This document shows, piece by piece, positions 1-64,000 of a DNA stretch of 64,000 nt; within the stretch, counting starts at the first letter, position 1; each line of letters starts with the position of its first letter. The notes under the pieces are model-generated. The model did not search any database and was not told the origin of the DNA. It saw only the letters and a list, made by a program, of their open reading frames with translations. This DNA is from Pseudomonas sp. B21-015. Lineage in GTDB: Bacteria > Pseudomonadota > Gammaproteobacteria > Pseudomonadales > Pseudomonadaceae. Both the position numbers and the translations under genes were made by a program. The stretch covers positions 248,001 through 312,000 of the forward strand of contig NZ_CP087196.1 in NCBI RefSeq assembly GCF_024749285.1. Reading direction: 5' to 3'.

Positions 1-121
1 AAAAAGTTGACGGAGCATAAGCCGCCCCTTCGGACGCGGGCAACATTGGTCGGTTGGCGCTGTCTGGATCGGAGCTTTTACGTCAGAATCCCGGTCTATT
101 CCGCATTCGGTCACGGCTTCG

Positions 122-475
122 ATGAGTTGCAACAGTCAGAAAATTCGTACGCTGCGCCAGCAGATCCCCACGTTCGAGTGCGTGCCCGGGTGTCATGACT
201 GCTGTGGCCCGGTGACCACCTCGCCCGAAGAAATGTCCCGCCTGCCGCGCAAAACCCGGGCCGAGCAGGATGCCGCGATGGACGAGCTCAATTGCGTCCA
301 CCTGGGACCCAACGGCTGCACGGTGTATGACGAGCGACCGCTGATCTGTCGGCTGTTCGGTACCACCAAGACCCTGCCGTGCCCCAACGGGCGGCGGCCG
401 GTGGAACTGATACATCCGCGGGTCGAGCAGCAGATTCATGAGTACATGGCTTCTACCCGACAGGTGTTGGTCTGA
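122..475 (+). CDS. YkgJ-family cysteine cluster protein (putative Zn/Fe chelating)
   Basis: Small 117-residue protein with cysteines grouped as CVPGCHDCC near residue 20 and further cysteines in NGCTVYDERPLICRLFG and TLPCPNG. This spacing (CxxxCxxCC, then GC-Y--RP-xCR) is the signature of the YkgJ/UPF0153 family, thought to bind zinc or an iron-sulfur centre; the biochemical role is unknown. It is about the usual length of the family. It stands alone, ends just before a REP pair, and nothing in the first 121 bases of the window looks coding. Start chosen at the ATG that directly precedes the conserved region; no strong Shine-Dalgarno is visible. Confidence 0.8.
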   Translation: MSCNSQKIRTLRQQIPTFECVPGCHDCCGPVTTSPEEMSRLPRKTRAEQDAAMDELNCVHLGPNGCTVYDERPLICRLFGTTKTLPCPNGRRPVELIHPRVEQQIHEYMASTRQVLV

Positions 476-505
476 CTGTTGCGTGAATTAGAGTCACCGA
501 GTCGA

Positions 506-579
506 CCCCATCGCGGGCAAGCCCCGCTCCCACAAGATCGGCGCAACACCTGTGGGAGCGGGGCTTGCCCGCGATGGGG
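506..579. repeat. REP pair (inverted, head-to-head)
   Basis: Two copies of the REP core (GGGAGCGGGGCTTGCCCGCG and its reverse complement) face each other around a 14-20 base spacer between the YkgJ gene and dadR. Such REP doublets in Pseudomonas are scattered by REP-associated transposases and can form long hairpins at transcript ends. Confidence 0.9.
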
Positions 580-601
580 CCCGAACATGCACCACAAAGC
601 C

Positions 602-1090
602 TCAATCCGGAATCGGCAGGCTCAAGCTCTCTTTCACTTCTTCCATCACGATGTAGCTCTTGGATTCCCGTACATGCGGCAGCTTGAGCAGAATGTCGCC
701 CAGCAGTTTGCGGTACGAGGCCATCTCGGAGATCCGCGCTTTAACCAGATAGTCGAAGTCCCCTGACACCAAATGGCATTCCAAAACGTGGGGCAGTTTC
801 AGCACCGCGCGTCGGAACTCTTCGAAAGTATCGCCGGATTTATAGTCGAGACTTATCTCGACGAACACCAGCAGGCTACCCTTCAAGTGCTGCGGATTCA
901 GGCGAGCGTTGTAGCTCATGATGATCCCTTCGCGCTCCAGTCGCCGTACCCGTTCAGTGCAGGGTGTGGTGGAGAGGCCGACCTTTTCCCCCAGTTCGGT
1001 GAAGGAGATGCGCCCGTCCGCTTGCAGGATCCGCAGGATGTTGCGGTCGATCTTGTCCAGCTCACGTTTGGTCTGAGTGTTGGTACGCAT
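602..1090 (-). CDS. dadR: Lrp/AsnC-family regulator of the dad operon
   Basis: 162-residue Lrp-type regulator. N-terminal winged helix (residues about 10-60, LDKIDRNILRILQADGRISF, then STTPCTERVRRLEREGII) followed by the RAM/AsnC ligand-binding fold (SLLVFVEISL, GDFDYLVKAR). The length and the divergent position next to dadA match the alanine-responsive activator DadR of pseudomonads. In that family L-alanine binding lets the octamer activate dadAX. The ATG at 1090 was preferred to longer in-frame extensions because it gives the family N-terminus MRTNTQTKRELDKIDR and leaves a 156-base divergent promoter region. Confidence 0.88.
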   Translation of the reverse strand: MRTNTQTKRELDKIDRNILRILQADGRISFTELGEKVGLSTTPCTERVRRLEREGIIMSYNARLNPQHLKGSLLVFVEISLDYKSGDTFEEFRRAVLKLPHVLECHLVSGDFDYLVKARISEMASYRKLLGDILLKLPHVRESKSYIVMEEVKESLSLPIPD

Positions 1091-1145
1091 AGGGGATGCG
1101 CCTCCGTGAAAAGGGTTTTTGCCGAGAATTGTCGCCAAATATAAG

Positions 1146-1158
1146 CACTTATATAGTG
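1146..1158. promoter_or_regulatory. Candidate DadR/Lrp-type operator between dadR and dadA
   Basis: CACTTATATAGTG is a short dyad (CACT/AGTG arms with an AT-rich centre), followed 6 bases later by another AAGCACT. It sits in the divergent promoter region. AT-rich dyads of this kind are typical of Lrp-family binding, but the assignment to DadR is inference. Confidence 0.35.
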
Positions 1159-1246
1159 AAAAGCACTGGCTAATCTTTTTTAAACTGCCCACATCTTCGG
1201 TCTGCACAATACACGTCAGCGGTAAGCCGCGATGAGGGATATGAAA

Positions 1247-2551
1247 ATGCGCGTTCTGGTCTTGGGTAGCGGCGTCATCGGTACCGCCAGTGCCTATTAT
1301 CTGGCACGGGCCGGCTTTGAGGTGACGGTGGTTGACCGTCAGCCAGCAGCGGCCATGGAAACCAGTTTCGCCAACGCCGGGCAGGTTTCGCCGGGTTATG
1401 CCTCGCCGTGGGCCGCGCCGGGCGTACCGCTCAAAGCCATCAAGTGGCTGTTGCAGCGTCACGCGCCATTGGCGATCAAGGCCACCGCCGACATCGACCA
1501 ATACCTATGGATGGCGCAGATGCTGCGCAACTGCACCGCCAGCCGTTACGCGGTGAACAAGGAGCGCATGGTGCGCCTGTCCGAGTACAGCCGTGACTGC
1601 CTCGACGAATTGCGCGCCGAAACCGGCATTGCCTACGAAGGCCGCAGCCTCGGTACTACTCAGCTGTTCCGCACCCAGGCGCAGCTTGATGGCGCCGCCA
1701 AAGACATCGCCGTGCTGCAAGAGTCCGGTGTGCCGTTCGAACTGCTCGACCGCGCCGGCATTGCCCGGGTCGAACCGGCCCTGGCCAGTGTCACCGACAT
1801 CCTCGCTGGTGCGTTGCGCCTGCCGAACGACCAGACCGGCGACTGCCAGATTTTCACCACCCGCCTGGCCGAAATGGCCACGAAACTGGGTGTGGAATTC
1901 CGTTTCGGCCAGGACATTCAGCGCCTCGACTTCGCCGGTGATCGCATCAACGGCGTATGGATCGACGGCAAGCTGGAAACCGCCGACCGTTACGTGCTGG
2001 CGCTGGGCAGCTACTCGCCGCAACTGCTCAAGCCGCTGGGCATCAGGGCTCCGGTGTATCCGCTCAAGGGTTACTCGCTGACCGTGCCAATCATCAACCC
2101 GGCGATGGCCCCGACGTCGACCATTCTCGACGAAACCTACAAGGTCGCGATCACCCGTTTCGACAACCGCATCCGCGTCGGCGGCATGGCGGAAATCGCC
2201 GGCTTTGACCTGTCGTTGAACCCGCGCCGGCGTGAAACCCTGGAGATGATCGTCAACGACCTTTATCCTCAGGGCGGCGATCTGGCCCAGGCGAGTTTCT
2301 GGACCGGCCTGCGTCCGACCACTCCGGACGGCACGCCGATTGTCGGCGCTACGCCGTTCAAGAACCTGTTCTTGAACACGGGGCATGGCACGCTCGGCTG
2401 GACCATGGCCTGTGGTTCCGGTCGTTTGCTGGCCGACCTGATGGCGAAAAGGACGCCGCAGATCAGCGCCGAAGGTCTCGATATTTCCCGTTATGGCAAC
2501 AAACTTCAGGAGTCTGCAAAACATGTCAATCCAGCGCCAGCTCACCAATGA
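1247..2551 (+). CDS. dadA: D-amino acid dehydrogenase small subunit
   Basis: 434-residue FAD enzyme that oxidatively deaminates D-amino acids, chiefly D-alanine, passing electrons to the respiratory chain at the inner membrane. The N-terminus [12 protein letters not shown] continues into [19 protein letters not shown], a Rossmann dinucleotide-binding motif. The C-terminus carries the DAO-family FAD-contacting stretch [14 protein letters not shown] and [15 protein letters not shown]. An upstream in-frame ATG at 1232 would add MRDMK; 1247 is preferred because it gives the canonical N-terminus and has GAGGGA upstream. It overlaps ridA by 29 bases, indicating one transcript. With DadX (racemase) it forms the L-alanine to pyruvate route. 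Confidence 0.95.
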
Positions 2552-2876
2552 GCGTATGAGCCAGATCGTTGTCCACAACAGTACCGTGTATCTGGCAGGG
2601 CAGGTCGGCGATGACATGAGCGCCGGGATTGAACAGCAGACCCGTGAAACCCTCGCCAACATCGAGCGTTTGCTGGATCTGGCCGGAACCGACAAGAACC
2701 GTCTGCTGTCGGTGACGATTTACCTGAAAGACATAGACGCGCACTTCGAAGGCATGAACGCGGTGTGGGACCAGTGGCTGCCAAAAGGCGTTGCCCCGGC
2801 CCGCGCGACGGTCGAATCGAAGCTGTGCGAACCGCAAATCCTGGTCGAGCTGTCGGTTGTTGCCGCGCTGCCATAA
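2523..2876 (+). CDS. RidA/YjgF-family enamine-imine deaminase-like protein
   Basis: 117-residue Rid-family protein starting [18 protein letters not shown], with the typical GQVGDD segment and the ending [14 protein letters not shown]. RidA proteins hydrolyse reactive enamine/imine intermediates released by PLP or FAD amino-acid enzymes. Its placement inside dadA's 3' end fits a role in clearing 2-iminopropionate-type products of DadA. AGGAG lies just upstream of the chosen ATG, inside dadA. The catalytic arginine usual in the RidA subgroup is replaced here by [10 protein letters not shown] (no arginine in the C-x-P-x-x-L-VE segment), so deaminase activity is not certain. Confidence 0.85.
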
Positions 2877-2900
2877 CGCCAAGCCAGAAAGATCCCTCTC

Positions 2901-2946
2901 CCGGCGCTGTTGGCGGTTCACGCTGTCAGCCAGCGCCGGTTTTTTT
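2901..2946 (+). terminator. Intrinsic terminator/attenuator between ridA and dadX
   Basis: Perfect 9-bp stem CCGGCGCTG/CAGCGCCGG closes a 21-base loop and is followed directly by seven T. It lies between ridA and dadX, so it should reduce read-through from the dadA promoter into the racemase gene. Confidence 0.75.
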
Positions 2947-2973
2947 CAAATGACCGACTAGAAGTCTGCCGCC

Positions 2974-4047
2974 ATGCGTCCTGCCCGTGCCCTGATCGAC
3001 CTTCAAGCCTTGCGTCACAACTACCGGATCGCCCGTGAAGTCACGGGGGCCAAGGCCCTCGCCGTGATCAAGGCCGATGCCTATGGCCATGGCGCGGTGC
3101 GCTGCGCCCAGGCGCTGGAAGCCGAGGCGGACGGGTTCGCCGTGGCATGCATTGAAGAGGCTCTGGAACTGCGCGCCGCCGGCATTCGAGCGCCGGTATT
3201 GTTGCTGGAAGGTTTTTTCGAAGCCGAAGAACTGTCGCTGATCGTCGAACATGACTTCTGGTGCGTGGTGCATTCGCTGTGGCAGCTCGAAGCCATCGAA
3301 AAAGCCGCGCTGAGCAAACCGATCACGGTCTGGCTCAAGCTCGACTCGGGCATGCATCGCGTTGGCCTGCACCCGGCGGATTACCAGGCGGCCTATCAAC
3401 GGCTGCTGGCCAGCGGCAAAGTGGCGAAGATCGTGCTGATGAGTCACTTCGCCCGCGCCGATGAGCTGCACTGCCAGACCAGCGCCGAGCAGGTCGCGGT
3501 GTTCGAGGCGGCGCGTCAGGGTTTGTCGGCCGAAATCAGCCTGCGTAACTCGCCGGCGGTGCTCGGTTGGCCGCAGATTCCAAGCGATTGGGTGCGCCCA
3601 GGCATCATGCTCTACGGTGCAACGCCGTTCGAAGAAGCCAATGTCGTGGCGTCCCGCCTGCAACCGGTGATGACCCTGGCGTCGAAAGTGATTTGCGTAC
3701 GCGAACTACCCGCCGGCGAGCCAATTGGTTACGGCGCGAAATTCGTCACCCCCAAGCCGATGCGCGTGGGCGTGGTGGCAATGGGTTATGCCGACGGTTA
3801 TCCGCGCCAGGCACCGAGCGGCACGCCGGTGCTGGTGGCCGGGCAGCGCAGTCAGCTGTTGGGCCGGGTATCGATGGACATGCTCTGCATCGACTTGACC
3901 GACGTGCCGCAAGCCGGCCTCGGTTCGCCCGTCGAGTTGTGGGGTAAAAATATCCTCGCCAGTGACGTCGCGACGGCCGCGGGCACGATTCCTTACCAGA
4001 TCTTCTGCAACCTGCGTCGAGTGCCGCTGCTCTATTCCGGGGCCTGA
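2974..4047 (+). CDS. dadX: Alanine racemase, catabolic
   Basis: 357-residue PLP-dependent fold-type III racemase interconverting L- and D-alanine. The Schiff-base lysine is K33 in [11 protein letters not shown] and the second catalytic base is Y253 in [19 protein letters not shown] is the usual C-terminal barrel motif. Length and location in the dad locus identify the catabolic isozyme rather than biosynthetic Alr. It is separated from ridA by 97 bases and a terminator, so expression may partly come from its own promoter. Confidence 0.95.
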
Positions 4048-4175
4048 CGAAAAACGTTCCCGACCGAAAGTCGTTTCGCCAAACAGGATTCCGGCCCAAG
4101 TGTTGTAAATACTGAACGCTGTCGCCATGATAACGCTCATTATTCCTGCAACCTGAATCCCTGGAGGCGCAAGCA

Positions 4176-4724
4176 TTGGACGTCGGTGAACGACTGCAAT
4201 CGATCCGTAAGCTCAAAGGTCTTTCCCAGCGTGAACTCGCCAAACGCGCGGGCGTCACCAACAGCACCATTTCGATGATCGAGAAAAACAGCGTCAGCCC
4301 CTCGATCAGTTCGCTGAGGAAGGTGCTGGGCGGAATTCCCATGTCCATGGTCGAGTTCTTTTCCGAAGAAATCCTGGAGGAAAAACCGACTCAGATCGTC
4401 TACAAAGCCCACGAACTGATCGATATTTCCGATGGCGCAGTGACCATGAAACTGGTCGGTCGGGCCCACCCGAGCCGGGCTATCGCGTTCCTCAACGAAA
4501 TCTACCCGCCAGGCGCCGACACCGGTGACGAGATGCTCACCCATGAGGGCGAGGAAACCGGGATTCTGGTGGAAGGTCGGCTGGAACTGGTGGTCGGCCT
4601 CGAAACATTTGTGCTCGAAGCCGGCGATAGCTACTACTTTGAAAGTACCAAGCCGCACCGCTTCCGTAACCCGTTCGATGCCCCGGCGCGACTAATCAGC
4701 GCAGCCACGCCAGCGAATTTCTAA
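4176..4724 (+). CDS. XRE-family regulator with C-terminal cupin domain
   Basis: 182 residues. Helix-turn-helix of the XRE/SinR type at residues 5-60 (LKGLSQRELAKRAGVTNSTI), then a small-ligand cupin barrel at about 105-175 (HEGEETGILVEGRLEL, GDSYYFEST-PHRFRNP). This architecture is that of PuuR-like regulators that sense amines or amino acids. Start codon appears to be TTG (preceded by GGAGGCGCAAGCA), giving LDVGERLQ decoded as Met. It follows dadX in the same direction; control of neighbouring amino-acid genes is plausible but not shown. Confidence 0.85.
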   Translation: MDVGERLQSIRKLKGLSQRELAKRAGVTNSTISMIEKNSVSPSISSLRKVLGGIPMSMVEFFSEEILEEKPTQIVYKAHELIDISDGAVTMKLVGRAHPSRAIAFLNEIYPPGADTGDEMLTHEGEETGILVEGRLELVVGLETFVLEAGDSYYFESTKPHRFRNPFDAPARLISAATPANF

Positions 4725-4894
4725 GAGAAGAGGCGTCCTGCCCGGATTGCGGAGACGCCCATGCTGTATATCCGTCCCACGACAAGACCCCTCCGACTTT
4801 GGGGTTGTTTCAGTGTGACGGGCTTACCGCTATACTTGCGCCCGCCTGCGAACCGTGGCCGTAGGCGTGACTAGCCACCATTGAGGGTGTACGC

Positions 4895-5323
4895 GTGAAC
4901 CTAATTATGAAAATGCTGGCCGTACCAGCAACCGTATTGGCCCTATGGGCAGTCAGCGCACAAGCAGCGACCAACGACGATATTGCTAAACGTCTTGAGC
5001 CCGTTGGCCAGGTTTGTGTGCAGGGTAAAGAGTGCAAGGGGATGGAAGTCGCTGCTTCGGTTGGTGGCGGTGCAGCGAAAACTCCCGACGAAATCATTGC
5101 CAAACACTGCAATGCTTGTCATGGCACCGGCCTGTTGGGCGCACCCAAAATCGGTGATGCCGCAGACTGGAAAAAACGCGCCGATAAAGAAGGCGGCACC
5201 GCTGCTGGCTTGGCGAAGGTAGCATTGAGCGGGCTCAATGCGATGCCGCCAAAAGGCACATGCAGTGACTGCGAACTGAAAGACCTTGAAGGCGCCATCC
5301 AGAAGATGTCTGGCCTGAAATAA
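4895..5323 (+). CDS. Cytochrome c5 (periplasmic c-type cytochrome)
   Basis: 142-residue exported cytochrome. A cleavable signal peptide (residues 1-24, ending SAQA) precedes a mature domain with a single haem-binding site CNACH at 72-76 and the axial methionine near M117 (LNAMPPKG). A C-terminal pair CSDC (123-126) is the disulfide typical of cytochrome c5. It acts as a soluble or membrane-associated electron carrier to terminal oxidases or reductases. GTG at 4895 is taken as the start (GAGGG 8 bases upstream); ATG at 4907 is possible. An intrinsic terminator follows at once. Confidence 0.92.
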   Translation: MNLIMKMLAVPATVLALWAVSAQAATNDDIAKRLEPVGQVCVQGKECKGMEVAASVGGGAAKTPDEIIAKHCNACHGTGLLGAPKIGDAADWKKRADKEGGTAAGLAKVALSGLNAMPPKGTCSDCELKDLEGAIQKMSGLK

Positions 5324-5338
5324 GCACGTCTTCAACGA

Positions 5339-5363
5339 AAAGCCGCTTTCGAGCGGCTTTTTT
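5339..5363 (+). terminator. Intrinsic terminator after cytochrome c5
   Basis: AAAGCCGCT-TTCG-AGCGGCTTT: a 9-bp stem with a stable UUCG-type tetraloop, running into six T. Confidence 0.95.
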
Positions 5364-5456
5364 GTGCCCGCGATTTGCTCTGCGACACTGTTCATTGCCG
5401 CAAAGACCCGGCAAGCTCGATCCAACCCCAATTCATGGAACGGGCGGGAGGAGCAG

Positions 5457-7379
5457 ATGGTGCAGTTGTGTTCTATCGAGCGGGCGGTCGATGACGTCCT
5501 GGCGCGGTTGCCGGCGCACATCCACATGGGCCTGCCACTGGGGCTGGGCAAACCCAACCACTTTGTCAACGCGCTGTATCAACGCGTCGCGCAACTGCCC
5601 GAGCGGCAGCTGACGGTCTACACCGCCCTGTGCCTCGGACGCCCGCCACTGGGCGATGGCTTGCAAAAGCGCTTCCTCGAACCCTTCATCGAGCGGGTGT
5701 TCGGCGATTACCCGGAGCTGGATTTCCTCGCTGATCTGCATCGCGACAGCCTGCCGGGCAACATCCACGTTCATCAGTTTTTCATGCAGCCGGGCAGCCT
5801 GCTTAACAGCGCAGCGGCCCAGCAGGATTACGTCAGCAGCAATTACAGCCACGCCGCACGGGATATCAACGCCGCCGGTTTGAACCTGGTGGCGCAACTG
5901 GTGGCCAGCCATGTCGAGCATCCCGATCGTCTGAGCCTGAGCTGCAACCCGGACATCACCCTCGACCTGTTGCCGATGATCGCCAAACGCCGGGCGGCGG
6001 GGGAGACGATCCTGATGGTGGGCCAGGTGCATAACGATTTGCCGTACATGCCGGGGGACGCGGAAATCGGCATCGACACCTTCGACCTGCTGATCGACGC
6101 GAAGGACAACACCACGCTGTTCTCCACACCGAACATGCCGGTGGGTTTTCAGGACCATTTCATTGGGCTGCACGCCAGCACGTTGGTGCGCGATGGCGGC
6201 ACCTTGCAGATTGGCATCGGTGCCATGGGCGATGCCCTGACGGCGGCGTTGCTGGCGCGGCAGGCTGACAGTGACGGTTACAAGGCGCTGCTGGCGGACC
6301 TGGATCTCAGCCAGTGGGCGCAACTGATTGAGCGCGAAGGGGGCATCGAACCGTTCGCCAAGGGCCTTTATGGTTGCAGCGAAATGTTCGTCAACGGCTT
6401 GCTGGTGTTGGCGGATGCCGGGATCGTGCGGCGCAAGGTTTACCCGGACGTGCCGACCCAGCAGCAGGCGAATGACGGGACGCTGGACGAGGCCGCACAG
6501 ACTGACGGCATCTCGGTGCATGGCGGGTTTTTTCTCGGGCCGCGCAGTTATTACGAGCGCTTGCGCGAGCTACCGCAGAGTAAGCTGCTTGAATTCAACA
6601 TGACCCGCATCAGCTACATCAACGAGCTCTACGGTCAGGAAGAACTCAAACGCTTGCAGCGCCTCGATGCGCGCTTCATCAACACCGTCTTCACCATGAC
6701 CCTGCTCGGTGCCGGCGTGGCCGATCAGCTTGAAGACGGGCGAGTGCTGAGCGGTGTCGGCGGGCAGTACAACTTTGTAGCCCAGGGCCATGCGCTGGAA
6801 GGCGCGCGCTCGATCCTGCTGCTGCGCAGTTGGCGCGAGTCGGGCGGTGAAGTCAGTTCGAACTTCGTCTGGGAATACGGTCACTGCACGATCCCACGGC
6901 ATCTGCGAGACATCGTCGTCACCGAGTACGGCATCGCTGATTTGCGGGGCAAGACCGACGCAGCGGTGATCGAGGCGTTGCTGAACATCAGCGACTCACG
7001 TTTCCAGTTGGGGCTGATCGAGCAGGCGCAAAACATTGGCAAATTGCCGAAGCATTTCCGCCTCGATCCGCGTTTCGCCGACAACAGCCCACAGCGTTTG
7101 CAGGCCATCCAGGCACGGCATTCGAATTTGTTTCCGGAGTATCCACTGGGCTGCGATTTCACAGCTGAGGAGCGGGACTTATTGCGGGCGCTGAACTGGT
7201 TGAAGAGCAAGTTCAAGCTCCCGGAAATTCTGGAGCTGGGCAAGGCTGCGCTGGATGCACCAGAGCCTTCGGAATTTCCCATGCATCTGGAGCGGATGCA
7301 GCTGACCCACCCCGAAGGATTGAAAGAGGACTTGTTTCAGCGGCTACTGCTCACCGGCCTCAAAGCCACCGTGCAGTAA
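5457..7379 (+). CDS. Acetyl-CoA hydrolase/transferase-family protein
   Basis: 640 residues. Related to the CoA-transferase family I acetyl-CoA hydrolases: glycine-rich GGTLQIGIGAMGDALTAALL, and the C-terminal segments VSSNFVWEYGHCTIPRHLRDIVVTEYGIADLRGKTD, here typical of the family. The likely reaction is hydrolysis of acetyl- or acyl-CoA, or CoA exchange with carboxylic acids. The protein is longer than classical acetate CoA-transferases (about 500 residues), a known longer subgroup. ATG at 5457 was chosen because GGGAGGAG lies just upstream; the reading frame is open further 5' but that stretch overlaps the preceding terminator. Free-standing, followed by a REP pair. Confidence 0.85.
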   Translation: MVQLCSIERAVDDVLARLPAHIHMGLPLGLGKPNHFVNALYQRVAQLPERQLTVYTALCLGRPPLGDGLQKRFLEPFIERVFGDYPELDFLADLHRDSLPGNIHVHQFFMQPGSLLNSAAAQQDYVSSNYSHAARDINAAGLNLVAQLVASHVEHPDRLSLSCNPDITLDLLPMIAKRRAAGETILMVGQVHNDLPYMPGDAEIGIDTFDLLIDAKDNTTLFSTPNMPVGFQDHFIGLHASTLVRDGGTLQIGIGAMGDALTAALLARQADSDGYKALLADLDLSQWAQLIEREGGIEPFAKGLYGCSEMFVNGLLVLADAGIVRRKVYPDVPTQQQANDGTLDEAAQTDGISVHGGFFLGPRSYYERLRELPQSKLLEFNMTRISYINELYGQEELKRLQRLDARFINTVFTMTLLGAGVADQLEDGRVLSGVGGQYNFVAQGHALEGARSILLLRSWRESGGEVSSNFVWEYGHCTIPRHLRDIVVTEYGIADLRGKTDAAVIEALLNISDSRFQLGLIEQAQNIGKLPKHFRLDPRFADNSPQRLQAIQARHSNLFPEYPLGCDFTAEERDLLRALNWLKSKFKLPEILELGKAALDAPEPSEFPMHLERMQLTHPEGLKEDLFQRLLLTGLKATVQ

Positions 7380-7394
7380 CAGCCACCACAAAAA

Positions 7395-7488
7395 CCTGTG
7401 GGAGCGGGCTTGCCCGCGATGGCGGTGGAACAGCCAACATCAATGTTGAATGTGATGACCTCATCGCGGGCAAGCCCGCTCCCACAGG
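7395..7488. repeat. REP pair
   Basis: Inverted copies of the GGGAGCGGGCTTGCCCGCGA unit separated by about 40 bases, between the convergent acetyl-CoA hydrolase gene and xpt. Confidence 0.95.
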
Positions 7489-7506
7489 TTCGGTGATGCA
7501 GCTGGT

Positions 7507-8118
<612 letters not shown>

Positions 8119-8137
8119 TTATGAAAAGTGTTCGATT

Positions 8138-10147
8138 CTAGCGCTTTAACATTGCGCGTATATCCGCCAATGCGCTGTTGCCCCGAACGGCTTTGACTTC
8201 GGTCGGGGTGTCATCGTTGCCTTCCCAGGCCAGATCGTCCGGCGGCAGTTCATCGAGGAAGCGGCTGGGCGCACAGTCGATGATCTCGCCGTATTGCTTA
8301 CGCTTGGCGGCGAAGGTGAACGCCAGCGTCTGACGCGCTCGGGTAATTCCGACGTAGGCCAGGCGGCGTTCCTCTTCGATGGTGTCGGCTTCGATGCTGG
8401 AGCGGTGCGGGAGAATTTCCTCTTCCATGCCCATGATAAATACGTAGGGGAATTCCAGACCCTTGGAGGCGTGCAAGGTCATCATCTGCACACCTTCGGC
8501 GCCGTCTTCCTCTTCCTGCTGACGTTCCAGCATGTCGCGCAGCACGAGTTTGCCGATCGCGTCCTCGACGGTCATCTCGCCTTCTTCGTCTTTCTCCAGC
8601 GTGTTCTTTAGCGCCTCGATCAGGAACCAGACGTTACCCATGCGGTAATCGGCGGCCTTGTCGCTGGAGCTGTTGGTGCGCAGCCAGTTTTCGTAATCGA
8701 TGTCCATGACCATGCTGCGCAGGGCGGAGATCGGGTCTTCTCCGGCGCACTGCTCGCGGACCTTGTCCATGAAACGCTTGAACCGCGACAGGCGATCGGT
8801 GAAGCGCGTGTCCAGATGCTCGCCCAAGCCGATTTCGTCGGTGGCGGCGTACATCGAGATTTTTCGCTCAGTGGCGTAGTTGCCCAGCTTCTCAAGCGTG
8901 GTCGAACCGATCTCCCGGCGTGGGACGTTGATCACCCGCAGGAAGGCGTTGTCGTCGTCCGGGTTCACGATCAGCCGGAAGTAGGCCATCAGGTCTTTCA
9001 CTTCCTGACGTCCGAAAAAGCTGTTGCCGCCAGAGAGTCGGTAAGGCACCTGGTGATGCTGCAACTTCAGCTCGATCAGCTTGGCCTGGTAGTTGCCGCG
9101 ATACAGAATCGCGAAATCACTGTAAGGCCGGTCGGTGCGCAAGTGCAGGCTAAGGATTTCCACGGCCACGCGCTCGGCTTCGGCGTCTTCGTTGCGGCAA
9201 CGGATCACGCGGATTTCGTCGCCATGGCCCATCTCACTCCACAGCTGCTTCTCGAATTCGTGCGGGTTGTTGGAAATCAGCACGTTGGCGCAGCGCAGGA
9301 TGCGGCTGGTGGAGCGGTAGTTCTGCTCCAGCATCACCACTTTCAGGGACGGATAATCGTCCTTGAGCAGCATCAGGTTTTCCGGGCGGGCGCCGCGCCA
9401 GGCATAGATCGACTGGTCGTCGTCGCCCACCACGGTGAACTGGTTGCGTTTGCCGATCAGCAGTTTCACCAGCAAATACTGGCTGGCGTTGGTGTCCTGG
9501 TATTCGTCCACCAACAGGTAGCGGACCTTGTTCTGCCATTTTTCCAGGATGTCGTCGTGTTCCTGGAACAGTTTTACCGGCAACAGGATCAGGTCGTCGA
9601 AGTCCACCGCGTTGAACGCCTTGAGCGTACGCTGGTAGTGGGTATAGACGATGGCGGCGGTCTGTTCCTTGGGGTTGCGCGCGTTTTCCAGGGCTTCGGG
9701 CGGCAGGATCAGGTCGTTTTTCCAGGCGCCGATCATGTTCTTGATCTCGTCGACGCCGTCGTCGCCCGAGTATTCCTTCTGCATGATGTCGGTCATCAAG
9801 GCTTTGACGTCGGTCTCGTCGAAGATCGAGAAGCCCGGTTTATAGCCCAGCCGCACGTGTTCCTTGCGGATGATGTTCAGGCCCAGGTTGTGGAAGGTAC
9901 ACACGGTCAGGCCACGGCCTTCGCCGCCTTTGAGCAGGGTGCCGACCCGTTCCTTCATCTCCCGCGCGGCCTTGTTGGTAAAGGTCATGGCGACGATGTA
10001 CTGGGCGCGGATGCCGCAGCTCTGGATCAGGTGCGCAATTTTGCGCGTGATCACGCTGGTCTTGCCGGAGCCTGCGCCGGCGAGCACCAAAAGAGGGCCG
10101 CCGACGTAGCTCACGGCTTCTTGCTGCCGGGGATTGAGTCGGGACAT
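8138..10147 (-). CDS. rep: ATP-dependent DNA helicase Rep
   Basis: 669-residue SF1A helicase that moves 3' to 5' and helps replication forks pass bound proteins. Walker A GAGSGKT at residues 24-30, Walker B LLVDEYQDTN, motif III GDDDQSIYAWRGA, motif IV EQNYRSTSRIL, motif V/VI TLHASKGLEFPYVF and EERRLAYVGITRARQ. Length equals Rep rather than the longer UvrD or PcrA. Upstream is a 261-base divergent promoter region shared with the EAL-domain gene. Confidence 0.96.
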   Translation of the reverse strand: MSRLNPRQQEAVSYVGGPLLVLAGAGSGKTSVITRKIAHLIQSCGIRAQYIVAMTFTNKAAREMKERVGTLLKGGEGRGLTVCTFHNLGLNIIRKEHVRLGYKPGFSIFDETDVKALMTDIMQKEYSGDDGVDEIKNMIGAWKNDLILPPEALENARNPKEQTAAIVYTHYQRTLKAFNAVDFDDLILLPVKLFQEHDDILEKWQNKVRYLLVDEYQDTNASQYLLVKLLIGKRNQFTVVGDDDQSIYAWRGARPENLMLLKDDYPSLKVVMLEQNYRSTSRILRCANVLISNNPHEFEKQLWSEMGHGDEIRVIRCRNEDAEAERVAVEILSLHLRTDRPYSDFAILYRGNYQAKLIELKLQHHQVPYRLSGGNSFFGRQEVKDLMAYFRLIVNPDDDNAFLRVINVPRREIGSTTLEKLGNYATERKISMYAATDEIGLGEHLDTRFTDRLSRFKRFMDKVREQCAGEDPISALRSMVMDIDYENWLRTNSSSDKAADYRMGNVWFLIEALKNTLEKDEEGEMTVEDAIGKLVLRDMLERQQEEEDGAEGVQMMTLHASKGLEFPYVFIMGMEEEILPHRSSIEADTIEEERRLAYVGITRARQTLAFTFAAKRKQYGEIIDCAPSRFLDELPPDDLAWEGNDDTPTEVKAVRGNSALADIRAMLKR

Positions 10148-10408
10148 ACGAAATCAGGGAGTCGTTAGCGAAATGGGCCGGCATTTTAACAGGCTCAGCG
10201 AATTGTGCTGCTCTCTCCGACTTGTGACGCAACACACCATCTTCATTTGCCGGTTTAGCAACTTTCACGCAGGATGCGCGGTGAGTTTGCGTCTAATGTT
10301 CGTATTCAAGACACAAAACGTGTTTGATAACCGATGTCATTTTGTCATTGGATATCAGCGCGGCATAATGCCCGCCGCCTACATCATTGCAGAGTCTAGG
10401 GAGATAGC

Positions 10409-12082
10409 TTGTCTACGCCTGTCGAACCCTTGCGTTTGCTGCTACTGGCCGAAGAGCCGGCGTGGGCAGCGTTGTTGCGCGAGTGTCTGGCTCCGATGGG
10501 GAGTGCGGCGGTGCTGATCTGCGCGCCGAGCTGGGAGTCTGTCAGCAGCCTGTTCGATGACAACCGCTGCGCGGTGTTATTGACGATTCCTGCTCTCCAG
10601 CCGGCACCTGGCCGTTGCAGCCTGCCGACGGTGCTGCTGCTCGAACACGAGCCGCTGCTGCCGCCCGACGGTGTGAGCGACTGGCTGGTGCGCGATCTGC
10701 TGGACCCCGGCATGCTGCGTCGCTGCTTGCGTCATGTGCGTGAGCGCGGTGTGCTGGAAAACACGTTGCAGCGCCTGGCCGAACAAGACCCGTTGACCGG
10801 CATCGCCAACCGTCAGGGTTTCCAGACCTTGCTGGCGGCGCGTCTGGCGGAAAACGACGGCCGTGGCCTGGCCCTCGGTCACCTCGACCTCGACAACTTT
10901 CGCCATGCCAACGACGCCCTCGGCCATCAGGCCGGCGACCGGTTGATCTTGCAAGTGGTCGCGCGTCTGAAAAGCCAGCTGGAGGCCAGCGATCAATTGG
11001 CGCGGCTGGGCAGCGATGAATTCGCCCTGCTGATCGACACCCGCCGCGCCCCTCAGCGCGCCGAATGGATGGCCGAACGGATCATAGAAGTCCTGTCGGA
11101 GCCGTACTGGGTCGACGGCGAAAGCTTGTTGATCGGTTCCAGCCTCGGCGTTGCCCATGCTCGAGCCCAGGCCGGTGCCGACCCGCTGATGTGGCATGCG
11201 CACATCGCTATGCAGCAGGCCAAAAGCACCCAAGGTTGCACCTTTCACATCTTCAACGAACGGATCAATCGCAATGCCCGCAGCATCGCGGACCTCGAAA
11301 GCGAGCTGCGCCGGGCCTTGCGCCGCGATGAGCTGGAGCTGCATTACCAGCCTCGCCTGAACCTTGAAGACGGCCAGATTGTCGGCCTCGAAGCCTTGGT
11401 GCGCTGGCGTCATGGCGAACGCGGCTTGCTACCCCCTAGCGAATTCGTGCCGCTGGCCGAGCAAAGCGGCTTGATCGTGCCGCTGGGGTACTGGGTGATT
11501 TCCCGGGCCCTGCGGGACATGCAGGCGTTGCGCGAACGGGGGCTGCCGGCGCTGCACATGGCGATCAACCTGTCGTTCCGGCAGTTTCAGGACAGCCAAC
11601 TGTTGTCGACCCTGAGCCGGCTGATTGCCGAGCGTGGCGTCGAGGCGCAATGGCTGGAATTCGAACTGACCGAAACCGCCGTGATGCGCCGCAGCGATCT
11701 GGTCAAGCAGACCATGGACGCTCTCGGGCGCCTCGGCGTGCGCTTCTCGCTGGACGATTTCGGCACCGGGTTCTCTTCGTTCGTGCACCTCAACAGCCTG
11801 CCGATTGCGTTGTTAAAGGTCGACAAGAGCTTTGTCGGTGGCATGGAAGAGCGGGAAGAGAATCGCAAACTGGTGCACGCGATGATCAACCTGGCGCACA
11901 ACCTCAACCTCGAAGTGGTCGCCGAAGGTGTGGAAACGCCGGAGCAGCTGGATTTGTTGCGCGGGTTTGGTTGCGATCAGGTGCAGGGGTATCTGATCAG
12001 CAAGCCGTTGCCGTTGGCCGAGTTGGTGGAGTATCTGGCCTTTGGCAGCAGTCAGCAGCCGGTGCTGGAAATCGTGAGCTGA
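10409..12082 (+). CDS. Degenerate GGDEF - EAL cyclic-di-GMP phosphodiesterase-like protein
   Basis: 557 residues in three parts. Residues 1-115 resemble a receiver fold without an obvious phospho-acceptor. A GGDEF domain (about 125-285) has GSDEF at 201-205 in place of GGDEF and no RxxD inhibitory site. An EAL domain (about 300-545) has EAL at 328-330 and the catalytic motifs ELTET, DDFGTG, KVDKSF and VVAEGVET. Intact EAL with a mutated GGDEF predicts net c-di-GMP hydrolysis. The neighbour order (rep, this gene, MATE pump, LysR) is that of the P. aeruginosa PA5295 phosphodiesterase region. Start is TTG at 10409 with GGGAGA upstream. Confidence 0.88.
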   Translation: MSTPVEPLRLLLLAEEPAWAALLRECLAPMGSAAVLICAPSWESVSSLFDDNRCAVLLTIPALQPAPGRCSLPTVLLLEHEPLLPPDGVSDWLVRDLLDPGMLRRCLRHVRERGVLENTLQRLAEQDPLTGIANRQGFQTLLAARLAENDGRGLALGHLDLDNFRHANDALGHQAGDRLILQVVARLKSQLEASDQLARLGSDEFALLIDTRRAPQRAEWMAERIIEVLSEPYWVDGESLLIGSSLGVAHARAQAGADPLMWHAHIAMQQAKSTQGCTFHIFNERINRNARSIADLESELRRALRRDELELHYQPRLNLEDGQIVGLEALVRWRHGERGLLPPSEFVPLAEQSGLIVPLGYWVISRALRDMQALRERGLPALHMAINLSFRQFQDSQLLSTLSRLIAERGVEAQWLEFELTETAVMRRSDLVKQTMDALGRLGVRFSLDDFGTGFSSFVHLNSLPIALLKVDKSFVGGMEEREENRKLVHAMINLAHNLNLEVVAEGVETPEQLDLLRGFGCDQVQGYLISKPLPLAELVEYLAFGSSQQPVLEIVS

Positions 12083-12107
12083 CCACGACTTTTCAGTTGG
12101 CACAAAA

Positions 12108-12201
12108 CCTGTGGGAGCGAGCTTGCTCGCGATAGCGGAGTATCAGTCGACATGGATTTTGACTGACCTGGCCTCATCGCGAGCAAGCTCGCTCCCACAG
12201 G
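12108..12201. repeat. REP pair (GAGCTTGCTCGC variant)
   Basis: Inverted copies of GGGAGCGAGCTTGCTCGCGA around about 40 bases, between the convergent EAL-protein and MATE genes. Confidence 0.95.
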
Positions 12202-12206
12202 GGATC

Positions 12207-13601
12207 TCACTCCGCCTGAACTGTCTCGAATTGCTGTGACCCCGGCTCGGACCGAATCATCCGCGTCATCTTCCACTCAAACGCCAGCGTCAGACTCACC
12301 GCCGCACACGCCAGCCCCAGCGCCAACCCCCACCAGACCCCCGTTGGCCCCCAGTTCAAATGGAAGGCCATCCACCAGGCGGCCGGTGCACCGATCAGCC
12401 AGTAGCAACCCAAACCCACCAGGAACGTGGTCTTGGCATCCTTGAGCCCGCGAATGCAGCCCATGGCGATGGTTTGCGTGCCGTCGAACAGTTCGAACCA
12501 CGCCGCCACCGCCAGCAGGCTCACGGCCAGATTGATGACTTCGCGGAACGCCGGGTCGTTGTGGTCCAGGAACAAGCCGATCAACTGATTCGGCAGCAGC
12601 CAGAAGACCATCGCAAACCCCAGCATCGACGCGGCTCCAAAGGCGATCCCGACGCGGCCGGCCAGCCGTGCATCTCGCAATTGCCCGGCACCGTAATGCT
12701 GGCCGATGCGCATGGTGATCGCATAGGAAAGCCCCGCCGGCACCATGAACGCCACCGAGACGATTTGCAGGGCGATCTGGTGCGCTGCCAGTTGCGTACT
12801 GCCCATGGTGCCCATGCACAGCGCGGCGAAGGCAAACAGGCCGACTTCCACCGCATAAGTGCCGCCAATCGGCAGGCCCAGGCGCCACAATTCCTTCAAG
12901 TACTGACGATTGGGCCGCGACAGACCCTGGCGCAATGGATACGCGTCATAGGCCGGATGCCGACGAATGTGCAGCGCGAGTGCCAGCGCCATGAGGTTGG
13001 CCACGATCGCTGTGACCAGACCGATGCCCATCAGACCCATTTTCGGCAGACCGAACATGCCGGTGATCAATGCATAGTTGAGCAGGAAGTTGGCCACGGT
13101 GCCGGCGAGGCTGATGACCATCACCGGTGTCGCCCGACCGATGGCACTGGTGAAGCCGAGCAGCGCCATGAAGCTCAGGTAGCCGGGCAGGGCGAGCGGC
13201 AGGATCAACAGAAACTGGCCGGCAGCCTGGACGTTGGTTTCGGTCTGACCGAACAGCAGCAACACCGGTTTCAGGTTCCACAGCAGCAAACCCGCCACCA
13301 GCGCCATCAACCATGCCAGCCACAACCCGGCCTGGGTCAGCCGCGCCGCGCCAATGATGTCGCCCGCGCCCTGACGAATCGCCACCAGGGTGCCGACGGC
13401 GGCGATCACGCCGATGCAGAAAATCGACACGAACGAATACGTCGCCGCGCCCAGACCACCGCCGGCGAGCGCCTCGGGGCTCAGGCGCGCCATCATCAAA
13501 GTGTCGGTGAGGACCATCAACATGTGCGCCAACTGCGAGGCAATCAACGGCCCCGCCAGCCGCAGGATGGCCCAGAGCTCAATACGCACTGGATGCTGCA
13601 T
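12207..13601 (-). CDS. MATE-family multidrug efflux pump (NorM-like)
   Basis: 464-residue integral membrane protein with twelve predicted hydrophobic segments in the two six-helix bundles of the MATE family; typical N-terminus LRLAGPLIASQLAHMLMVLTDTLMMARLSPEALAGG. Members export cationic drugs in exchange for Na+ or H+. A GTG-type upstream start 9 bases earlier is possible; ATG at 13601 gives MQHPVRIEL. It is divergent from a LysR regulator with 157 bases between them, suggesting control by that regulator. Confidence 0.92.
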   Translation of the reverse strand: MQHPVRIELWAILRLAGPLIASQLAHMLMVLTDTLMMARLSPEALAGGGLGAATYSFVSIFCIGVIAAVGTLVAIRQGAGDIIGAARLTQAGLWLAWLMALVAGLLLWNLKPVLLLFGQTETNVQAAGQFLLILPLALPGYLSFMALLGFTSAIGRATPVMVISLAGTVANFLLNYALITGMFGLPKMGLMGIGLVTAIVANLMALALALHIRRHPAYDAYPLRQGLSRPNRQYLKELWRLGLPIGGTYAVEVGLFAFAALCMGTMGSTQLAAHQIALQIVSVAFMVPAGLSYAITMRIGQHYGAGQLRDARLAGRVGIAFGAASMLGFAMVFWLLPNQLIGLFLDHNDPAFREVINLAVSLLAVAAWFELFDGTQTIAMGCIRGLKDAKTTFLVGLGCYWLIGAPAAWWMAFHLNWGPTGVWWGLALGLACAAVSLTLAFEWKMTRMIRSEPGSQQFETVQAE

Positions 13602-13758
13602 GATCATCACGCTCGATTGTCAGAGAGAACAGGAAGCGTCGATTCTCGGCGCTCTGCGGGGTTTGCACAAAGGGATAAAAAGGATGGGTGGCATGATTAA
13701 AACTCATGCTCAGGGCTTTCTGATAAGTTGAGGCAACCGCGCTATAGGAGCTTTCCCA

Positions 13759-14679
13759 ATGTCCCGTCGTCTTCCTCCCTTGTATGCCCTTCGAGCATTC
13801 GAAGCGGCGGCGCGGCATAGCTCGTTTACCCGTGCCGCCGAAGAATTGTCGATCACGCAAAGTGCGGTCAGTCGGCACATTCGTACGCTCGAAGAGCATT
13901 TTTCCTGTCGGCTGTTTCATCGCAGCGGGCGCAACCTGCAACTGACCGAATCGGCGCGGTTGATCCTGCCCGGCATTCGCGAAGGCTTCACCGCCCTTGA
14001 ACGGGCCTGCAATACCTTGCGCGCCGAGGACGACATCCTGCGCATGAAGGCCCCGTCGACCCTGACCATGCGCTGGCTGCTGGCGCGGCTCAGTCGATTT
14101 CGGCACCTGCGGCCGGGGAACGAGGTGCAATTGACCAGCGCCTGGATGGATGTCGATACGGTGGACTTCAACCACGAACCCTTCGATTGCGCGGTCATCC
14201 TCAGTAACGGGCATTTTCCACCGGACTGGGAGACGACTTTGCTGTTCCCCGAAGAGCTGATACCGGTGGGGGCGCCGAATCTTCTGAAGGATCAACCGTG
14301 GGACGTTGCGCGCCTGGCCAGCACCGAGCTGCTGCACCCGACGCCGGACCGCCGTGACTGGCGCAACTGGCTGGAACGCATGGGCCTGACCGATCAGGTT
14401 TCGCTCAAGGGCGGGCAGGTATTCGACACGCTGGAGCTGGGCATGATTGCTGCCGCCCGAGGTTACGGCGTGTCGATGGGGGATTTGCTGATGGTGGCGG
14501 AGGACGTTGCGCAAGGACGTCTGAGTTTGCCGTGGCCGACGGCCGTTGCCAGTGGTGAGCATTATTACCTGGTCTGGCCGAAAACCCGTCCGGGAGGTGA
14601 ACGTTTGCGCCGGCTCAGCGACTTCCTGCAAGGGGAAGTCCGAGCCATGGAATTACCGGATGTCGAACGCTTGGGCTGA
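13759..14679 (+). CDS. LysR-family regulator (GcvA-like)
   Basis: 306 residues. N-terminal winged helix at 6-65 (LYALRAFEAAARHSSFTRAA, then SITQSAVSRHIRTLEEHF) and a PBP2-type effector domain. The opening LPPLYALRAFEAAARH is characteristic of the GcvA subgroup. Divergent from the MATE pump, which is a likely target; the effector cannot be told from sequence. Confidence 0.9.
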   Translation: MSRRLPPLYALRAFEAAARHSSFTRAAEELSITQSAVSRHIRTLEEHFSCRLFHRSGRNLQLTESARLILPGIREGFTALERACNTLRAEDDILRMKAPSTLTMRWLLARLSRFRHLRPGNEVQLTSAWMDVDTVDFNHEPFDCAVILSNGHFPPDWETTLLFPEELIPVGAPNLLKDQPWDVARLASTELLHPTPDRRDWRNWLERMGLTDQVSLKGGQVFDTLELGMIAAARGYGVSMGDLLMVAEDVAQGRLSLPWPTAVASGEHYYLVWPKTRPGGERLRRLSDFLQGEVRAMELPDVERLG

Positions 14680-14864
14680 ATCGATGGAGTCGCCGCAATG
14701 GCGGCCTTGAGCCATATCCCGGTTAATCACTCAAGTATTCAGCTCTGCCGCCGAAAATCTGCTCATGGAACCTTCGTGCAGGGTCCACGTTATTCCCACT
14801 ATCAGAAATTTTGCCGAGTGTGCGATGGGATCAGAGTGATCCGGCCACTGGGTCAGGAGCTGTC

Positions 14865-16841
14865 ATGTCTCAACCTCGTGCTCGGATCGCTTCACAGCTG
14901 GGTCTTGCGCTTGCCGTGATACTGGCAATTGTCATCAGCGGCAGTACCGTGTTTGCCCTGCGTTCGCTGGACGCCGCCAACCTCGCCACCCGCGAAGAGC
15001 ACCTGGCCAGCGAGGCACGGCTGCTGGCCGATCAGCTGAGCACTTTCCACGGCACGTTGCGTGAAAGTACCCAGCGCCTCAGCGGCCTGTTCGAGAAGCG
15101 CTTCAGCGCCGGTTTGAGTGTTCATCCGGATGAGCCGGTGACTGTGGCGGGTGTGCAGGCCCCGGGCCTGCACCTGGGCAGTGAAGTGCTGAATAACAAC
15201 TTCGCGGAAGTCGATGAGTTCAAGCAGATGACCGCCGGCGTCGCCACGCTGTTCGTGCGCAAAGGCGAAGACTTCATTCGGGTCAGCACGTCCTTGAGCA
15301 AACAGGACGGCACCCGGGCCATCGGCACGCTGCTGGATCACGCTCACCCGGCCTATGCACGTTTGATAGCCGGGCAGAGCTATGTGGGTCGCGCCTTGCT
15401 CTTTGAACGCTCCTACATGACTCAGTACACCCCCGTACGCGACAGCGGCGGTAAGGTGATTGCCGTGCTGTTCGTAGGATTCGATTACACCGACGCACAG
15501 AAGGCCCAGTTCGAAAACCTCAAACGCTTCCGCATCGGCCAGACTGGCTCCCTGGCGCTGCTTGATGAGCAGAACAAATGGCTGGTGCCGATCGCCGGTG
15601 TGCAAGCGCCGGATCAGGCGGTCCCAAACATCGTTGGTCTGGCCAAGACGCCGGGCAAGGGTGATTTCTGGAGCGACACGTCGCAAGACTTCTACAGCGT
15701 TGCGGTGCCGTTCGAGGGCGGGCCCTGGTCGGTGGTGGCGAGTATGCCGAAAACCGAAATCCGCGCCGTGACGTGGAGCGTCGGTATTCAATTGGCCATC
15801 GGCAGTCTGCTGGCGATGTTGCTGGCGGTCGGAGCGGCAGTCTGGTTGTTGCGCAGCAAACTGGCGCCGCTGAGTGATCTGGTGCGTCAGGCCGAAGCCT
15901 TGGGCGCCGGTGATTTGAGTGTGCGCCTGAACGTGTCGAGCAATGACGAGATCGGTCAGTTGGCCCGTGCCTTCAACCAGATGAGCCAGGCACTGTCGGC
16001 CATGGTCGAGCATATCCGCAAGGCCTCGGAAGAGGTCAACAGCCGTGCTCAGGCGTTGTCCGGCTTATCAGGTGGTGCCTACGAAGGGATGGAGCAGCAG
16101 TCCGGCGAAATCACCAGCATGGCCGGCGCCGTGGAAGAGTTCAGCGCCACTTCGCTGAACATCGCCGACAACATGGGCAACACCCAGCGTCTGGCGCAGG
16201 AAAACGCACAGCAAACCCAGATCGGTCGTACGTCGATGGACGAAGCTTCCTCATCCCTGGAGCAAATCGCCGGTGCACTGAACAGCACCGCGACGGTGAT
16301 CAATACCTTGGGTCAGCGTTCTCAGGAAATCGGCGGCATTGTCGGGGTGATTACCGCGATCGCCGAACAAACCAACCTGCTGGCGCTCAACGCCGCCATC
16401 GAAGCCGCCCGCGCCGGTGAGCAGGGCCGTGGGTTTGCGGTGGTGGCCGATGAGGTGCGCAACCTGGCCTCACGCACCCGCCAGGCCACTGACGAAATTT
16501 CCGGGATGATTCAAAGCATCCAGCAGGAAACCGGCAATGCCATCAGCACCATGGAACAGGGCAACGTACTGATGCAGGAAGGCCTGTCGCGCAACGCCAA
16601 CGTCGCTTCGGCCCTGGCGCGGATCGATGAACAAAGCCGCTCGGCCGGTCAGCAGTTCGCTGCGATCACCACAGCGACCCAGGAACAAAGCAGCACCGCG
16701 ACCTTGCTCAGCAGCAATCTGCAAAGCATCGCTTTGGCGAACAGTGAACAGCGGGAAGTGGTGTCGAACCTGGCTGTGACCGCCAAAGAGCTGGAGAAGC
16801 TCGCGGCGGATTTGCGGCATGAGGTTGACCGGTTTCGTTGA
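14865..16841 (+). CDS. Methyl-accepting chemotaxis protein with double-Cache sensor
   Basis: 658-residue inner-membrane chemoreceptor. First membrane helix at about 10-32, a large periplasmic Cache_3/Cache_2-type sensor, second helix near 305-328 ([20 protein letters not shown]), HAMP domain, then the cytoplasmic signalling hairpin with the conserved tip [20 protein letters not shown] and [15 protein letters not shown] that contacts CheA/CheW. ATG at 14865 chosen for AGGAG just upstream and because it places the first helix at the N-terminus. No CheR pentapeptide tether at the C-terminus (ends EVDRFR). Ligand unknown; Cache_3-Cache_2 receptors often bind organic acids. Confidence 0.93.
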
Positions 16842-16857
16842 GTCACCTCTGAAATCG

Positions 16858-16951
16858 CCTTCGCGAGCAAGCCCGCTCCCACAGTAGATCTGCGGTGAAC
16901 ACAGTATTTGTGAACGCTGGAGATCATGTGGGAGCGGGCTTGCCCGCGAAG
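16858..16951. repeat. REP pair
   Basis: Inverted REP units (GCGAGCAAGCCCGCTCCCAC and its partner GGGAGCGGGCTTGCCCGCGA) about 45 bases apart between the chemoreceptor and the DUF4432 gene. Confidence 0.95.
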
Positions 16952-17106
16952 GGATCGACTCGATTCCCAATTTGTCTCAAAGCTGTGGATCAATTCCTCA
17001 CTAATAGTCTTCCTTGGCATTTAGCACCAGTGTCTCGATTTTTATGCTTGCTGAAACGTTTCTTCAAGTCTATAAAATTGGCACAACTCCAAGAAAGGCT
17101 GCTGCC

Positions 17107-18321
17107 ATGACCCCGCTCAAACTCTTCGTTGCCCTCAGCGCACTGTCCGCTGCCTCCCAAGCCATGGCCTGGGATTATGTTTTGCTCGACACCGACAAAG
17201 CCGCCCAGAACTGGCAGATCACCAGCCAGCAACTCGGCGTAAAAACCGACAAACCCTTCAGCGTCACCCTGCGCACCTTGCACGGCGGTCGGCAGGAAGG
17301 CGTCAGCATCGTCGACATCGATAACGGCACGATGAAACTTTCAGTAGTACCGACTCGTGGCATGAACGTCCTGCAGGCCTCCGTCGGCGATGTGCGCATG
17401 GGCTGGGATTCGCCGGTCAAGGAAGTGGTCAATCCTTCCTTCATCGAACTCAACGGCCGTGGTGGCCTGGGCTGGCTGGAAGGCTTCAACGAACTGGTCA
17501 CCCGCTGTGGCTACGAATGGGTCGGTCACCCCGGCATCGACAACGGCGAACTGCTGACCCTGCACGGTCGCGCCGCCAACATCCCTGCGAACAAAGTCAC
17601 CCTGCACATCGATGAAAAACCGCCGTACGCCATCACTCTGCGCGGCGAGCTGAAAGAGCAGGCGTTCAAGAAAGTCGACTTCTCCGTCGCGACCGAACTG
17701 GTCACCGAACCCGGCAGCGTAGCGTTCGCCCTCAACGACACCCTGACCAACAACGGCGACTATCCGAAGGAATACCAGGCGCTGTATCACAGCAACTTCA
17801 GTACCCCATTCCTGGAGCAGGGCGCTCGCTTCGCCGCGCCGGTGAAACAGGTGTCGCCATTCAACGACAAGGCCAAGGGCGATCTGCCCGACTGGCAAAC
17901 CTACCGCGCACCGACCAAGGACTACGACGAAACGGTCTATAACGTGGTGCCATATGCCGATGCCAAGGGCGATACATTAACCGTGCTGCATAACAAGGCC
18001 GGCAGCCTGGGGGTTTCGGTCGGCTTCAATACTCAAACACTGCCCGTGTTCTCCCTGTGGAAAAACACCGATACCCAGGGGCAGGGCTATGTCACGGGAC
18101 TGGAGCCGGGGACGAGTTTTTCTTACAACCGCCGGTATCAGCGGCCATTGAACCTGGTGCCGACAATTGGGCCGAAGGAACAGAAGCAGTTCGGGATCAG
18201 CTACAGCTTGTTGGCGGATAAGGCGGCTGTGGATAAGGCGTTGAAGCGTGTGAGCGAGATTCAGGGTGGGCGGGAGACAGAGGTGCGGCAGACGCCATTG
18301 GTTGATCTCACCAAGGGGTGA
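17107..18321 (+). CDS. Exported aldose 1-epimerase-like protein (DUF4432)
   Basis: 404 residues with a cleavable signal peptide (residues 1-21, SAASQAMA). The mature part is of the DUF4432/galactose-mutarotase-like beta-sandwich family: VPTRGMNVLQASVG, GGLGWLEGFNELVTRCGYEWVG, then LHGRAANIPA and ALYHSNFSTPFLEQG. Family members probably bind or epimerise sugars; most are cytoplasmic, so periplasmic export is notable. ATG at 17107 preferred (AGAAAGGCTGCTGCC upstream) over a longer frame starting inside the upstream leader. Its stop is only 7 bases from the comM remnant on the other strand. Confidence 0.85.
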   Translation: MTPLKLFVALSALSAASQAMAWDYVLLDTDKAAQNWQITSQQLGVKTDKPFSVTLRTLHGGRQEGVSIVDIDNGTMKLSVVPTRGMNVLQASVGDVRMGWDSPVKEVVNPSFIELNGRGGLGWLEGFNELVTRCGYEWVGHPGIDNGELLTLHGRAANIPANKVTLHIDEKPPYAITLRGELKEQAFKKVDFSVATELVTEPGSVAFALNDTLTNNGDYPKEYQALYHSNFSTPFLEQGARFAAPVKQVSPFNDKAKGDLPDWQTYRAPTKDYDETVYNVVPYADAKGDTLTVLHNKAGSLGVSVGFNTQTLPVFSLWKNTDTQGQGYVTGLEPGTSFSYNRRYQRPLNLVPTIGPKEQKQFGISYSLLADKAAVDKALKRVSEIQGGRETEVRQTPLVDLTKG

Positions 18322-18327
18322 CGCCTG

Positions 18328-18509
18328 CTAATTTGTGCTCGGCCGGTATTGCAGTGCCTCGGCCAAGTGCTCGCGGGTAATGCCATCGACTTGCTCAAGG
18401 TCCGCCAGGGTGCGCGCCACTTTGAGCAGTCGATGGGCTGACCTCAGCGACAAGGTCAGCCGTTCGCACGCCGTTTCCAGCCAGGTTTGGTCAGCAGTGA
18501 CGGGTATCG
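18328..18509 (-). pseudogene. comM: 3'-terminal fragment of a second comM copy
   Basis: On the minus strand this encodes ADQTWLETACERLTLSLRSA, then HRLLKVARTLADLEQVDGIT and EHLAEALQYRPSTN before TAG at 18328. This matches the C-terminus of the comM half at 23801 (ADEGWLESACERLTLSLRAA...EALQYRPSASS) in about four of five residues. The similarity fades just upstream, at about 18500-18530, where the stop codon of the MocR gene lies. It has no start of its own. The simplest reading is that this is the original 3' end of comM, displaced by the inserted block 18.5-23.8 kb. Confidence 0.88.
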
Positions 18510-18530
18510 CGCGAGCCTTCCCAAAATGCC

Positions 18531-20030
18531 CTACCGGGTTTTCAGTGCATTGGCCAAGCGCAGCATGGCCGCTTCGATTTCATAAGCGGTCAGGGACGAG
18601 TAACCCAATAGCCAGCCTTGTTTCTTCTCCTCGCCGGCGTACAACCGGCTCAGGCCGGAAAGCTGCACGCCCGCGCTGGCCGCTTGGCGGATGGTTTTTT
18701 CTTCAGACCAGCCATCGTGCAGCAGGCAGGGAATTTGTAGCCCGCCGGGAGGGCGCAAGGCGGTAACGATGCCGTCCAGGTGCTTGCCGATCGTGTCGAG
18801 CATGATGGCGCGGCGTCCGGCATACAACTTGCGCATGGCTCGGACGTGGGCGTTGTAATGGCCGTCCTCCATAAAGCGCGCCAGGGTCAGTTGCAGGATT
18901 TGTGGTGTATGGCCGTCAATCATGCTGCGGGCGTAGGTGAAAGCCTTGATCAGCTCGTGGGGCAGTACCATGTAACCCATTCGCAAGCCGGGGTAGAGGG
19001 TCTTGCTGAAGGTGCCGATATAGAGCGTACGCTGATACTTGTCCAGGCCCTGTACGCAGGCGGTCGGTTGCCCGTCGTAGTGAAACTCGCTGTCGTAATC
19101 ATCTTCGATGATCCATTTGCCCTTCTCCGCTGCCCAGTTGATCAACTCAAGACGACGCTCCAGCGGCAAGGTCGCGCCGGTGGGGTATTGATGAGAAGGC
19201 GTGACATAAACGCAATTGGCGCCGCTGCGGTCGGCGTACAGCAGGTCGGTGCGTATGCCCAGTTCATCGACATCGATGGGAAGAACGTTGGTCTCGGCGG
19301 TTTCAAAGGCTTTCTTGGCGCCGTAGTAACCCGGGTTTTCCAGCAGGATCGGTTTGCCGGCGTCCACCAGCAACTGCGCACACAGAAAAAGAGCCTGGCG
19401 AGTGCTGCTCAATACCATGATCTGGTCGGGGGAGCATTTGGCCCCGCGCTCGAGGTTCAAGTAGGTGGCGATGGCCTTGCGCAGCGGCTCGGCGCCTTGC
19501 GGATCGCCGTGCAATAGCACGTTGGCGCGATAGTCCTTCATCACTTGGCGTTGCAGGCGCTCCCAGACATCGGTGGGGAAGGTGCGGGTTTCCGGCAGGC
19601 CGGTCGCGAATGCCTTGATTACCTGCTGATCGTTCACGCCGCCACTGTCGAAGATCATCCGCCCGCGCTGGCTCAATCCCGCCCCCGGTGCCGCCTGACT
19701 GCTTTTGACTTCCTGCGCCTTGATGCGTCGGCGCGCTGCGCCGCGCAATTCGGTGCCCAGCGTTTCACAGACATAACTGCCAGCCCCCTCGCGCCGCACG
19801 ATAAAACCGTCGCGGTGCAGTTGCACGTAGGCGTTTTCAACAGTGTCGCGGGCAATCCCGAGTGACTTGGCCAGGACCCGGGTCGCGGGCAGCTTCAAGC
19901 CTGGGGCAAGGGCGCCATCGAGGATCAATGCACGCAGTGCGCGCTGAATCCGCTGATGCAGATTCAACAGCTGGAACTCAACATCGTTGAGGCGCATTTT
20001 CAGCGTTTCCAGCTCGAACGTCTTCGCCAT
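18531..20030 (-). CDS. MocR/PdxR-type regulator (GntR HTH + aminotransferase fold)
   Basis: 499 residues. GntR winged helix at about 20-90 (ALILDGALAPGLKLPATRVL; AKSLGIARDTVENAYVQLHRDGFI), linker, then a fold-type I aminotransferase-like domain (140-495) with the PLP-lysine region GTFSKTLYPGLRMGY, the Asp motif IIEDDYDSEFHYDG and TPSHQYPTG. MocR proteins use bound PLP or its amino-acid adducts as signal. It is divergent from a transporter/YggS/SHMT set, so it most likely regulates those. A perfect 8-bp inverted repeat just upstream is a candidate operator. The stop codon abuts the displaced comM fragment. Confidence 0.92.
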   Translation of the reverse strand: MAKTFELETLKMRLNDVEFQLLNLHQRIQRALRALILDGALAPGLKLPATRVLAKSLGIARDTVENAYVQLHRDGFIVRREGAGSYVCETLGTELRGAARRRIKAQEVKSSQAAPGAGLSQRGRMIFDSGGVNDQQVIKAFATGLPETRTFPTDVWERLQRQVMKDYRANVLLHGDPQGAEPLRKAIATYLNLERGAKCSPDQIMVLSSTRQALFLCAQLLVDAGKPILLENPGYYGAKKAFETAETNVLPIDVDELGIRTDLLYADRSGANCVYVTPSHQYPTGATLPLERRLELINWAAEKGKWIIEDDYDSEFHYDGQPTACVQGLDKYQRTLYIGTFSKTLYPGLRMGYMVLPHELIKAFTYARSMIDGHTPQILQLTLARFMEDGHYNAHVRAMRKLYAGRRAIMLDTIGKHLDGIVTALRPPGGLQIPCLLHDGWSEEKTIRQAASAGVQLSGLSRLYAGEEKKQGWLLGYSSLTAYEIEAAMLRLANALKTR

Positions 20031-20054
20031 GCGGTCTGCCTGATCTTAGTAAAT

Positions 20055-20074
20055 TGGCCTGCAAAGGCAGGCCA
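20055..20074. promoter_or_regulatory. Candidate MocR operator (inverted repeat)
   Basis: TGGCCTGC-AAAG-GCAGGCCA: perfect 8-bp arms, 25 bases upstream of the MocR start codon, suited to autoregulation. Farther along, at 20200-20218, GGTCTGG occurs twice as a direct repeat with 12-base phasing, nearer the divergent transporter; MocR proteins often bind direct repeats. Confidence 0.5.
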
Positions 20075-20318
20075 GTCTATCCGTAGAATCCGCCCATCGT
20101 CACTGCCTTTGCGCTCGGTGATCGGTCGCTGCATTGAGCGACTTCATGAAGAATTTTGCCCGCGGGCTGAGGCAGGGATCGCTTTCAGTCACAGCAAGCG
20201 GTCTGGTAAGTGGTCTGGCCTTCTGCGAGAAAGTGCAGGGGCAAAACATGCCATTTCAACGTTATAAATCCGCCCTTATCCGGGACAGGCACCTCGTTTT
20301 GCAAGGAGCAAAGCCATC

Positions 20319-21569
20319 ATGTCGTCTTCAGCATTGCCATCGCCCCTGCGTTTACGGGACCTTCTGCATCCGACTGTCGCCGGGCTGATTTCAGTCATCG
20401 TCAACTATGGCGGCACTTTCATCCTGGTCTTTCAGGCCGCCAAAGTGGCCGGGCTCAGCCCAGAACTGACAGCGTCGTGGGTATGGTCGGTGTCGATTGG
20501 CGTGGGCATTACCGGGCTGTTTCTGAGTTGGGTGAGCCGAGAGCCGATCATTACCGCCTGGTCGACACCCGCGGCGGCTTTTCTGGTCGTCGCGCTGTCC
20601 ACCACGCCTTACGCCGAGGCGGTGGGTGCGTACATTATTTCGGCCGCCGCCTTCGTGCTGCTGGGTTTGTCCGGTTGCTTCGAAAAACTCATCCGCCTGA
20701 TTCCGTCGGGTGTGGCTGCGGGCCTGCTGGCCGGTATCTTGTTGCAGTTCGGTATCGGCGCATTTGGTGGCATGAGTCTTGACCCAATGTTGGTCGGGTT
20801 GCTGATTGCCATTTACGTTGTGCTCAAGCGTTTTACCGCCCGCTATGCGGTGGTGGGCATTCTGGTGCTGGGGCTGGCGTTTCTTCTGACGCAGGGCCGT
20901 GTGGATCTTTCGGGGTTGGCGCTGCAATTCGCGGCACCGGTATTCACCCGACCTGAGTTTTCGATCAATGCGCTGCTCAGCGTGGCGCTGCCGCTGTTCC
21001 TGATCACCCTCACCGGCCAGTACATGCCGGGCATGCTGGTGCTGCGCAACGATGGCTTCAGCACCAGCGCTAACCCTATCCTGACTGTCACAGGGCTGGG
21101 TTCCCTGCTAATGGCGCCCTTCGGTTCTCACGCCTTCAATATCGCGGCCATCACGGCGGCCATCTGCACCGGCAAAGAAGCCTCGGAGGATCCGTCCAAG
21201 CGCTGGATCGCCGGGGTTGCTGCGGGACTGTTCTACATCCTCGTAGGGATTTTCGGGGTGACCCTTGCTGCGGTGTTCATGGCGTTACCGGCCACCTTCA
21301 TTACGACGCTGGCCGGGCTGGCCCTGCTCGGCACTATCGGCGCGAGCCTGGCCAGCGCCATGGCTGACGTCAAAGCCCGCGAAGCCTCGCTGATCACCTT
21401 TCTGGCGTCCGCCGCGAACATCACCTTGCTGGGGATTGGTGGGGCGTTCTGGGGGTTGCTGATCGGTCTGGCGGCTTACGCCTTGCTCAATGGCCGCTTA
21501 CCGCGTCGCGAGACGATGGTCATTCCGGCTGCCGACGCTGTTGTGACGACCAAAGGAGCCTCCCACTGA
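20319..21569 (+). CDS. BenE-family transporter (benzoate/amino-acid-type symporter)
   Basis: 416-residue membrane protein with about 11-12 hydrophobic segments. Family features include PTVAGLISVIVNYGGTFILV, a central GLLAGILLQFGIGAF helix, LTGQYMPGMLVLRNDGF and GSHAFNIAAITAAICTG. BenE proteins are proton-coupled transporters; benzoate is the named substrate of the type member, but the pairing here with PLP enzymes suggests an amino acid or a pyridoxine-like vitamer (inference). AAGGAGC precedes the ATG. The stop TGA overlaps the next gene's ATG by one base. Confidence 0.85.
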   Translation: MSSSALPSPLRLRDLLHPTVAGLISVIVNYGGTFILVFQAAKVAGLSPELTASWVWSVSIGVGITGLFLSWVSREPIITAWSTPAAAFLVVALSTTPYAEAVGAYIISAAAFVLLGLSGCFEKLIRLIPSGVAAGLLAGILLQFGIGAFGGMSLDPMLVGLLIAIYVVLKRFTARYAVVGILVLGLAFLLTQGRVDLSGLALQFAAPVFTRPEFSINALLSVALPLFLITLTGQYMPGMLVLRNDGFSTSANPILTVTGLGSLLMAPFGSHAFNIAAITAAICTGKEASEDPSKRWIAGVAAGLFYILVGIFGVTLAAVFMALPATFITTLAGLALLGTIGASLASAMADVKAREASLITFLASAANITLLGIGGAFWGLLIGLAAYALLNGRLPRRETMVIPAADAVVTTKGASH

Positions 21570-22387
21570 TGTTTGATCAACTGGAACAAACCGTCACCCT
21601 GCACGAGCGTCATGGCCGTTACCCACAGGCCACCAGCGTCGAGGACTTTCGCCGCAACCTGGCAGCCGTGCAGCAGCGAATCGCCAATGCCTGTCAGCGG
21701 GTCGGACGTGATCCGGCGAGTGTGCGCCTGCTGCCGGTCAGCAAAACCTTTGACGAAGCTCATCTGCGTCTGGCCTACGCCGCTGGCTGCCGTCTACTCG
21801 GTGAGAACAAGGTGCAGGAAGCGCAGCGCAAATGGCAGGCCATGACCGACCTGGCCGACCTGCAATGGTCGGTTATCGGCCACCTACAAACCAACAAGGC
21901 CAAGCAGGTGGCGCGTTTTGCCAGTGAGTTTCAGGCGCTGGACAGCTTGCGAGTGGCCGAGGCCCTGGATCGTCGCCTGCACATCGAGGGGCGCCAACTG
22001 GATGTGTTCGTTCAGGTCAATACCTCCGGCGAAGCCAGCAAATACGGCTTGGCGCCCGAAGCCGTCGCGGACTTTTTGAATGCCCTGCCGGCGTTCCCGG
22101 CGTTACGGGTGCGTGGGTTGATGACACTGGCGCTGTTTTCGGCCGACGTGGTCCGTGTCCGTCCTTGCTTTGTACGGCTGCGCGAACTGCGCGAGCGCTT
22201 GCGCCAGCGCGCCCCGGCGGGCGTCGGGCTGGAGGAATTGTCCATGGGCATGTCCGGTGATTTCGAAGTCGCCATTGAAGAGGGGGCCACCGTGGTGCGT
22301 GTCGGTCAGGCCATCTTCGGTGCACGTGCCATGCCTGATGTCTACTACTGGCCGAACGCGGATGCCCATCCGGGAAGTGATGAGTAG
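21569..22387 (+). CDS. YggS/PROSC-type PLP-binding protein (paralogue)
   Basis: 272 residues, slightly longer than the usual 230 because of an N-terminal extension of about 30 residues. PLP lysine in LLPVSKTF, GENKVQEAQRKW, WSVIGHLQTNKAK and the C-terminal phosphate-binding ELSMGMSGDFEVAIEEGATVVRVGQAIFG, here spanning the barrel. YggS proteins hold and deliver PLP and keep amino-acid and vitamin B6 pools in balance; they are not known catalysts. Coupled to the transporter by TGATG. Because pseudomonads normally carry a housekeeping copy next to proC/pilT, this is probably a second, specialised copy. Confidence 0.9.
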   Translation: MFDQLEQTVTLHERHGRYPQATSVEDFRRNLAAVQQRIANACQRVGRDPASVRLLPVSKTFDEAHLRLAYAAGCRLLGENKVQEAQRKWQAMTDLADLQWSVIGHLQTNKAKQVARFASEFQALDSLRVAEALDRRLHIEGRQLDVFVQVNTSGEASKYGLAPEAVADFLNALPAFPALRVRGLMTLALFSADVVRVRPCFVRLRELRERLRQRAPAGVGLEELSMGMSGDFEVAIEEGATVVRVGQAIFGARAMPDVYYWPNADAHPGSDE

Positions 22388-22442
22388 TCGCCGCTGACAC
22401 CCTCCTTAACATATTGATCCAGCTCTACAGGAAGCCAATCCG

Positions 22443-23708
22443 ATGTACGACTCAACGCTGACCCTTAAAGCATTCGACGCCGAGCTGTGTGAGGCGATTC
22501 ATAACGAAGAACATCGTCAGGAAGACCACGTCGAACTGATCGCTTCCGAAAATTACGCCAGCCCTCTGGTGATGAAAATCCAGAGCACCGTGCTCACCAA
22601 TAAATACGCCGAAGGCTACCCAGGCAAGCGCTACTACAGCGGCTGCGAGTATGTCGATGTGGCCGAGCGTCTGGCCATCGAGCGGGTCAAGGCCCTGTTC
22701 AACTGCGACTACGCCAACGTGCAGCCGCATGCGGGTGCCCAGGCGAACGCTGCGGTATTCCTGGCATTGATCAATCCTGGCGATACGGTGATGGGCATGA
22801 ACCTGGCCCAAGGTGGCCACCTGACCCACGGTAACCCTTCAAACTTCTCGGGCCGTCATTACAAGATCGTTCCTTATGGCCTTGACCCGCAGACGGGCTT
22901 TCTCGATTACGACGAGATGGAGCGTATCGCCCTGGAAACCCGGCCGAAGATGCTGATCGGTGGTTTTTCCGCCTACTCCCGGTACAAAGACTGGGCGCGT
23001 ATGCGGGCCATTGCCGACAAGGTCGGAGCCATTTTCTGGGTCGACATGGCCCACGTCGCAGGATTGGTCGCCGCGGGAGAATACCCGGACCCATTGCCGC
23101 ACGCCCATGTGATCACCAGCACCACGCACAAGACCCTGCGGGGCCCACGGGGTGGCTTGATTTTGTCCAAGGGGCAAGATGACGCATTCTACAAAAAGCT
23201 TGATTCTGCGGTATTCCCGGGTGTTCAGGGCGGCCCATTGATGCACCAGATCGCCGCCAAGGCCGTCGCTTTCAAGGAAGCACTGAAGCCAGAGTTCAAA
23301 ACCTATCAGGCCCAGGTGGTGATCAACGCCCGGGCCATGGCGGCCGTGCTGCAAGAGCGGGGTTACAAGATCGTCTCCGGTGGCACCGATAACCACATGA
23401 TGCTAATCGACCTGTCCGACAGGCCTTATACCGGCAAGGAAGCCGATACGGCCCTGAGCAATGCCTATATCACCGCTAACAAGAACTCGGTGCCCAACGA
23501 CCCGCGCTCACCGTTCGTGACCTCCGGGTTGCGCATCGGTACCCCAGCCATCACCACCCGTGGTTTCGGCGTGATCGAATGTGAACAATTGGCGGGCTGG
23601 TTGTGCGACGTACTGGACGCCCTGGAAAACGGCAACAGCGAGAAGGTGGGGCATCACGTGCGTGAACAGGTGGTGGAGCTCTGCCGCCGTCATCCTGTCT
23701 ATCGTTAA
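22443..23708 (+). CDS. glyA: Serine hydroxymethyltransferase
   Basis: 421-residue fold-type I PLP enzyme converting serine + THF to glycine + methylene-THF. Key motifs: [10 protein letters not shown], the PLP lysine in [44 protein letters not shown]. The length is normal. It follows the YggS-like gene by 55 bases with ACAGGAAGCC upstream and forms an operon with it. Pseudomonads usually have more than one glyA; this accessory copy belongs to the MocR-controlled set. Confidence 0.94.
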
Positions 23709-23800
23709 CCCTGTTACTCCGGGCCATTACCCGGCTGATGTCATCATCGGGCGAAAAACCAGACGCTTGGGACGACCGGGTGCACTCGATGCCAATCTCT

Positions 23801-24661
23801 CTAGCTGGATGCGGATGGCCGATATTGCAGTGCTTCGGCGACGTGGCTGCGACCGATAGCGTCTACTTGTTCCAGATCCGCCAGGGTACGGGCGACTTTC
23901 AGTAGGCGGTGAGCGGCACGAAGCGAAAGGGTTAGTCGCTCGCAGGCGCTTTCCAGCCAGCCTTCATCTGCTTTGGATAACGCGCAATGCTGGCGCAGCC
24001 CTGGCAGGTCGAGAAAGGCGTTGGCGCAGCCCTGACGCTGTTGCTGACGCTCCCGGGCTTGGGCGACCAGGGCAGAAGCGCTGGCCGTATCGTCACCGGT
24101 TTTGATCGGGTTCAGCGCCGTGCTTTCCCGGGCCACTGTTAGATGCAGATCGATGCGGTCCAGCAGCGGCCCCGACAGTTTGTTGCGATAGCGCTGAACC
24201 ATGTCCGGCGTACAGGAGCAACGACCGCTCGGCTCGCCAAGATATCCACAGGGGCAGGGATTCATCGCGGCGACCAGCTGAAAGCGCGCCGGGAAGCGTA
24301 CTCGGTCCTTGGCGCGGGAAATCACGATATGGCCGGATTCCAGTGGCTCTCTCAGTACTTCCAACACCTTGCGATCAAATTCCGGGAGTTCATCGAGGAA
24401 CAGCACACCATGGTGGGCGAGGGTGATTTCGCCGGGTTGCGGTTTCGAGCCGCCGCCCACCAGCGCCGGGCCTGAAGCGGAGTGGTGTGGTTGTCGGAAG
24501 GGGCGTTGCGGCCAATGACTCAGTGGCACACAACTGGCGACGGATTGAATCGCCGCGACTTCCAGCGCTTCACTCTCGGCCAATGGCGGCAACAGACCGG
24601 GCAGACGACTCGCCAACAACGTTTTCCCCGTCCCCGGCGGCCCGCTGAACAGCAGGTTGTG
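23801..24661 (-). pseudogene. comM: comM (yifB) 3' half, separated from its 5' half by a 10.5-kb element
   Basis: Encodes the last 286 residues of a Mg-chelatase-like AAA+ ATPase: Walker A FSGPPGTGKTLLASRLPGLL, Walker B HHGVLFLDELPEFDRKVLEVL, sensor region and zinc-like cysteines CPCGYLGEPSGRCSC. ComM is a hexameric helicase that promotes branch migration during natural transformation. The 5' half lies at 35163-35801; joined at the shared GTTGTG core the two give 499 codons in frame, normal for the family. As it stands an N-terminally truncated product could only start inside the element. The C-terminal segment differs from the comM scrap at 18.3 kb. Confidence 0.92.
24651..24661. other. Left attachment-site core
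   Basis: AGCAGGTTGTG inside the comM coding sequence (codons His-Asn-Leu-Leu of the GAHNLLFSGPPG motif on the minus strand). Left copy of the element's direct repeat. Confidence 0.7.
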
Positions 24662-24759
24662 GCACAAAACACCTACGTAATGTGTTGATGGTGCTGGCGG
24701 CAAGGACAGCATCTATATGGTGGTCTAGGCTCCCCCACTACCTATCAGGAGAATGCCGC

Positions 24760-25083
24760 ATGGACAGTGAAAAAAAGGCTACGTGCTACTACAAATATGA
24801 AATCGAGGGTCAGGAGAAATCTAGGAAAACTGTGTTATCAGAAGATCTCAAGCATCCGGCCTCAGTGGGACGCTTAGCAGAGCAATTGAGACAGGCAATC
24901 AGGCTGGATGAACCAAAGTATTTTATAAAAACACCCGAGGAGCACGGAACAACGCGCACGGGATATTTTGTAGGGCCTGCCAAGATCGTATTTGGTTGGG
25001 ATAAAGAATTCGAGCGAGGGTTTGAGTCGGGAGCAACTGACAGATTCAACTTTTACGTAAAGGATAGGCCTCTCAAATTGTGA
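24760..25083 (+). CDS. Hypothetical protein at the left end of the element
   Basis: 107-residue soluble, charged protein not recognised (begins MDSEKKATCYYKYEIEGQEK, ends FNFYVKDRPLKL). No signal peptide, membrane segment or known motif. CAGGAG lies 8 bases upstream of the ATG at 24760, which was chosen over an upstream ATG (24682) for that reason. It is the first gene inside the comM insertion and is followed by a receiver-domain gene in the same direction. Confidence 0.6.
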   Translation: MDSEKKATCYYKYEIEGQEKSRKTVLSEDLKHPASVGRLAEQLRQAIRLDEPKYFIKTPEEHGTTRTGYFVGPAKIVFGWDKEFERGFESGATDRFNFYVKDRPLKL

Positions 25084-25191
25084 GGTTCGCTGCGCGAGGG
25101 CTGATCTGACCGTACCGCACGACAAGCCGTAGACCCAGCACACCGAAGGTGAAAGACTGACTAGCCAGATTGGAGGGTGGACAACTTCGCT

Positions 25192-25623
25192 ATGGATGTG
25201 AACTTCCGGCTACAGCCAATCGATGGTGAAATCGTTGTGGTCGAGGACGACCCTCTACTACGTGACCTGATGCAAGACATCTTGGTGGACGTTGGCGCTC
25301 AGTGTGTCGCGTTCAGCAGCGGCGACGATGCGTTGATTTACTTGCTGCAATCTGACACCAAATGCGCCCTAATCATTGCTGACCACGGGCTACCGGGACA
25401 GGTTCAAGGAGCAGAGTTGGCGGAGCTTGTCCGTGGCAGATGGCCCGAGATACCAATAGTCATTACAAGCGGCTGGACTGACACCTTTATCGGGCTGCCG
25501 GGGGCTACCAACTTCCTTCCAAAACCGTGGACGTTAGAAGGTTTGGTGACGGCAGTTGCGGAATTGCTTCAACCCGGTGTGCCGGTGAGTAAGAAGTCTT
25601 CACTCCTCAGCGAAGATGATTGA
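25192..25623 (+). CDS. Single-domain response regulator (receiver only)
   Basis: 143 residues made of one receiver domain. Acidic pair VEDD (18-20), phospho-acceptor D64 in IIADHGLPG, Thr/Ser switch VITSGW and K111 in LPKPW. There is no output domain, so it would act through protein contacts, like CheY- or FixJ-type stand-alone receivers. No cognate histidine kinase is inside the element. The start is uncertain: ATG at 25192 has GGAGGG 14 bases upstream; a GTG at 25177 would lie on that GGAGGG. Confidence 0.82.
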   Translation: MDVNFRLQPIDGEIVVVEDDPLLRDLMQDILVDVGAQCVAFSSGDDALIYLLQSDTKCALIIADHGLPGQVQGAELAELVRGRWPEIPIVITSGWTDTFIGLPGATNFLPKPWTLEGLVTAVAELLQPGVPVSKKSSLLSEDD

Positions 25624-25628
25624 GAGCT

Positions 25629-25799
25629 ATGGCCGAAAACGGCGCTTTCTCAGGGGCATTAAGCAGTACCTGGATTTTCAATGACGGGGGCCGCTATCTT
25701 TGCCGAATATCTGAGGTTTCAGGGGCGCTTGAGGCTACCCCTGACGTTGTCTTGGGAGAGGCGCTAGAACGCCTCAGAAGGGTGGAAAAGCCCCTGTAA
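25629..25799 (+). CDS. Small hypothetical protein (56 aa)
   Basis: ATG at 25629, 5 bases after the receiver gene's stop, opens a frame of 56 codons (MAENGAFSGALSSTWIFNDG..., ending ERLRRVEKPL) closed by TAA at 25797. Close spacing and a purine-rich upstream GAGAG suggest co-translation with the receiver. No similarity recognised. Confidence 0.5.
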   Translation: MAENGAFSGALSSTWIFNDGGRYLCRISEVSGALEATPDVVLGEALERLRRVEKPL

Positions 25800-25813
25800 T
25801 AGCCCGTTTCGAC

Positions 25814-26521
25814 TTAGGGAAAGGTGATACCGAGACGTTGAACCAATCGGCTCACTGTCATAGGGGTGAACTCAGCACCACGGCTAGTCTTGATCGACTG
25901 TTTGTTGAGATAGGCTGCTACCCCAGCAAGAGTTTTGATTCCGTCGAAGCTTGCCGCCTTGATGTGATTCTTAACAGTCTGAGCGTAAACGTCTGCCTTC
26001 TCTACCTTGGCGGCTGTTGCTGCCTTAGGTCCAACCTTATGGGCCTCCTTACGACCAGCATCACGCCGTTCAATCTTAGCCTGAGCCGACATATCCCCAT
26101 TTTCAGCACGTTGCTTCAGCGAGCCTAGAGCGTCTTTGGTGCGTTGGCTGATGAACTCTCGTTCCTGCTGTGCGAGTGCGGCGTAAATGTGGAGTTGGAA
26201 AGCGTCGGCGTCGGGCATCGTCGCAACCTTGAAGGAAGCCCGTTTCATCAGGCCCGCAATGTGTTCAACATCACGAGAGATACGGTCAAGTTTTGCCACT
26301 ACGAGGATTGCACCTGTCTCTTTAGCAGCATTCATTGCCTTGATGCATTCAGGGCGATCCGTTGGCGCTATCGTGCCCGAAGCTGTATCGACGAATTCCG
26401 CGATGATTTCCCAGCCTTTCGCCTTAGCTGCAAGGGCGATATAGTCACGCTGAGCTTCCAGACCCAAGCCTGACTCGCCTTGCTTGACTGTACTGACTCG
26501 AAGATAGCTGACTACTTTCAT
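25814..26521 (-). CDS. Small serine recombinase (resolvase/invertase type)
   Basis: 235 residues. Catalytic domain with YLRVS (Ser10), then LEAQRDYI, the KLDRISRD segment and AALAQQEREFISQRTKDAL on the long helix. The C-terminal part contains a helix-turn-helix-like region (MTVSRLVQRLGITFP). This matches resolvases/invertases that act on inverted sites near their gene. ATG at 26521 chosen over an upstream frame start because it begins the conserved MKVVSYLRVS. A dyad site lies 38-75 bases upstream. It is divergent from the Mrr-type nuclease. Confidence 0.88.
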   Translation of the reverse strand: MKVVSYLRVSTVKQGESGLGLEAQRDYIALAAKAKGWEIIAEFVDTASGTIAPTDRPECIKAMNAAKETGAILVVAKLDRISRDVEHIAGLMKRASFKVATMPDADAFQLHIYAALAQQEREFISQRTKDALGSLKQRAENGDMSAQAKIERRDAGRKEAHKVGPKAATAAKVEKADVYAQTVKNHIKAASFDGIKTLAGVAAYLNKQSIKTSRGAEFTPMTVSRLVQRLGITFP

Positions 26522-26558
26522 GGTGGTGATTCCCGTCAATTCCTGTTGATGGGTCAAT

Positions 26559-26596
26559 CATATCATAACGCTGACGAACGTCAATGGAATGATATG
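26559..26596. promoter_or_regulatory. 38-bp dyad: candidate recombination (res) site or operator
   Basis: Perfectly symmetric arms: CATATCAT, 5 bases, TGACG, central AA, CGTCA, 5 bases, ATGATATG. The centre is at 26577/26578. It lies between the small recombinase and the divergent nuclease gene. Length, outer and inner half-sites and a central dinucleotide suit a serine-recombinase crossover site; it could equally be an operator for both promoters. Confidence 0.6.
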
Positions 26597-26701
26597 GTAC
26601 GTTTTCACGACAGCGAGCGCTTGATGGAACCGTCTTGCAGTGGCAATCTGCCTTACACTTAGGCGTGTAACGTCTTCTGCCAACCATGGAAGGCCCATAA
26701 C

Positions 26702-28333
26702 ATGGAATTTTTCTATGTGCTCCTGATCACGCTCGTAATCTACTACGTGGGTGACTTCTGGAGAGCGCGTCTCTCCAAGCAACCTTGGGCAGTTAAAAAG
26801 TTAAACCCATTCAGTCAACGGGTAGATGTGGAGGCTTGGACGGGTTGGGATGAAAGCCCGTCCGAGGAGAAACCACGCCGGACCCTCCGAGAAATTAAAG
26901 ATCGGCACGTCCAACAACGTGAAGCGGAAGCTTCGTTGAAGAATCAATGGAACGAAGAGATATTTGAAACCTACGAAAACATTTTGCATGAGAGTCTTCA
27001 GGCGCAACACTTTCTCGACTTTAACTCCCTTTACGAACCAGTCCTCCTTCCCGAATCCTCTGTTCCGTCTCATTTGGTGCAATGCGCTGCGCCTCCTAAG
27101 ATAGAAAACTTCCGGCAAAGCAGATGGGTAGAGATATTGAGCAGGTTCTATCCGGGACATGCTTCGCGACTGATCAATGCAGACGAAGAGCAATCCTATC
27201 TGTATCAGCACGCATTGGAAGTTTGGGAGGAGGCAGAGAAGGCCAGGATTGCAGCCCTACAAACCTACAAAGATGAATTCGAACGTCAATACTTGGAAGC
27301 CGTTGCTCATAACGAATTAATAGTACAAAAGAAGAGCAGACTTACCGAAAATTATCTTTTGGGCGATGAGTTCATTGTTGCAGCTTATGTGAAGAAGATA
27401 TTGGAAGCATCACCGTATCCAAAGTCACTTCCTCGTAAAATCAAAGTCACCTACGTAGGTTCGTCCAAACAGCTGATAGTGGATTTCGAGCTGCCCAAAG
27501 TTGACGTGATACCGGACCAGTCTGATTTCAGGTATGTCAAAGCAAGCGACAAGATATTGGGGAAGCGGAGGAAGACTAGGGATATCGACGACGACTACAC
27601 AAAGCTTATTTCAGCGATAGCGCTGAAGGTGCTTCACGAGGTCTTTGCTTCTGACAGCGGTAACGTTATTGAGGTGTGTTGCTTCAACGGCTACCTAGAC
27701 ACAATCGACAGGTCTACAGGCAGCAAGGTCAGACCTTGCTTAATCTCCACTAGAACTACAAAGGAAAAATTGGCCGCTATTGATTTGGCACACGTGGACG
27801 CTCGCCTTTGTGTCCGCAATTTGGGCTCACATGTTTCAAGAAGTGCGACAGAGCTACAAGCAGTAAAACCTATTATCGAGTTCAACATGACGGACCGGCG
27901 CTTTGTTGGCGAAGGTGATATGTCGTTCCTAAGCTCTGCTCAGAATCTGATGGACTTGAACCCTTACGAATTCGAAAGGTTGATTGTTAAATTGTTTCAA
28001 GAGCTAGGATTGGATGCGAAATTAACGCAATCTTCACGAGATGGAGGTGTCGACTGCGTGGCATACGACACTCGCCCTATCATTGGCGGAAAGGTTGTTA
28101 TACAGGCGAAACGATACCGACACACGGTCGGGGTATCGGCTGTAAGAGATCTGTTTGGAACTATGGGGCACGAAGGCGCGAATAAAGGTATTTTGGTCAC
28201 AACAAGCGGTTATGGTCCCGACGCGTTCAACTTTGCAAAGGATAAGCCCATCGAACTTATTGATGGCGGTGGTTTACTCCATTATCTGCAAACTGTGGGG
28301 ATTGAGGCTCGTATCGTCATGCCTAACGATTGA
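26702..28333 (+). CDS. Membrane-anchored Mrr-type restriction endonuclease
   Basis: 543 residues. An N-terminal hydrophobic helix (about 3-17, FFYVLLITLVIYYVG) is followed by a long charged, probably helical region to about 210, a middle domain of unknown fold (220-400) and a C-terminal Mrr_cat nuclease domain (about 412-535). PD-(D/E)xK residues: acidic E423/E425 in PYEFERLI, D451 in RDGGVDCVAYD, and Q468-A-K470 in VVIQAKRY. Mrr enzymes cut modified DNA. Membrane tethering points to action on DNA as it enters the cell, but that is inference. Alone on the plus strand, flanked by a recombinase. Confidence 0.85.
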   Translation: MEFFYVLLITLVIYYVGDFWRARLSKQPWAVKKLNPFSQRVDVEAWTGWDESPSEEKPRRTLREIKDRHVQQREAEASLKNQWNEEIFETYENILHESLQAQHFLDFNSLYEPVLLPESSVPSHLVQCAAPPKIENFRQSRWVEILSRFYPGHASRLINADEEQSYLYQHALEVWEEAEKARIAALQTYKDEFERQYLEAVAHNELIVQKKSRLTENYLLGDEFIVAAYVKKILEASPYPKSLPRKIKVTYVGSSKQLIVDFELPKVDVIPDQSDFRYVKASDKILGKRRKTRDIDDDYTKLISAIALKVLHEVFASDSGNVIEVCCFNGYLDTIDRSTGSKVRPCLISTRTTKEKLAAIDLAHVDARLCVRNLGSHVSRSATELQAVKPIIEFNMTDRRFVGEGDMSFLSSAQNLMDLNPYEFERLIVKLFQELGLDAKLTQSSRDGGVDCVAYDTRPIIGGKVVIQAKRYRHTVGVSAVRDLFGTMGHEGANKGILVTTSGYGPDAFNFAKDKPIELIDGGGLLHYLQTVGIEARIVMPND

Positions 28334-28348
28334 GCCGCCTAGTCATCA

Positions 28349-28585
28349 CTACATGCGCTGCCGTGCATCCAAAACGTTCAACTGACTCTCTAGGCGATTG
28401 GTAGAGTTGTCCAGTCGTTCGGATAGGGTGTTTAACCTCTGCTCCTCGTATGCGGCCTGTGAAAGTTGAATCAGCCGTTGCTGTGCGAGGTCGTGCGTTA
28501 GGTTCGCTACCTGTTCCATTGCTGACTGTGCCTGGCTGTATGTGTGCAACGTGAACATGAGCGTTGTGGCTGCAATTGTTATCAC
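28349..28585 (-). CDS. Small membrane-anchored coiled-coil protein
   Basis: 78 residues: an N-terminal hydrophobic helix (ITIAATTLMFTLHTY) then an amphipathic, Gln/Leu-rich coiled coil (HDLAQQRLIQLSQAAYEEQR, LSERLDNSTNRLESQLNVLD). The layout recalls small inner-membrane spanin-like or scaffolding proteins, but no family is recognised. Start is GTG at 28585 overlapping AGGAG; no ATG is available upstream before an in-frame stop. Convergent with the nuclease gene, 15 bases apart. Confidence 0.5.
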   Translation of the reverse strand: MITIAATTLMFTLHTYSQAQSAMEQVANLTHDLAQQRLIQLSQAAYEEQRLNTLSERLDNSTNRLESQLNVLDARQRM

Positions 28586-28673
28586 TCCTGCACTAATTAT
28601 GTAATTTATTCTTGTATTAATTGTATTGTCTCGTAATTGTGGGGCGGAACACGTCCGTGCTTGATTAATTTAA

Positions 28674-28687
28674 TATTGACGTCAATA
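28674..28687. promoter_or_regulatory. 14-bp perfect palindrome upstream of the coiled-coil gene
   Basis: TATTGACGTCAATA, perfectly self-complementary, in the 156-base gap between two leftward small genes. It shares the TGACGTCA-like core with the inner arms of the dyad at 26572-26583 (TGACG/CGTCA), so the same protein may recognise both. Confidence 0.45.
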
Positions 28688-28741
28688 AACATGGCGTATT
28701 GAGAGATGAAGGGAGGGTGTCAGTCTCCCTGTCTCAGTTAC

Positions 28742-28978
28742 TTAATTACCTGCTAAATTCTGTTGTGGGAATCTTTCAAGAAGGATTTGTTTAGTGCGGT
28801 CAACATACTCCGTGGGCTTGCTCGCCTCTAGCATTAGGTCGATGTAATGTTGTATCTCTTCTTCAGATAACTTAGGCGTAGGAGCTGGTTCTGGTGTTTT
28901 CTCTTTCTTGTTGAAGTATTGTTTGCTTAAGAGCTTTTCTTCGTAGGTTTTGGGAAATAGAACTTTCTTAATTGGCAT
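28742..28978 (-). CDS. Hypothetical protein (78 aa)
   Basis: Lysine-rich start (MPIKKVLFPKTYEEKLLSKQ), a proline-rich hinge (TPEPAPTPKL) and an acidic helix (SEEEIQHYIDLMLEAS). Not recognised. It begins 4 bases after the stop of the preceding leftward gene, so it is part of the same translationally linked set. Confidence 0.55.
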   Translation of the reverse strand: MPIKKVLFPKTYEEKLLSKQYFNKKEKTPEPAPTPKLSEEEIQHYIDLMLEASKPTEYVDRTKQILLERFPQQNLAGN

Positions 28979-28982
28979 TTTG

Positions 28983-29303
28983 TTACTCCGATTTCTTTAG
29001 ATGGGAAAGTGTTTCGTTGGCGTACGTTAAAGCGTACGTGTCGATAAAAGTGTTGAAGGCGAAAAGGTCGTCGTGTCCGCCGATAGGCTTGCCATTTATA
29101 ATCAGACGATGATTGACCCACAGCAACGACATTGCGTCCAAGTCATAAAGTATCTTGTACACATTAATGTTTGATATGGGACTATCAATCAGATATGACA
29201 CCCTGCCGTTACGCAACGGCTGGGATGACACAACGTTAGGTATAAATGTACTGGCGATTCTACCGGCGTCGACGGGTCGGCCTGTGATAAGCCAGAAGTA
29301 CAT
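28983..29303 (-). CDS. Hypothetical protein (106 aa)
   Basis: Begins MYFWLITGRPVDAGRIASTF and ends with NETLSHLKKSE; no motif recognised. Its ATG overlaps the preceding gene's stop by one base (TAATG), which indicates coupled translation within a leftward operon of the element. Confidence 0.6.
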   Translation of the reverse strand: MYFWLITGRPVDAGRIASTFIPNVVSSQPLRNGRVSYLIDSPISNINVYKILYDLDAMSLLWVNHRLIINGKPIGGHDDLFAFNTFIDTYALTYANETLSHLKKSE

Positions 29304-29770
29304 TAACTGGCTTTAAGGTTTTGGAATACTTCCTGAGCTTCAGCCAAAGCAGCAGCCATTTCCTTCTCTTCTTTTACTTGAAGAGCCTTGGCTTCTTTTG
29401 CTTTCTTTTGATCGAACAACTGCTGAGCCAGGAGCTGAATGTTACGTTCCTTGTCTGCTTCCAGTTCAAGTTCGTATTGCGCTTTCACCTCTTGTTCAAT
29501 TCGCTGAAGCTCTTCTTCCAGATTTTCTTTCTCAAAACATACGAGCAAGTATCCGTTCAAGTTTTGAGGAGTTCGGAACTGACTGAGCTTTCGTCCTTTG
29601 GTAGCCATTTCCATAACCTTTGGAATTGCAAGGGATACAGGCTCGTGAATAGTTTCCAATGCTGCTGCTGAGCTTTTGAAACTGAAGATGGCGTTCTTCA
29701 ATCGTTTATCAAATACTTCCTGATTGAACTGGAAGCTTTGGAGGCTGACGTGCTCTTTGATGCTGGTCAT
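29303..29770 (-). CDS. Hypothetical coiled-coil protein (155 aa)
   Basis: Globular first half (FKSSAAALETIHEPVSLAIP; GYLLVCFEKENLEEELQRIE) and a long acidic/lysine coiled coil to the end (ELELEADKERNIQLLAQQLF; KKAKEAKALQVKEEKEMAAA). No family recognised. First gene of a leftward operon of three; a 43-base repeated motif lies 120-160 bases upstream. Confidence 0.6.
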   Translation of the reverse strand: MTSIKEHVSLQSFQFNQEVFDKRLKNAIFSFKSSAAALETIHEPVSLAIPKVMEMATKGRKLSQFRTPQNLNGYLLVCFEKENLEEELQRIEQEVKAQYELELEADKERNIQLLAQQLFDQKKAKEAKALQVKEEKEMAAALAEAQEVFQNLKAS

Positions 29771-29889
29771 ATTGTGTTTCCTTCTGTGATTTAGATGCCA
29801 TTACGGCTTTGTGTAGGCAAAGAGATTACCTGTGTCGCCCTTATTGCAAGAGCAGATTCTTTAGTGTTAATTGTCTGAGAGCCTTATAT

Positions 29890-29932
29890 ATCAACGCTTA
29901 GAGTATGATGTGTGAATCAGTTGTACTATCTA
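29890..29932 (-). promoter_or_regulatory. Repeated motif, copy 1 (candidate promoter/operator)
   Basis: The 26-base core at 29907-29932 matches that at 31551-31576 in 21 positions (GATGT..G.ATCA..TGTACTATCTA on the plus strand). Weaker similarity continues to 29890 (ATCAA..TT..GAG). It begins 12 bases after the stop of the zinc-finger gene and lies upstream of the 155-aa gene. Confidence 0.5.
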
Positions 29933-29943
29933 GTAAGGTGTTG

Positions 29944-31341
29944 TTAGAAGTCGCAGAAAATAGGTTCTATGAACTTCTTTATCCGTGGGTTGTTTGGGTT
30001 AGGGACGTAATCTTCCTCTATCTGAATATTGATCGTTGAATAATCATGTTCGTCTGTACATGTTTCGTATCCAAAACTCTCAAAAATCGCCATTTCCCTA
30101 TCGGCTTCACGGACCTTTTCAAGATATTCGTATTCTTGAATGCTGCTGCACACTCCCACAGCCAATATAGCTTTTTGTATCACTGGCACCTGAGAGTAGA
30201 AATTAGCATACTGATCTCTAAACGCTGATTGCATGCTGCTATTACTACGGCTGTAGTCAGGGGTCATTGCAGGAACGTGTAGATACTTACGCAAAGTTTT
30301 CAAGATCATCTTTCTATCAAGTGGTGCTCCCTGCATTGTCTGGAAAGTCTGAAATGCGACGAAATCCCGAAAGTCAGAAGCATCCATTCCGTCGCGAAGC
30401 TCTGCCGGGTTCCAATGCACGCCGTAAGGGCGATCTAGAATTGCAGCTAGGCCATCTTGCTCTTCCTGCCGGCTCAGCCACGCTCCAGCGACGGTTAGCA
30501 CGGGAATGAGGAAAGCTATGTCGTCTCTGTGTTTACCGTGTGGGAGCTGCTTAGAAAGCCTTACAGCCTCATCCAGCGCTACGACGATTGATCGCTTGGT
30601 AGAAAGATCCATCTGATAGACCTCTTTCTCTTCAAACGCAGCCCTGATCTTCCTTAGCTCCGTCATGCCCATGCGCTCAAGCTTCGCTAGCGTGTGAACA
30701 CAGCCCGTCACGTTCTTATGAATCCATTTAGCCAACGACAGCCGTTGACTCATGCGAATAGGGTTAACCTTGGCATATTCGATCAATACTGGCCCTAGAT
30801 ACTTCTGCACCTTCTGCAAGACTTTCGGGTCAGGCATGTCTTCAGAAATAAACCAGCGGGATTGGAGATTAAAGCGGCTGATGTCCAGCCCCGCGTTCTG
30901 ATAACACTTCGTGCTGTGAACTTGATTCGCTAAGCTAGGGCCGATGAACAGGTTATGAGGATGAAGCAGACCTACAGTGTTTTGACCTTTAACCGGCTGG
31001 ATATGGCAGAGATGAAACTTGCTTCTCTTCTTTTCAAAATCGAAGTCGTATGTTTTGTATTTGTAGTTGCGGAGTTCGAAAAGCTGTTCAAGTGTTTCTA
31101 CTGTATGAGAATGCAAGCACTCGACTGTACCCGCTCGTCTAACCTCTCTTGCAATCCAAAGCCATTCTTCAGATACAGGTAATTTTACAACTCGTTTCTC
31201 TGCAAGCTTCTGCCGTTTTGCTTTTGTATTACTGATCTTCTGGGCGGTTCTGCACTCTTCACTACAATACTTGCTTTTGACCTGGGCTGTGACATAGGGG
31301 TTATTGCAATGCAGGCATGTTCTGTTTCTTGTGATAGTCAT
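29944..31341 (-). CDS. Zinc-finger protein with a possible HNH-like motif (unknown function)
   Basis: 465 residues. N-terminal zinc finger CLHCNNPYVTAQVKSKYCSEEC (C-x2-C...C-x3-C type), a basic segment, then FHLCHIQPVKGQNTVGLLHP, NLFIGPSLANQVH: the H-x-x-P ... N-L ... N-x-x-H order resembles HNH nucleases. The remaining 300 residues, helical and acidic at the end (DEHDYSTINIQIEEDYVPNP), are not recognised. The same finger occurs in two much smaller proteins upstream. ATG at 31341 (MTITRNRTC) preferred to 31353. The start lies inside the preceding 65-aa gene. Confidence 0.6.
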   Translation of the reverse strand: MTITRNRTCLHCNNPYVTAQVKSKYCSEECRTAQKISNTKAKRQKLAEKRVVKLPVSEEWLWIAREVRRAGTVECLHSHTVETLEQLFELRNYKYKTYDFDFEKKRSKFHLCHIQPVKGQNTVGLLHPHNLFIGPSLANQVHSTKCYQNAGLDISRFNLQSRWFISEDMPDPKVLQKVQKYLGPVLIEYAKVNPIRMSQRLSLAKWIHKNVTGCVHTLAKLERMGMTELRKIRAAFEEKEVYQMDLSTKRSIVVALDEAVRLSKQLPHGKHRDDIAFLIPVLTVAGAWLSRQEEQDGLAAILDRPYGVHWNPAELRDGMDASDFRDFVAFQTFQTMQGAPLDRKMILKTLRKYLHVPAMTPDYSRSNSSMQSAFRDQYANFYSQVPVIQKAILAVGVCSSIQEYEYLEKVREADREMAIFESFGYETCTDEHDYSTINIQIEEDYVPNPNNPRIKKFIEPIFCDF

Positions 31342-31498
31342 GTGTATCCTCACTAGGGGATTGTTGTTTTAAGAGTTGCATGAGGTGGAACAATGCTACG
31401 TTAGCTGTATGTGTTGGTGATTTATGACCGTACATATCCATAAGCTTCAATAGCAGTTCACTCGCCTCTTGAGAAAGACTTACTTTTATCTTTGACAT
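31301..31498 (-). CDS. Small ribbon-helix-helix-like protein (65 aa)
   Basis: MSKIKVSLSQEASELLLKLM, then GHKSPTHTANVALFHLMQLL: a short beta strand followed by two helices as in CopG/Arc repressors. It overlaps the start of the zinc-finger gene by 41 bases. A copy of the repeated motif lies 36-78 bases upstream, consistent with its own promoter and autoregulation. Confidence 0.6.
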   Translation of the reverse strand: MSKIKVSLSQEASELLLKLMDMYGHKSPTHTANVALFHLMQLLKQQSPSEDTHDYHKKQNMPALQ

Positions 31499-31533
31499 TC
31501 TTATTACCTGTTGAATGGCTAGAGACCTTTAAA

Positions 31534-31576
31534 CATCAAGGTTTGAGGGTGATGTAGGGATCATCTGTACTATCTA
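31534..31576 (-). promoter_or_regulatory. Repeated motif, copy 2 (candidate promoter/operator)
   Basis: Core at 31551-31576, 21 of 26 bases equal to copy 1 at 29907-29932. It overlaps the last codon of the 58-aa RHH gene and precedes the 65-aa RHH gene; copy 1 likewise sits right after a stop codon. Confidence 0.5.
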
Positions 31577-31750
31577 CCGCAGCTTACTAAACTCTTTCTT
31601 CAGTTCTTTGTGCAGGAAGTATCGACGTACAACGGCTTGCACAGTCTTAGTGAAGCTTTCATAGTCGCGGGCTTCTTCTTCCAGCAAAGCAATCAAATCT
31701 AAGGGGAGAGCAATTCGAATTACTTTTGTGTCATGGATGGCTTGTGTCAT
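31574..31750 (-). CDS. Small ribbon-helix-helix protein (58 aa)
   Basis: MTQAIHDTKVIRIALPLDLI, then ALLEEEARDYESFTKTVQAVVRRYFL, an Arc/CopG-like strand-helix-helix. ATG at 31750 preferred to 31768 because a good purine-rich GAAGGAATTAAAA precedes it. It overlaps the 3' end of the 57-aa gene by 20 bases. Probably DNA-binding. Confidence 0.65.
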   Translation of the reverse strand: MTQAIHDTKVIRIALPLDLIALLEEEARDYESFTKTVQAVVRRYFLHKELKKEFSKLR

Positions 31751-31904
31751 TTTTAATTCCTTCTGCAATGTATTTATTTACCAATTCGCTGACGCTAGCG
31801 TTTTTTTGCAAGCTGAGTCCCTGAAGGCTGGCAAGAAGGCTACGCTCAATTAATAGCGTCTCTTTCGTGTAGCATTTGTCATTTATATAGATTTCGTTTC
31901 TCAT
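31731..31904 (-). CDS. Small hypothetical, possibly RHH-like (57 aa)
   Basis: Short frame starting MRNEIYINDKCYTKETLLIE and containing ASVSELVNKYIAEGI, the second-helix pattern of ribbon-helix-helix proteins. Its ATG overlaps the preceding zinc-finger gene's stop (ATGA), and its own end overlaps the next gene by 20 bases. Those overlaps are the main reason to believe it is real. Confidence 0.6.
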   Translation of the reverse strand: MRNEIYINDKCYTKETLLIERSLLASLQGLSLQKNASVSELVNKYIAEGIKNDTSHP

Positions 31905-32107
31905 GAACACACGTCTAGTACGTCTTGAAGCGATGCATCAAATGTCTTAAGAGCATCGGGAGTCTTCAATGTCTTCAGGGTTGCATTAATTTGCTCTCTT
32001 ACCTTTTTACGCAAACCGTAAATACGAACTACACACAAATTGGAACAGTATTTATGGTTTGCGTTGGTGGGTTCAAAGTCGGTATCACATACTAAGCATT
32101 GGTTCAT
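31901..32107 (-). CDS. Small zinc-finger protein (68 aa)
   Basis: MNQCLVCDTDFEPTNANHKY, CSNLC: Cx2C ... YCSxxC finger at the N-terminus, then a basic helix (RIYGLRKKVREQINATLKTL). Start at 32107 has GAGGAAG upstream and lies 23 bases inside the preceding gene. The finger repeats in the 74-aa neighbour and in the 465-aa protein. DNA or RNA binding is plausible. Confidence 0.65.
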   Translation of the reverse strand: MNQCLVCDTDFEPTNANHKYCSNLCVVRIYGLRKKVREQINATLKTLKTPDALKTFDASLQDVLDVCS

Positions 32108-32309
32108 GGTTTTCTTCCTCGGCTGGTGTTTCATGGGTGGCTTCAAGTTCTGTCTTGTACAGTGAGATGATTTCATTCGTGCTCAGACCAAGCTTGACTC
32201 TTCGTTTATGCATTTTCGAGTGACAGAGGTTTGAGCAAGCGTACTTGTTGTTCCTTGCGCACTTCATAGGGGAGTGACAAACAATGCAGGGCCTAATTGT
32301 TATAGGCAT
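32085..32309 (-). CDS. Small zinc-finger protein (74 aa)
   Basis: MPITIRPCIVCHSPMKCARN, then KYACSNLCHSKMHKRRVKLG: the same Cx2C...YxCSxxC finger followed by basic residues, a short helical segment (STNEIISLYKTELEA) and an acidic tail. First gene of the leftward nested operon 32309-29944. Not recognised beyond the finger. Confidence 0.65.
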   Translation of the reverse strand: MPITIRPCIVCHSPMKCARNNKYACSNLCHSKMHKRRVKLGLSTNEIISLYKTELEATHETPAEEENHEPMLSM

Positions 32310-33382
32310 GGGTATTTCTCCAAAGGGGATTGGTGAACTAAATTGTGGGTGGAATAAAAGATTTTAATTAAAAAACTAACCACAGCCTAGACTAAATTGT
32401 TAGCATAAGAAGTGGTTTGAAACTGGGGTGGTTTTTTAATGGCAGATATTGAAAGAAGGAGAACAATAGCTGCCTGCATTGACCGAGTGGGAGGAAACTC
32501 TTATTTAACCACCACCAGATCGATGTTCTTTTAACGAGGGGATGCGAGAGGGTGAAGCAAGTGAAACTTAGAATTTTTCGGCGTTGTTCTTTATTTACTG
32601 GTAAAGTATCTCATACTTGATGTTGAAATTGCAAATTTAGTTGTGTATGTTTAAGACTATTATATTATAACAACATAACAGTTAATAACTTAAATTGCAT
32701 TATATTGTTTGTGGTTATATACCTTACTTATCGAAATGGGTTTCAGGAAGAACTTCGGTAAAAGCAACCCTTACCCAGCCATACAGAGCAAGCGCTCTGC
32801 CTAAGACCGAGTAAGAGCCTTCTACCTAAAGCTCAGCCTGATTCCATACCCGTAAAAGCAATAAATGCTATCGAAATTGGGAACGAGGTGAGTTGAACCC
32901 AATTATCTTAGGCTCAGTACAGTCTACACGGGTGGAGTAGCTGCCTTCGGAATTGGGACACTGATAACGCCCAATCTAGTCAGATAGAGTTCACACAGCT
33001 TTAGCAGAGCTGCTGGGGGGTGCTGACTTGAAGCTCACCCATCGACCTTTCCCATCTCACAGTAGGTCGCTTATTTAAGATTGTTGCTGCCAGTTCGTGC
33101 AGGAAGACACAAATCCACCACACTAGCCGACCACTTAGCCTAATTAGGGACAATCCGATCTTATAAATTTTACAAGAGCGTAATATTATACGGCATATAT
33201 TTTAAATAGCAATTAATATGTTGCAATTACTGCTAGGGAAGTGTAGCGGCTCTAGAGCGTCTAGATAAGGCGGCAGGTATGAGGGGCTACACGGGTAGCT
33301 CTTTTCAGAGAACGGCGATTTGGCACCCAAAAACACCGCTGAAATACGGCTTTTCGATAGACATTAGAGGTGTTGAAGTGGG
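32310..33382. other. 1.07-kb gene-free segment with AT-rich blocks and clustered hairpins
   Basis: No frame longer than about 30 codons was credible. AT-rich blocks at about 32575-32730 and 33170-33230 flank a normal-GC stretch (32740-33075) with several stems: GGTAA/TTACC (32757-32775), CAGAGC/GCTCTG around 32783-32799, AATTGGG/CCCAATT (32875-32902), the same stem sequence again ATTGGG/CCCAAT (32952-32974), and AGCAG/CTGCT (33003-33014). TAAAAGCAA occurs twice. This could be a structured RNA or an origin/transfer site of the element. No tRNA or rRNA could be assigned. Confidence 0.5.
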
Positions 33383-35110
33383 TTATTCTTCGCTTTCGAT
33401 TTGATCAAGCATTGTTTCGTGAAACCTAGCAAGGTCTTCAGCCGTCACCGACCTACTTCCTTTGACTTTGCTAATGTCACGGCTGCGGTTGAGGTGCTCC
33501 ATCATACCTATAGCGAAACTGTCGCCTTGATCCTCTGACAAGATTGTTAATGGTCGAGTTAAGGGAATAAAAACCAAACTCTCACCGTCATCCTTGATAC
33601 CGAGTAAGGTTTTGTCACCTGAAAAAGCCCAATAGTTGATAATGTGTGTGGATAGGCCTTTTCCCCTACGACTAAGAGTTACTGTGATATCCAGTCCCTT
33701 CAAAAGCCCATTGGCACGCGATCTGCCTTGGAAGCTAACAAGGTCTAGACGTTGAAAGAAATCAGTTTTAGAGAGGATTTTCTCTCGTGAAAGGTCTGTC
33801 TTTAACTGTTCACGTTGGCGCTGCCAGTCCTCCAGGCTGTCTTCAAGATCGACCATCGTTTGGACAAGAAAAGAGGGCAATTTTCCGACTGACGCCACTT
33901 GCTCCTTAAGTTCGCCTAGCCTTGATTGGACTTCAGCTATCTTGCCGTCCAGCACCTGCACGTTGCGCTGAAGCTGGCCCTGACTATTTTGAACCAGACT
34001 CAAACTGTCCACTTTAGCCAATAGCTCTCTGAATACGACTTCTGATCTATCCAGCCGGAACTGCTTGCTCGGGCATACGCCTTTTGCACTGTTGTAGCAA
34101 CGAAGGTACTTACTTCCCTTTGGAGGCTTGCCCTTGTTTACGAGGTGCAGCGGCCCTTTGCACAAACCACATTTGGCTATTCCTTGCCACACGTTGAAAT
34201 TCTTGGAAGGCTTCGTCGCCTTGCTGACATTTCGGGACACGCGAGCCGCTTGGGCCGCATAGTAATCAGCTTCCGATATGACTGCTGGAAAGAAATCCTT
34301 TACCGGATCCCCTATAAGCTGACGCGAGCCATCTACAAGACCAGTTGGCTGGTATTCGCCCAATAGAGCCTTGTTACTGAGGATCTTACCGGTGGAGCTG
34401 CTGCCCCACTTCCCGGTCAGGTTACGTTTAAGGCTCCCAAAAACCGGTACGTTTTCTTCATTCAGAATCTTAGCGATTGCGCGATGCCCATGCCCATCAC
34501 ACGCAAGCTGAAATATTCGTTTCACAACCTCTACACGTTCGGGCAATGGGTGGTATTCGCCATTGTTGAATTCGAGCCAATAGGGGCATGCACGACCTAG
34601 CGGTTTCTTCTCGGTTCGTGCCAATGTTTGTTTTTGTTTCCACGCTTTGCTAACCCGCTGTCCCTTGAGATTGCTCTCATTATGGGCACGGCTCATGTGG
34701 ACAATTGAAATGATTAGGTCTAGCTCGTTGTAATCCTCCGTGTATAGCTTGCCATCGGCAGAGGTGTAGACCTTGATGCCTTTGTTCAGGAGGTCAAGAA
34801 AACGCGGTAGAGCATCTTTCACCCGTTCCCGACTCAGGCGGTCCAAGCTCTCTACAATCAGAGTCGAGCCAGCAGGTACGGTGCCGTCTTCCACGTATCC
34901 GAGGAATCTCGCTAACTCGCCCGTATCGTCAAGGTGTTTCGCCCTAAACGCTGATCGCCCCTTGTCAAAAAATAGATAGTCACGAGAGCTAACAAGCTCT
35001 AACCCATTGGCCTGACAGTACTGATCTGCTGCCTCCCGCTGGCGCCTGTAACTATCACCTTTAGCTTGCTCTGGGCTGCTGAAGCGTATGTAGCTGTAGG
35101 CTTTTGACAT
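33383..35110 (-). CDS. Large serine recombinase (integrase of the comM element)
   Basis: 575 residues. Resolvase-like catalytic domain (1-150) with YSYIRFSS (catalytic Ser11), Q15 and VESLDRLSRERV; recombinase domain (about 170-290, ILNEENVPVFGSLKRNLTGK); zinc ribbon with C314, C317, C339 and C346; coiled coil at about 380-445 (QVLDGKIAEVQSRLGELKEQ). This is the full large-serine-integrase plan, which integrates by recombining attP with attB without host factors. ATG at 35110 starts MSKAYSYIRF; an upstream extension would run into comM. It ends at a long gene-free stretch. Confidence 0.93.
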   Translation of the reverse strand: MSKAYSYIRFSSPEQAKGDSYRRQREAADQYCQANGLELVSSRDYLFFDKGRSAFRAKHLDDTGELARFLGYVEDGTVPAGSTLIVESLDRLSRERVKDALPRFLDLLNKGIKVYTSADGKLYTEDYNELDLIISIVHMSRAHNESNLKGQRVSKAWKQKQTLARTEKKPLGRACPYWLEFNNGEYHPLPERVEVVKRIFQLACDGHGHRAIAKILNEENVPVFGSLKRNLTGKWGSSSTGKILSNKALLGEYQPTGLVDGSRQLIGDPVKDFFPAVISEADYYAAQAARVSRNVSKATKPSKNFNVWQGIAKCGLCKGPLHLVNKGKPPKGSKYLRCYNSAKGVCPSKQFRLDRSEVVFRELLAKVDSLSLVQNSQGQLQRNVQVLDGKIAEVQSRLGELKEQVASVGKLPSFLVQTMVDLEDSLEDWQRQREQLKTDLSREKILSKTDFFQRLDLVSFQGRSRANGLLKGLDITVTLSRRGKGLSTHIINYWAFSGDKTLLGIKDDGESLVFIPLTRPLTILSEDQGDSFAIGMMEHLNRSRDISKVKGSRSVTAEDLARFHETMLDQIESEE

Positions 35111-35157
35111 GACAAAGGGCACGGTTAATGGGTGGAGGTGTAAAGTAGCACAAGGTA

Positions 35158-35168
35158 AGCAAGTTGTG
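35158..35168. other. Right attachment-site core
   Basis: AGCAAGTTGTG, matching the left copy (24651-24661) in 10 of 11 bases; the shared GTTGTG lies in comM codons CAC-AAC (His-Asn). It sits 48 bases upstream of the recombinase start. Confidence 0.7.
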
Positions 35169-35801
35169 AGCCCCTGCCGCTGCAATCAGCAACGCGCGTT
35201 TGGCCGCAAGTTGCCCCTGCACTTCATTCAAGTCTGGATAGGGCTTGTTGGCATAGAGCAAACCATTGGAAGCGTAGGGTGCGATGGGCGTGTGACCATT
35301 GAAATGCGCGACCGCTTCCAGCAAATGATCCACCGCAATCACTTTCAACCCCGAAGCCAGGCAGGCCTCCTCGGCATTCGCTCGCGGCACCACCAGCGTG
35401 CGCCCGGCCTTGCGCGCTGCCAGCGCCGCCGGCAACACCCCGCGAACCGCCCTCACCGCGCCCGACAGCGCCAGCTCTCCCAGGCACTCCACATCATCCA
35501 GCGTCAACGTCGGCACTTGCACACTGGCCGACAGAATTCCCAAGGCAATCGCCAGATCGAACCGCCCGCCATCCTTCGGCAAGTCTGCCGGGGCGAGATT
35601 CAAGGTGATACGCCGTGCTGGAAATTGCAGCCCCGAATTGATGATCGCGCTGCGTACCCGGTCCTTGCTTTCCTTCACCGCCGCCTCGGGCAGCCCGACC
35701 ATGGTCAGCGACGGCAAGCCGTTGGCCAGATGGACTTCTACGGTGACGGCGGGTGCATCTACGCCAATCTGGGCGCGGCTGTGGACGATGGAGAGGGACA
35801 T
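35163..35801 (-). pseudogene. comM: comM (yifB) 5' half, interrupted by the element
   Basis: Encodes residues 1-213 of ComM: MSLSIVHSRAQIGVDAPAVT, then VGLPEAAVKESKDRVRSAI, LNLAPADLPKDGGRFDLAIA and the GAHNLL motif where the element is inserted. Beyond the junction the frame continues for about 33 element-derived codons (to 35061) before a stop. The product would have the Lon-like N-terminal domain but no Walker motifs, so it should be inactive. Excision would restore a 499-codon gene. Confidence 0.93.
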
Positions 35802-35823
35802 GGTCGTTCCTTGAGCTACATGG

Positions 35824-35845
35824 AAACCGCTTCCTGCGGTTTTTT
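35824..35845 (+). terminator. Hairpin with T-run upstream of comM
   Basis: AAACCGC-TTCCT-GCGGTTTTTT. It would stop plus-strand transcription just before the comM start; no plus-strand gene reads into it now, so its role is unclear. Confidence 0.55.
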
Positions 35846-35957
35846 GAAGGGTAGTCGGGGAGTCAGGGTTTAGCGTGGCAGTAGAGCTGCCAAACTTTCG
35901 CAGGATGTTGCTGGGGGCGGTGAGTTGATTCCAGTCAGTTAAGCCGTAACGCGACTC

Positions 35958-36019
35958 GTAGCAGCTGGCGGAGCCTGCGTTCGGCTGCGCAGCCGAACGC
36001 AGGCTCCGCCAGCTGCTAC
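35958..36019. repeat. 62-bp perfect palindrome
   Basis: Two 31-base arms without spacer, centred at 35988/35989 (GGCTGC|GCAGCC at the centre, GTAGCAGCTG at the outer edge). Sequence like this is found as an interspersed repeat in P. fluorescens-group genomes. It occupies the middle of the 383-base gap between comM and higA; I see no gene in that gap. Confidence 0.9.
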
Positions 36020-36184
36020 AACGGTATGTCGCGGCTGGTATTTGGGTGTAATCAACTGCGAGAGCTGTTTTTTGTAGGATCGGGCCTGGATAGATGAAGG
36101 ACTTCGGTGAAAACGCATAGACACCCTTGTCGGATCGAAGTGGCTACTTATGATCACGGCTGATCAAGCCCTCAGGAGGGGGAA

Positions 36185-36448
36185 ATGAGCAATTCTGGAA
36201 TGCGGCCGATTCATCCTGGCGAAATCCTTGAAAAGGAGTTTCTTAAGCCAATGGGCATTACGGCGGCTGGTTTGGCTAGCTCGTTGAATGAGGTTGGAGA
36301 TGAGGTGAGTGCCCTTGTGATGCAGGAGAGCGGTGTAGGCCCTGATCTTGCCGAGAGGCTTTCCATTTACCTGAACACCACGCCCGATTTCTGGCTAAAC
36401 CTGCAATCGACCTACGATCTGCGTAAAGCCGAAATCGAGCGTGGTTGA
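36185..36448 (+). CDS. HigA-family antitoxin-like XRE protein
   Basis: 87 residues. Opening MRPIHPGEILEKEFLKPMGI is the HigA/VapI signature; ending TTPDFWLNLQSTYDLRKAE is also typical. HigA neutralises a HigB ribosome-dependent mRNase and represses the operon. No higB frame or recognisable remnant lies immediately upstream, where it is normally found. The helix-turn-helix sequence (AAGLASSLNEVGDEVSALVM) departs from consensus. GGAGGGGG precedes the ATG. Confidence 0.82.
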   Translation: MSNSGMRPIHPGEILEKEFLKPMGITAAGLASSLNEVGDEVSALVMQESGVGPDLAERLSIYLNTTPDFWLNLQSTYDLRKAEIERG

Positions 36449-36459
36449 GCTTCGGGTAC

Positions 36460-36981
36460 TTAAAAAGACTGCAGCACCCGCGAAGCACGCTTCCACCACG
36501 GAGCATTGACCGTACTCCGTGGTCGTTCCTCATTCGGCAGCAGTTGCGGAACATCCTGCAACCGAATCCACGGCTGGTTATTCCAGTGCAGCAAACTCAA
36601 CGACATCTGCGGCCAATTCAGCAGGCTCAGAATCGGGCGTTCGGTTGAGGTGGGTTGCTGAGCGTCTCTAAGGGTTGGCACTACGTCGTGGGTCAGCCAT
36701 TCGCGCAGGCCTCGGTATTCGGGGCAGTAGTGGTAGACCAGCAATGCGTAGACGCCGGATTCGCTGATTAGCAGGGTGTTTTCGACGGTGCCGTGGATGA
36801 ACATCTGCAAGTTCTGGTGTTGGTCGGGATCGAGTTTGCGTAGTGCTCGTTCGTCCAGGAATAGCCTGAGTAAGCGGCCGAGGTCGCGAGCGCTGAACCA
36901 GGGTTGGTTTTCGAGGAGGAGGGCGTGGAGGTGGAGTTTGTGGCGGGTGAAGATGTGAGGGATTAGATAGTTTTCGTTCAT
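36460..36981 (-). CDS. BRO-N domain protein (phage antirepressor-like)
   Basis: 173 residues. N-terminal BRO-N-type fold (FTRHKLHLHALLLENQPWFS; ARDLGRLLRLFLDERALRKL; LLISESGVYALLVYHYCPEY; LREWLTHDVVPTLRD). This domain is shared by baculovirus Bro and phage antirepressors and binds DNA. The C-terminal part (about 60 residues, Trp-rich) is not recognised. ATG at 36981 chosen as the start of the conserved part. Tail-to-tail with higA, 11 bases apart. Chromosomal copies are frequent in pseudomonads and not necessarily prophage remnants. Confidence 0.75.
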   Translation of the reverse strand: MNENYLIPHIFTRHKLHLHALLLENQPWFSARDLGRLLRLFLDERALRKLDPDQHQNLQMFIHGTVENTLLISESGVYALLVYHYCPEYRGLREWLTHDVVPTLRDAQQPTSTERPILSLLNWPQMSLSLLHWNNQPWIRLQDVPQLLPNEERPRSTVNAPWWKRASRVLQSF

Positions 36982-36991
36982 GGTGCAGTTC

Positions 36992-37204
36992 TCAAGGTGC
37001 GATGAAGAAAACTGCCTCTGATCGTCGCCAAACGAAAAGGGTGGCAGCCATGCGGGGGTTGGCGAACCGGTAACGCACCAAACCGGCAGACCCGAAGGTC
37101 TCCCACGCATAGCCGCCATAATTCGAGATGAGAGCAAATTTCTCGGTCGAATGCGGTCGCGATGCGTTGTGGTTTTCCGGGTCGCCAAACCCAGAGCTGA
37201 ACAT
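36992..37204 (-). CDS. Short conserved-looking frame upstream of the BRO-N gene
   Basis: 70 codons (MFSSGFGDPENHNASRPHST; EKFALISNYGGYAWETFGSAG; LVRYRFANPRMAATLF-type ending), ending 10 bases before the BRO-N start. I recall similar GYAWETFGSAGLVRYRFANPR peptides annotated in other pseudomonads, so this may be either a real small protein or a structured leader that happens to be open. The strong hairpin AGCTGAA-TG-TTCAGCT at its 5' end favours a leader RNA. Confidence 0.35.
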   Translation of the reverse strand: MFSSGFGDPENHNASRPHSTEKFALISNYGGYAWETFGSAGLVRYRFANPRMAATLFVWRRSEAVFFIAP

Positions 37205-37297
37205 TCAGCTGGGGATGAGCATAGAAACTGGAGGCCTTACGACGCAATCGGACGGCGGTGGTTTTGTTGTAGGAAGGTGCTTGGATTTTTGAGCGCT

Positions 37298-37388
37298 TAA
37301 AGATCAAAAGATCGCAGCCTTCGGCAGCTCCTACAGATAAATCTGAAGGTCGTTCCGACCTTATCGCGAGCAGGCTCGCTCCCACAGT
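37298..37388. repeat. Interspersed repeat plus single REP unit
   Basis: 37298-37336 carries the reverse complement of the GTAGGAGCTGCCGAAGGC/GATCTTTTGATC repeat seen also at 46600 and 58906. 37361-37388 is a single REP unit (TCGCGAGCAGGCTCGCTCCC). Together with the short frame above they fill the 437-base gap between the BRO-N gene and ubiK. Confidence 0.85.
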
Positions 37389-37418
37389 GGATTGGGTTTC
37401 ACAGTGGGATCGGTGGGG

Positions 37419-37679
37419 TTATTCAGTCGGTGGATTCAGCTTCGCTTCCAGCTCAGTCACTTTCGCCTCAAGACTCTCCAGCCGTGCGCGGGTTCGTGCC
37501 AGCACAACCATCTGGCTATCGAATTCTTCCCGGCTCACCAGATCCAGCTTGCTGAAGCCGCTCTGCAACAAAGCTTTGAACTGGCTTTCGATTTCGCTTT
37601 TTGGCAGTGGGGTGTCGCCGCTGAAGAGGCGGGAGGCGGTGCCGCTCAGGGCGTCGAGGAAGTCTTTGGGCGCGAGCAT
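37419..37679 (-). CDS. ubiK: Ubiquinone biosynthesis accessory factor (BMFP family)
   Basis: 86 residues: MLAPKDFLDALSGTASRLFS, an amphipathic N-terminal helix, and a trimeric coiled coil at the C-terminus (DLVSREEFDSQMVVLARTRA; RLESLEAKVTELEAKLN), the BMFP layout. UbiK supports aerobic ubiquinone synthesis with UbiJ at the membrane. In pseudomonads it lies between comM and glnK, as here. Confidence 0.92.
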   Translation of the reverse strand: MLAPKDFLDALSGTASRLFSGDTPLPKSEIESQFKALLQSGFSKLDLVSREEFDSQMVVLARTRARLESLEAKVTELEAKLNPPTE

Positions 37680-37749
37680 GGGAAATGTCCTGTCAACAAT
37701 GGCGGGCAGTGTATCACGCAGTGTCTATAGTCAATCTCGGCGGCTGCGA

Positions 37750-37799
37750 TGCACGCTTTTCGCGCATGCGGGCGGATGGCGCTGCACTGTTTTTGTGCG
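37750..37799 (+). promoter_or_regulatory. Two candidate NtrC binding sites upstream of glnK
   Basis: TGCACG-CTTTT-CGCGCA (37750-37766) and TGCACT-GTTTT-TGTGCG (37783-37799) both fit the 17-bp NtrC pattern TGCACC-N5-GGTGCA. They are 33 bp apart (three helical turns) and 75-125 bp upstream of the sigma-54 promoter candidate, the usual enhancer arrangement. Confidence 0.7.
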
Positions 37800-37852
37800 T
37801 AACCGTGGCGTCAGTCGTGCGAAGGGGCCTGCGGCAGCGGCCAAGGGCTTGA

Positions 37853-38434
<582 letters not shown>

Positions 38435-38469
38435 GCCGCCACAAACCCAACGCCCCAGGAGAAAACAAT

Positions 38470-39807
38470 ATGACTCTGCGTAAAATCGCAGGGCTAGGAG
38501 CCCTGTTGTCCCTCGTAATGCCCGGCCTGGCCATGGCGGCAGACGAAGTGGCGGCCCCAGTCCTCAACTCCGGCGATACCGCCTGGATGATGACCTCGAC
38601 AGCCCTTGTGCTGTTCATGACCATTCCCGGTCTCGCGCTGTTCTACGGCGGCATGGTTCGCTCGAAAAACATTCTTTCCGTGATGATGCAGTGCTTCGCC
38701 ATTACCGGTCTGATCAGCATTCTGTGGGTCATTTATGGCTACAGCATTGCGTTCGACACCACCGGCATGGAGCAGGGCGTCGTCAACTTCAACTCGTTCT
38801 TTGGCGGCATGGGCAAGGCGTTCCTCGCCGGTGTCACGCCTTCGAGCCTGACCGGCCCCGCGGCGCTGTTCCCCGAGGCGGTCTTCATTACCTTCCAGAT
38901 GACTTTTGCCATCATCACCCCAGCGTTGATCGTCGGTGCTTTCGCCGAGCGGATGAAGTTTTCCGCCATGCTGATCTTCATGGGCATCTGGTTCACCCTG
39001 GTTTACGCACCGATTGCGCACATGGTCTGGTCCGGCAACGGTGGTCTGATGTGGGATTGGGGCGTACTCGACTTCGCCGGCGGCACCGTGGTGCACATCA
39101 ACGCCGGTGTGGCCGGTCTGATTGCCTGCCTGGTGTTGGGCAAGCGTAAAGGTTTCCCGACCACCCCGATGGCTCCGCATAACCTCGGCTACACCCTGAT
39201 GGGCGCCGCGATGCTGTGGGTCGGCTGGTTCGGCTTCAACGCCGGTTCTGCTGCCGCCGCTAACGGCACTGCCGGCATGGCGATGTTGGTCACCCAGATC
39301 GCCACTGCTGCTGCGGCGCTGGGCTGGATGTTTGCCGAGTGGATTACCCACGGCAAGCCAAGCGCACTGGGTATCGCTTCGGGTGTTGTGGCCGGTCTGG
39401 TTGCAATCACTCCGGCGGCCGGCACCGTGGGCCCGATGGGCGCTCTGGTGATCGGTCTGGCGGCGGGCGTGGTGTGCTTCTTCTGCGCAACCACCCTGAA
39501 ACGCAAGCTCGGTTATGACGACTCCCTGGACGCCTTCGGCGTACACGGTATCGGCGGTATCCTCGGCGCGATCCTGACGGGTGTCTTCGCGGCACCGTCC
39601 CTGGGTGGCTTCGGCACCGTCACCGACATCGCGGCTCAAGTCTGGATTCAGTGCAAAGGCGTCGGCTTCACGGTGATCTACACCGCGATCGTCACCTTCA
39701 TCATCCTCAAGGTGCTGGACGCCGTCATGGGTCTGCGTGTCACCGAGGAAGAAGAGGCGGTTGGCATCGATCTGGCGCTCCACAACGAACGCGGCTACAA
39801 CTTGTAA
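38470..39807 (+). CDS. amtB: Ammonium transporter
   Basis: 445 residues with a cleavable N-terminal signal (LVMPGLAMA) and eleven membrane helices. Family motifs: GDTAWMMTSTALVLFMTIPG, DFAGGTVVHINAG (conserved pore His), GWFGFNAGSA, DAFGVHGIGGILGAILTGVF (second pore His). It conducts ammonia across the inner membrane under nitrogen limitation and is gated by GlnK. Followed by a strong terminator. Confidence 0.96.
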   Translation: MTLRKIAGLGALLSLVMPGLAMAADEVAAPVLNSGDTAWMMTSTALVLFMTIPGLALFYGGMVRSKNILSVMMQCFAITGLISILWVIYGYSIAFDTTGMEQGVVNFNSFFGGMGKAFLAGVTPSSLTGPAALFPEAVFITFQMTFAIITPALIVGAFAERMKFSAMLIFMGIWFTLVYAPIAHMVWSGNGGLMWDWGVLDFAGGTVVHINAGVAGLIACLVLGKRKGFPTTPMAPHNLGYTLMGAAMLWVGWFGFNAGSAAAANGTAGMAMLVTQIATAAAALGWMFAEWITHGKPSALGIASGVVAGLVAITPAAGTVGPMGALVIGLAAGVVCFFCATTLKRKLGYDDSLDAFGVHGIGGILGAILTGVFAAPSLGGFGTVTDIAAQVWIQCKGVGFTVIYTAIVTFIILKVLDAVMGLRVTEEEEAVGIDLALHNERGYNL

Positions 39808-39816
39808 GCACGCCTA

Positions 39817-39849
39817 TAAAAAAATGCCCGGCTTGCCGGGCATTTTTTT
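39817..39849 (+). terminator. Intrinsic terminator after amtB
   Basis: ATGCCCGGC-TTGCC... stem (AATGCCCGGCTTGCCGGGCATT) flanked by A7 and T7, so it can work in both directions. Confidence 0.95.
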
Positions 39850-40020
39850 GTCTTGAATTTGTCAGTGAAGGACGGGCTGAAAGGTTTTTTCATACGCGTT
39901 CAGGGGCGTTTACAACGGGCGTTTTTCTGCGGCCAATGGCTTACACGATTGAAGGAATATTAGGGCCTTTGTTTTTTCCCAGAGCGCGCTAGAATGCGCC
40001 CCGAACGTGCGGAGAACTGT

Positions 40021-40446
40021 ATGTGGCAACAGACTCTGATTACCTTGCGGGCACGGCCCCGGGGCTTTCATCTGGTAACGGACGAGTTACTCGCCGGCTT
40101 GCCTGAACTCAAGGCGTGTCGGGTCGGTCTGTTGCATTTGTGGCTGCAGCATACCTCGGCGTCGTTGACCATCAACGAGAACGCCGATCCGGCGGTACGT
40201 CGCGACTTCGAACGATTTTTCAATCGTCTGATCCCACAAGGAACAGACGGCTATGAGCATAACGACGAAGGCCTGGACGACCTCCCGGCGCACTTCAAGG
40301 CCAGCGTGCTTGGCTGTCAGCTCAGTTTGCCGATCTCGGCAGGCCGACTGGCGTTGGGGACCTGGCAAGGTGTTTATCTGGGCGAGCACCGTGATCATGG
40401 CGGTGCCCGCAAAGTCCTCGCCACCGTGCACGGTGAAGAGGCATAA
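40021..40446 (+). CDS. YjbQ/UPF0047 family protein
   Basis: 141 residues of the YjbQ fold: RGFHLVTDELLAGLPELKAC, LHLWLQHTSASLTINENADP, the histidine-rich GYEHNDEGLDDLPAHFKASV and LGTWQGVYLGEHRDHGGARK. Conserved His and Glu residues suggest metal binding; YjbQ shows thiamine-phosphate synthase activity in overexpression studies, but its natural role is open. ATG at 40021 chosen over a frame that begins 27 bases earlier because conservation starts at MWQQTL. Confidence 0.9.
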   Translation: MWQQTLITLRARPRGFHLVTDELLAGLPELKACRVGLLHLWLQHTSASLTINENADPAVRRDFERFFNRLIPQGTDGYEHNDEGLDDLPAHFKASVLGCQLSLPISAGRLALGTWQGVYLGEHRDHGGARKVLATVHGEEA

Positions 40447-40548
40447 ACCGCTGGTCACCAGCGGTGGTTGAATTTTTTCCAGCAGCCTTCGACAGATGGC
40501 AAAGCTGGGCTATAACTAATCTGCTTTTCGCAAGTCATGAGGTAGAAC

Positions 40549-40872
40549 ATGAGCGACGATGATCTGGAAAACGACGACCTCGAAGTAGGCGACGACGACG
40601 AAACCGAAGAAGGCCTTGAAGCGGCGGCAGAAGACGTCGCTGAAGACGACGGCGGTGATGCACCCGTTCCGACTGCCAAAGGCAAGGCCAAGGCTGCGGT
40701 ATCGGTCGATGAGCTGCCGAGCGTCGAAGCCAAGAACAAGGAACGCGACGCCCTGGCCAAGGCCATGGAAGAGTTTCTGGCACGGGGTGGCAAGGTGCAG
40801 GAAGTGGAGGCCAATGTGGTCGCCGATCCTCCCAAGAAGCCTGATAACAAGTACGGCAGCCGGCCTATCTAA
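40549..40872 (+). CDS. sutA: RNA polymerase-associated regulator SutA
   Basis: 107 residues. A disordered acidic N-terminal half (MSDDDLENDDLEVGDDDETE) and the conserved helix and tail PSVEAKNKERDALAKAMEEF, then GGKVQEVEANVVADPPKKPD, ending YGSRPI. These match SutA of P. aeruginosa, which binds the RNA polymerase beta subunit and raises transcription of rRNA and housekeeping genes in slow growth. Followed by an intrinsic terminator. Confidence 0.92.
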   Translation: MSDDDLENDDLEVGDDDETEEGLEAAAEDVAEDDGGDAPVPTAKGKAKAAVSVDELPSVEAKNKERDALAKAMEEFLARGGKVQEVEANVVADPPKKPDNKYGSRPI

Positions 40873-40895
40873 GCGCCTGCTTCCTGCTTGCTGAG

Positions 40896-40922
40896 AAAGC
40901 CCGCCGTCGCTGCGGGCTTTTT
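40896..40922 (+). terminator. Intrinsic terminator after sutA
   Basis: AAAGCCCGC-CGTCGCT-GCGGGCTTT followed by further T. Confidence 0.93.
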
Positions 40923-40958
40923 CATGGGTGAGGATAAGAAATCAAAGTTTACGGTGAT

Positions 40959-41053
40959 CCCTGTGGGAGCGGGCTTGCCCGCGATTGGGGCGTCACATTC
41001 GAAATTGATGTCGTCTGACACGCCGCTATCGCGGGCAAGCCCGCTCCCACAGG
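40959..41053. repeat. REP pair
   Basis: Inverted GGGAGCGGGCTTGCCCGCGA units about 45 bases apart between convergent sutA and the HAD gene. Confidence 0.95.
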
Positions 41054-41060
41054 TTATGTG

Positions 41061-41768
41061 TCAGGCGGAAGCCGAATTCCACTGCGCCAACAACCCCGGC
41101 AACTCGGTCAAACTGCGAACCTCGGCATCCGGCGTCTTCTCGGCTTCCCACACCTTGCCCGCCGGGTTAAACCAGATTGCCCGCAACCCCGCCTGCTGGG
41201 CGCCGGCAATGTCATCGCCGGGATGATCGCCGATATGCACCGCGGTTTCGGCGGTCGCGCCGCCACGTTGCAGCGCTTCATGAAACAGTCGTGCATCCGG
41301 CTTGGCGATGCCGAGGTCTTCGGCGCACAGGGCAAATTTGAAGTAGTCCGCCAGCCCCAGCCGACGCACATCGGCATTGCCGTTGGTGACTACACCGAGG
41401 GCGTAGTGCTTGGCCAGAGTCTCCAGAGTCGGCTCGACGTCGGGGAATACTTCCAGCTGATGCCGGGCATGCAGAAACACTTCAAAACTTTGATCAGCCA
41501 GGTCTTGGGCCTGACCATGGTCGTAACCAGCCTCTTCCAGAGCATGAAAAAGCACGCGGCGCCGCAAGGCGCTGATGCGGTGCTTAAGGCTCGGTTCGTT
41601 GCTCAAAACCCGTTCGCGAATCAACCACAAATGCTCCACCGGCACCGCGCCCAGGTTCGGTGCATGCTCGGTCAGCCATTCACGCAATACGACTTCGGCG
41701 CTGGCGATCACCGGGGCGGTGTCCCACAGGGTGTCGTCGAGGTCGAAGGTGATCAATTGGATGGTCAT
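41061..41768 (-). CDS. HAD-family hydrolase (YigB-like)
   Basis: 235 residues. HAD motif I DLDDTLWD (9-16, nucleophile Asp), motif [10 protein letters not shown], motif III K-PDARLF and motif [12 protein letters not shown]. In enterobacteria YigB is encoded beside xerC, as here, and hydrolyses FMN among other phosphates. Its start overlaps the xerC stop by four bases (ATGA), so the two are translationally coupled. Confidence 0.93.
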
Positions 41769-42664
41769 GAATCATCGCCTTTAATGCGTTTGGCCCGTGG
41801 ATGGGCGCTGTCGTAGACCGTCGCCAGGTGCTGGAAGTCCAGGTGGGTATAGATCTGGGTGGTCTTGATGTCCGAGTGGCCGAGCAATTCCTGCACCGCG
41901 CGCAAGTCCTGGGAGGACTCCAGCAAATGACTGGCGAAGGAATGTCGCAACATGTGCGGATGCAGGTTCTGCCCCAGCTCGCGCTCGCCGGCGGCCTTGA
42001 CCCGCACCTGAATCGCCCGAGGGCCAAGGCGCCGACCTTGCTGGCTGACAAACACCGCGTCATCCGCCGGGTTGGTCATGGCCCGCAACGGCAACCATAG
42101 CTCCAGTGCTTCACGAGCCTTTTTGCCCACCGGCAGCAGTCGCGTCTTGCTGCCCTTGCCTAGGACCTGAACCATGCCGTCAGCCAGATCCAGCTGATCA
42201 AGGTTGAGTCCGGTCAGCTCCGAAAGCCGCAAGCCGGAGGAATAGAACAGCTCCAGAATTGCCTGATCCCGACGCGCCAGAAAGTCATCCTCAACCGCGC
42301 CTTCCAGCAGTTGCAACGCGCGATCGGTGTCGAGGGTTTTCGGCAGGCGGCGTTCGCCCTTGGGCGGTGCCAGACCATTGGCCGGGTCGTGGTCGCACAG
42401 ACCTTCGCGGTTCAGATAGTGATAGAGCCCGCGCACCGCCGAGAGCAGTCGCGCCAGGCTGCGGGACGACTGGCCTTGGGCATGCAAACGAGCGATCAGG
42501 CTGCGCAGACGCTGGATGTCCAGCGCGGCCCAGCTACCGATGTTTTGTTTGAGGCACCAGCCCAGCACTTTGTCGAGGTCGCGGCGGTAGGCGTACAGCG
42601 TGTGTGGCGACACCTGCCGCTCACTGCGCAGGTGTTCGCAGTAAGCGTCCAGTTGTCGTTCCAT
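41765..42664 (-). CDS. xerC: Tyrosine recombinase XerC
   Basis: 299 residues. N-terminal SAM-like core-binding domain ([20 protein letters not shown]) and C-terminal catalytic domain with Arg in [13 protein letters not shown], Lys/His segment, [13 protein letters not shown] and the nucleophile Tyr in TQIYTHLD. With XerD it resolves chromosome dimers at dif. Second-to-last gene of the lptM-lysA-dapF operon. Confidence 0.96.
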
Positions 42665-42666
42665 GG

Positions 42667-43392
42667 TTAGCGTACCGAGCGCAGGGAATTGTTGACCCGT
42701 GGCAGCACGCGGCCCATGACTTCGGCGATGTAACTCAGGAACAGCGTGCCCACCGAACTTTTGTAGTGCTGCGGATCGTGGCTGGCGATGGCCAGGACGC
42801 CGTGGATGCCCTGGTGGCTGATGGCGACGACGGCAGTGGAGCCGATCTGCTTGCGCTGTTCTTCGCCGAACAGGAAGTCCAGTTCGTATTCACGCAGGCT
42901 GCCGCTGACGCTTTTGTCTTCCGAGAGCAAACCGCCGATGGCTGTTTGCGCGTCGGCATGTGTCACCCAGCGCCCCACCGGCATCGGGTTGTCGCCCAAC
43001 AGGATCAAGCTGACAAAGGGCACCTGGAAGTCCTGGCGCAGGCTGTCTTCGACGCTGATCACCACGTCTTCCAGGCTGGTGGCGTCCATCAGCGCGAGAA
43101 TCAGGCGACGGGTTTTATCGAAGAGACGGTCGTTGTCGCGGGCCACGTCCATCAAGTGCGAGAGGCGGTGACGCAACTCGATGTTGCGGTCGCGCAGAAT
43201 CGTCATCTGGCGTTCGACCAGCGAAATGGTGTCGCCGCGCTGGTGCGGAATGCGCAGGGCCGGGAGCAGTTCTTCGTGCTCGATGAAGAAATCCGGATGA
43301 GCCTCCAGGTACGCGGCAATCGCCGCCGCCTCAAGGCTTTCGGAAGGGGATTCGTCGGGCTGTAGGGCGGGAACCTGAGGCTTGTCGGTCAT
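42667..43392 (-). CDS. DUF484 family protein
   Basis: 241 residues. Acidic N-terminus, [20 protein letters not shown] and [20 protein letters not shown] leading into a GAF-like domain, as in DUF484 proteins always found between dapF and xerC. Function unknown. Two bases separate it from xerC. Confidence 0.92.
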
Positions 43393-43405
43393 GGATTTGG
43401 CTCAC

Positions 43406-44236
43406 TCAAAGACGCACTTGTCCTTCGTATACGCGCACTGCCGGGCCGGTCATCATGACCGGTTGGCCAGGGCCTGCCCATTCAATGGACAAACGCCCGC
43501 CGGGCAGGTCGATCAATAGCGGCGAATCCATCCACCCCTGGCTGATCGCGGCCACTGCGGCGGCACAGGCACCGGTTCCGCATGCCTGGGTTTCCCCGGC
43601 CCCGCGTTCCCAGACGCGCAACTGCGCACGGCTCCGGTCGATGACCTGGAGAAAACCAACATTGACCCGCGCCGGGAAGCGCGGGTGATGTTCGATTTTC
43701 GGTCCCAGTTCATGCACCGGTGCGTTGTTGATGTCGCTGACCCGCAACACGGCATGGGGGTTGCCCATGGACACCGCGGCCAGTTCGACCGAGGTGCCGT
43801 CGACGTCGACCTGATAGCTCAGGGCCTGGCTCGGGGCTTCGAACGGAATCTCGGCCGGCACCAGGCGCGGAGCGCCCATGTTGACGCTGATCTGGCCATC
43901 GTTGCGGATGTCCAGTTCGATGATGCCGCTTTTGGTCTCGACGCGAATCAGCCGCTTGGCGGTCAGGCGCTTGTCGAGAACGAAGCGGGCGAAACAGCGC
44001 GCACCGTTGCCGCACTGTTCCACTTCGGAGCCGTCGGCGTTGAAGATCCGATAGCGGAAATCCACGTCCGGGTTGCTGGGGGCTTCGACGATCAGCAACT
44101 GGTCGAACCCGATGCCGGTGTGCCGATCGCCCCAAAGCTTTGCGTGCTTGGGCAGGATGTGCGCGTGCTGGCTGACCAGGTCGAGGACCATGAAGTCATT
44201 GCCCAGGCCGTGCATCTTGGTAAAACGCAGCAGCAT
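43406..44236 (-). CDS. dapF: Diaminopimelate epimerase
   Basis: 276 residues. Converts LL- to meso-diaminopimelate for lysine and peptidoglycan. Two catalytic cysteines in [10 protein letters not shown] and [14 protein letters not shown]. Start [20 protein letters not shown] chosen at 44236; a longer in-frame start would overlap lysA. Only 4 bases after lysA. Confidence 0.96.
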
Positions 44237-44240
44237 GGTT

Positions 44241-45488
44241 TTACTCCGGCAGCAGGCTTTCGCCAGCAAACAACTCGGCTACCGCCTCACGGCGACGCAC
44301 TTCAAATGCCTGATCACCGTCCACCAACACTTCAGCGGTACGGCCGCGGGTGTTGTAGTTGGAACTCATGACAAACCCGTAGGCACCGGCCGAATGCACG
44401 GCCAGCAGATCGCCTTCTTCCAGGGCCAGCTGACGATCCTTGGCCAGGAAGTCGCCGGTTTCGCAGATCGGGCCGACGATGTCGTAGGCGCGAGCGGCGC
44501 TGTTGCGCGGGCGCACGGCGGTGACGTCCATCCAGGCTTGATACAGCGCCGGGCGAATCAGGTCGTTCATGGCCGCGTCGACGATGGCGAAGTCTTTGTG
44601 TTCGGTGTGCTTGAGGTATTCGACCTGGGTCAGCAGCACGCCGGCGTTGGCGACGATGAAGCGGCCTGGTTCGAACACCAGCGCCAGGTCACGACCGTCG
44701 AGACGTTCGCGCACGGCTTTGATGTAGTCGGCAGCCAATGGCGGCTCTTCATCGCGATAACGCACACCCAAGCCACCACCGAGATCGATGTGGCGCAGAT
44801 AGATGCCGCAATCGCCGAGGCGGTCGACCAGGCCCAGCAGACGGTCGAGGGCATCGATGAACGGCGGCAGGGTGGTCAGTTGCGAACCGATGTGGCAATC
44901 GACGCCGACCACTTCCAGGTTAGGCAGTTGCGCGGCACGGATGTACACGTCTTCGGCGTCGGCGATGGCGATGCCGAACTTGTTTTCTTTAAGACCGGTA
45001 GAAATGTACGGGTGAGTGCCGGCATCGACGTCCGGGTTGACGCGCAGCGAGATCGGCGCGCGAACGCCCAGCTCGGCTGCCACCACTTGCAGGCGTTCCA
45101 GCTCATCGGTGGATTCGACGTTGAAGCAATGCACGCCGACTTCCAGGGCGCGACGCATGTCGTCACGGGTCTTGCCGACACCGGAGAACACGATCTTGTC
45201 GGCGCTGCCGCCCGCGGCCAGTACGCGCTCCAGCTCGCCACGGGAAACGATGTCGAAACCGGCGCCAAGGCGGGCCAGGACATTCAGTACACCCAGGTTG
45301 GAGTTGGCCTTGACCGCAAAGCAGACCAGATGCGGCGTGCCGGCCAGCGCATCGGCGTAAGCCAGGTACTGGGATTCGATGTGGGCACGGGAGTAGACGT
45401 AGGTCGGTGTTCCAAAGCGTTCGGCGATGGCGGACAGGGCAACACCTTCCGCGAACAGCTCGCCGTCACGGTAGTTAAAAGCGTCCAT
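44241..45488 (-). CDS. lysA: Diaminopimelate decarboxylase
   Basis: 415 residues, fold-type III PLP enzyme for the last step of lysine synthesis. PLP lysine in [21 protein letters not shown]; substrate-loop Cys in [11 protein letters not shown]; Tyr in [17 protein letters not shown]. Forms an operon with lptM upstream and dapF downstream. Confidence 0.96.
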
Positions 45489-45497
45489 GGCGTTCCC

Positions 45498-45668
45498 TTA
45501 GTAGACGTCGTGCTTGTGAGCTTTCGACGGAGTCTGCTGCGACGATTTGGCTTGCTCTGCAGGATCCTGATTTTCATCGGGCAGGTACAGCGGGCCTTTT
45601 TGACCACAGGCCGACACCAGGCAGGCAACCGCGACGAGCGCAGCAAGGGAAGAGATCAGGCGCTTCAT
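45498..45668 (-). CDS. lptM: Small LPS-assembly lipoprotein
   Basis: 56-codon frame, MKRLISSLAALVAVACLVSA then CGQKGPLYLPDENQ, a lipoprotein signal with lipobox LVSAC and the conserved CGQKGPLYLP motif of LptM (YifL). LptM helps the LptDE translocon mature. Nine bases separate it from lysA. Too short for most gene callers but clear. Confidence 0.93.
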   Translation of the reverse strand: MKRLISSLAALVAVACLVSACGQKGPLYLPDENQDPAEQAKSSQQTPSKAHKHDVY

Positions 45669-46037
45669 GGCGAAATCCTTGAAAATGCGTTAATTGCGCC
45701 GGAGTATACCGGCCACCCGGCAGCTTGCCTATGCGACGCGGCTCCCGTCCGGCGGGCCTTCGCCCGATGCCGGTCAGTTATGTGTAATCCATCGTGGGAG
45801 CGGGCTTGCTCGCGAATGCGGTCATTCATTCAATATTGATGTTGACTGACACGGCGCTTTCGCGAGCAAGTCGGATCGCCGCACCGCCGCTCCCACATTA
45901 GATTTTGGCGCTATCAGGTCCTGCGTCGATATTTCGTACCGCTAGCGAGCCCTTGGTGGTTATCCTTTGCAATCACCGGGGCTCGCCCGTATCTTGCGGC
46001 GCTTGAGCGTGAGTAGACACTTTTTGAGGTTCCCGCA
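45669..46037. other. 369-base divergent intergenic region (lptM/cyaY)
   Basis: Contains a REP pair at 45792-45898. The right unit is split: GCGAGCAAG is followed by about 18 bases (TCGGATCGCCGCACCGCC) before GCTCCCAC. No gene seen. The rest presumably holds the promoters of lptM-lysA and cyaY. Confidence 0.8.
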
Positions 46038-46370
46038 ATGAGTTTGACCGAAGCCCGTTTCCACGACCTGGTCGATGCAACCCAGCAGTCGCTGGAGGAT
46101 ATTTTCGACGAAAGTGACCTGGATATCGATCTGGAGAGCTCGGCCGGTGTGCTCACCGTCAAGTTCGAAAACGGCAGCCAATTGATTTTCAGTCGGCAGG
46201 AGCCATTGCGACAGTTGTGGCTGGCGGCGGTGTCCGGTGGCTTCCACTTCGATTACGACGAAGAGAGCAAGCGCTGGATGTGCGACAAGAGCGACGAACA
46301 ACTGGGCGAGATGCTCGAGCGCATCGTCAAGCAGCAAGCCGACGTCGAACTCGATTTCGAAGGCCTGTGA
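46038..46370 (+). CDS. cyaY: Iron donor protein CyaY (bacterial frataxin)
   Basis: 110 residues. Acidic ridge in DIFDESDLDIDLESSAGVLT and the core LWLAAVSGGFHFDYDEESKR. Regulates iron-sulfur cluster assembly through IscS and binds iron. Divergent from the lysA operon, as usual in gammaproteobacteria. Confidence 0.95.
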   Translation: MSLTEARFHDLVDATQQSLEDIFDESDLDIDLESSAGVLTVKFENGSQLIFSRQEPLRQLWLAAVSGGFHFDYDEESKRWMCDKSDEQLGEMLERIVKQQADVELDFEGL

Positions 46371-46374
46371 AGTC

Positions 46375-46602
46375 ATGACCCAGCCTGCGCCCGTTCGCCC
46401 GCCCAAACCGCTCTATAGCAACGTCAGCCCGGCAGTGCCTTCGCCGTGCAGCGGTGTGTGTCGGTTGGATGAGCAGAAGGTTTGCCTCGGGTGTTTTCGG
46501 CATGTCGAAGATATTCGCGAATGGCGCTCGGCCGACGATGAGCGGCGGCGGGTAATCTGCGCGCAGGCCTCGAATCGCAAGACCACCGCCAATCCCTTGT
46601 AG
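46375..46602 (+). CDS. DUF1289 family cysteine-rich protein
   Basis: 75 residues with PSPCSGVCRLDEQKVCLGCF, R--EDIREW, the DUF1289 four-cysteine zinc or iron-sulfur motif. Starts 5 bases after cyaY, so it is probably cotranscribed. Its stop codon TAG is provided by the edge of an interspersed repeat (TAGGAGCTGCC), suggesting the repeat arrived at the 3' end and altered the last codons. Confidence 0.85.
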   Translation: MTQPAPVRPPKPLYSNVSPAVPSPCSGVCRLDEQKVCLGCFRHVEDIREWRSADDERRRVICAQASNRKTTANPL

Positions 46603-46691
46603 GAGCTGCCGAAGGCTGCGATCTTTTGGCGGCGCTGAAGATTGCCGAAGAGCAAGATCAAAAGATCGCAGCCTGCGGCAGCTCCTTGTAC
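46600..46691. repeat. Inverted pair of GTAGGAGCTGCCGAAGGC repeats
   Basis: One unit forward (TAGGAGCTGCCGAAGGCTGC, then GATCTTTTGG) and one reversed (GATCAAAAGATCGCAGCC, then GGCAGCTCC) around about 35 bases. Same family as 37298 and 58906. Confidence 0.9.
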
Positions 46692-46779
46692 AGGGTTCGC
46701 GCAGGCTGTCCGGTGGCGGCTTGTATATTTATTGAGCTGTGATAGTGTCCAGAGACGCCTCAACCCATCGAGGTTCGTG

Positions 46780-46816
46780 AAAACCCCGCCTTTTTCTGGC
46801 GGGGTTTTGCTTTTTT
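46780..46816 (+). terminator. Intrinsic terminator before rnk
   Basis: AAAACCCCGCC-TTTTTCT-GGCGGGGTTTT followed by GCTTTTTT. It ends the cyaY-DUF1289 transcript or acts as an attenuator 30 bases before the rnk start. Confidence 0.9.
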
Positions 46817-46845
46817 CGTGCAGAAGAAAGGAGTCTGCCCTGATC

Positions 46846-47256
46846 ATGACCGCACCTTCCATCACCCTTACCCGTCTGGACGTGCAACGTCTGGAGCGCC
46901 TGATCGACAGCCTGGATGACACGCTGCCGGGCGTTATCGCGCTGCAAACCGAACTGGATCGCGCCGATACCCTGGTCGGTCACGAAGATGTGCCTGCTGA
47001 TGTCGTGACCATGAATTCCAAAGTGCATTGCCGTGAAGAAAGCAGCGGCAAGGACTACCACCTGACGTTGGTTTACCCCAAGGACGCCAACGCCGACGAA
47101 GGCAGGATCTCCATTCTGGCGCCGGTCGGTAGCGCACTGCTGGGTCTCAAGGTCGGTCAGCACATTGACTGGCCTGCTCCGGGTGGCAAGACCCTGAAAC
47201 TGACCTTGCTGGAAGTCGAATCGCAGCCGGCCAATGGCGGCGACTTCCCGGAATAA
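46846..47256 (+). CDS. rnk: Nucleoside diphosphate kinase regulator
   Basis: 136 residues. N-terminal coiled-coil-like helix pair (RLDVQRLERLIDSLDD) and a GreA/GreB C-terminal-like FKBP domain (GRISILAPVGSALLGLKVGQ; IDWPAPGGKTLKLTLLEVES). Rnk binds RNA polymerase and influences nucleotide pools and alginate regulation in P. aeruginosa. AAGGAG precedes the ATG. Convergent with cyaA, 6 bases apart. Confidence 0.93.
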   Translation: MTAPSITLTRLDVQRLERLIDSLDDTLPGVIALQTELDRADTLVGHEDVPADVVTMNSKVHCREESSGKDYHLTLVYPKDANADEGRISILAPVGSALLGLKVGQHIDWPAPGGKTLKLTLLEVESQPANGGDFPE

Positions 47257-47262
47257 CCCCCC

Positions 47263-50112
47263 TCAGACCTGCTCGAGCGCCTCGTTCAATGCGTTCTCCA
47301 GGTCGGCCTTGTAACGCAGATACAGCTGGCTTGAACTCTGACCATCACCGAGCAAGCCCGACAGGTCCAGGTCGGTGATGTAGCAGCGATAGCGTTCGGT
47401 CTCGCGGCGCTGCTCGACGATTTCCCGGGCGACCACGCTGAACAGTTGGTCGCCATGTTCCAGCTCTGAAAATTCCCGCTGATTGCAATACAACGTGACC
47501 TGCACCTGTCCCGGTGCGGCTTTGCCGACGATCGCCTGCACGTCGTAGAACGGTTTGTTGACCGGGGTTTGCGGTGCCGGCCGGGCTTCGACCCGACGCG
47601 CCCGCGCGGTACCCGAAGGCAACAATTGGTAATACAAAGTGTCCAGGCTCAGTGGTTGGGCGGCGTCCATCGGCAGCAAGGCGTCGCGCCGGTACTGGAT
47701 CGATTGCAGGAAACGTTGCAGCGGCACCAGCAGGCTTTGCTCGTCGTGATAGGGCAAGCGCTGCTGCCACAGGGCATTGAATTCATCCAGTACGTACAAA
47801 TCAGCCTGGTGTTCGTTGTTGATTCGGTAGAACACCTGAACGCAGTCGGGTTGCCCCATGGGCAGGATCAGCGCCAGATCGTGGTCTTCCAGCGCCATCG
47901 GGTCCAGATGCAGGGGGCTGTAGCTCGCCAGTTCTTCGCTGAGGTAGGCAAGCAGCGCCGGCAGCGTGGCGAGGGCAACGTGATTGATCTGGCCGGGCAC
48001 CAGCTCCAGCACGTGGTAATGCTGCTGGACCTGAATCAGGTAACGATGATTGAGTTTGCTCAGCAGCAGGTTCTGCGCGGTGTCGAGGATTTCTTCAACC
48101 CGTCGGGCGATGAATTGCGCGCGGTTGTGGCAGAAGCAACGCACCCGCAACTTGGGCTGCTCTGGCCCGCTTGGCAGGTTGTTGAGGTAATCGCGCAGGC
48201 AGTCGAGCAGAGCGTGGGGGCCGCCAAAGCGGCTGACCAGCACCTCATTCCAACTATTGAGCGTGACCTGATCCAGGGTCAGCACCAGGTTTTCCCGCAC
48301 GCCGGCGTAGCTCAGGGAATCGGTGCGCTCGGTAGTCATCAGGATATTCAGGTCGCGATGGTGCTTGAGCGGATCGATGCCGACGTTCACCAGAATCAGT
48401 ACTTCGCTCGGCACGCTGGCGCGCAGCAAAGGCTCCTCGGCGACGGTGGTCAGGGGCAGGGCGATGCTTTGTTGCAGGCTGCCGAGCAAGTTGAACAGTT
48501 CGAACTCGCTCAAGTCGCTGGTGCCGGGGTGCAGGGCCAGGCGGGTGCTGCTGTCGATCACGCCATTGCGGTGGCACCAGGTGAGCAGCTCCAGTAACTG
48601 ACGGCTGCGCTTGATGGGCGCGAAATGCTCCCACTCGTGGGCGGCCAGGCTGCCGTTGTACAAACCCCATTGGGTTTGTCCCGGTTCTCTCTTGTTCGGG
48701 GCTTGCACCAGCGTCAGGGTGTCTTCGGCGAGATCGGGGGCGATGCCCGGGTTGATGAATTCGACCTTGTCGGCCTTGCGTTCGAAGGCCGCGTACAACC
48801 GCCGGCCCAGCACATTGAGGTCGCGTTTGTTGATCAGGCTGACGGTCTGTTCGTTGCGGGCAAACTGCGTCAGGAAGCGGTAGCTGTAATTCAGCTCGCT
48901 GACCAGGGCCCGCCGTTCGGCGCTGACCTGGCGGACTTTCCACTGGCTGCGGCTGTCGAGCAATGCCAACTGACGCTGATCCCAATGCCATTCGTGGGCC
49001 AGGCGTTCGAGCAGCGAACGCTGCCAGCTCTGGGTGCGTCCGCTGCTGCCGGTGAGCTTGCGATTGACCTTCAGGTACAGCGCGCGGCGTACCAGCTCCA
49101 GCCGTTCCGGTTCGCCCCGGGCCGTGAGGTATTCCTCGATGCGCCGGTAAACCACCATGTACGGGTCCAGCTCATCGAGGTCCAGTTGATTGGCAAACAC
49201 GGCCTGCTTGAAACGCAGGCTCAGGCAGTGGACCTTGGGGTGTTCGCTGGCGTAAACCTCGGTCAGCAGCAGTTTGAGCACCGATTTGTACGGTGACTCA
49301 ATGCCTTTGAATAACTGCCAGAGCCCGGCACCAACGAATTCCCCGGGCGGGATGTACGCCAGATGCCCCAGGTCCAGGGTTTCGTCGGCACGGATGAAAC
49401 GCTTGGAAAGCAGCGTATGGGTGTAACGGTCATACGCCGCCTCTTCGTAAACCGGCACCAGCCACCAGATGGGTGTGCGCCCGGCCAGCCAGATTGCGGT
49501 GCGGTAGAACTCGTCCAGCAGCAGATAGTGCTGGGTGGTGCCGCAGTCTTCCGAACTCAATTGCGTATCGCGTTCGCCGAGCACGAAGCGGGCCGGGTCG
49601 ATCAGGAAGAAATGCGCCTCGGCGCCCTGGCTGGCGGCCCATATCTCAAGCAACTGGCATTTCTTGCGCAGCTCAGCAAGCTCGCTTTCGCTCAAGTCCG
49701 GCCCGTGGCAGACCCATACATCCATGTCGCTCTGGTCAGCCTGGGCCAGAGTGCCGAGGCTGCCCATCAGGAACAGGCCGTGAATCGGTCGCGGCGGATT
49801 GCTGCCGTGGCGTGGCTTGTAGGAAAACGAGCGGGTCAGGCGTTGGGCTTCGGCGAGGGTGTTGGTGTCGGGTTCGTAATTCGACAACCCGGCTGGGGTG
49901 CTACCCGAAACGTAACCCGGCAATAGCGGATGATTGACGTGGAAAAACAGCGGCAACAAGGTCAGAACCGCTTGCTGGCGGGTCGACAACCCTTCCATGG
50001 CACGGGCCATGCGGCCCTCGTTGAGCTTCAGAAAACGGGCGCGCAGCTGGCTGAGAACCTTGCGGTCGATTCCCTCGTCCAGATCGGGGCGGATTTCATG
50101 GGTGCGGGTCAT
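47263..50112 (-). CDS. cyaA: Class I adenylate cyclase
   Basis: 949 residues, the enterobacterial-type class I enzyme making cAMP. N-terminal catalytic nucleotidyltransferase motif GLFLMGSLGTLAQADQSDMDVW (G-S plus D-x-D) at about 110-135, a basic KCQLLEIWAASQGAEAHFFL segment and a long C-terminal regulatory region. Pseudomonads use cAMP-Vfr mainly for virulence and motility rather than catabolite control. Stands alone on the minus strand. Confidence 0.95.
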   Translation of the reverse strand: MTRTHEIRPDLDEGIDRKVLSQLRARFLKLNEGRMARAMEGLSTRQQAVLTLLPLFFHVNHPLLPGYVSGSTPAGLSNYEPDTNTLAEAQRLTRSFSYKPRHGSNPPRPIHGLFLMGSLGTLAQADQSDMDVWVCHGPDLSESELAELRKKCQLLEIWAASQGAEAHFFLIDPARFVLGERDTQLSSEDCGTTQHYLLLDEFYRTAIWLAGRTPIWWLVPVYEEAAYDRYTHTLLSKRFIRADETLDLGHLAYIPPGEFVGAGLWQLFKGIESPYKSVLKLLLTEVYASEHPKVHCLSLRFKQAVFANQLDLDELDPYMVVYRRIEEYLTARGEPERLELVRRALYLKVNRKLTGSSGRTQSWQRSLLERLAHEWHWDQRQLALLDSRSQWKVRQVSAERRALVSELNYSYRFLTQFARNEQTVSLINKRDLNVLGRRLYAAFERKADKVEFINPGIAPDLAEDTLTLVQAPNKREPGQTQWGLYNGSLAAHEWEHFAPIKRSRQLLELLTWCHRNGVIDSSTRLALHPGTSDLSEFELFNLLGSLQQSIALPLTTVAEEPLLRASVPSEVLILVNVGIDPLKHHRDLNILMTTERTDSLSYAGVRENLVLTLDQVTLNSWNEVLVSRFGGPHALLDCLRDYLNNLPSGPEQPKLRVRCFCHNRAQFIARRVEEILDTAQNLLLSKLNHRYLIQVQQHYHVLELVPGQINHVALATLPALLAYLSEELASYSPLHLDPMALEDHDLALILPMGQPDCVQVFYRINNEHQADLYVLDEFNALWQQRLPYHDEQSLLVPLQRFLQSIQYRRDALLPMDAAQPLSLDTLYYQLLPSGTARARRVEARPAPQTPVNKPFYDVQAIVGKAAPGQVQVTLYCNQREFSELEHGDQLFSVVAREIVEQRRETERYRCYITDLDLSGLLGDGQSSSQLYLRYKADLENALNEALEQV

Positions 50113-50319
50113 GTCAGCTCAATCCGGCTCGCGGGGCTCGGACGTGGGAGGGCTCAGGATGAGGGGCAGTTTAGCGCCTCGGCCCCGGGACTTTTAAGCT
50201 GATTTTGTTTTTCTGGCGTCAGATTTTTATCGTTTGGCGACGGCAGATAACAGGGCCGGTAATCAAGTGAGCCCGCGGAAATCCCGTGACAGAGGTTTCC
50301 GTGGGCAATGCAGTGGTAC

Positions 50320-50565
50320 TCAGGCAGTTTCCCGCACGGACAGAATGGTTAGAACGGTTTGCACGTTTTGTGCAGCGTCACGACCCAGGCTGGTCAGGTA
50401 ACCGCCATCGGGTTGGGTGATCAATTCTTTGTCGAACAGTCTTTGGGCGGCGGCAATGGCTTTCGGGGCAGCGGTCTGATGAATTTTCAAACCTTCCTGG
50501 GAACTGTCCAGGTTGAAGAGTGCGAGGATTTCCAGTTCGGCAACCAGCTCAGGGGTAAGCGACAT
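50320..50565 (-). CDS. TIGR02647 family small protein
   Basis: 81 residues, MSLTPELVAELEILALFNLD, then AAPKAIAAAQRLFDKELITQ and PDGGYLTSLGRDAAQNVQTV, a winged-helix-like conserved protein family of pseudomonads with no known function. AAGGAC-type ribosome site upstream (reverse strand GAGTCC/TTATGTC context is weak). Confidence 0.85.
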   Translation of the reverse strand: MSLTPELVAELEILALFNLDSSQEGLKIHQTAAPKAIAAAQRLFDKELITQPDGGYLTSLGRDAAQNVQTVLTILSVRETA

Positions 50566-50720
50566 AAGGACTCCAGACTTTCTAGGAATTGGACGACAGC
50601 GCCCCTAAGGTGATCCCACACGCGCAGCATGTCCAGTGCTCGTAACAGGGTTTTTCGCCTCGGGGGCGGTTTCCAGTGTAGTCAGGGTCTGGGGGAAGGC
50701 GGCACTGAATGGGTGACAAT

Positions 50721-50813
50721 CTGTGTGGGAGCGGGCTTGCTCGCGAAAGCGGCGTGTCAGCCAACATCAATGCTGGATGTGACGGCCTATTCGCGAGCAA
50801 GCCCGCTCCCCCA
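50721..50813. repeat. REP pair
   Basis: Inverted GGGAGCGGGCTTGCTCGCGA units about 40 bases apart in the 273-base gap between two leftward genes. No other feature seen in the gap. Confidence 0.94.
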
Positions 50814-50838
50814 GTTATTGCGCCAGGCAATCGCTTGT

Positions 50839-51123
50839 TTATTGTTTTTCCGGCGGCAACTCTGGCAGCGCGCGCAGCGCCGCTTCATACCATTGGGTGT
50901 TGAACGCGCGGTCTTCTTCGAGGATCGCGTCGATTTCCACCGCCAGCACGTGGGCCATCAGGTTGAGGATTTCTTCACGCTCGTAACCCACCAGGGTCAG
51001 CTTGTTGAAGGTCGCCTTGGCCGCTGGCGGGTTATCGCTTTCGATCTGGTTCTCGATCGCTTCGATCAGCGTCGTTTCGGCGAACGCTTCTTCGTCGTTG
51101 TCGATGTCGTTTGGCTCGCTCAT
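50839..51123 (-). CDS. Conserved hypothetical acidic protein (94 aa)
   Basis: MSEPNDIDNDEEAFAETTLI, then IENQIESDNPPAAKATFNKL and TLVGYEREEILNLMAHVLAV, all helical; it resembles a small family widespread in Pseudomonas next to argH. No catalytic motif. ATG at 51123 preferred: GAGGAGCCTGCC lies just upstream. Confidence 0.8.
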   Translation of the reverse strand: MSEPNDIDNDEEAFAETTLIEAIENQIESDNPPAAKATFNKLTLVGYEREEILNLMAHVLAVEIDAILEEDRAFNTQWYEAALRALPELPPEKQ

Positions 51124-51248
51124 GGCAGGCTCCTCAAGGAAAGGCGGCCAGTTTACCTGCATTCAGCGCTGTGATGCTGCTGGCAAGAAGTGCCCGGGCG
51201 TTCTATAACTGGCGTTGCCAACCCCCTGCACGGCCTGGAGGCTATGTA

Positions 51249-51908
51249 ATGCTCAAGCTTTATGGATTTTGCGTCAGCAACTACTACAACATGGTCAAGC
51301 TGGCGTTGCTGGAGAAGGGACTGCCGTTTGAAGAAGTGCCGTTTTACCCAAGCGCAACCCCCGAGGCGCTGGCTATCAGCCCACGTGGAAAGGTTCCGGT
51401 GCTGGGCGTCGAACAAGGTTTCATCAACGAAACCAGCGTGATTCTCGAGTACCTCGAACAGAGTCAGAAAGGCACGCCGCTGCTGTCCAGCGAGCCCTTC
51501 GAGCGAGCGCAGGCGCTGGCTTTGGCCAAGGAAGTCGAGTTGTACATCGAACTGCCGGCGCGCGCCTGCTACCCCGAAGCATTTTTCGGCATGTCTGTGC
51601 CGGAGGCGATCAAGGACAAGACCAAGGCCGAGCTGCTGCTGGGGTTCGCCTCGCTGGGCAGGCACGGCAAGTTCGCCCCTTACGTAGCGGGCGACAGTCT
51701 CAGCATTGCGGATTTGTATTTCCTGTACAGCGTGCCGATGGCCTGTGCCGTGGCGCAGAAGCTGTTCGATATTGATCTGCTGGCCGAGATGCCAGCGGCC
51801 AGGGCGCTGCTGGAGCGTCTGGGGCAGAACCCGCATGTACAGCGGATCGCAAAGGACAAGGACGCGGCGATGCCAGCGTTCCTGGAGATGATCGCGTCGA
51901 AGAAGTAA
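51249..51908 (+). CDS. Glutathione S-transferase family protein
   Basis: 219 residues. N-terminal thioredoxin-like domain (MLKLYGFCVSNYYNMVKLAL; PRGKVPVLGVEQGFINETSV with the cis-Pro and Glu-Thr-Ser GSH-binding motif) and all-helical C-terminal domain (VAGDSLSIADLYFLYSVPM). The Ser/Tyr/Cys usually at the start of the first helix is S10-N-Y-Y here. Conjugates or reduces electrophiles with glutathione; substrate unknown. A two-codon ATG-TAA precedes the start. Confidence 0.9.
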   Translation: MLKLYGFCVSNYYNMVKLALLEKGLPFEEVPFYPSATPEALAISPRGKVPVLGVEQGFINETSVILEYLEQSQKGTPLLSSEPFERAQALALAKEVELYIELPARACYPEAFFGMSVPEAIKDKTKAELLLGFASLGRHGKFAPYVAGDSLSIADLYFLYSVPMACAVAQKLFDIDLLAEMPAARALLERLGQNPHVQRIAKDKDAAMPAFLEMIASKK

Positions 51909-51929
51909 GTTTGTAGTGCTCTGAAGTCA

Positions 51930-52023
51930 GTCATCGCGGGCAAGCCCGCTCCCACAAGGATCTCCGGCCAGCCAAAATCTATGGCAGACAGGGAAACCTG
52001 TGGGGGCGGGTTTGCTCGCGAAG
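51930..52023. repeat. REP pair
   Basis: Inverted units (CATCGCGGGCAAGCCCGCTC and GGGGGCGGGTTTGCTCGCGA) between convergent GST and argH genes; the right unit is more diverged. Confidence 0.9.
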
Positions 52024-52034
52024 CTCTTGGCGAT

Positions 52035-53429
52035 TTAGCGGCTGGCGAGCAGCGCCTGACCGCGAGCAACAGCCTTCTTGACCTGCGCCGGCGCAGTCCC
52101 GCCGATATGGTCACGGGCATTCACCGAACCTTCCAGGGTCAGCACGGCAAACACGTCCTGCTCGATCTGGTCGCTGAATTTGCGCAGTTCTTCCAGGCTC
52201 ATTTCCGCCAGGTCCTTGCCGCTTTCCACGCCGTACTTCACCGCGTGGCCAACGATCTCGTGGCAGTCACGGAACGGCAGCCCGCGGCGTACCAGGTAGT
52301 CGGCCAGGTCGGTGGCCGTGGAGAAACCGCGCAGGGCCGCTTCGCGCATCATGGCGTGCTTGGGCTTGATCGCCGGGATCATGTCGGCAAAGGCCCGCAG
52401 CGAGTCGCGCAAAGTGTCGGCGGCGTCAAACAGCGGTTCCTTGTCTTCCTGGTTGTCCTTGTTGTAGGCCAGGGGCTGGCCTTTCATCAGGGTCAGCAGG
52501 CCCATCAGTGCGCCGAACACCCGGCCAGTCTTGCCGCGAACCAGCTCCGGCACGTCCGGGTTTTTCTTTTGCGGCATGATCGAACTGCCGGTGCAGAAAC
52601 GGTCCGGCAGATCGATGAACTGGAACTGCGCGCTGGTCCACAGCACCAGCTCTTCGGAGAACCGCGACAAGTGCATCATCGCGATGCTGGCGGCCGAGCA
52701 GAACTCGATGGCGAAGTCGCGATCGGACACGTTGTCCAGGGAGTTGCCGCCGACAGCGTCGAATCCCAGCAGTTGCGCGGTGTATTCGCGGTCGATCGGG
52801 TAGGTGGTACCGGCCAGTGCGGCGCTGCCCAGCGGCATGCGGTTGGTGCGCTTGCGGCAGTCCACCAGACGCTCGTAGTCGCGGCTGAGCATTTCGAACC
52901 AGGCCAGCATGTGGTGTCCGAAGGTCACCGGCTGTGCGGTTTGCAGGTGCGTGAAGCCTGGCATGATACTGCCGGCTTCGCGCTCGGCCTGCTCCAGCAA
53001 GCCTTGTTGCAGGCGGGTGATTTCGCCGAGGATCAGGTCGATCTCGTCACGCAGCCACAGGCGGATGTCGGTGGCGACCTGGTCGTTACGGCTGCGGCCG
53101 GTGTGCAGTTTTTTACCGGTCACGCCGATGCGGTCGGTCAGACGCGCCTCGATGTTCATGTGCACGTCTTCGAGGTCGATGCGCCAGTCGAACTGGCCGG
53201 CCTCGATTTCACCCTGGATGGTCTTGAGGCCATCGATGATGCTGTCGCGCTCGGCATCGGTCAGCACGCCGACCTTGGCCAGCATGGTGGCGTGGGCGAT
53301 CGAGCCCATGATGTCGTGGCGATACAGGCGCTGGTCGAAGGTGACGGAGGCGGTGAAGCGGGCGACGAAGGCGTCGACGGGTTCACTGAAGCGGCCGCCC
53401 CAGGACTGATTGGTCTTGTCAGTGCTCAT
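52035..53429 (-). CDS. argH: Argininosuccinate lyase
   Basis: 464 residues, fumarase/aspartase superfamily, last step of arginine synthesis. Signature [20 protein letters not shown] with the catalytic Ser, plus [20 protein letters not shown] and [20 protein letters not shown] (His-containing). ATG at 53429 gives [17 protein letters not shown], the usual start. Divergent from the algZ-algR-hemC locus, as elsewhere in Pseudomonas. Confidence 0.96.
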
Positions 53430-53689
53430 GAATTCGCTCGTATCGGCTTGAAGAAAGATGGCGTGGAACGCTGAGGCGGATAATAACAGGGTTGCCAATC
53501 CTGTCGCTGACACTGGTCGACACGTTTTTTTCTCATGGCGTGACCCATACTCGAAGCAAGCGATGCGCAAATTGCGCAACGATATTTCTCATTTGAGCAA
53601 TATCGTCCCGGCAACCGTCTACAGTTGGACAGTAGGATCAGCGCACTTCTCGATGCTGCAGCTGACTATATAGAGAAGAGGGGTGTTCA

Positions 53690-53895
53690 TATTGTGTATC
53701 AGCAAACCCTACGGCGATGCCTCGCCAATGCGGGCCTGGGCCGCTAGTCACCCGGCAGATGAAAATTTAGCCGGCGGTCTCGCGGCACTTTTTGGCCCTC
53801 GCGCTAGTCTTAGCGTGGATCGCGGTGACGGACGTCACTTCACCTGTCTACGCTATCTTTGTGCGAGACTCACGCAGGAATCCAGCGCAATATGA
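53690..53895 (+). pseudogene. algZ: Decayed 3' end of the AlgR-partner histidine kinase gene
   Basis: In frame with the final TGA (53893-53895) lies LAALFGPRASLSVDRGDG, then RHFTCLRYLCARLTQESSAI, typical of the C-terminal end of AlgZ/FimS and related LytS-type kinases. Just upstream the frame appears shifted: CAGATG at 53756 in another frame followed by AAAATTTA would read QM...EN if about 7 bases were restored. There is no room for the kinase (about 350 codons) in the 462 bases between argH and algR. The stop overlaps the algR start by ATGA, as in an operon. No other gene is seen in this gap. Confidence 0.75.
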
Positions 53896-54638
53896 ATGTC
53901 CTGATCGTTGATGACGAACCCTTGGCCCGCGAGCGCCTGAGCCGAATGATCGGCGAACTCGAGGGATACAACGTCCTGGAGCCCAGCGCTACGAATGGCG
54001 AAGAGGCGTTGGCACTGATCGACAGCCACAAGCCGGATATCGTACTGCTCGATATTCGCATGCCGGGCCTCGATGGCCTGCAAGTGGCGGCACGATTGTG
54101 CGAACGTGAAACCCCGCCCTCCGTGGTGTTTTGCACAGGGCCCGATGAATTTGCCGTGGAAGCCCTACAGGCCAGCGCCGTGGGCTATCTGGTGAAGCCA
54201 GTGCGCACAGAACAGTTGCACGAAGCATTGAAGAAAGCCGAGCGTCCCAATCGCGTCCAGCTCGCGGCCTTGACTCGCCCGGCGGCCGAAACCGGCAACG
54301 GTCCGCGCAGTCACATCAGCGCCCGTACCCGTAAAGGCATCGAGTTGATCCCGTTGGGGCAGGTGGTCTACTTCATCGCCGACCACAAGTACGTGACCTT
54401 GCGCCATGAAGGCGGTGAAGTGCTGCTCGACGAGCCGCTCAAGGCCCTCGAAGACGAATTTGGCGACCGTTTCGTGCGGATCCACCGCAATGCACTGGTT
54501 GCCCGCGAACGCATCGAACGGCTGCAACGCACCCCCCTGGGACATTTCCAGCTGTTTCTCAAAGGCCTGAACGGCGACGCCTTGATCGTCAGCCGACGTC
54601 ATGTGGCCGGCGTGCGCAAAATGATGCAACAACTGTAA
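53892..54638 (+). CDS. algR: LytTR-type response regulator AlgR
   Basis: 248 residues, the AlgR length. Receiver domain with D7/D8 (IVDDEP), phospho-acceptor D54 in VLLDIRMPG and K in LVKPV; LytTR DNA-binding domain from about 145 (ARTRKGIELIPLGQVVYFIA; DRFVRIHRNALVARERIERL). AlgR controls alginate, type IV pili and other surface traits. Start ATG at 53892 overlaps the remnant kinase stop. Its kinase partner is degraded here, so it may act unphosphorylated or be driven by another kinase. Confidence 0.95.
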   Translation: MNVLIVDDEPLARERLSRMIGELEGYNVLEPSATNGEEALALIDSHKPDIVLLDIRMPGLDGLQVAARLCERETPPSVVFCTGPDEFAVEALQASAVGYLVKPVRTEQLHEALKKAERPNRVQLAALTRPAAETGNGPRSHISARTRKGIELIPLGQVVYFIADHKYVTLRHEGGEVLLDEPLKALEDEFGDRFVRIHRNALVARERIERLQRTPLGHFQLFLKGLNGDALIVSRRHVAGVRKMMQQL

Positions 54639-54774
54639 TCCGCCATTCGGGGCGGATTTCTACCCTGTTTCTGGGCATTGAAGGCCAGGGAGGCCATGCA
54701 GTTTCTGATACAAGTCAAAGTGGATTTGGCTGAGCTGTTATTATCCGCCGTATCTATTCAGTACGGATTGATCC

Positions 54775-55716
54775 ATGTCCTCTCGCGAAATCCGCATCGC
54801 CACCCGCAAAAGTGCTCTCGCCCTGTGGCAGGCCGAATACGTCAAGGCTCGTCTGGAACAGGCCCATCCGGGTCTGCTCGTGACGCTGGTGCCCATGGTC
54901 AGTCGCGGCGACAAGCTGCTCGATTCGCCTCTGTCGAAAATCGGCGGCAAGGGCCTGTTCGTCAAAGAACTGGAAACCGCGCTGCTGGAAAACGAAGCCG
55001 ACATCGCCGTGCATTCCATGAAAGACGTGCCGATGGACTTCCCCGAAGGCCTCGGTCTGTTCTGCATCTGCGAGCGCGAAGACCCGCGCGATGCGTTCGT
55101 TTCCAACACTTACTCCAGCCTGGATGAGTTGCCGCCGGGCAGCATTGTCGGGACCTCCAGCCTGCGCCGCCAGGCGCAACTGTTGACCCGTCGCCCGGAC
55201 CTGGAAATCCGCTTCCTGCGCGGCAACGTCAACACTCGCCTGGCCAAGCTCGATGCCGGCGAATACGACGCCATCATCCTCGCCGCGGCGGGTTTGATTC
55301 GCCTGGGCTTCGAAGACCGCATCACGTCAGCCATCCGTGTCGAAGACAGTCTGCCGGCCGGTGGCCAGGGCGCGGTCGGTATCGAGTGCCGCAGCGTCGA
55401 TACTGAAATCCACGCGCTGCTGGCGCCGCTGCATCATCAGGACACCGCCACCCGCGTGACCGCCGAACGTGCACTCAACAAGCATCTGAATGGCGGCTGC
55501 CAGGTACCGATCGCTTGCTACGCGGTGCTTGAAGGTGAGCAGATCTGGTTGCGTGGTTTGGTGGGCGATCCGAGCGGTGGCCTGTTGCTCAGTGCCGAGG
55601 CTCGTGCACCACGGGTTGATGCCGAGGCCTTGGGCGTTAAAGTGGCTGAAGACCTGCTGAGTCAGGGCGCCGACGAGATTCTGAAAGCAATCTATGGCGA
55701 GGCAGGGCACGAGTGA
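54775..55716 (+). CDS. hemC: Porphobilinogen deaminase (hydroxymethylbilane synthase)
   Basis: 313 residues. Assembles four porphobilinogens. Dipyrromethane cofactor Cys in [14 protein letters not shown], substrate loop [16 protein letters not shown] and [19 protein letters not shown] region ([20 protein letters not shown]). Overlaps hemD by 4 bases (GTGA). Confidence 0.96.
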
Positions 55717-56480
55717 CTGGCTGGCGCCTGTTGCTGACACGCCCTGCGGATGAGTCGGCGGCGCTTGCCGGTGTGCTGACCGAAGCGGGGGTTTTCAGTA
55801 GCAGCCTGCCGCTTTTGGACATCGAGCCGATTCCTGCCTCTGCCAAAATGCTCGAAGTGATTCAGAATCTGAATCGCTATTGCGCGGTGATCGTGGTCAG
55901 CAAACCGGCCGCCAGAATCGCTGTCGATCTGCTCAACCGGCACGGGCCGCAACCACCGGTTCTGAAGTGGTTCAGCGTGGGCGCGGCGACGGCGCAGATC
56001 CTTGAGGATAACGGGCTGGATGTGAGCTTCCCGGTCGACGGCGATGACAGCGAAGCCTTGCTTGAACTTCCACAGTTGCGCGAGGCTATCGTCCGACCCG
56101 ATGCACGGGTGCTGATCATGCGCGGGGAGGGTGGGCGCGAGTTGCTGGCTGAGCGTTTACGCGAGCTTGGTGCTAGTGTCGAGTATCTGGAGTTGTACCG
56201 ACGCGGTTTGCCGCAGTACCCGCCAGCGACGCTGCCTGAGCGGATCGAAGCGGAACGCTTGAACGGGCTGGTGGTCAGCAGTGGACAGGGTTTTGAGCAC
56301 CTGCACCGATTGGCCGGCGATGCCTGGCCGCTCATGGCACGGTTGCCGTTGTTTGTTCCAAGCCCCAGGGTCGCCGAGCTGGCACGTGCCGCCGGGGCCC
56401 AAACAGTTGTGGATTGTCGTGGCGCCAGTGCCGCGGCCTTGCTGACGGCGTTACGGGAGCACCCCGTACCCGTTTTCTAA
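55713..56480 (+). CDS. hemD: Uroporphyrinogen-III synthase
   Basis: 255 residues, two-domain fold; [19 protein letters not shown] at the start and [20 protein letters not shown] near the end. Low sequence conservation is normal. GTG start at 55713 overlapping the hemC stop; coupled with hemC. Confidence 0.93.
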
Positions 56481-56496
56481 TGCAAAGGATGGATAC

Positions 56497-57651
56497 GTGA
56501 GCAAAACAGCCTTGCCTGAAGATGACGTCCAGCCGGTGCTCGATGCGCCGGTAGAAGCACCGGTTGAAACCGGGCTACCTGCTACTGAGCCGCGCCGAGG
56601 CAATGGGCTGGCAATCATCGCGCTGCTGTTGGGCGCTGCCGGTGTTGCCGTGGGCGGTTGGGGAGTCTGGCAGGTGCGTCACCTGCAAGCCAATAACCTG
56701 CAACAGTTGAGTCAGGTACAGGCGTTGAACGATCAGGCGCAGAGCCTGAAGCTCAACGAGCAGCGTCTGACCGCTCGCCTCGAACAAATGCCTGCCGCCG
56801 AAGAACTCGATGCGCGCAGTCGCTTGGTCACTCAACTTCAGGGTGATCAACAACGCTTGAATCAACGCCTGGAAACCGTCCTCGGCGCCAGCCGCAAGGA
56901 TTGGCGTTTGGCCGAAGCCGAGCATTTGCTGCGTCTGGCCAGCCTGCGTCTGTCGGCGTTGCAGGACATCAGCAGCGCCCAGGCCCTGGTGCAGGGCGCC
57001 GATGAAATTCTCCGTGAACAGAACGACCCGGGCTCATTTGCCGCCCGCGAGCAAGTGGCCAAAACGTTGGTAGCGCTACGCAGTACCGAACAGCCGGATC
57101 GCACCGGGTTGTTCCTGCGACTGGGCGCCTTGCGCGATCAGGTGATCAACCTCACCGAGCTGGCGCCTGAGTACAAGGACCGTGGCGAATCCCTGCTGGG
57201 CCTGACTGCCGATGGCGACGGTGCCAGTCGCTGGGCGCAATGGTGGGATCAGATCTCGCGTTATATCCGCATCGACTTCAACGCCGACAAGAATGTCCGT
57301 CCGTTGCTGGCAGGGCAGAGCCTGAGCCAGGTGCGTCTGGCCCTGAGCCTGGCGCTGGAGCAGGCGCAGTGGGCCGCGCTCAATGGCCAGGCCGCGGTTT
57401 ACACCCAGGCGCTGGCCGAGGCGCGGGACGTGCTCAAGGGCAACTTCAACCCGGACAACCCGCAGAGCAAAATCATGCTGGAGCAGGTGGGCGAATTGAG
57501 CAAGCAGCCGGTCATAGTGGTCACGCCAGATCTGACGGGCACGTTGAGCGCGGTTCAGGCCTACCTTGAGCGGCGCAATGTCAACGCCGAGGACTCGGTG
57601 AAACCTCTGGTCAAACCGACTGCGAACGCCGCGCAGGAGGCGACGCCATGA
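56497..57651 (+). CDS. hemX: HemX-type membrane protein
   Basis: 384 residues. One membrane helix at about 36-58 (NGLAIIALLLGAAGVAVGGW) and a long periplasmic coiled-coil region. Although often labelled uroporphyrin-III C-methyltransferase it lacks SAM-binding motifs. GTG start at 56497 after AAAGGATGGATAC. It follows hemD by 16 bases and overlaps hemY by 4 (ATGA). Confidence 0.92.
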   Translation: MSKTALPEDDVQPVLDAPVEAPVETGLPATEPRRGNGLAIIALLLGAAGVAVGGWGVWQVRHLQANNLQQLSQVQALNDQAQSLKLNEQRLTARLEQMPAAEELDARSRLVTQLQGDQQRLNQRLETVLGASRKDWRLAEAEHLLRLASLRLSALQDISSAQALVQGADEILREQNDPGSFAAREQVAKTLVALRSTEQPDRTGLFLRLGALRDQVINLTELAPEYKDRGESLLGLTADGDGASRWAQWWDQISRYIRIDFNADKNVRPLLAGQSLSQVRLALSLALEQAQWAALNGQAAVYTQALAEARDVLKGNFNPDNPQSKIMLEQVGELSKQPVIVVTPDLTGTLSAVQAYLERRNVNAEDSVKPLVKPTANAAQEATP

Positions 57652-58886
57652 AGCGCCTCTATGTGATCGTGTTCGTGGTCATCGCCGCTGCCGCGGCGCT
57701 GGGGCTGGCGATTGCCGAGCATTCCGGTTACGTGCTGATTGCCTACAAAACCTTCCGTTACGAATCGAGCCTGTGGGCCACCCTGGCCCTGGTGGCCGTG
57801 CTGTGGCTGGTGTTCTGGGGCATCAAGGCGTTGATCGAGCTGGTGACGACTTCCGGTGGAGTGGTCAATCCATGGTCGCGACGCAATCGCAGTCGGCGGG
57901 TGCAAGTGGCGATCGAGCACGGCCAGCTGGATCTGGCCGAGGGCCGTTGGGCCAGTGCGCAGCGTCATTTGTATCGCGCAGCGGAAGCCGAACGGCAACC
58001 GCTGCTCTATTACCTGGGGGCTGCCCGTGCCGCGAACGAACAAGGTCACTATGAGGAAAGCGACAACCTGCTGGAGCGCGCGCTGGAGCGCCAGCCCCAG
58101 GCCGAGTTGGCGATTGCCTTGAGCCATGCCCAATTGCAGACCGACCGCGGCGACACTGAAGGCGCCCTGGTGACCCTGCAAGCCATGCACGAGCGTCATC
58201 CTCACAACGTCCAGACCTTGCGCCAGTTGCAACGCCTGCATCAGCAGAGGGGCGATTGGTCGGCAGTGATTCGCTTGTTGCCGGAGTTACGCAAGGACAA
58301 GGTGCTGCCGACGGCCGAGCTGGCTGAACTGGAGCGCCGCGCCTGGGGTGAGAATCTTTCTCTGGCGGCACACCGGGAAGAGGACGGAACGGTCGGTTTG
58401 CAATCGCTCAATCGCGCCTGGCAGCAGCTCACCGCCGCTCAGCGCCAGGAACCGCAACTGGTGCTGGCCTATGCCGAGCAATTGCGGCAACTGGGCGCGC
58501 AGGTCGAGGCCGAAGAGGTTCTGCGTGCGGCTCTCAAGCGCCAATACGACAGTCATCTGGCACGGCTGTACGGTCTGGTTCGCGGCAGCGATCCGGCCAG
58601 GCAACTGCACACCGCCGAAGGTTGGCTCAAGGATCATCCGGCCGATCCGAGCCTGTTGCTGACGTTGGGCCGCCTGTGTCTGCAAAGCAGTCTATGGGGC
58701 AAGGCCCGGGATTATCTGGAGAACAGCTTGCGCGTGCAGCGCAATCCTGAGGCCTGCGCCGAACTGGCGCGGTTGCTGGCGCAACTGGGTGACACCGAAC
58801 GCAGTAATCAGCTGTTCCAGGAGGGCTTGGGTCTGCTGGACGAGCGCTTGCTGTCGGCACCGCTGCCGCTGCCGGCTCACGCCTGA
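57648..58886 (+). CDS. hemY: HemY-type TPR membrane protein
   Basis: 412 residues. Two N-terminal membrane helices (LYVIVFVVIAAAAALGLAIA; LWATLALVAVLWLVFWGIKA) and TPR-like helical repeats (LYRAAEAERQPLLYYLGAAR; ALERQPQAELAIALSHAQL). Conserved last gene of the hemCDXY cluster; function in haem synthesis not proven. It is not the HemY-type protoporphyrinogen oxidase. Confidence 0.92.
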   Translation: MKRLYVIVFVVIAAAAALGLAIAEHSGYVLIAYKTFRYESSLWATLALVAVLWLVFWGIKALIELVTTSGGVVNPWSRRNRSRRVQVAIEHGQLDLAEGRWASAQRHLYRAAEAERQPLLYYLGAARAANEQGHYEESDNLLERALERQPQAELAIALSHAQLQTDRGDTEGALVTLQAMHERHPHNVQTLRQLQRLHQQRGDWSAVIRLLPELRKDKVLPTAELAELERRAWGENLSLAAHREEDGTVGLQSLNRAWQQLTAAQRQEPQLVLAYAEQLRQLGAQVEAEEVLRAALKRQYDSHLARLYGLVRGSDPARQLHTAEGWLKDHPADPSLLLTLGRLCLQSSLWGKARDYLENSLRVQRNPEACAELARLLAQLGDTERSNQLFQEGLGLLDERLLSAPLPLPAHA

Positions 58887-58905
58887 GACCTGTCGCCGGG
58901 CCTAC

Positions 58906-58941
58906 GTAGGAGCTGCCGAAGGCTGCGATCTTTTGATCTTG
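58906..58941. repeat. Single interspersed repeat unit
   Basis: GTAGGAGCTGCCGAAGGCTG followed by CGATCTTTTGATCTTG; same family as at 37298 and 46600. It lies 20 bases after hemY in the 263-base gap before dsbB. Confidence 0.9.
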
Positions 58942-59149
58942 TTATTAAGAGCGCAGTCGCTCCGAATCCAACACTGTTTTTGCGCTGTAGTCCTTCGCCG
59001 GCAAAGTCCTACAGCGGATTACATCTTATCCTCTCGACTCTGTCGGGAATTCCCTACACTTCTGGTGAAGTGTCCGTGCTGGCCTGCCTTGAAAGGCTGC
59101 CGTGCTTTCCTCTACCGTAACCGCTTGTCTCTACAGTTACGGAAAAGCC

Positions 59150-59701
59150 ATGTCTTTGGCCTGCTCACGCTCCTTGTTTTTCATGGTTTTCATTGCAGGT
59201 GCCCTGGCCTTGGGCGTTTCCTATTACCTGGAATATTCGGTCGGCCTCAAGCCTTGCGGGTTGTGCCTGCTACAGCGGTTTTGCCTGGCGCTGCTCACGG
59301 GTATTTGTTTGACGGCTTCGGTGCAGGGGCCTGGCCGCTTCGGATCGTTCCTGTATTGGCTGCTGGGCCTGCTTTGCAGTCTGGCGGGTACCGTCACGGC
59401 GTGGCGGCAGGTCGTGTTGCAGAGTGATCCGGTGCATCAGTTATCGGCGTGCTCACCCAATCTGGCCGATCTATTCGCCAGTACGCCCTGGTTGTGTGTC
59501 GTGCAGCGAATGTTCAAGGGCACCGCCGACTGCGCGGAAATCTCCTGGACGCTGTTCGACCTGAGCATCCCGGAATGGAGCCTGCTGTTCTTCGTTGCGA
59601 TGATGATCCTGGGCGGGTATCAGTTGCTGCGCCTTGTCTGGATCGCGTGTCAGCGACCGCTCGGCGGCGAGTCGTCGCACCGGGTACTGGCGGGCGATTA
59701 A
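59150..59701 (+). CDS. dsbB: Disulfide bond formation protein B
   Basis: 183 residues with four membrane helices. First periplasmic cysteine pair CGLC in GLKPCGLCLLQRF; second-loop cysteines in QLSACSPNL and GTADCAEI. DsbB re-oxidises DsbA and passes electrons to quinones. Pseudomonads often carry two DsbB proteins; this is the copy next to algQ. ATG at 59150 chosen (GGAAAAGCC upstream). Confidence 0.94.
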   Translation: MSLACSRSLFFMVFIAGALALGVSYYLEYSVGLKPCGLCLLQRFCLALLTGICLTASVQGPGRFGSFLYWLLGLLCSLAGTVTAWRQVVLQSDPVHQLSACSPNLADLFASTPWLCVVQRMFKGTADCAEISWTLFDLSIPEWSLLFFVAMMILGGYQLLRLVWIACQRPLGGESSHRVLAGD

Positions 59702-59746
59702 ACACTTGTATGAACTTTATCTCCTGCGTACCTTGAAGCCATAGGC

Positions 59747-59770
59747 GTGCGGGCATAATCTGGCCCGCAC
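59747..59770 (+). terminator. Hairpin downstream of dsbB
   Basis: GTGCGGGC-ATAATCTG-GCCCGCAC, perfect 8-bp stem 46 bases after the dsbB stop but without a T-run; it may limit 3' decay or overlap the algQ promoter. Confidence 0.4.
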
Positions 59771-59880
59771 GTGTCATTGGAATTATGTTGCTCGTTGCTG
59801 TTCTGTCTGAGCCAAACCGGATATACCGAGTCTTGTTGCAGGTGTAGAACGGCATGACCCATTAGGGAAGAGAGATCGCC

Positions 59881-60351
59881 ATGTTAGATAGTTGTCAGAA
59901 TGCTCAGGAACGCTGGGGTGGGGTTCATAAGCTCATTGACCGCTGGCTACAGGAGCGTGAAGAGTTGGTAAAGGCGTTCCGCGACTTGCGAGATGCCAAA
60001 CCGGCTTTCGCCGACAAGTCCTTGAACGGTCGGTTCTGCGAGATTCTTGTCGATTACGTTTCTGCCTGGCACTTCGAAGTAAGTGAGCATCTGGTCAATG
60101 AGGCCAAGGCCTTTGGTGACGATGGCGGTCTTGAGCTGGTTGAGCAGATCAACCCGCGTATCGACGTGAGCACCGAGATGGCTCTGTCCTTCAATGATCA
60201 TTGTCACAAGGGTGACTGCAACGACACCGAGCGTTTCGCCGAAGCGCTGGAAAAGCTGGGCAGCCAACTGCGTGAACGCTTCGAACTGGAAGACTGCCTG
60301 ATCGAAGTGCTGCATACCGCCCACAAGGAAGAGAGTTCGGTTCAGGCCTGA
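59881..60351 (+). CDS. algQ: Rsd/AlgQ anti-sigma-70 family regulator
   Basis: 156 residues. Helical protein with the conserved FCEILVDYVSAWHFEVSEHL and RIDVSTEMALSFNDHC--G segments of Rsd/AlgQ. Binds region 4 of sigma-70; AlgQ (AlgR2) was found as a positive regulator of alginate in P. aeruginosa. GGGAAGAGAGATCGCC precedes the ATG. Confidence 0.95.
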   Translation: MLDSCQNAQERWGGVHKLIDRWLQEREELVKAFRDLRDAKPAFADKSLNGRFCEILVDYVSAWHFEVSEHLVNEAKAFGDDGGLELVEQINPRIDVSTEMALSFNDHCHKGDCNDTERFAEALEKLGSQLRERFELEDCLIEVLHTAHKEESSVQA

Positions 60352-60373
60352 ACCCTTCCTGGCCAGAAACTGG

Positions 60374-60400
60374 AAACGGTGCGCAATGCGCACCGTTTTT
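60374..60400. terminator. Bidirectional terminator between algQ and the FKBP gene
   Basis: AAACGGTGCGC-AAT-GCGCACCGTTTTT. A wider CCAGAAAC/GTTTCTGG pair (60364/60402) extends the stem. Confidence 0.93.
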
Positions 60401-60412
60401 CGTTTCTGGCAT

Positions 60413-61078
60413 TCAGCTTGTCGCACCACGCAATTCGACTTCGAATACCAGCGGTGTGAACGGCGCGATCAAGTCGCCGGCACCGTCGGCGCCATACGCT
60501 TGCGCCGATGGAATCACCAGGCGCCATTTCGCGCCGACCGGCATGTTTTGCAAGGCAGTGCGCCAGCCCGTGATCACACTATCAAGACTGAACCACTGCG
60601 GCTGGCTGTTCTGGTCGAACACTGTGCCGTCAGGCAAGCGACCGATATACAGCACCTGCACTTTGCCGTTCGGACCTGCCTTGGCGCCGGTGCCCGGCGC
60701 CAGCTCTGTCAGCAATATTCCATCCGCCAGTTCGCGAACCCCTGGTTTGGCTTTTTCTTCAGTGAGAAAACGCCGTTCCTTTTCGAGGGCGACTTCGCTT
60801 TGCGCGACTGCGGGTTGCTCGGCAGTCTGTGCTTCGTGCTCGGCAAGAATCTGTTCGATCCGCTCGTCTTTCAGTGCCAGCGGCTTACCTTGATAGGCTT
60901 GCTGCAAACCGTCGAGCAGCGCCTGAAGTTGCAGATCCGGAACCTCCTGGCGCAAGCGTTCGCCAAGGCTCGCACCCAGGCTGTAAGCGAGATCGTGAGC
61001 GTCATTCGTGGAGGTTTTTTCGGCGGCCTGAGCCATGGGAAAAAACACGCACAGCGATAAAAAAAGGTAGCGCGACAT
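60413..61078 (-). CDS. FKBP-type peptidyl-prolyl isomerase, exported
   Basis: 221 residues. Signal peptide (MSRYLFLSLCVFFPMAQA), FkpA/Mip-type N-terminal dimerisation helix (LAYSLGASLGERLRQEVPDL) and C-terminal FKBP domain (VQVLYIGRLPDGTVFDQNSQ; VITGWRTALQNMPVGAKWRL; VIPSAQAYG). Periplasmic folding helper. ATG at 61078 preferred to a GTG six bases upstream. Divergent from algP, convergent with algQ. Confidence 0.92.
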   Translation of the reverse strand: MSRYLFLSLCVFFPMAQAAEKTSTNDAHDLAYSLGASLGERLRQEVPDLQLQALLDGLQQAYQGKPLALKDERIEQILAEHEAQTAEQPAVAQSEVALEKERRFLTEEKAKPGVRELADGILLTELAPGTGAKAGPNGKVQVLYIGRLPDGTVFDQNSQPQWFSLDSVITGWRTALQNMPVGAKWRLVIPSAQAYGADGAGDLIAPFTPLVFEVELRGATS

Positions 61079-61270
61079 GGGCACTCTCCGACCTGAGATG
61101 CGCAGGATTATGCCAGTGTGAATGCGCTCGAAGGTGAACTGGTTTTGCGTAAGTGCAGAACATTTTTACTTCGTTGCAACGTAGCGCTTTCGATACTGTC
61201 AACATGCCCTAGCGGCGGTTGCAGCAGAGGTCTAGTATGAGCCGCATTCACGTCAGCCAGGAGGTAAACC

Positions 61271-62368
61271 ATGTCGGCCACCAAGAAGCCAGTAAATACT
61301 CCGTTGCACTTACTCCAACAACTCTCGGGCAGCCTGCTCGAGCATTTGGAAAACGCTTGTTCCCAAGCCTTGGCTGATGCTGAAAAACTGCTCGCCAAAC
61401 TGGAAAAGCAGCGCGGAAAAGCGCAGGAAAAACTGCACAAGTCTCGCACCAAATTGCAGGACGCTGCGGCGGCCGGCAAAGCCAAGGCACAAGCCAAGGC
61501 CAAAGAGGCGGTGAAAGAACTTGAGGACCTGCTCGACGCCCTCAAGAATCGTCAGTCCGAAACTCGCAGCTACATCCTGCAACTCAAACGCGACGCTCAA
61601 GAAAGCCTGAAACTGGCCCAGGGCGTCGGTCGTGTTCAAGAGGCTGTCGGCAAGGCGTTGTCCCTGCGTTCGGCCAAGCCTACTGCGGCACCTGCGAAGA
61701 AAGCCGCTGCCAAACCGGCTGCTGCAAAAGCACCGGCCAAGCCTGTCGCCAAACCGGCTGCCAAAGCACCGGTAAAAGCCGCAGCAAAACCTGCGGCGAA
61801 AAAAACAGTCGCTGCCAGCGCTGCGAAACCAGCAGCTAAAACGGCGGCTGCCAAACCTGCCACCAAGCCAGCTGCTGCCAAAACAGCTGCTGCTAAACCT
61901 GCTGCAAAAACCACCGCTGCCAAACCCGCCGTGGCGAAAACCGCAGCTGCAAAACCGGCCGCTAAACCAGCAGCCAAAACTGCCGCCGTAAAACCAGCTG
62001 CCAAGCCAGCCGCCAAACCTGTCACGGCTAAAACAGCTGCTGCCAAGCCTGCTGCAAAACCGGCGGCGAAACCCGCCGCTAAACCTGCTGCTGCGAAACC
62101 TGCCGTCGCTGCCAAGCCAGCCACTGCCGCCAAGCCAGCTGTAGCGAAACCAGCAGCCAAACGTGCCGCTGCCAAACCGGCTGTAAAACCTGCCGCCAAG
62201 CCAGCCGTGAAAAAGCCAGTAGTTGCTGCGAAGCCGACTGCCGCACCTGCTGCCAAGCCAGCAACCCCGGCTCCGGCTGCGGCGGTCCCGGCAGCCACTA
62301 CCTCGACAGCTTCGCCTGCGCCAACGCCAGCCGTGTCGTCGAGCACCACCCCAACCAGCGCTTCCTAA
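61271..62368 (+). CDS. algP: Histone H1-like alginate regulator AlgP
   Basis: 365 residues. An N-terminal coiled-coil half (SATKKPVNTPLHLLQQLSGS; CSQALADAEKLLAKLEKQRG) and a C-terminal half (about 136-340) made of KPAAKPAA-type repeats rich in Lys, Pro and Ala, like eukaryotic H1 tails. AlgP (AlgR3) binds DNA and affects alginate expression in P. aeruginosa. The repeats are encoded by near-tandem DNA and are prone to length change. Ends with an acidic-free TSAS tail overlapping the convergent TIGR02444 gene by 4 bases. Confidence 0.95.
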   Translation: MSATKKPVNTPLHLLQQLSGSLLEHLENACSQALADAEKLLAKLEKQRGKAQEKLHKSRTKLQDAAAAGKAKAQAKAKEAVKELEDLLDALKNRQSETRSYILQLKRDAQESLKLAQGVGRVQEAVGKALSLRSAKPTAAPAKKAAAKPAAAKAPAKPVAKPAAKAPVKAAAKPAAKKTVAASAAKPAAKTAAAKPATKPAAAKTAAAKPAAKTTAAKPAVAKTAAAKPAAKPAAKTAAVKPAAKPAAKPVTAKTAAAKPAAKPAAKPAAKPAAAKPAVAAKPATAAKPAVAKPAAKRAAAKPAVKPAAKPAVKKPVVAAKPTAAPAAKPATPAPAAAVPAATTSTASPAPTPAVSSSTTPTSAS

Positions 62369-62829
62369 GTGCCGGTTACCGCGACGCGCAGCTGATGCAG
62401 CGCGTCGCGGTCCAGGTTGGCGGCGCCTGCCGCCATACCTTCCAGCCAGGTCGAGAGATCGTTCGTCTCATCCTGCGGCCAGCCCTGCGCCAGTCGTTCC
62501 AGCCGCAACAACAGTTGCCGCTCGGCTTCCAGTTCCAGTGTTTTGACTTGCTCGCGCAACGTATTCAGTTCGGCGTCCTCCGCCGCGTCGGCTTTCCATT
62601 GCCTGCGCAACGCCCGTAGCGGTCGCACGACATCCGCGTCCCAGGGGGTGACCACATCGCGAAGTTGCTGCAATCGTTGTTCGTTACAGGCGACGCCCCG
62701 CTGTCCCAGCCACAATCCACAGAGCAGCAGGCACACGTTCACCCCCGCCGACTGCAATTGCAGGCAGGCGTCTTCAACGCCGGGACGGGCGTAAGTGTCG
62801 AGGGAAAAGCTCCACAGGTCAGAGGACAT
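62365..62829 (-). CDS. TIGR02444 family protein
   Basis: 154 residues, starting MSSDLWSFSLDTYARPGVED, ACLQLQSAGVNVCLLLCGLW. All-helical family always found between algP and an ABC-F gene in pseudomonads; function unknown. Divergent from the ABC-F gene by 50 bases. Confidence 0.9.
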   Translation of the reverse strand: MSSDLWSFSLDTYARPGVEDACLQLQSAGVNVCLLLCGLWLGQRGVACNEQRLQQLRDVVTPWDADVVRPLRALRRQWKADAAEDAELNTLREQVKTLELEAERQLLLRLERLAQGWPQDETNDLSTWLEGMAAGAANLDRDALHQLRVAVTGT

Positions 62830-62879
62830 AGTGCTACTCGCGCCAGTTGCGAGCGAAGCTGGTAGACTCCGCCGCCATT

Positions 62880-64000
62880 ATGATTCGACTTCAGAACCTG
62901 ACTTTACAGCGTGGCCCGCAACGTCTGCTAGAAGACGCCGAGCTGACCCTGCACGCCGGCCACAAAGCCGGCCTCATCGGTGCCAACGGCGCCGGCAAAT
63001 CGAGCCTGTTCGCCTTGCTTCGGGGCGAGCTGCACCCGGACTCGGGTGACTGCTTTCTGCCGGCCGACTGGCGCATCGCCCACATGCGCCAGGAGGTCGA
63101 CACGCTCGAACGCCTGGCGGTCGACTACGTGCTCGATGGCGACCTGCGCCTGCGCCAGGTACAACATGACCTGGCGGCAGCCGAAGCGGCGCATGACGGT
63201 GCCGCTCAGGCCCGCCTGCACTCGGAACTCGACAGCGCCGATGGCTACACCGCCGACGCCCGGGCGCGCAAGTTGTTGGCAGGCCTTGGGTTCACCAACG
63301 ATCAGATGGATCGACAGGTAGGAGATTTCTCCGGTGGCTGGAGGATGCGTCTGAACCTGGCGCAGGCCTTGATGTGCCCTTCAGACCTGTTGCTGCTCGA
63401 CGAACCGACCAACCACTTGGACCTCGATGCCATCATCTGGCTCGAAGAGTGGCTCAAAAGCTATCCCGGCACCTTATTGCTGATTTCCCACGACCGCGAT
63501 TTCCTCGATGCCGTGGTCGATCACGTGGCCCACGTCGACCAACGCAAGATCACCCTGTATCGCGGTGGTTATACAGCGTTTGAGCGGGCCCGTGCCGAAC
63601 GTCTGGCCCAGCAACAGCAGGCCTACGAGAAGCAACAGGCACAACGTGCGCACATGGAAAGCTACATCGCCCGCTTCAAGGCCCAGGCCACCAAGGCCCG
63701 TCAGGCCCAGAGCCGGATCAAGGCGCTGGAGCGGATGGAGGAACTGTCCGCCGCCCACGTCGATTCACCCTTCGACTTCGTCTTCCGCGAATCGCAGAAA
63801 ATCTCCAGCCCGTTGATCGACCTGTCGGATGCGCGCTTGGGTTACGGCGACAAAACCGTGCTGGAGAAGGTCAAGCTGCAACTGACCCCCGGGGCGCGGA
63901 TCGGTTTGCTCGGCCCTAACGGTGCGGGTAAATCGACCCTGATCAAAAACCTCTCCGGTGAACTCGAGCCATTGGCTGGCCGACTGACCCGGGGCGAGAA
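62880..64000 (+). CDS. ABC-F family ATPase, 3' end outside the window
   Basis: First 373 codons. ABC domain 1: Walker A GANGAGKS, signature FSGGWRMRLNLAQAL, Walker B LLLLDEPTNHLDLDAI; then the linker rich in Arg/Gln (ARAERLAQQQQAYEKQQAQR) and domain 2 beginning with Walker A GPNGAGKST. The architecture and the sequence resemble YheS-type ABC-F translation factors. Such proteins bind the ribosomal E site. It has no membrane segments. The window ends about 250 codons before the expected stop. Confidence 0.93.
   Translation, partial: MIRLQNLTLQRGPQRLLEDAELTLHAGHKAGLIGANGAGKSSLFALLRGELHPDSGDCFLPADWRIAHMRQEVDTLERLAVDYVLDGDLRLRQVQHDLAAAEAAHDGAAQARLHSELDSADGYTADARARKLLAGLGFTNDQMDRQVGDFSGGWRMRLNLAQALMCPSDLLLLDEPTNHLDLDAIIWLEEWLKSYPGTLLLISHDRDFLDAVVDHVAHVDQRKITLYRGGYTAFERARAERLAQQQQAYEKQQAQRAHMESYIARFKAQATKARQAQSRIKALERMEELSAAHVDSPFDFVFRESQKISSPLIDLSDARLGYGDKTVLEKVKLQLTPGARIGLLGPNGAGKSTLIKNLSGELEPLAGRLTRGE

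Follow-up and report, generated by a model that had tools for sequence, protein, structure and literature searches.

The comM gene of Pseudomonas sp. B21-015 is a mosaic of a native front and a foreign 3' end, and a second, diverged comM 3' end, hereafter the scrap, lies on the same strand about 5 kb away, past four cargo genes. This arrangement was probably produced by one-sided homologous recombination, which brought in a foreign comM tail and a block of PLP genes and displaced the resident comM end without an integrase. The features are listed below, with positions counted in the window, i.e. the whole stretch of 64,000 nucleotides that was analysed.

17014..18321, plus strand: DUF4432 gene, next downstream of comM in the native order (Pfam PF14486; neighbour order in other genomes)
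18328..18509, minus strand: displaced comM 3' end (scrap), the last ~55-60 codons and stop; best-aligned part 18331-18495 (trees)
18510..18530: eroded junction from the MocR stop to the scrap, shared with P. farris and G307 but not with DM22
18531..20030, minus strand: MocR-type regulator with GntR and aminotransferase I/II domains (domain search)
20031..20318: scar where a class V aminotransferase gene, still present in DM22, has been lost; ~50 nt from the 3' end of that gene survive
20319..21569, plus strand: BenE-type transporter gene (Pfam PF03594)
21569..22387, plus strand: YggS-like PLP protein, Ala_racemase_N (Pfam PF01168)
22388..22442: site at which DM22 has a class III aminotransferase gene that is lost here (comparison with DM22)
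22443..23708, plus strand: serine hydroxymethyltransferase gene, glyA-type (Pfam PF00464)
23801..24144, minus strand: foreign 3' end of comM (mosaic analysis, trees, AU tests)
24145..24661, minus strand: native middle part of comM (mosaic analysis, trees)
~24662..35189: serine-recombinase element splitting comM, ends approximate; recombinase at 33383-35113 (minus strand)
35190..35801, minus strand: native 5' part of comM (tree)

An earlier reading made from the letters alone (the sequence-only reading) had placed a minus-strand ComM C-terminus, about 80% like the present tail, at 18328-18509, in the order DUF4432 gene, scrap, MocR, BenE-type transporter, YggS-like protein, GlyA and comM 3' end, and both the scrap and the order are borne out. 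The scrap reads in one frame (...TADQTWLETACERLTLSLRSAHRLLKVARTLADLEQVDGITREHLAEALQYRPSTN*), and by tblastn it is 81% alike in amino acids to residues 231-285 of the ComM C-part (window 18331-18495). It is 72% alike in nucleotides to the tail now joined to comM, with which it forms a 155-nt direct repeat (72%), the longest in the 17-36 kb region, and aligns by blastn at 105/144 positions (E 1e-20). As a DNA query, the scrap matched at two places only in the whole genome, namely itself and the comM tail.

Of the 46 Pseudomonas genomes in which DUF4432 was matched, 22, including G083, have comM directly adjoining the gene by coordinates, an arrangement regarded as ancestral, which the sequence-only reading had anticipated in other strains; the scrap therefore occupies the place of the native comM end. 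In G083, A-RE-19, s3b2 and AS1, comM stands beside the DUF4432 gene with no PLP block at that locus, so the block is not ancestral in all relatives. It could be proposed that the DUF4432 gene and an attached scrap were imported as a unit, the scrap never having been the comM end of this locus. Decayed comM tails are indeed attached to DUF4432 genes at several loci distant from comM, and the scraps of B21-015 and P. farris group with the comM of G087. However, the DUF4432 gene of the window is syntenic with that of G083, beside MCP, LysR and MATE genes, its protein is 99% identical to that of G083, and the scrap is native-type in two other genomes with the same arrangement, DM22 and G307 (trees, identities), and we regard such an import as very unlikely. 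As the scrap of B21-015 and P. farris groups with the G087 comM and not with that of its own group (tree; AU p 0.035), it was probably overwritten by later recombination with G087-type comM sequence.

Four genomes carry the block and the scrap at comM, i.e. B21-015, P. farris, P. frederiksbergensis DM22 and G307, the last three of which, with an uninterrupted comM, are strains with the PLP block next to comM as the sequence-only reading had envisaged. In all four carriers, the best identity to seven native comM genes in 60-nt windows was 0.85-0.98 upstream of nt 1140, falling to 0.69-0.82 downstream, and comM is native to nt ~1085-1150 and foreign beyond, that is, in about its last third. The foreign part reaches further into the gene than the scrap does, extending from 23801 to ~24144 in B21-015; the other three carriers change from native to foreign sequence still deeper inside comM, at positions corresponding to ~24179-24209. 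In comM trees of 36 rows chosen from the loci fetched, with interrupted or partial comM genes left out, the 5' part falls in the native clade (support 93/93). The 3' part groups with a comM-tail fragment of P. fluorescens FW300-N2E3 (98/95), where it terminates a copy of the PLP block sited elsewhere in that genome. The tail and this fragment branch beside the fluorescens subgroup (93/92) and neighbour P. marginalis-type comM in the tree. Placement of the foreign tails with the natives is rejected by the AU test (p 1.1e-5). The mosaic, the trees and the AU tests thus locate a homologous crossover inside comM, native before it and foreign after it. Had the strain duplicated its own comM end in tandem and the copies then diverged, two ends in the same orientation would also be left; yet the tail and the scrap as one clade are rejected (AU p 2.8e-72), and the tails do not belong with the natives, which makes a duplication hardly credible. 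The sequence-only reading had named a common branching of the two ends as the sign of such a duplication, and the ends stand apart.

The four genes of the block are predicted to function in vitamin-B6-related metabolism, and in most of 80 named loci the block is located away from comM. The absence of a recombinase from the block, as noted in the sequence-only reading, holds for Pfam domains in its four proteins, and is compatible with a RecA-dependent, recombinase-free route. The two aminotransferase genes lost in B21-015, P. farris and G307 are kept in DM22. An integrative element targeting comM might instead have inserted the block with its own comM 3' end, the integrase being lost later and the scrap left as an outer remnant. 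In favour of such an element, Pseudomonas comM genes are interrupted by elements at various points, as well as by the serine recombinase of the window, the displaced end in G008 starts at codon ~369, close to where the carriers have their crossover, and the comM frame is restored in the block carriers (497 aa in P. farris and DM22; 1494 nt in G307). On the other hand, the block consists of ordinary, mostly comM-distant metabolic genes lacking a recombinase domain, and the two edges do not coincide, with the crossover at codons ~362-384 and the scrap edge at codon ~437-442, and show no identical core common to both; erosion of the scrap, which DM22 shows to occur, could mask such a core or an edge that once coincided with the crossover. 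We consider an integrative element rather unlikely.

A single homologous (Campbell-type) crossover with a circular donor carrying the block together with a 3' piece of comM would yield the same order: comM would be restored, the cargo added and the resident end displaced all at once, with no need for an integrase. It predicts donor sequence ahead of the scrap up to the crossover, but none is seen there, although erosion could have removed it, and no circular carrier was found in a search that plasmids lay outside; such a donor seems unlikely.

One-sided recombination accordingly remains our preferred reading. A DNA segment with a foreign comM 3' end and the PLP block, arriving as one piece, would have entered by a homologous crossover inside comM, and its other side would have been joined non-homologously within the resident comM end, i.e. 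by homology-facilitated illegitimate recombination. The resident stretch of ~50-75 codons between crossover and join would have disappeared in the same event or shortly afterwards. Subsequent changes would be the loss of the two aminotransferase genes in B21-015, P. farris and G307, the probable overwriting of the scrap in B21-015 and P. farris, and the serine-recombinase insertion into comM of B21-015. The claim of the sequence-only reading that incoming DNA brought its own comM end and displaced the resident one is supported by the mosaic, the AU tests and the position of the scrap at the comM/DUF4432 junction; of the two routes it had offered, the one by recombination fits better, and an integrase is disfavoured by the missing recombinase and the edges at different codons.

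Several observations stand as counterpoints to the event model. The far junction between MocR and the scrap is eroded and has two forms among the four carriers, that of DM22 and that of the other three, and the scrap of B21-015 and P. farris is not native-type. The carriers do not form one clade in the rpoB tree, in which a single clade is not rejected (p 0.166). Moreover, the closest comM to the tail is of P. marginalis type, whereas the nearest copies of the block are in the strain's own wider group, at other loci in A-RE-19, s3b2 (a YggS fragment only) and FW300-N2E3 (92-98% nt).

As P. farris, DM22 and G307 carry the block with an uninterrupted comM, the block and tail event predates the serine-recombinase insertion in B21-015, and in this respect the sequence-only reading was right to call it older. 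The best comM tails outside the carriers are only ~80% alike in nucleotides (P. marginalis-type), hence no donor is named, and none of the sampled genomes had both a matching tail and a matching block. Direct transfer out of P. marginalis was discarded as a candidate, since the P. marginalis and PDM05 copies of the block are only 83-86% alike, further off than the three copies above.

Displaced comM ends were also found beside IetAS defence genes in G322 and G434 and beside RHS-Ntox8 in G008. At the protein level, second comM 3' matches occur in 20/298 genomes versus 2/298 for cyaA, the one control gene, a count that mixes displaced, relocated, split and contig-broken ends and does not represent independent events; because of this excess, the comM end is a testable hot spot. 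The 20 genomes comprise three carriers of the block event, two with other displaced ends near comM (G008, G322), one whose second end is on a different contig (G022), one interrupted by a contig boundary (G302), six presumed to be DUF4432-linked (G001, G047, G200, G276, G289 and G316, the first two by inference), and seven without an assigned location (G167, G174, G203, G215, G242, G277, G313). The second tail of G022 was dropped as a displaced end, for its homology continues upstream of C-part codon 155 with a frame change. DNA-level second tails run in the opposite direction (comM 21/398 versus cyaA 64/398) and were set aside as evidence in favour of the protein-level counts; in a protein re-search of 20 comM genomes from the DNA-level set, the second match was kept in 12.

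More speculatively, and with a low probability in our estimate, comM tails might act as portable homing arms, such that blocks once beside comM carry a 3' piece of it and recombine into and out of the comM loci of other strains. Signs of this are the PLP block ending in a comM tail at the distant FW300-N2E3 locus, the DUF4432 genes carrying comM tails at several distant loci, and the displaced comM ends flanking IetAS, RHS and PLP cargo. If true, it would amount to an integrase-free cassette cycle at a gene whose product, a helicase, helps transformed cells integrate heterologous DNA (PMC11472951).

The comM locus records repeated foreign insertions. It is interrupted by mobile elements such as AbaR in Acinetobacter baumannii (PMC11472951) and others in Pseudomonas syringae and further bacteria (PMC4774983), and the serine-recombinase element of the window belongs with these recurrent entries of foreign DNA into comM. 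As far as these accounts go, those elements interrupt comM, whereas the PLP-block event replaced the end of the gene and left its frame at full length. This adds a route by which metabolic genes were likely gained without an integrase, and a gene end that has been displaced and has diverged can be read as the mark of such gain. The laboratory events of homology-facilitated illegitimate recombination treated in PMC3240628 differ from the present case, which is deduced from an old natural locus with an eroded far join. For the orphan T6SS effector and Rhs ends of Vibrio cholerae and others, PMC5361080 describes an incoming, homology-anchored piece that replaces the resident end while the old piece stays downstream, and homology-facilitated illegitimate recombination has been proposed there as well. 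Those systems, as presented in that source, involve toxin and immunity genes, in contrast to a comM end, metabolic cargo and a scrap without evident function here. The comM case shares with them the homology-anchored replacement of an end with the old piece kept; it is of the same kind as the displaced Rhs/T6SS gene ends, and what is new is its occurrence at comM, with metabolic cargo.

The last ~55-60 codons of comM are encoded a second time on the minus strand at 18328-18509, beside a DUF4432 gene (17014-18321); this scrap matches the present comM end (at 23801) at 81% on the amino acid level and at 72% over 155 nt. A DNA search with the scrap as query revealed no third site in the genome; the window covers positions 248001-312000 of a single 6.59-Mb contig. 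A DUF4432 match lies at most 100 bp from the comM 3' end in 22 of the 46 Pseudomonas genomes with such a match (the 46 include the genome under study, and G088 is counted among the 22 with a fragment), within about 1.1 kb of comM in three further genomes, and elsewhere in most of the others. In the relative G083, comM is followed after 19 bp by a DUF4432 gene, whose product is 99% identical to that in the window, and then by MCP, LysR and MATE genes. At the same place in the window stand DUF4432, the scrap, a block of genes encoding, in order, MocR, a BenE-type transporter, a YggS-like protein and GlyA (Pfam), and finally the present comM end. The comM of QTF5 (L152) lacks codons 87-163 of its C-part and keeps a native end adjoining DUF4432.

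Both block and scrap are carried by four genomes, i.e. this strain, P. farris SWRI79, P. frederiksbergensis DM22 and G307, and in all four comM is a mosaic. When each was scanned in 60-nt windows against seven relatives with the native comM type, the best identity was 0.85-0.98 up to nt 1140 and 0.69-0.82 beyond. The switch from native to foreign sequence falls at nt ~1086 to ~1116 in P. farris, DM22 and G307; this strain is native as far as ~1151, which we read as a later small exchange. In a tree of the 5' part (nt 1-1079, 36 rows), the four carriers fall among s3b2, AS1, G083 and A-RE-19 (93/93). In a tree of the 3' part (from nt 1160, 43 rows), their tails group with a comM tail fragment of FW300-N2E3 that fills only 19% of the columns (98/95), and the neighbours are PDM05, KBW05, P. 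marginalis and G210 (93/92). Approximately unbiased (AU) tests rejected four alternative placements: the 5' part among the fluorescens subgroup (p 3.2e-7), tails together with scraps among the natives (p 1.1e-5), tails joined to scraps (p 1.7e-7) and, for this strain and P. farris, the tail joined to the scrap (p 2.8e-72).

The scraps themselves are of two types. Those of DM22 and G307 are native-type (93% to G083 and 92% to s3b2), the assignment being weak for DM22, whose scrap has only 82 nt. The scrap of this strain is 94% identical to G087 and that of P. farris 91%, and both cluster with it (100/98); placing all four scraps in the native clade was weakly rejected (AU p 0.035), and in these two strains the scrap was likely overwritten by later recombination. 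The junction between MocR and the scrap is identical in this strain, P. farris and G307 and differs in DM22, where about 43 nt resemble, by eye, the downstream flank of MocR in other strains.

The sequence-only reading had left open an integrase-type element or recombination with a donor chromosome. The crossover at codons ~362-384 and the scrap edge at codon ~437-442 do not coincide, and the block contains no recombinase domain; both facts are explained by one event, in which homologous recombination inside comM would have formed the near side, a non-homologous join the far side, and roughly 50-75 codons would have been lost locally. The far join has since eroded, and we infer that it was non-homologous. 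A circular donor entering by a single crossover is less likely, as is an integrase since lost.

The displacement predates a second insertion, a serine-recombinase element at about 24662-35189 that splits comM just ahead of the Walker-A motif, since comM is uninterrupted in P. farris, DM22 and G307, where this element is missing. Its features include:
25814-26557, second resolvase-type gene
26702-28333, predicted type IV restriction enzyme (PADLOC)
33383-35113, serine recombinase
DM22 keeps two aminotransferase genes in the block, one of class V and one of class III, and the other three carriers have neither; a remnant of about 50 nt from the 3' end of the class V gene is still present in this strain. 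In an rpoB tree (20 rows, DM22 partial), one group unites this strain and DM22 (100/99) and another joins P. farris and G307 to G083, s3b2 and QTF5 (98/95); a single carrier clade was not rejected (p 0.166). Either some strains lost the block again, or it passed between strains over its flanks.

Among 80 named transporter loci, eight have comM in the same stretch (P. farris, DM22, PDM05, P. marginalis, P. veronii, P. fildesensis, KBW05 and CBZ-4), some retaining only MocR and the transporter; the remaining 72, some on short contigs, gave no comM at the threshold used, which also missed the short tail of FW300-N2E3, detected only by DNA search. Among 398 sampled Pseudomonas genomes, the foreign tail with the glyA flank occurs only in this strain, G307 (93%) and G303 (90%; taken as the P. 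farris genome, with the same coordinates in the survey), the next-best tail reaching 80%. Copies at other loci in A-RE-19, s3b2 and FW300-N2E3 share 92-98% nt identity with this strain's block genes, those of P. marginalis and PDM05 only 83-86%; thus the tail's ancestry suggests the P. marginalis side, and the block's nearest relatives lie in the strain's own wider group. No donor with both was found among the genomes sampled. It could have been an intermediate copy resembling that of FW300-N2E3 (P. fluorescens), whose block is about 300 kb away from comM, with some 70 nt of the same type of foreign tail behind glyA (L055:12710-12782). G316 has a 23-codon comM tail (86%; L206:6466-6534), oriented opposite to the comM of PDM05, near AurF-, MFS- and GlyA-type genes, which flank the block elsewhere.

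Decayed comM tails also stand right behind the stop of DUF4432 genes far from comM, at 3 of 20 distant DUF4432 loci fetched (E below 1e-3) and further in TNT3 and P. veronii and at five loci chosen because their genomes had a second comM match:
L147, L148, L163, L164, L165, L205, L207, L208, L209, L210, DUF4432 with decayed comM tail
These tails and that behind the FW300-N2E3 block suggest that gene units beside comM move off carrying a piece of it. L205 keeps an MCP gene fragment on its other side, as if excised from the comM locus.

Displaced comM ends recur with other cargo:
L203 and L204, displaced 3' ends separated from comM by IetA/IetS defence pairs, in G322 and G434, two distant Pseudomonas genomes
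In G322, a full comM and the IetS/IetA pair (PADLOC) precede a second 3' half, which starts, by eye, at the comM position of the window's serine element, the two ends being only 71% identical (nt) over the last ~350 nt; in G434 a broken end lies 7 kb beyond comM, after the IetA/IetS-type genes. In G008, comM is followed by genes for a secretin and RHS-Ntox8 and then by a second comM end at 92% nt. As the cargo arrangement is distinct in each, these are likely separate events. At the protein level, at least two matches to the C-terminal 136 residues of comM occur in 20 of 298 genomes, versus 2 of 298 for an equal length of cyaA (Fisher p 9e-5; 17 versus 2 with three carriers left out, p 6e-4), whereas at the DNA level the direction is opposite (21/398 versus 64/398); given a single control gene and matches of mixed cause and common descent, the excess is no more than an indication. 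In other Pseudomonas genomes (G070, G057, G073, G052, G048, G049, G088 and G084) comM is likewise interrupted, at various codon positions, so elements of at least two kinds seem to target it.

Judged by titles and abstract openings, the literature searched yielded no paper on displaced comM ends in Pseudomonas. Elements interrupting comM are already known (PMC11472951, PMC4774983), and the process favoured here, homologous recombination on one side and a non-homologous join on the other, is the same as that proposed for T6SS and Rhs genes whose ends were displaced (PMC5361080).
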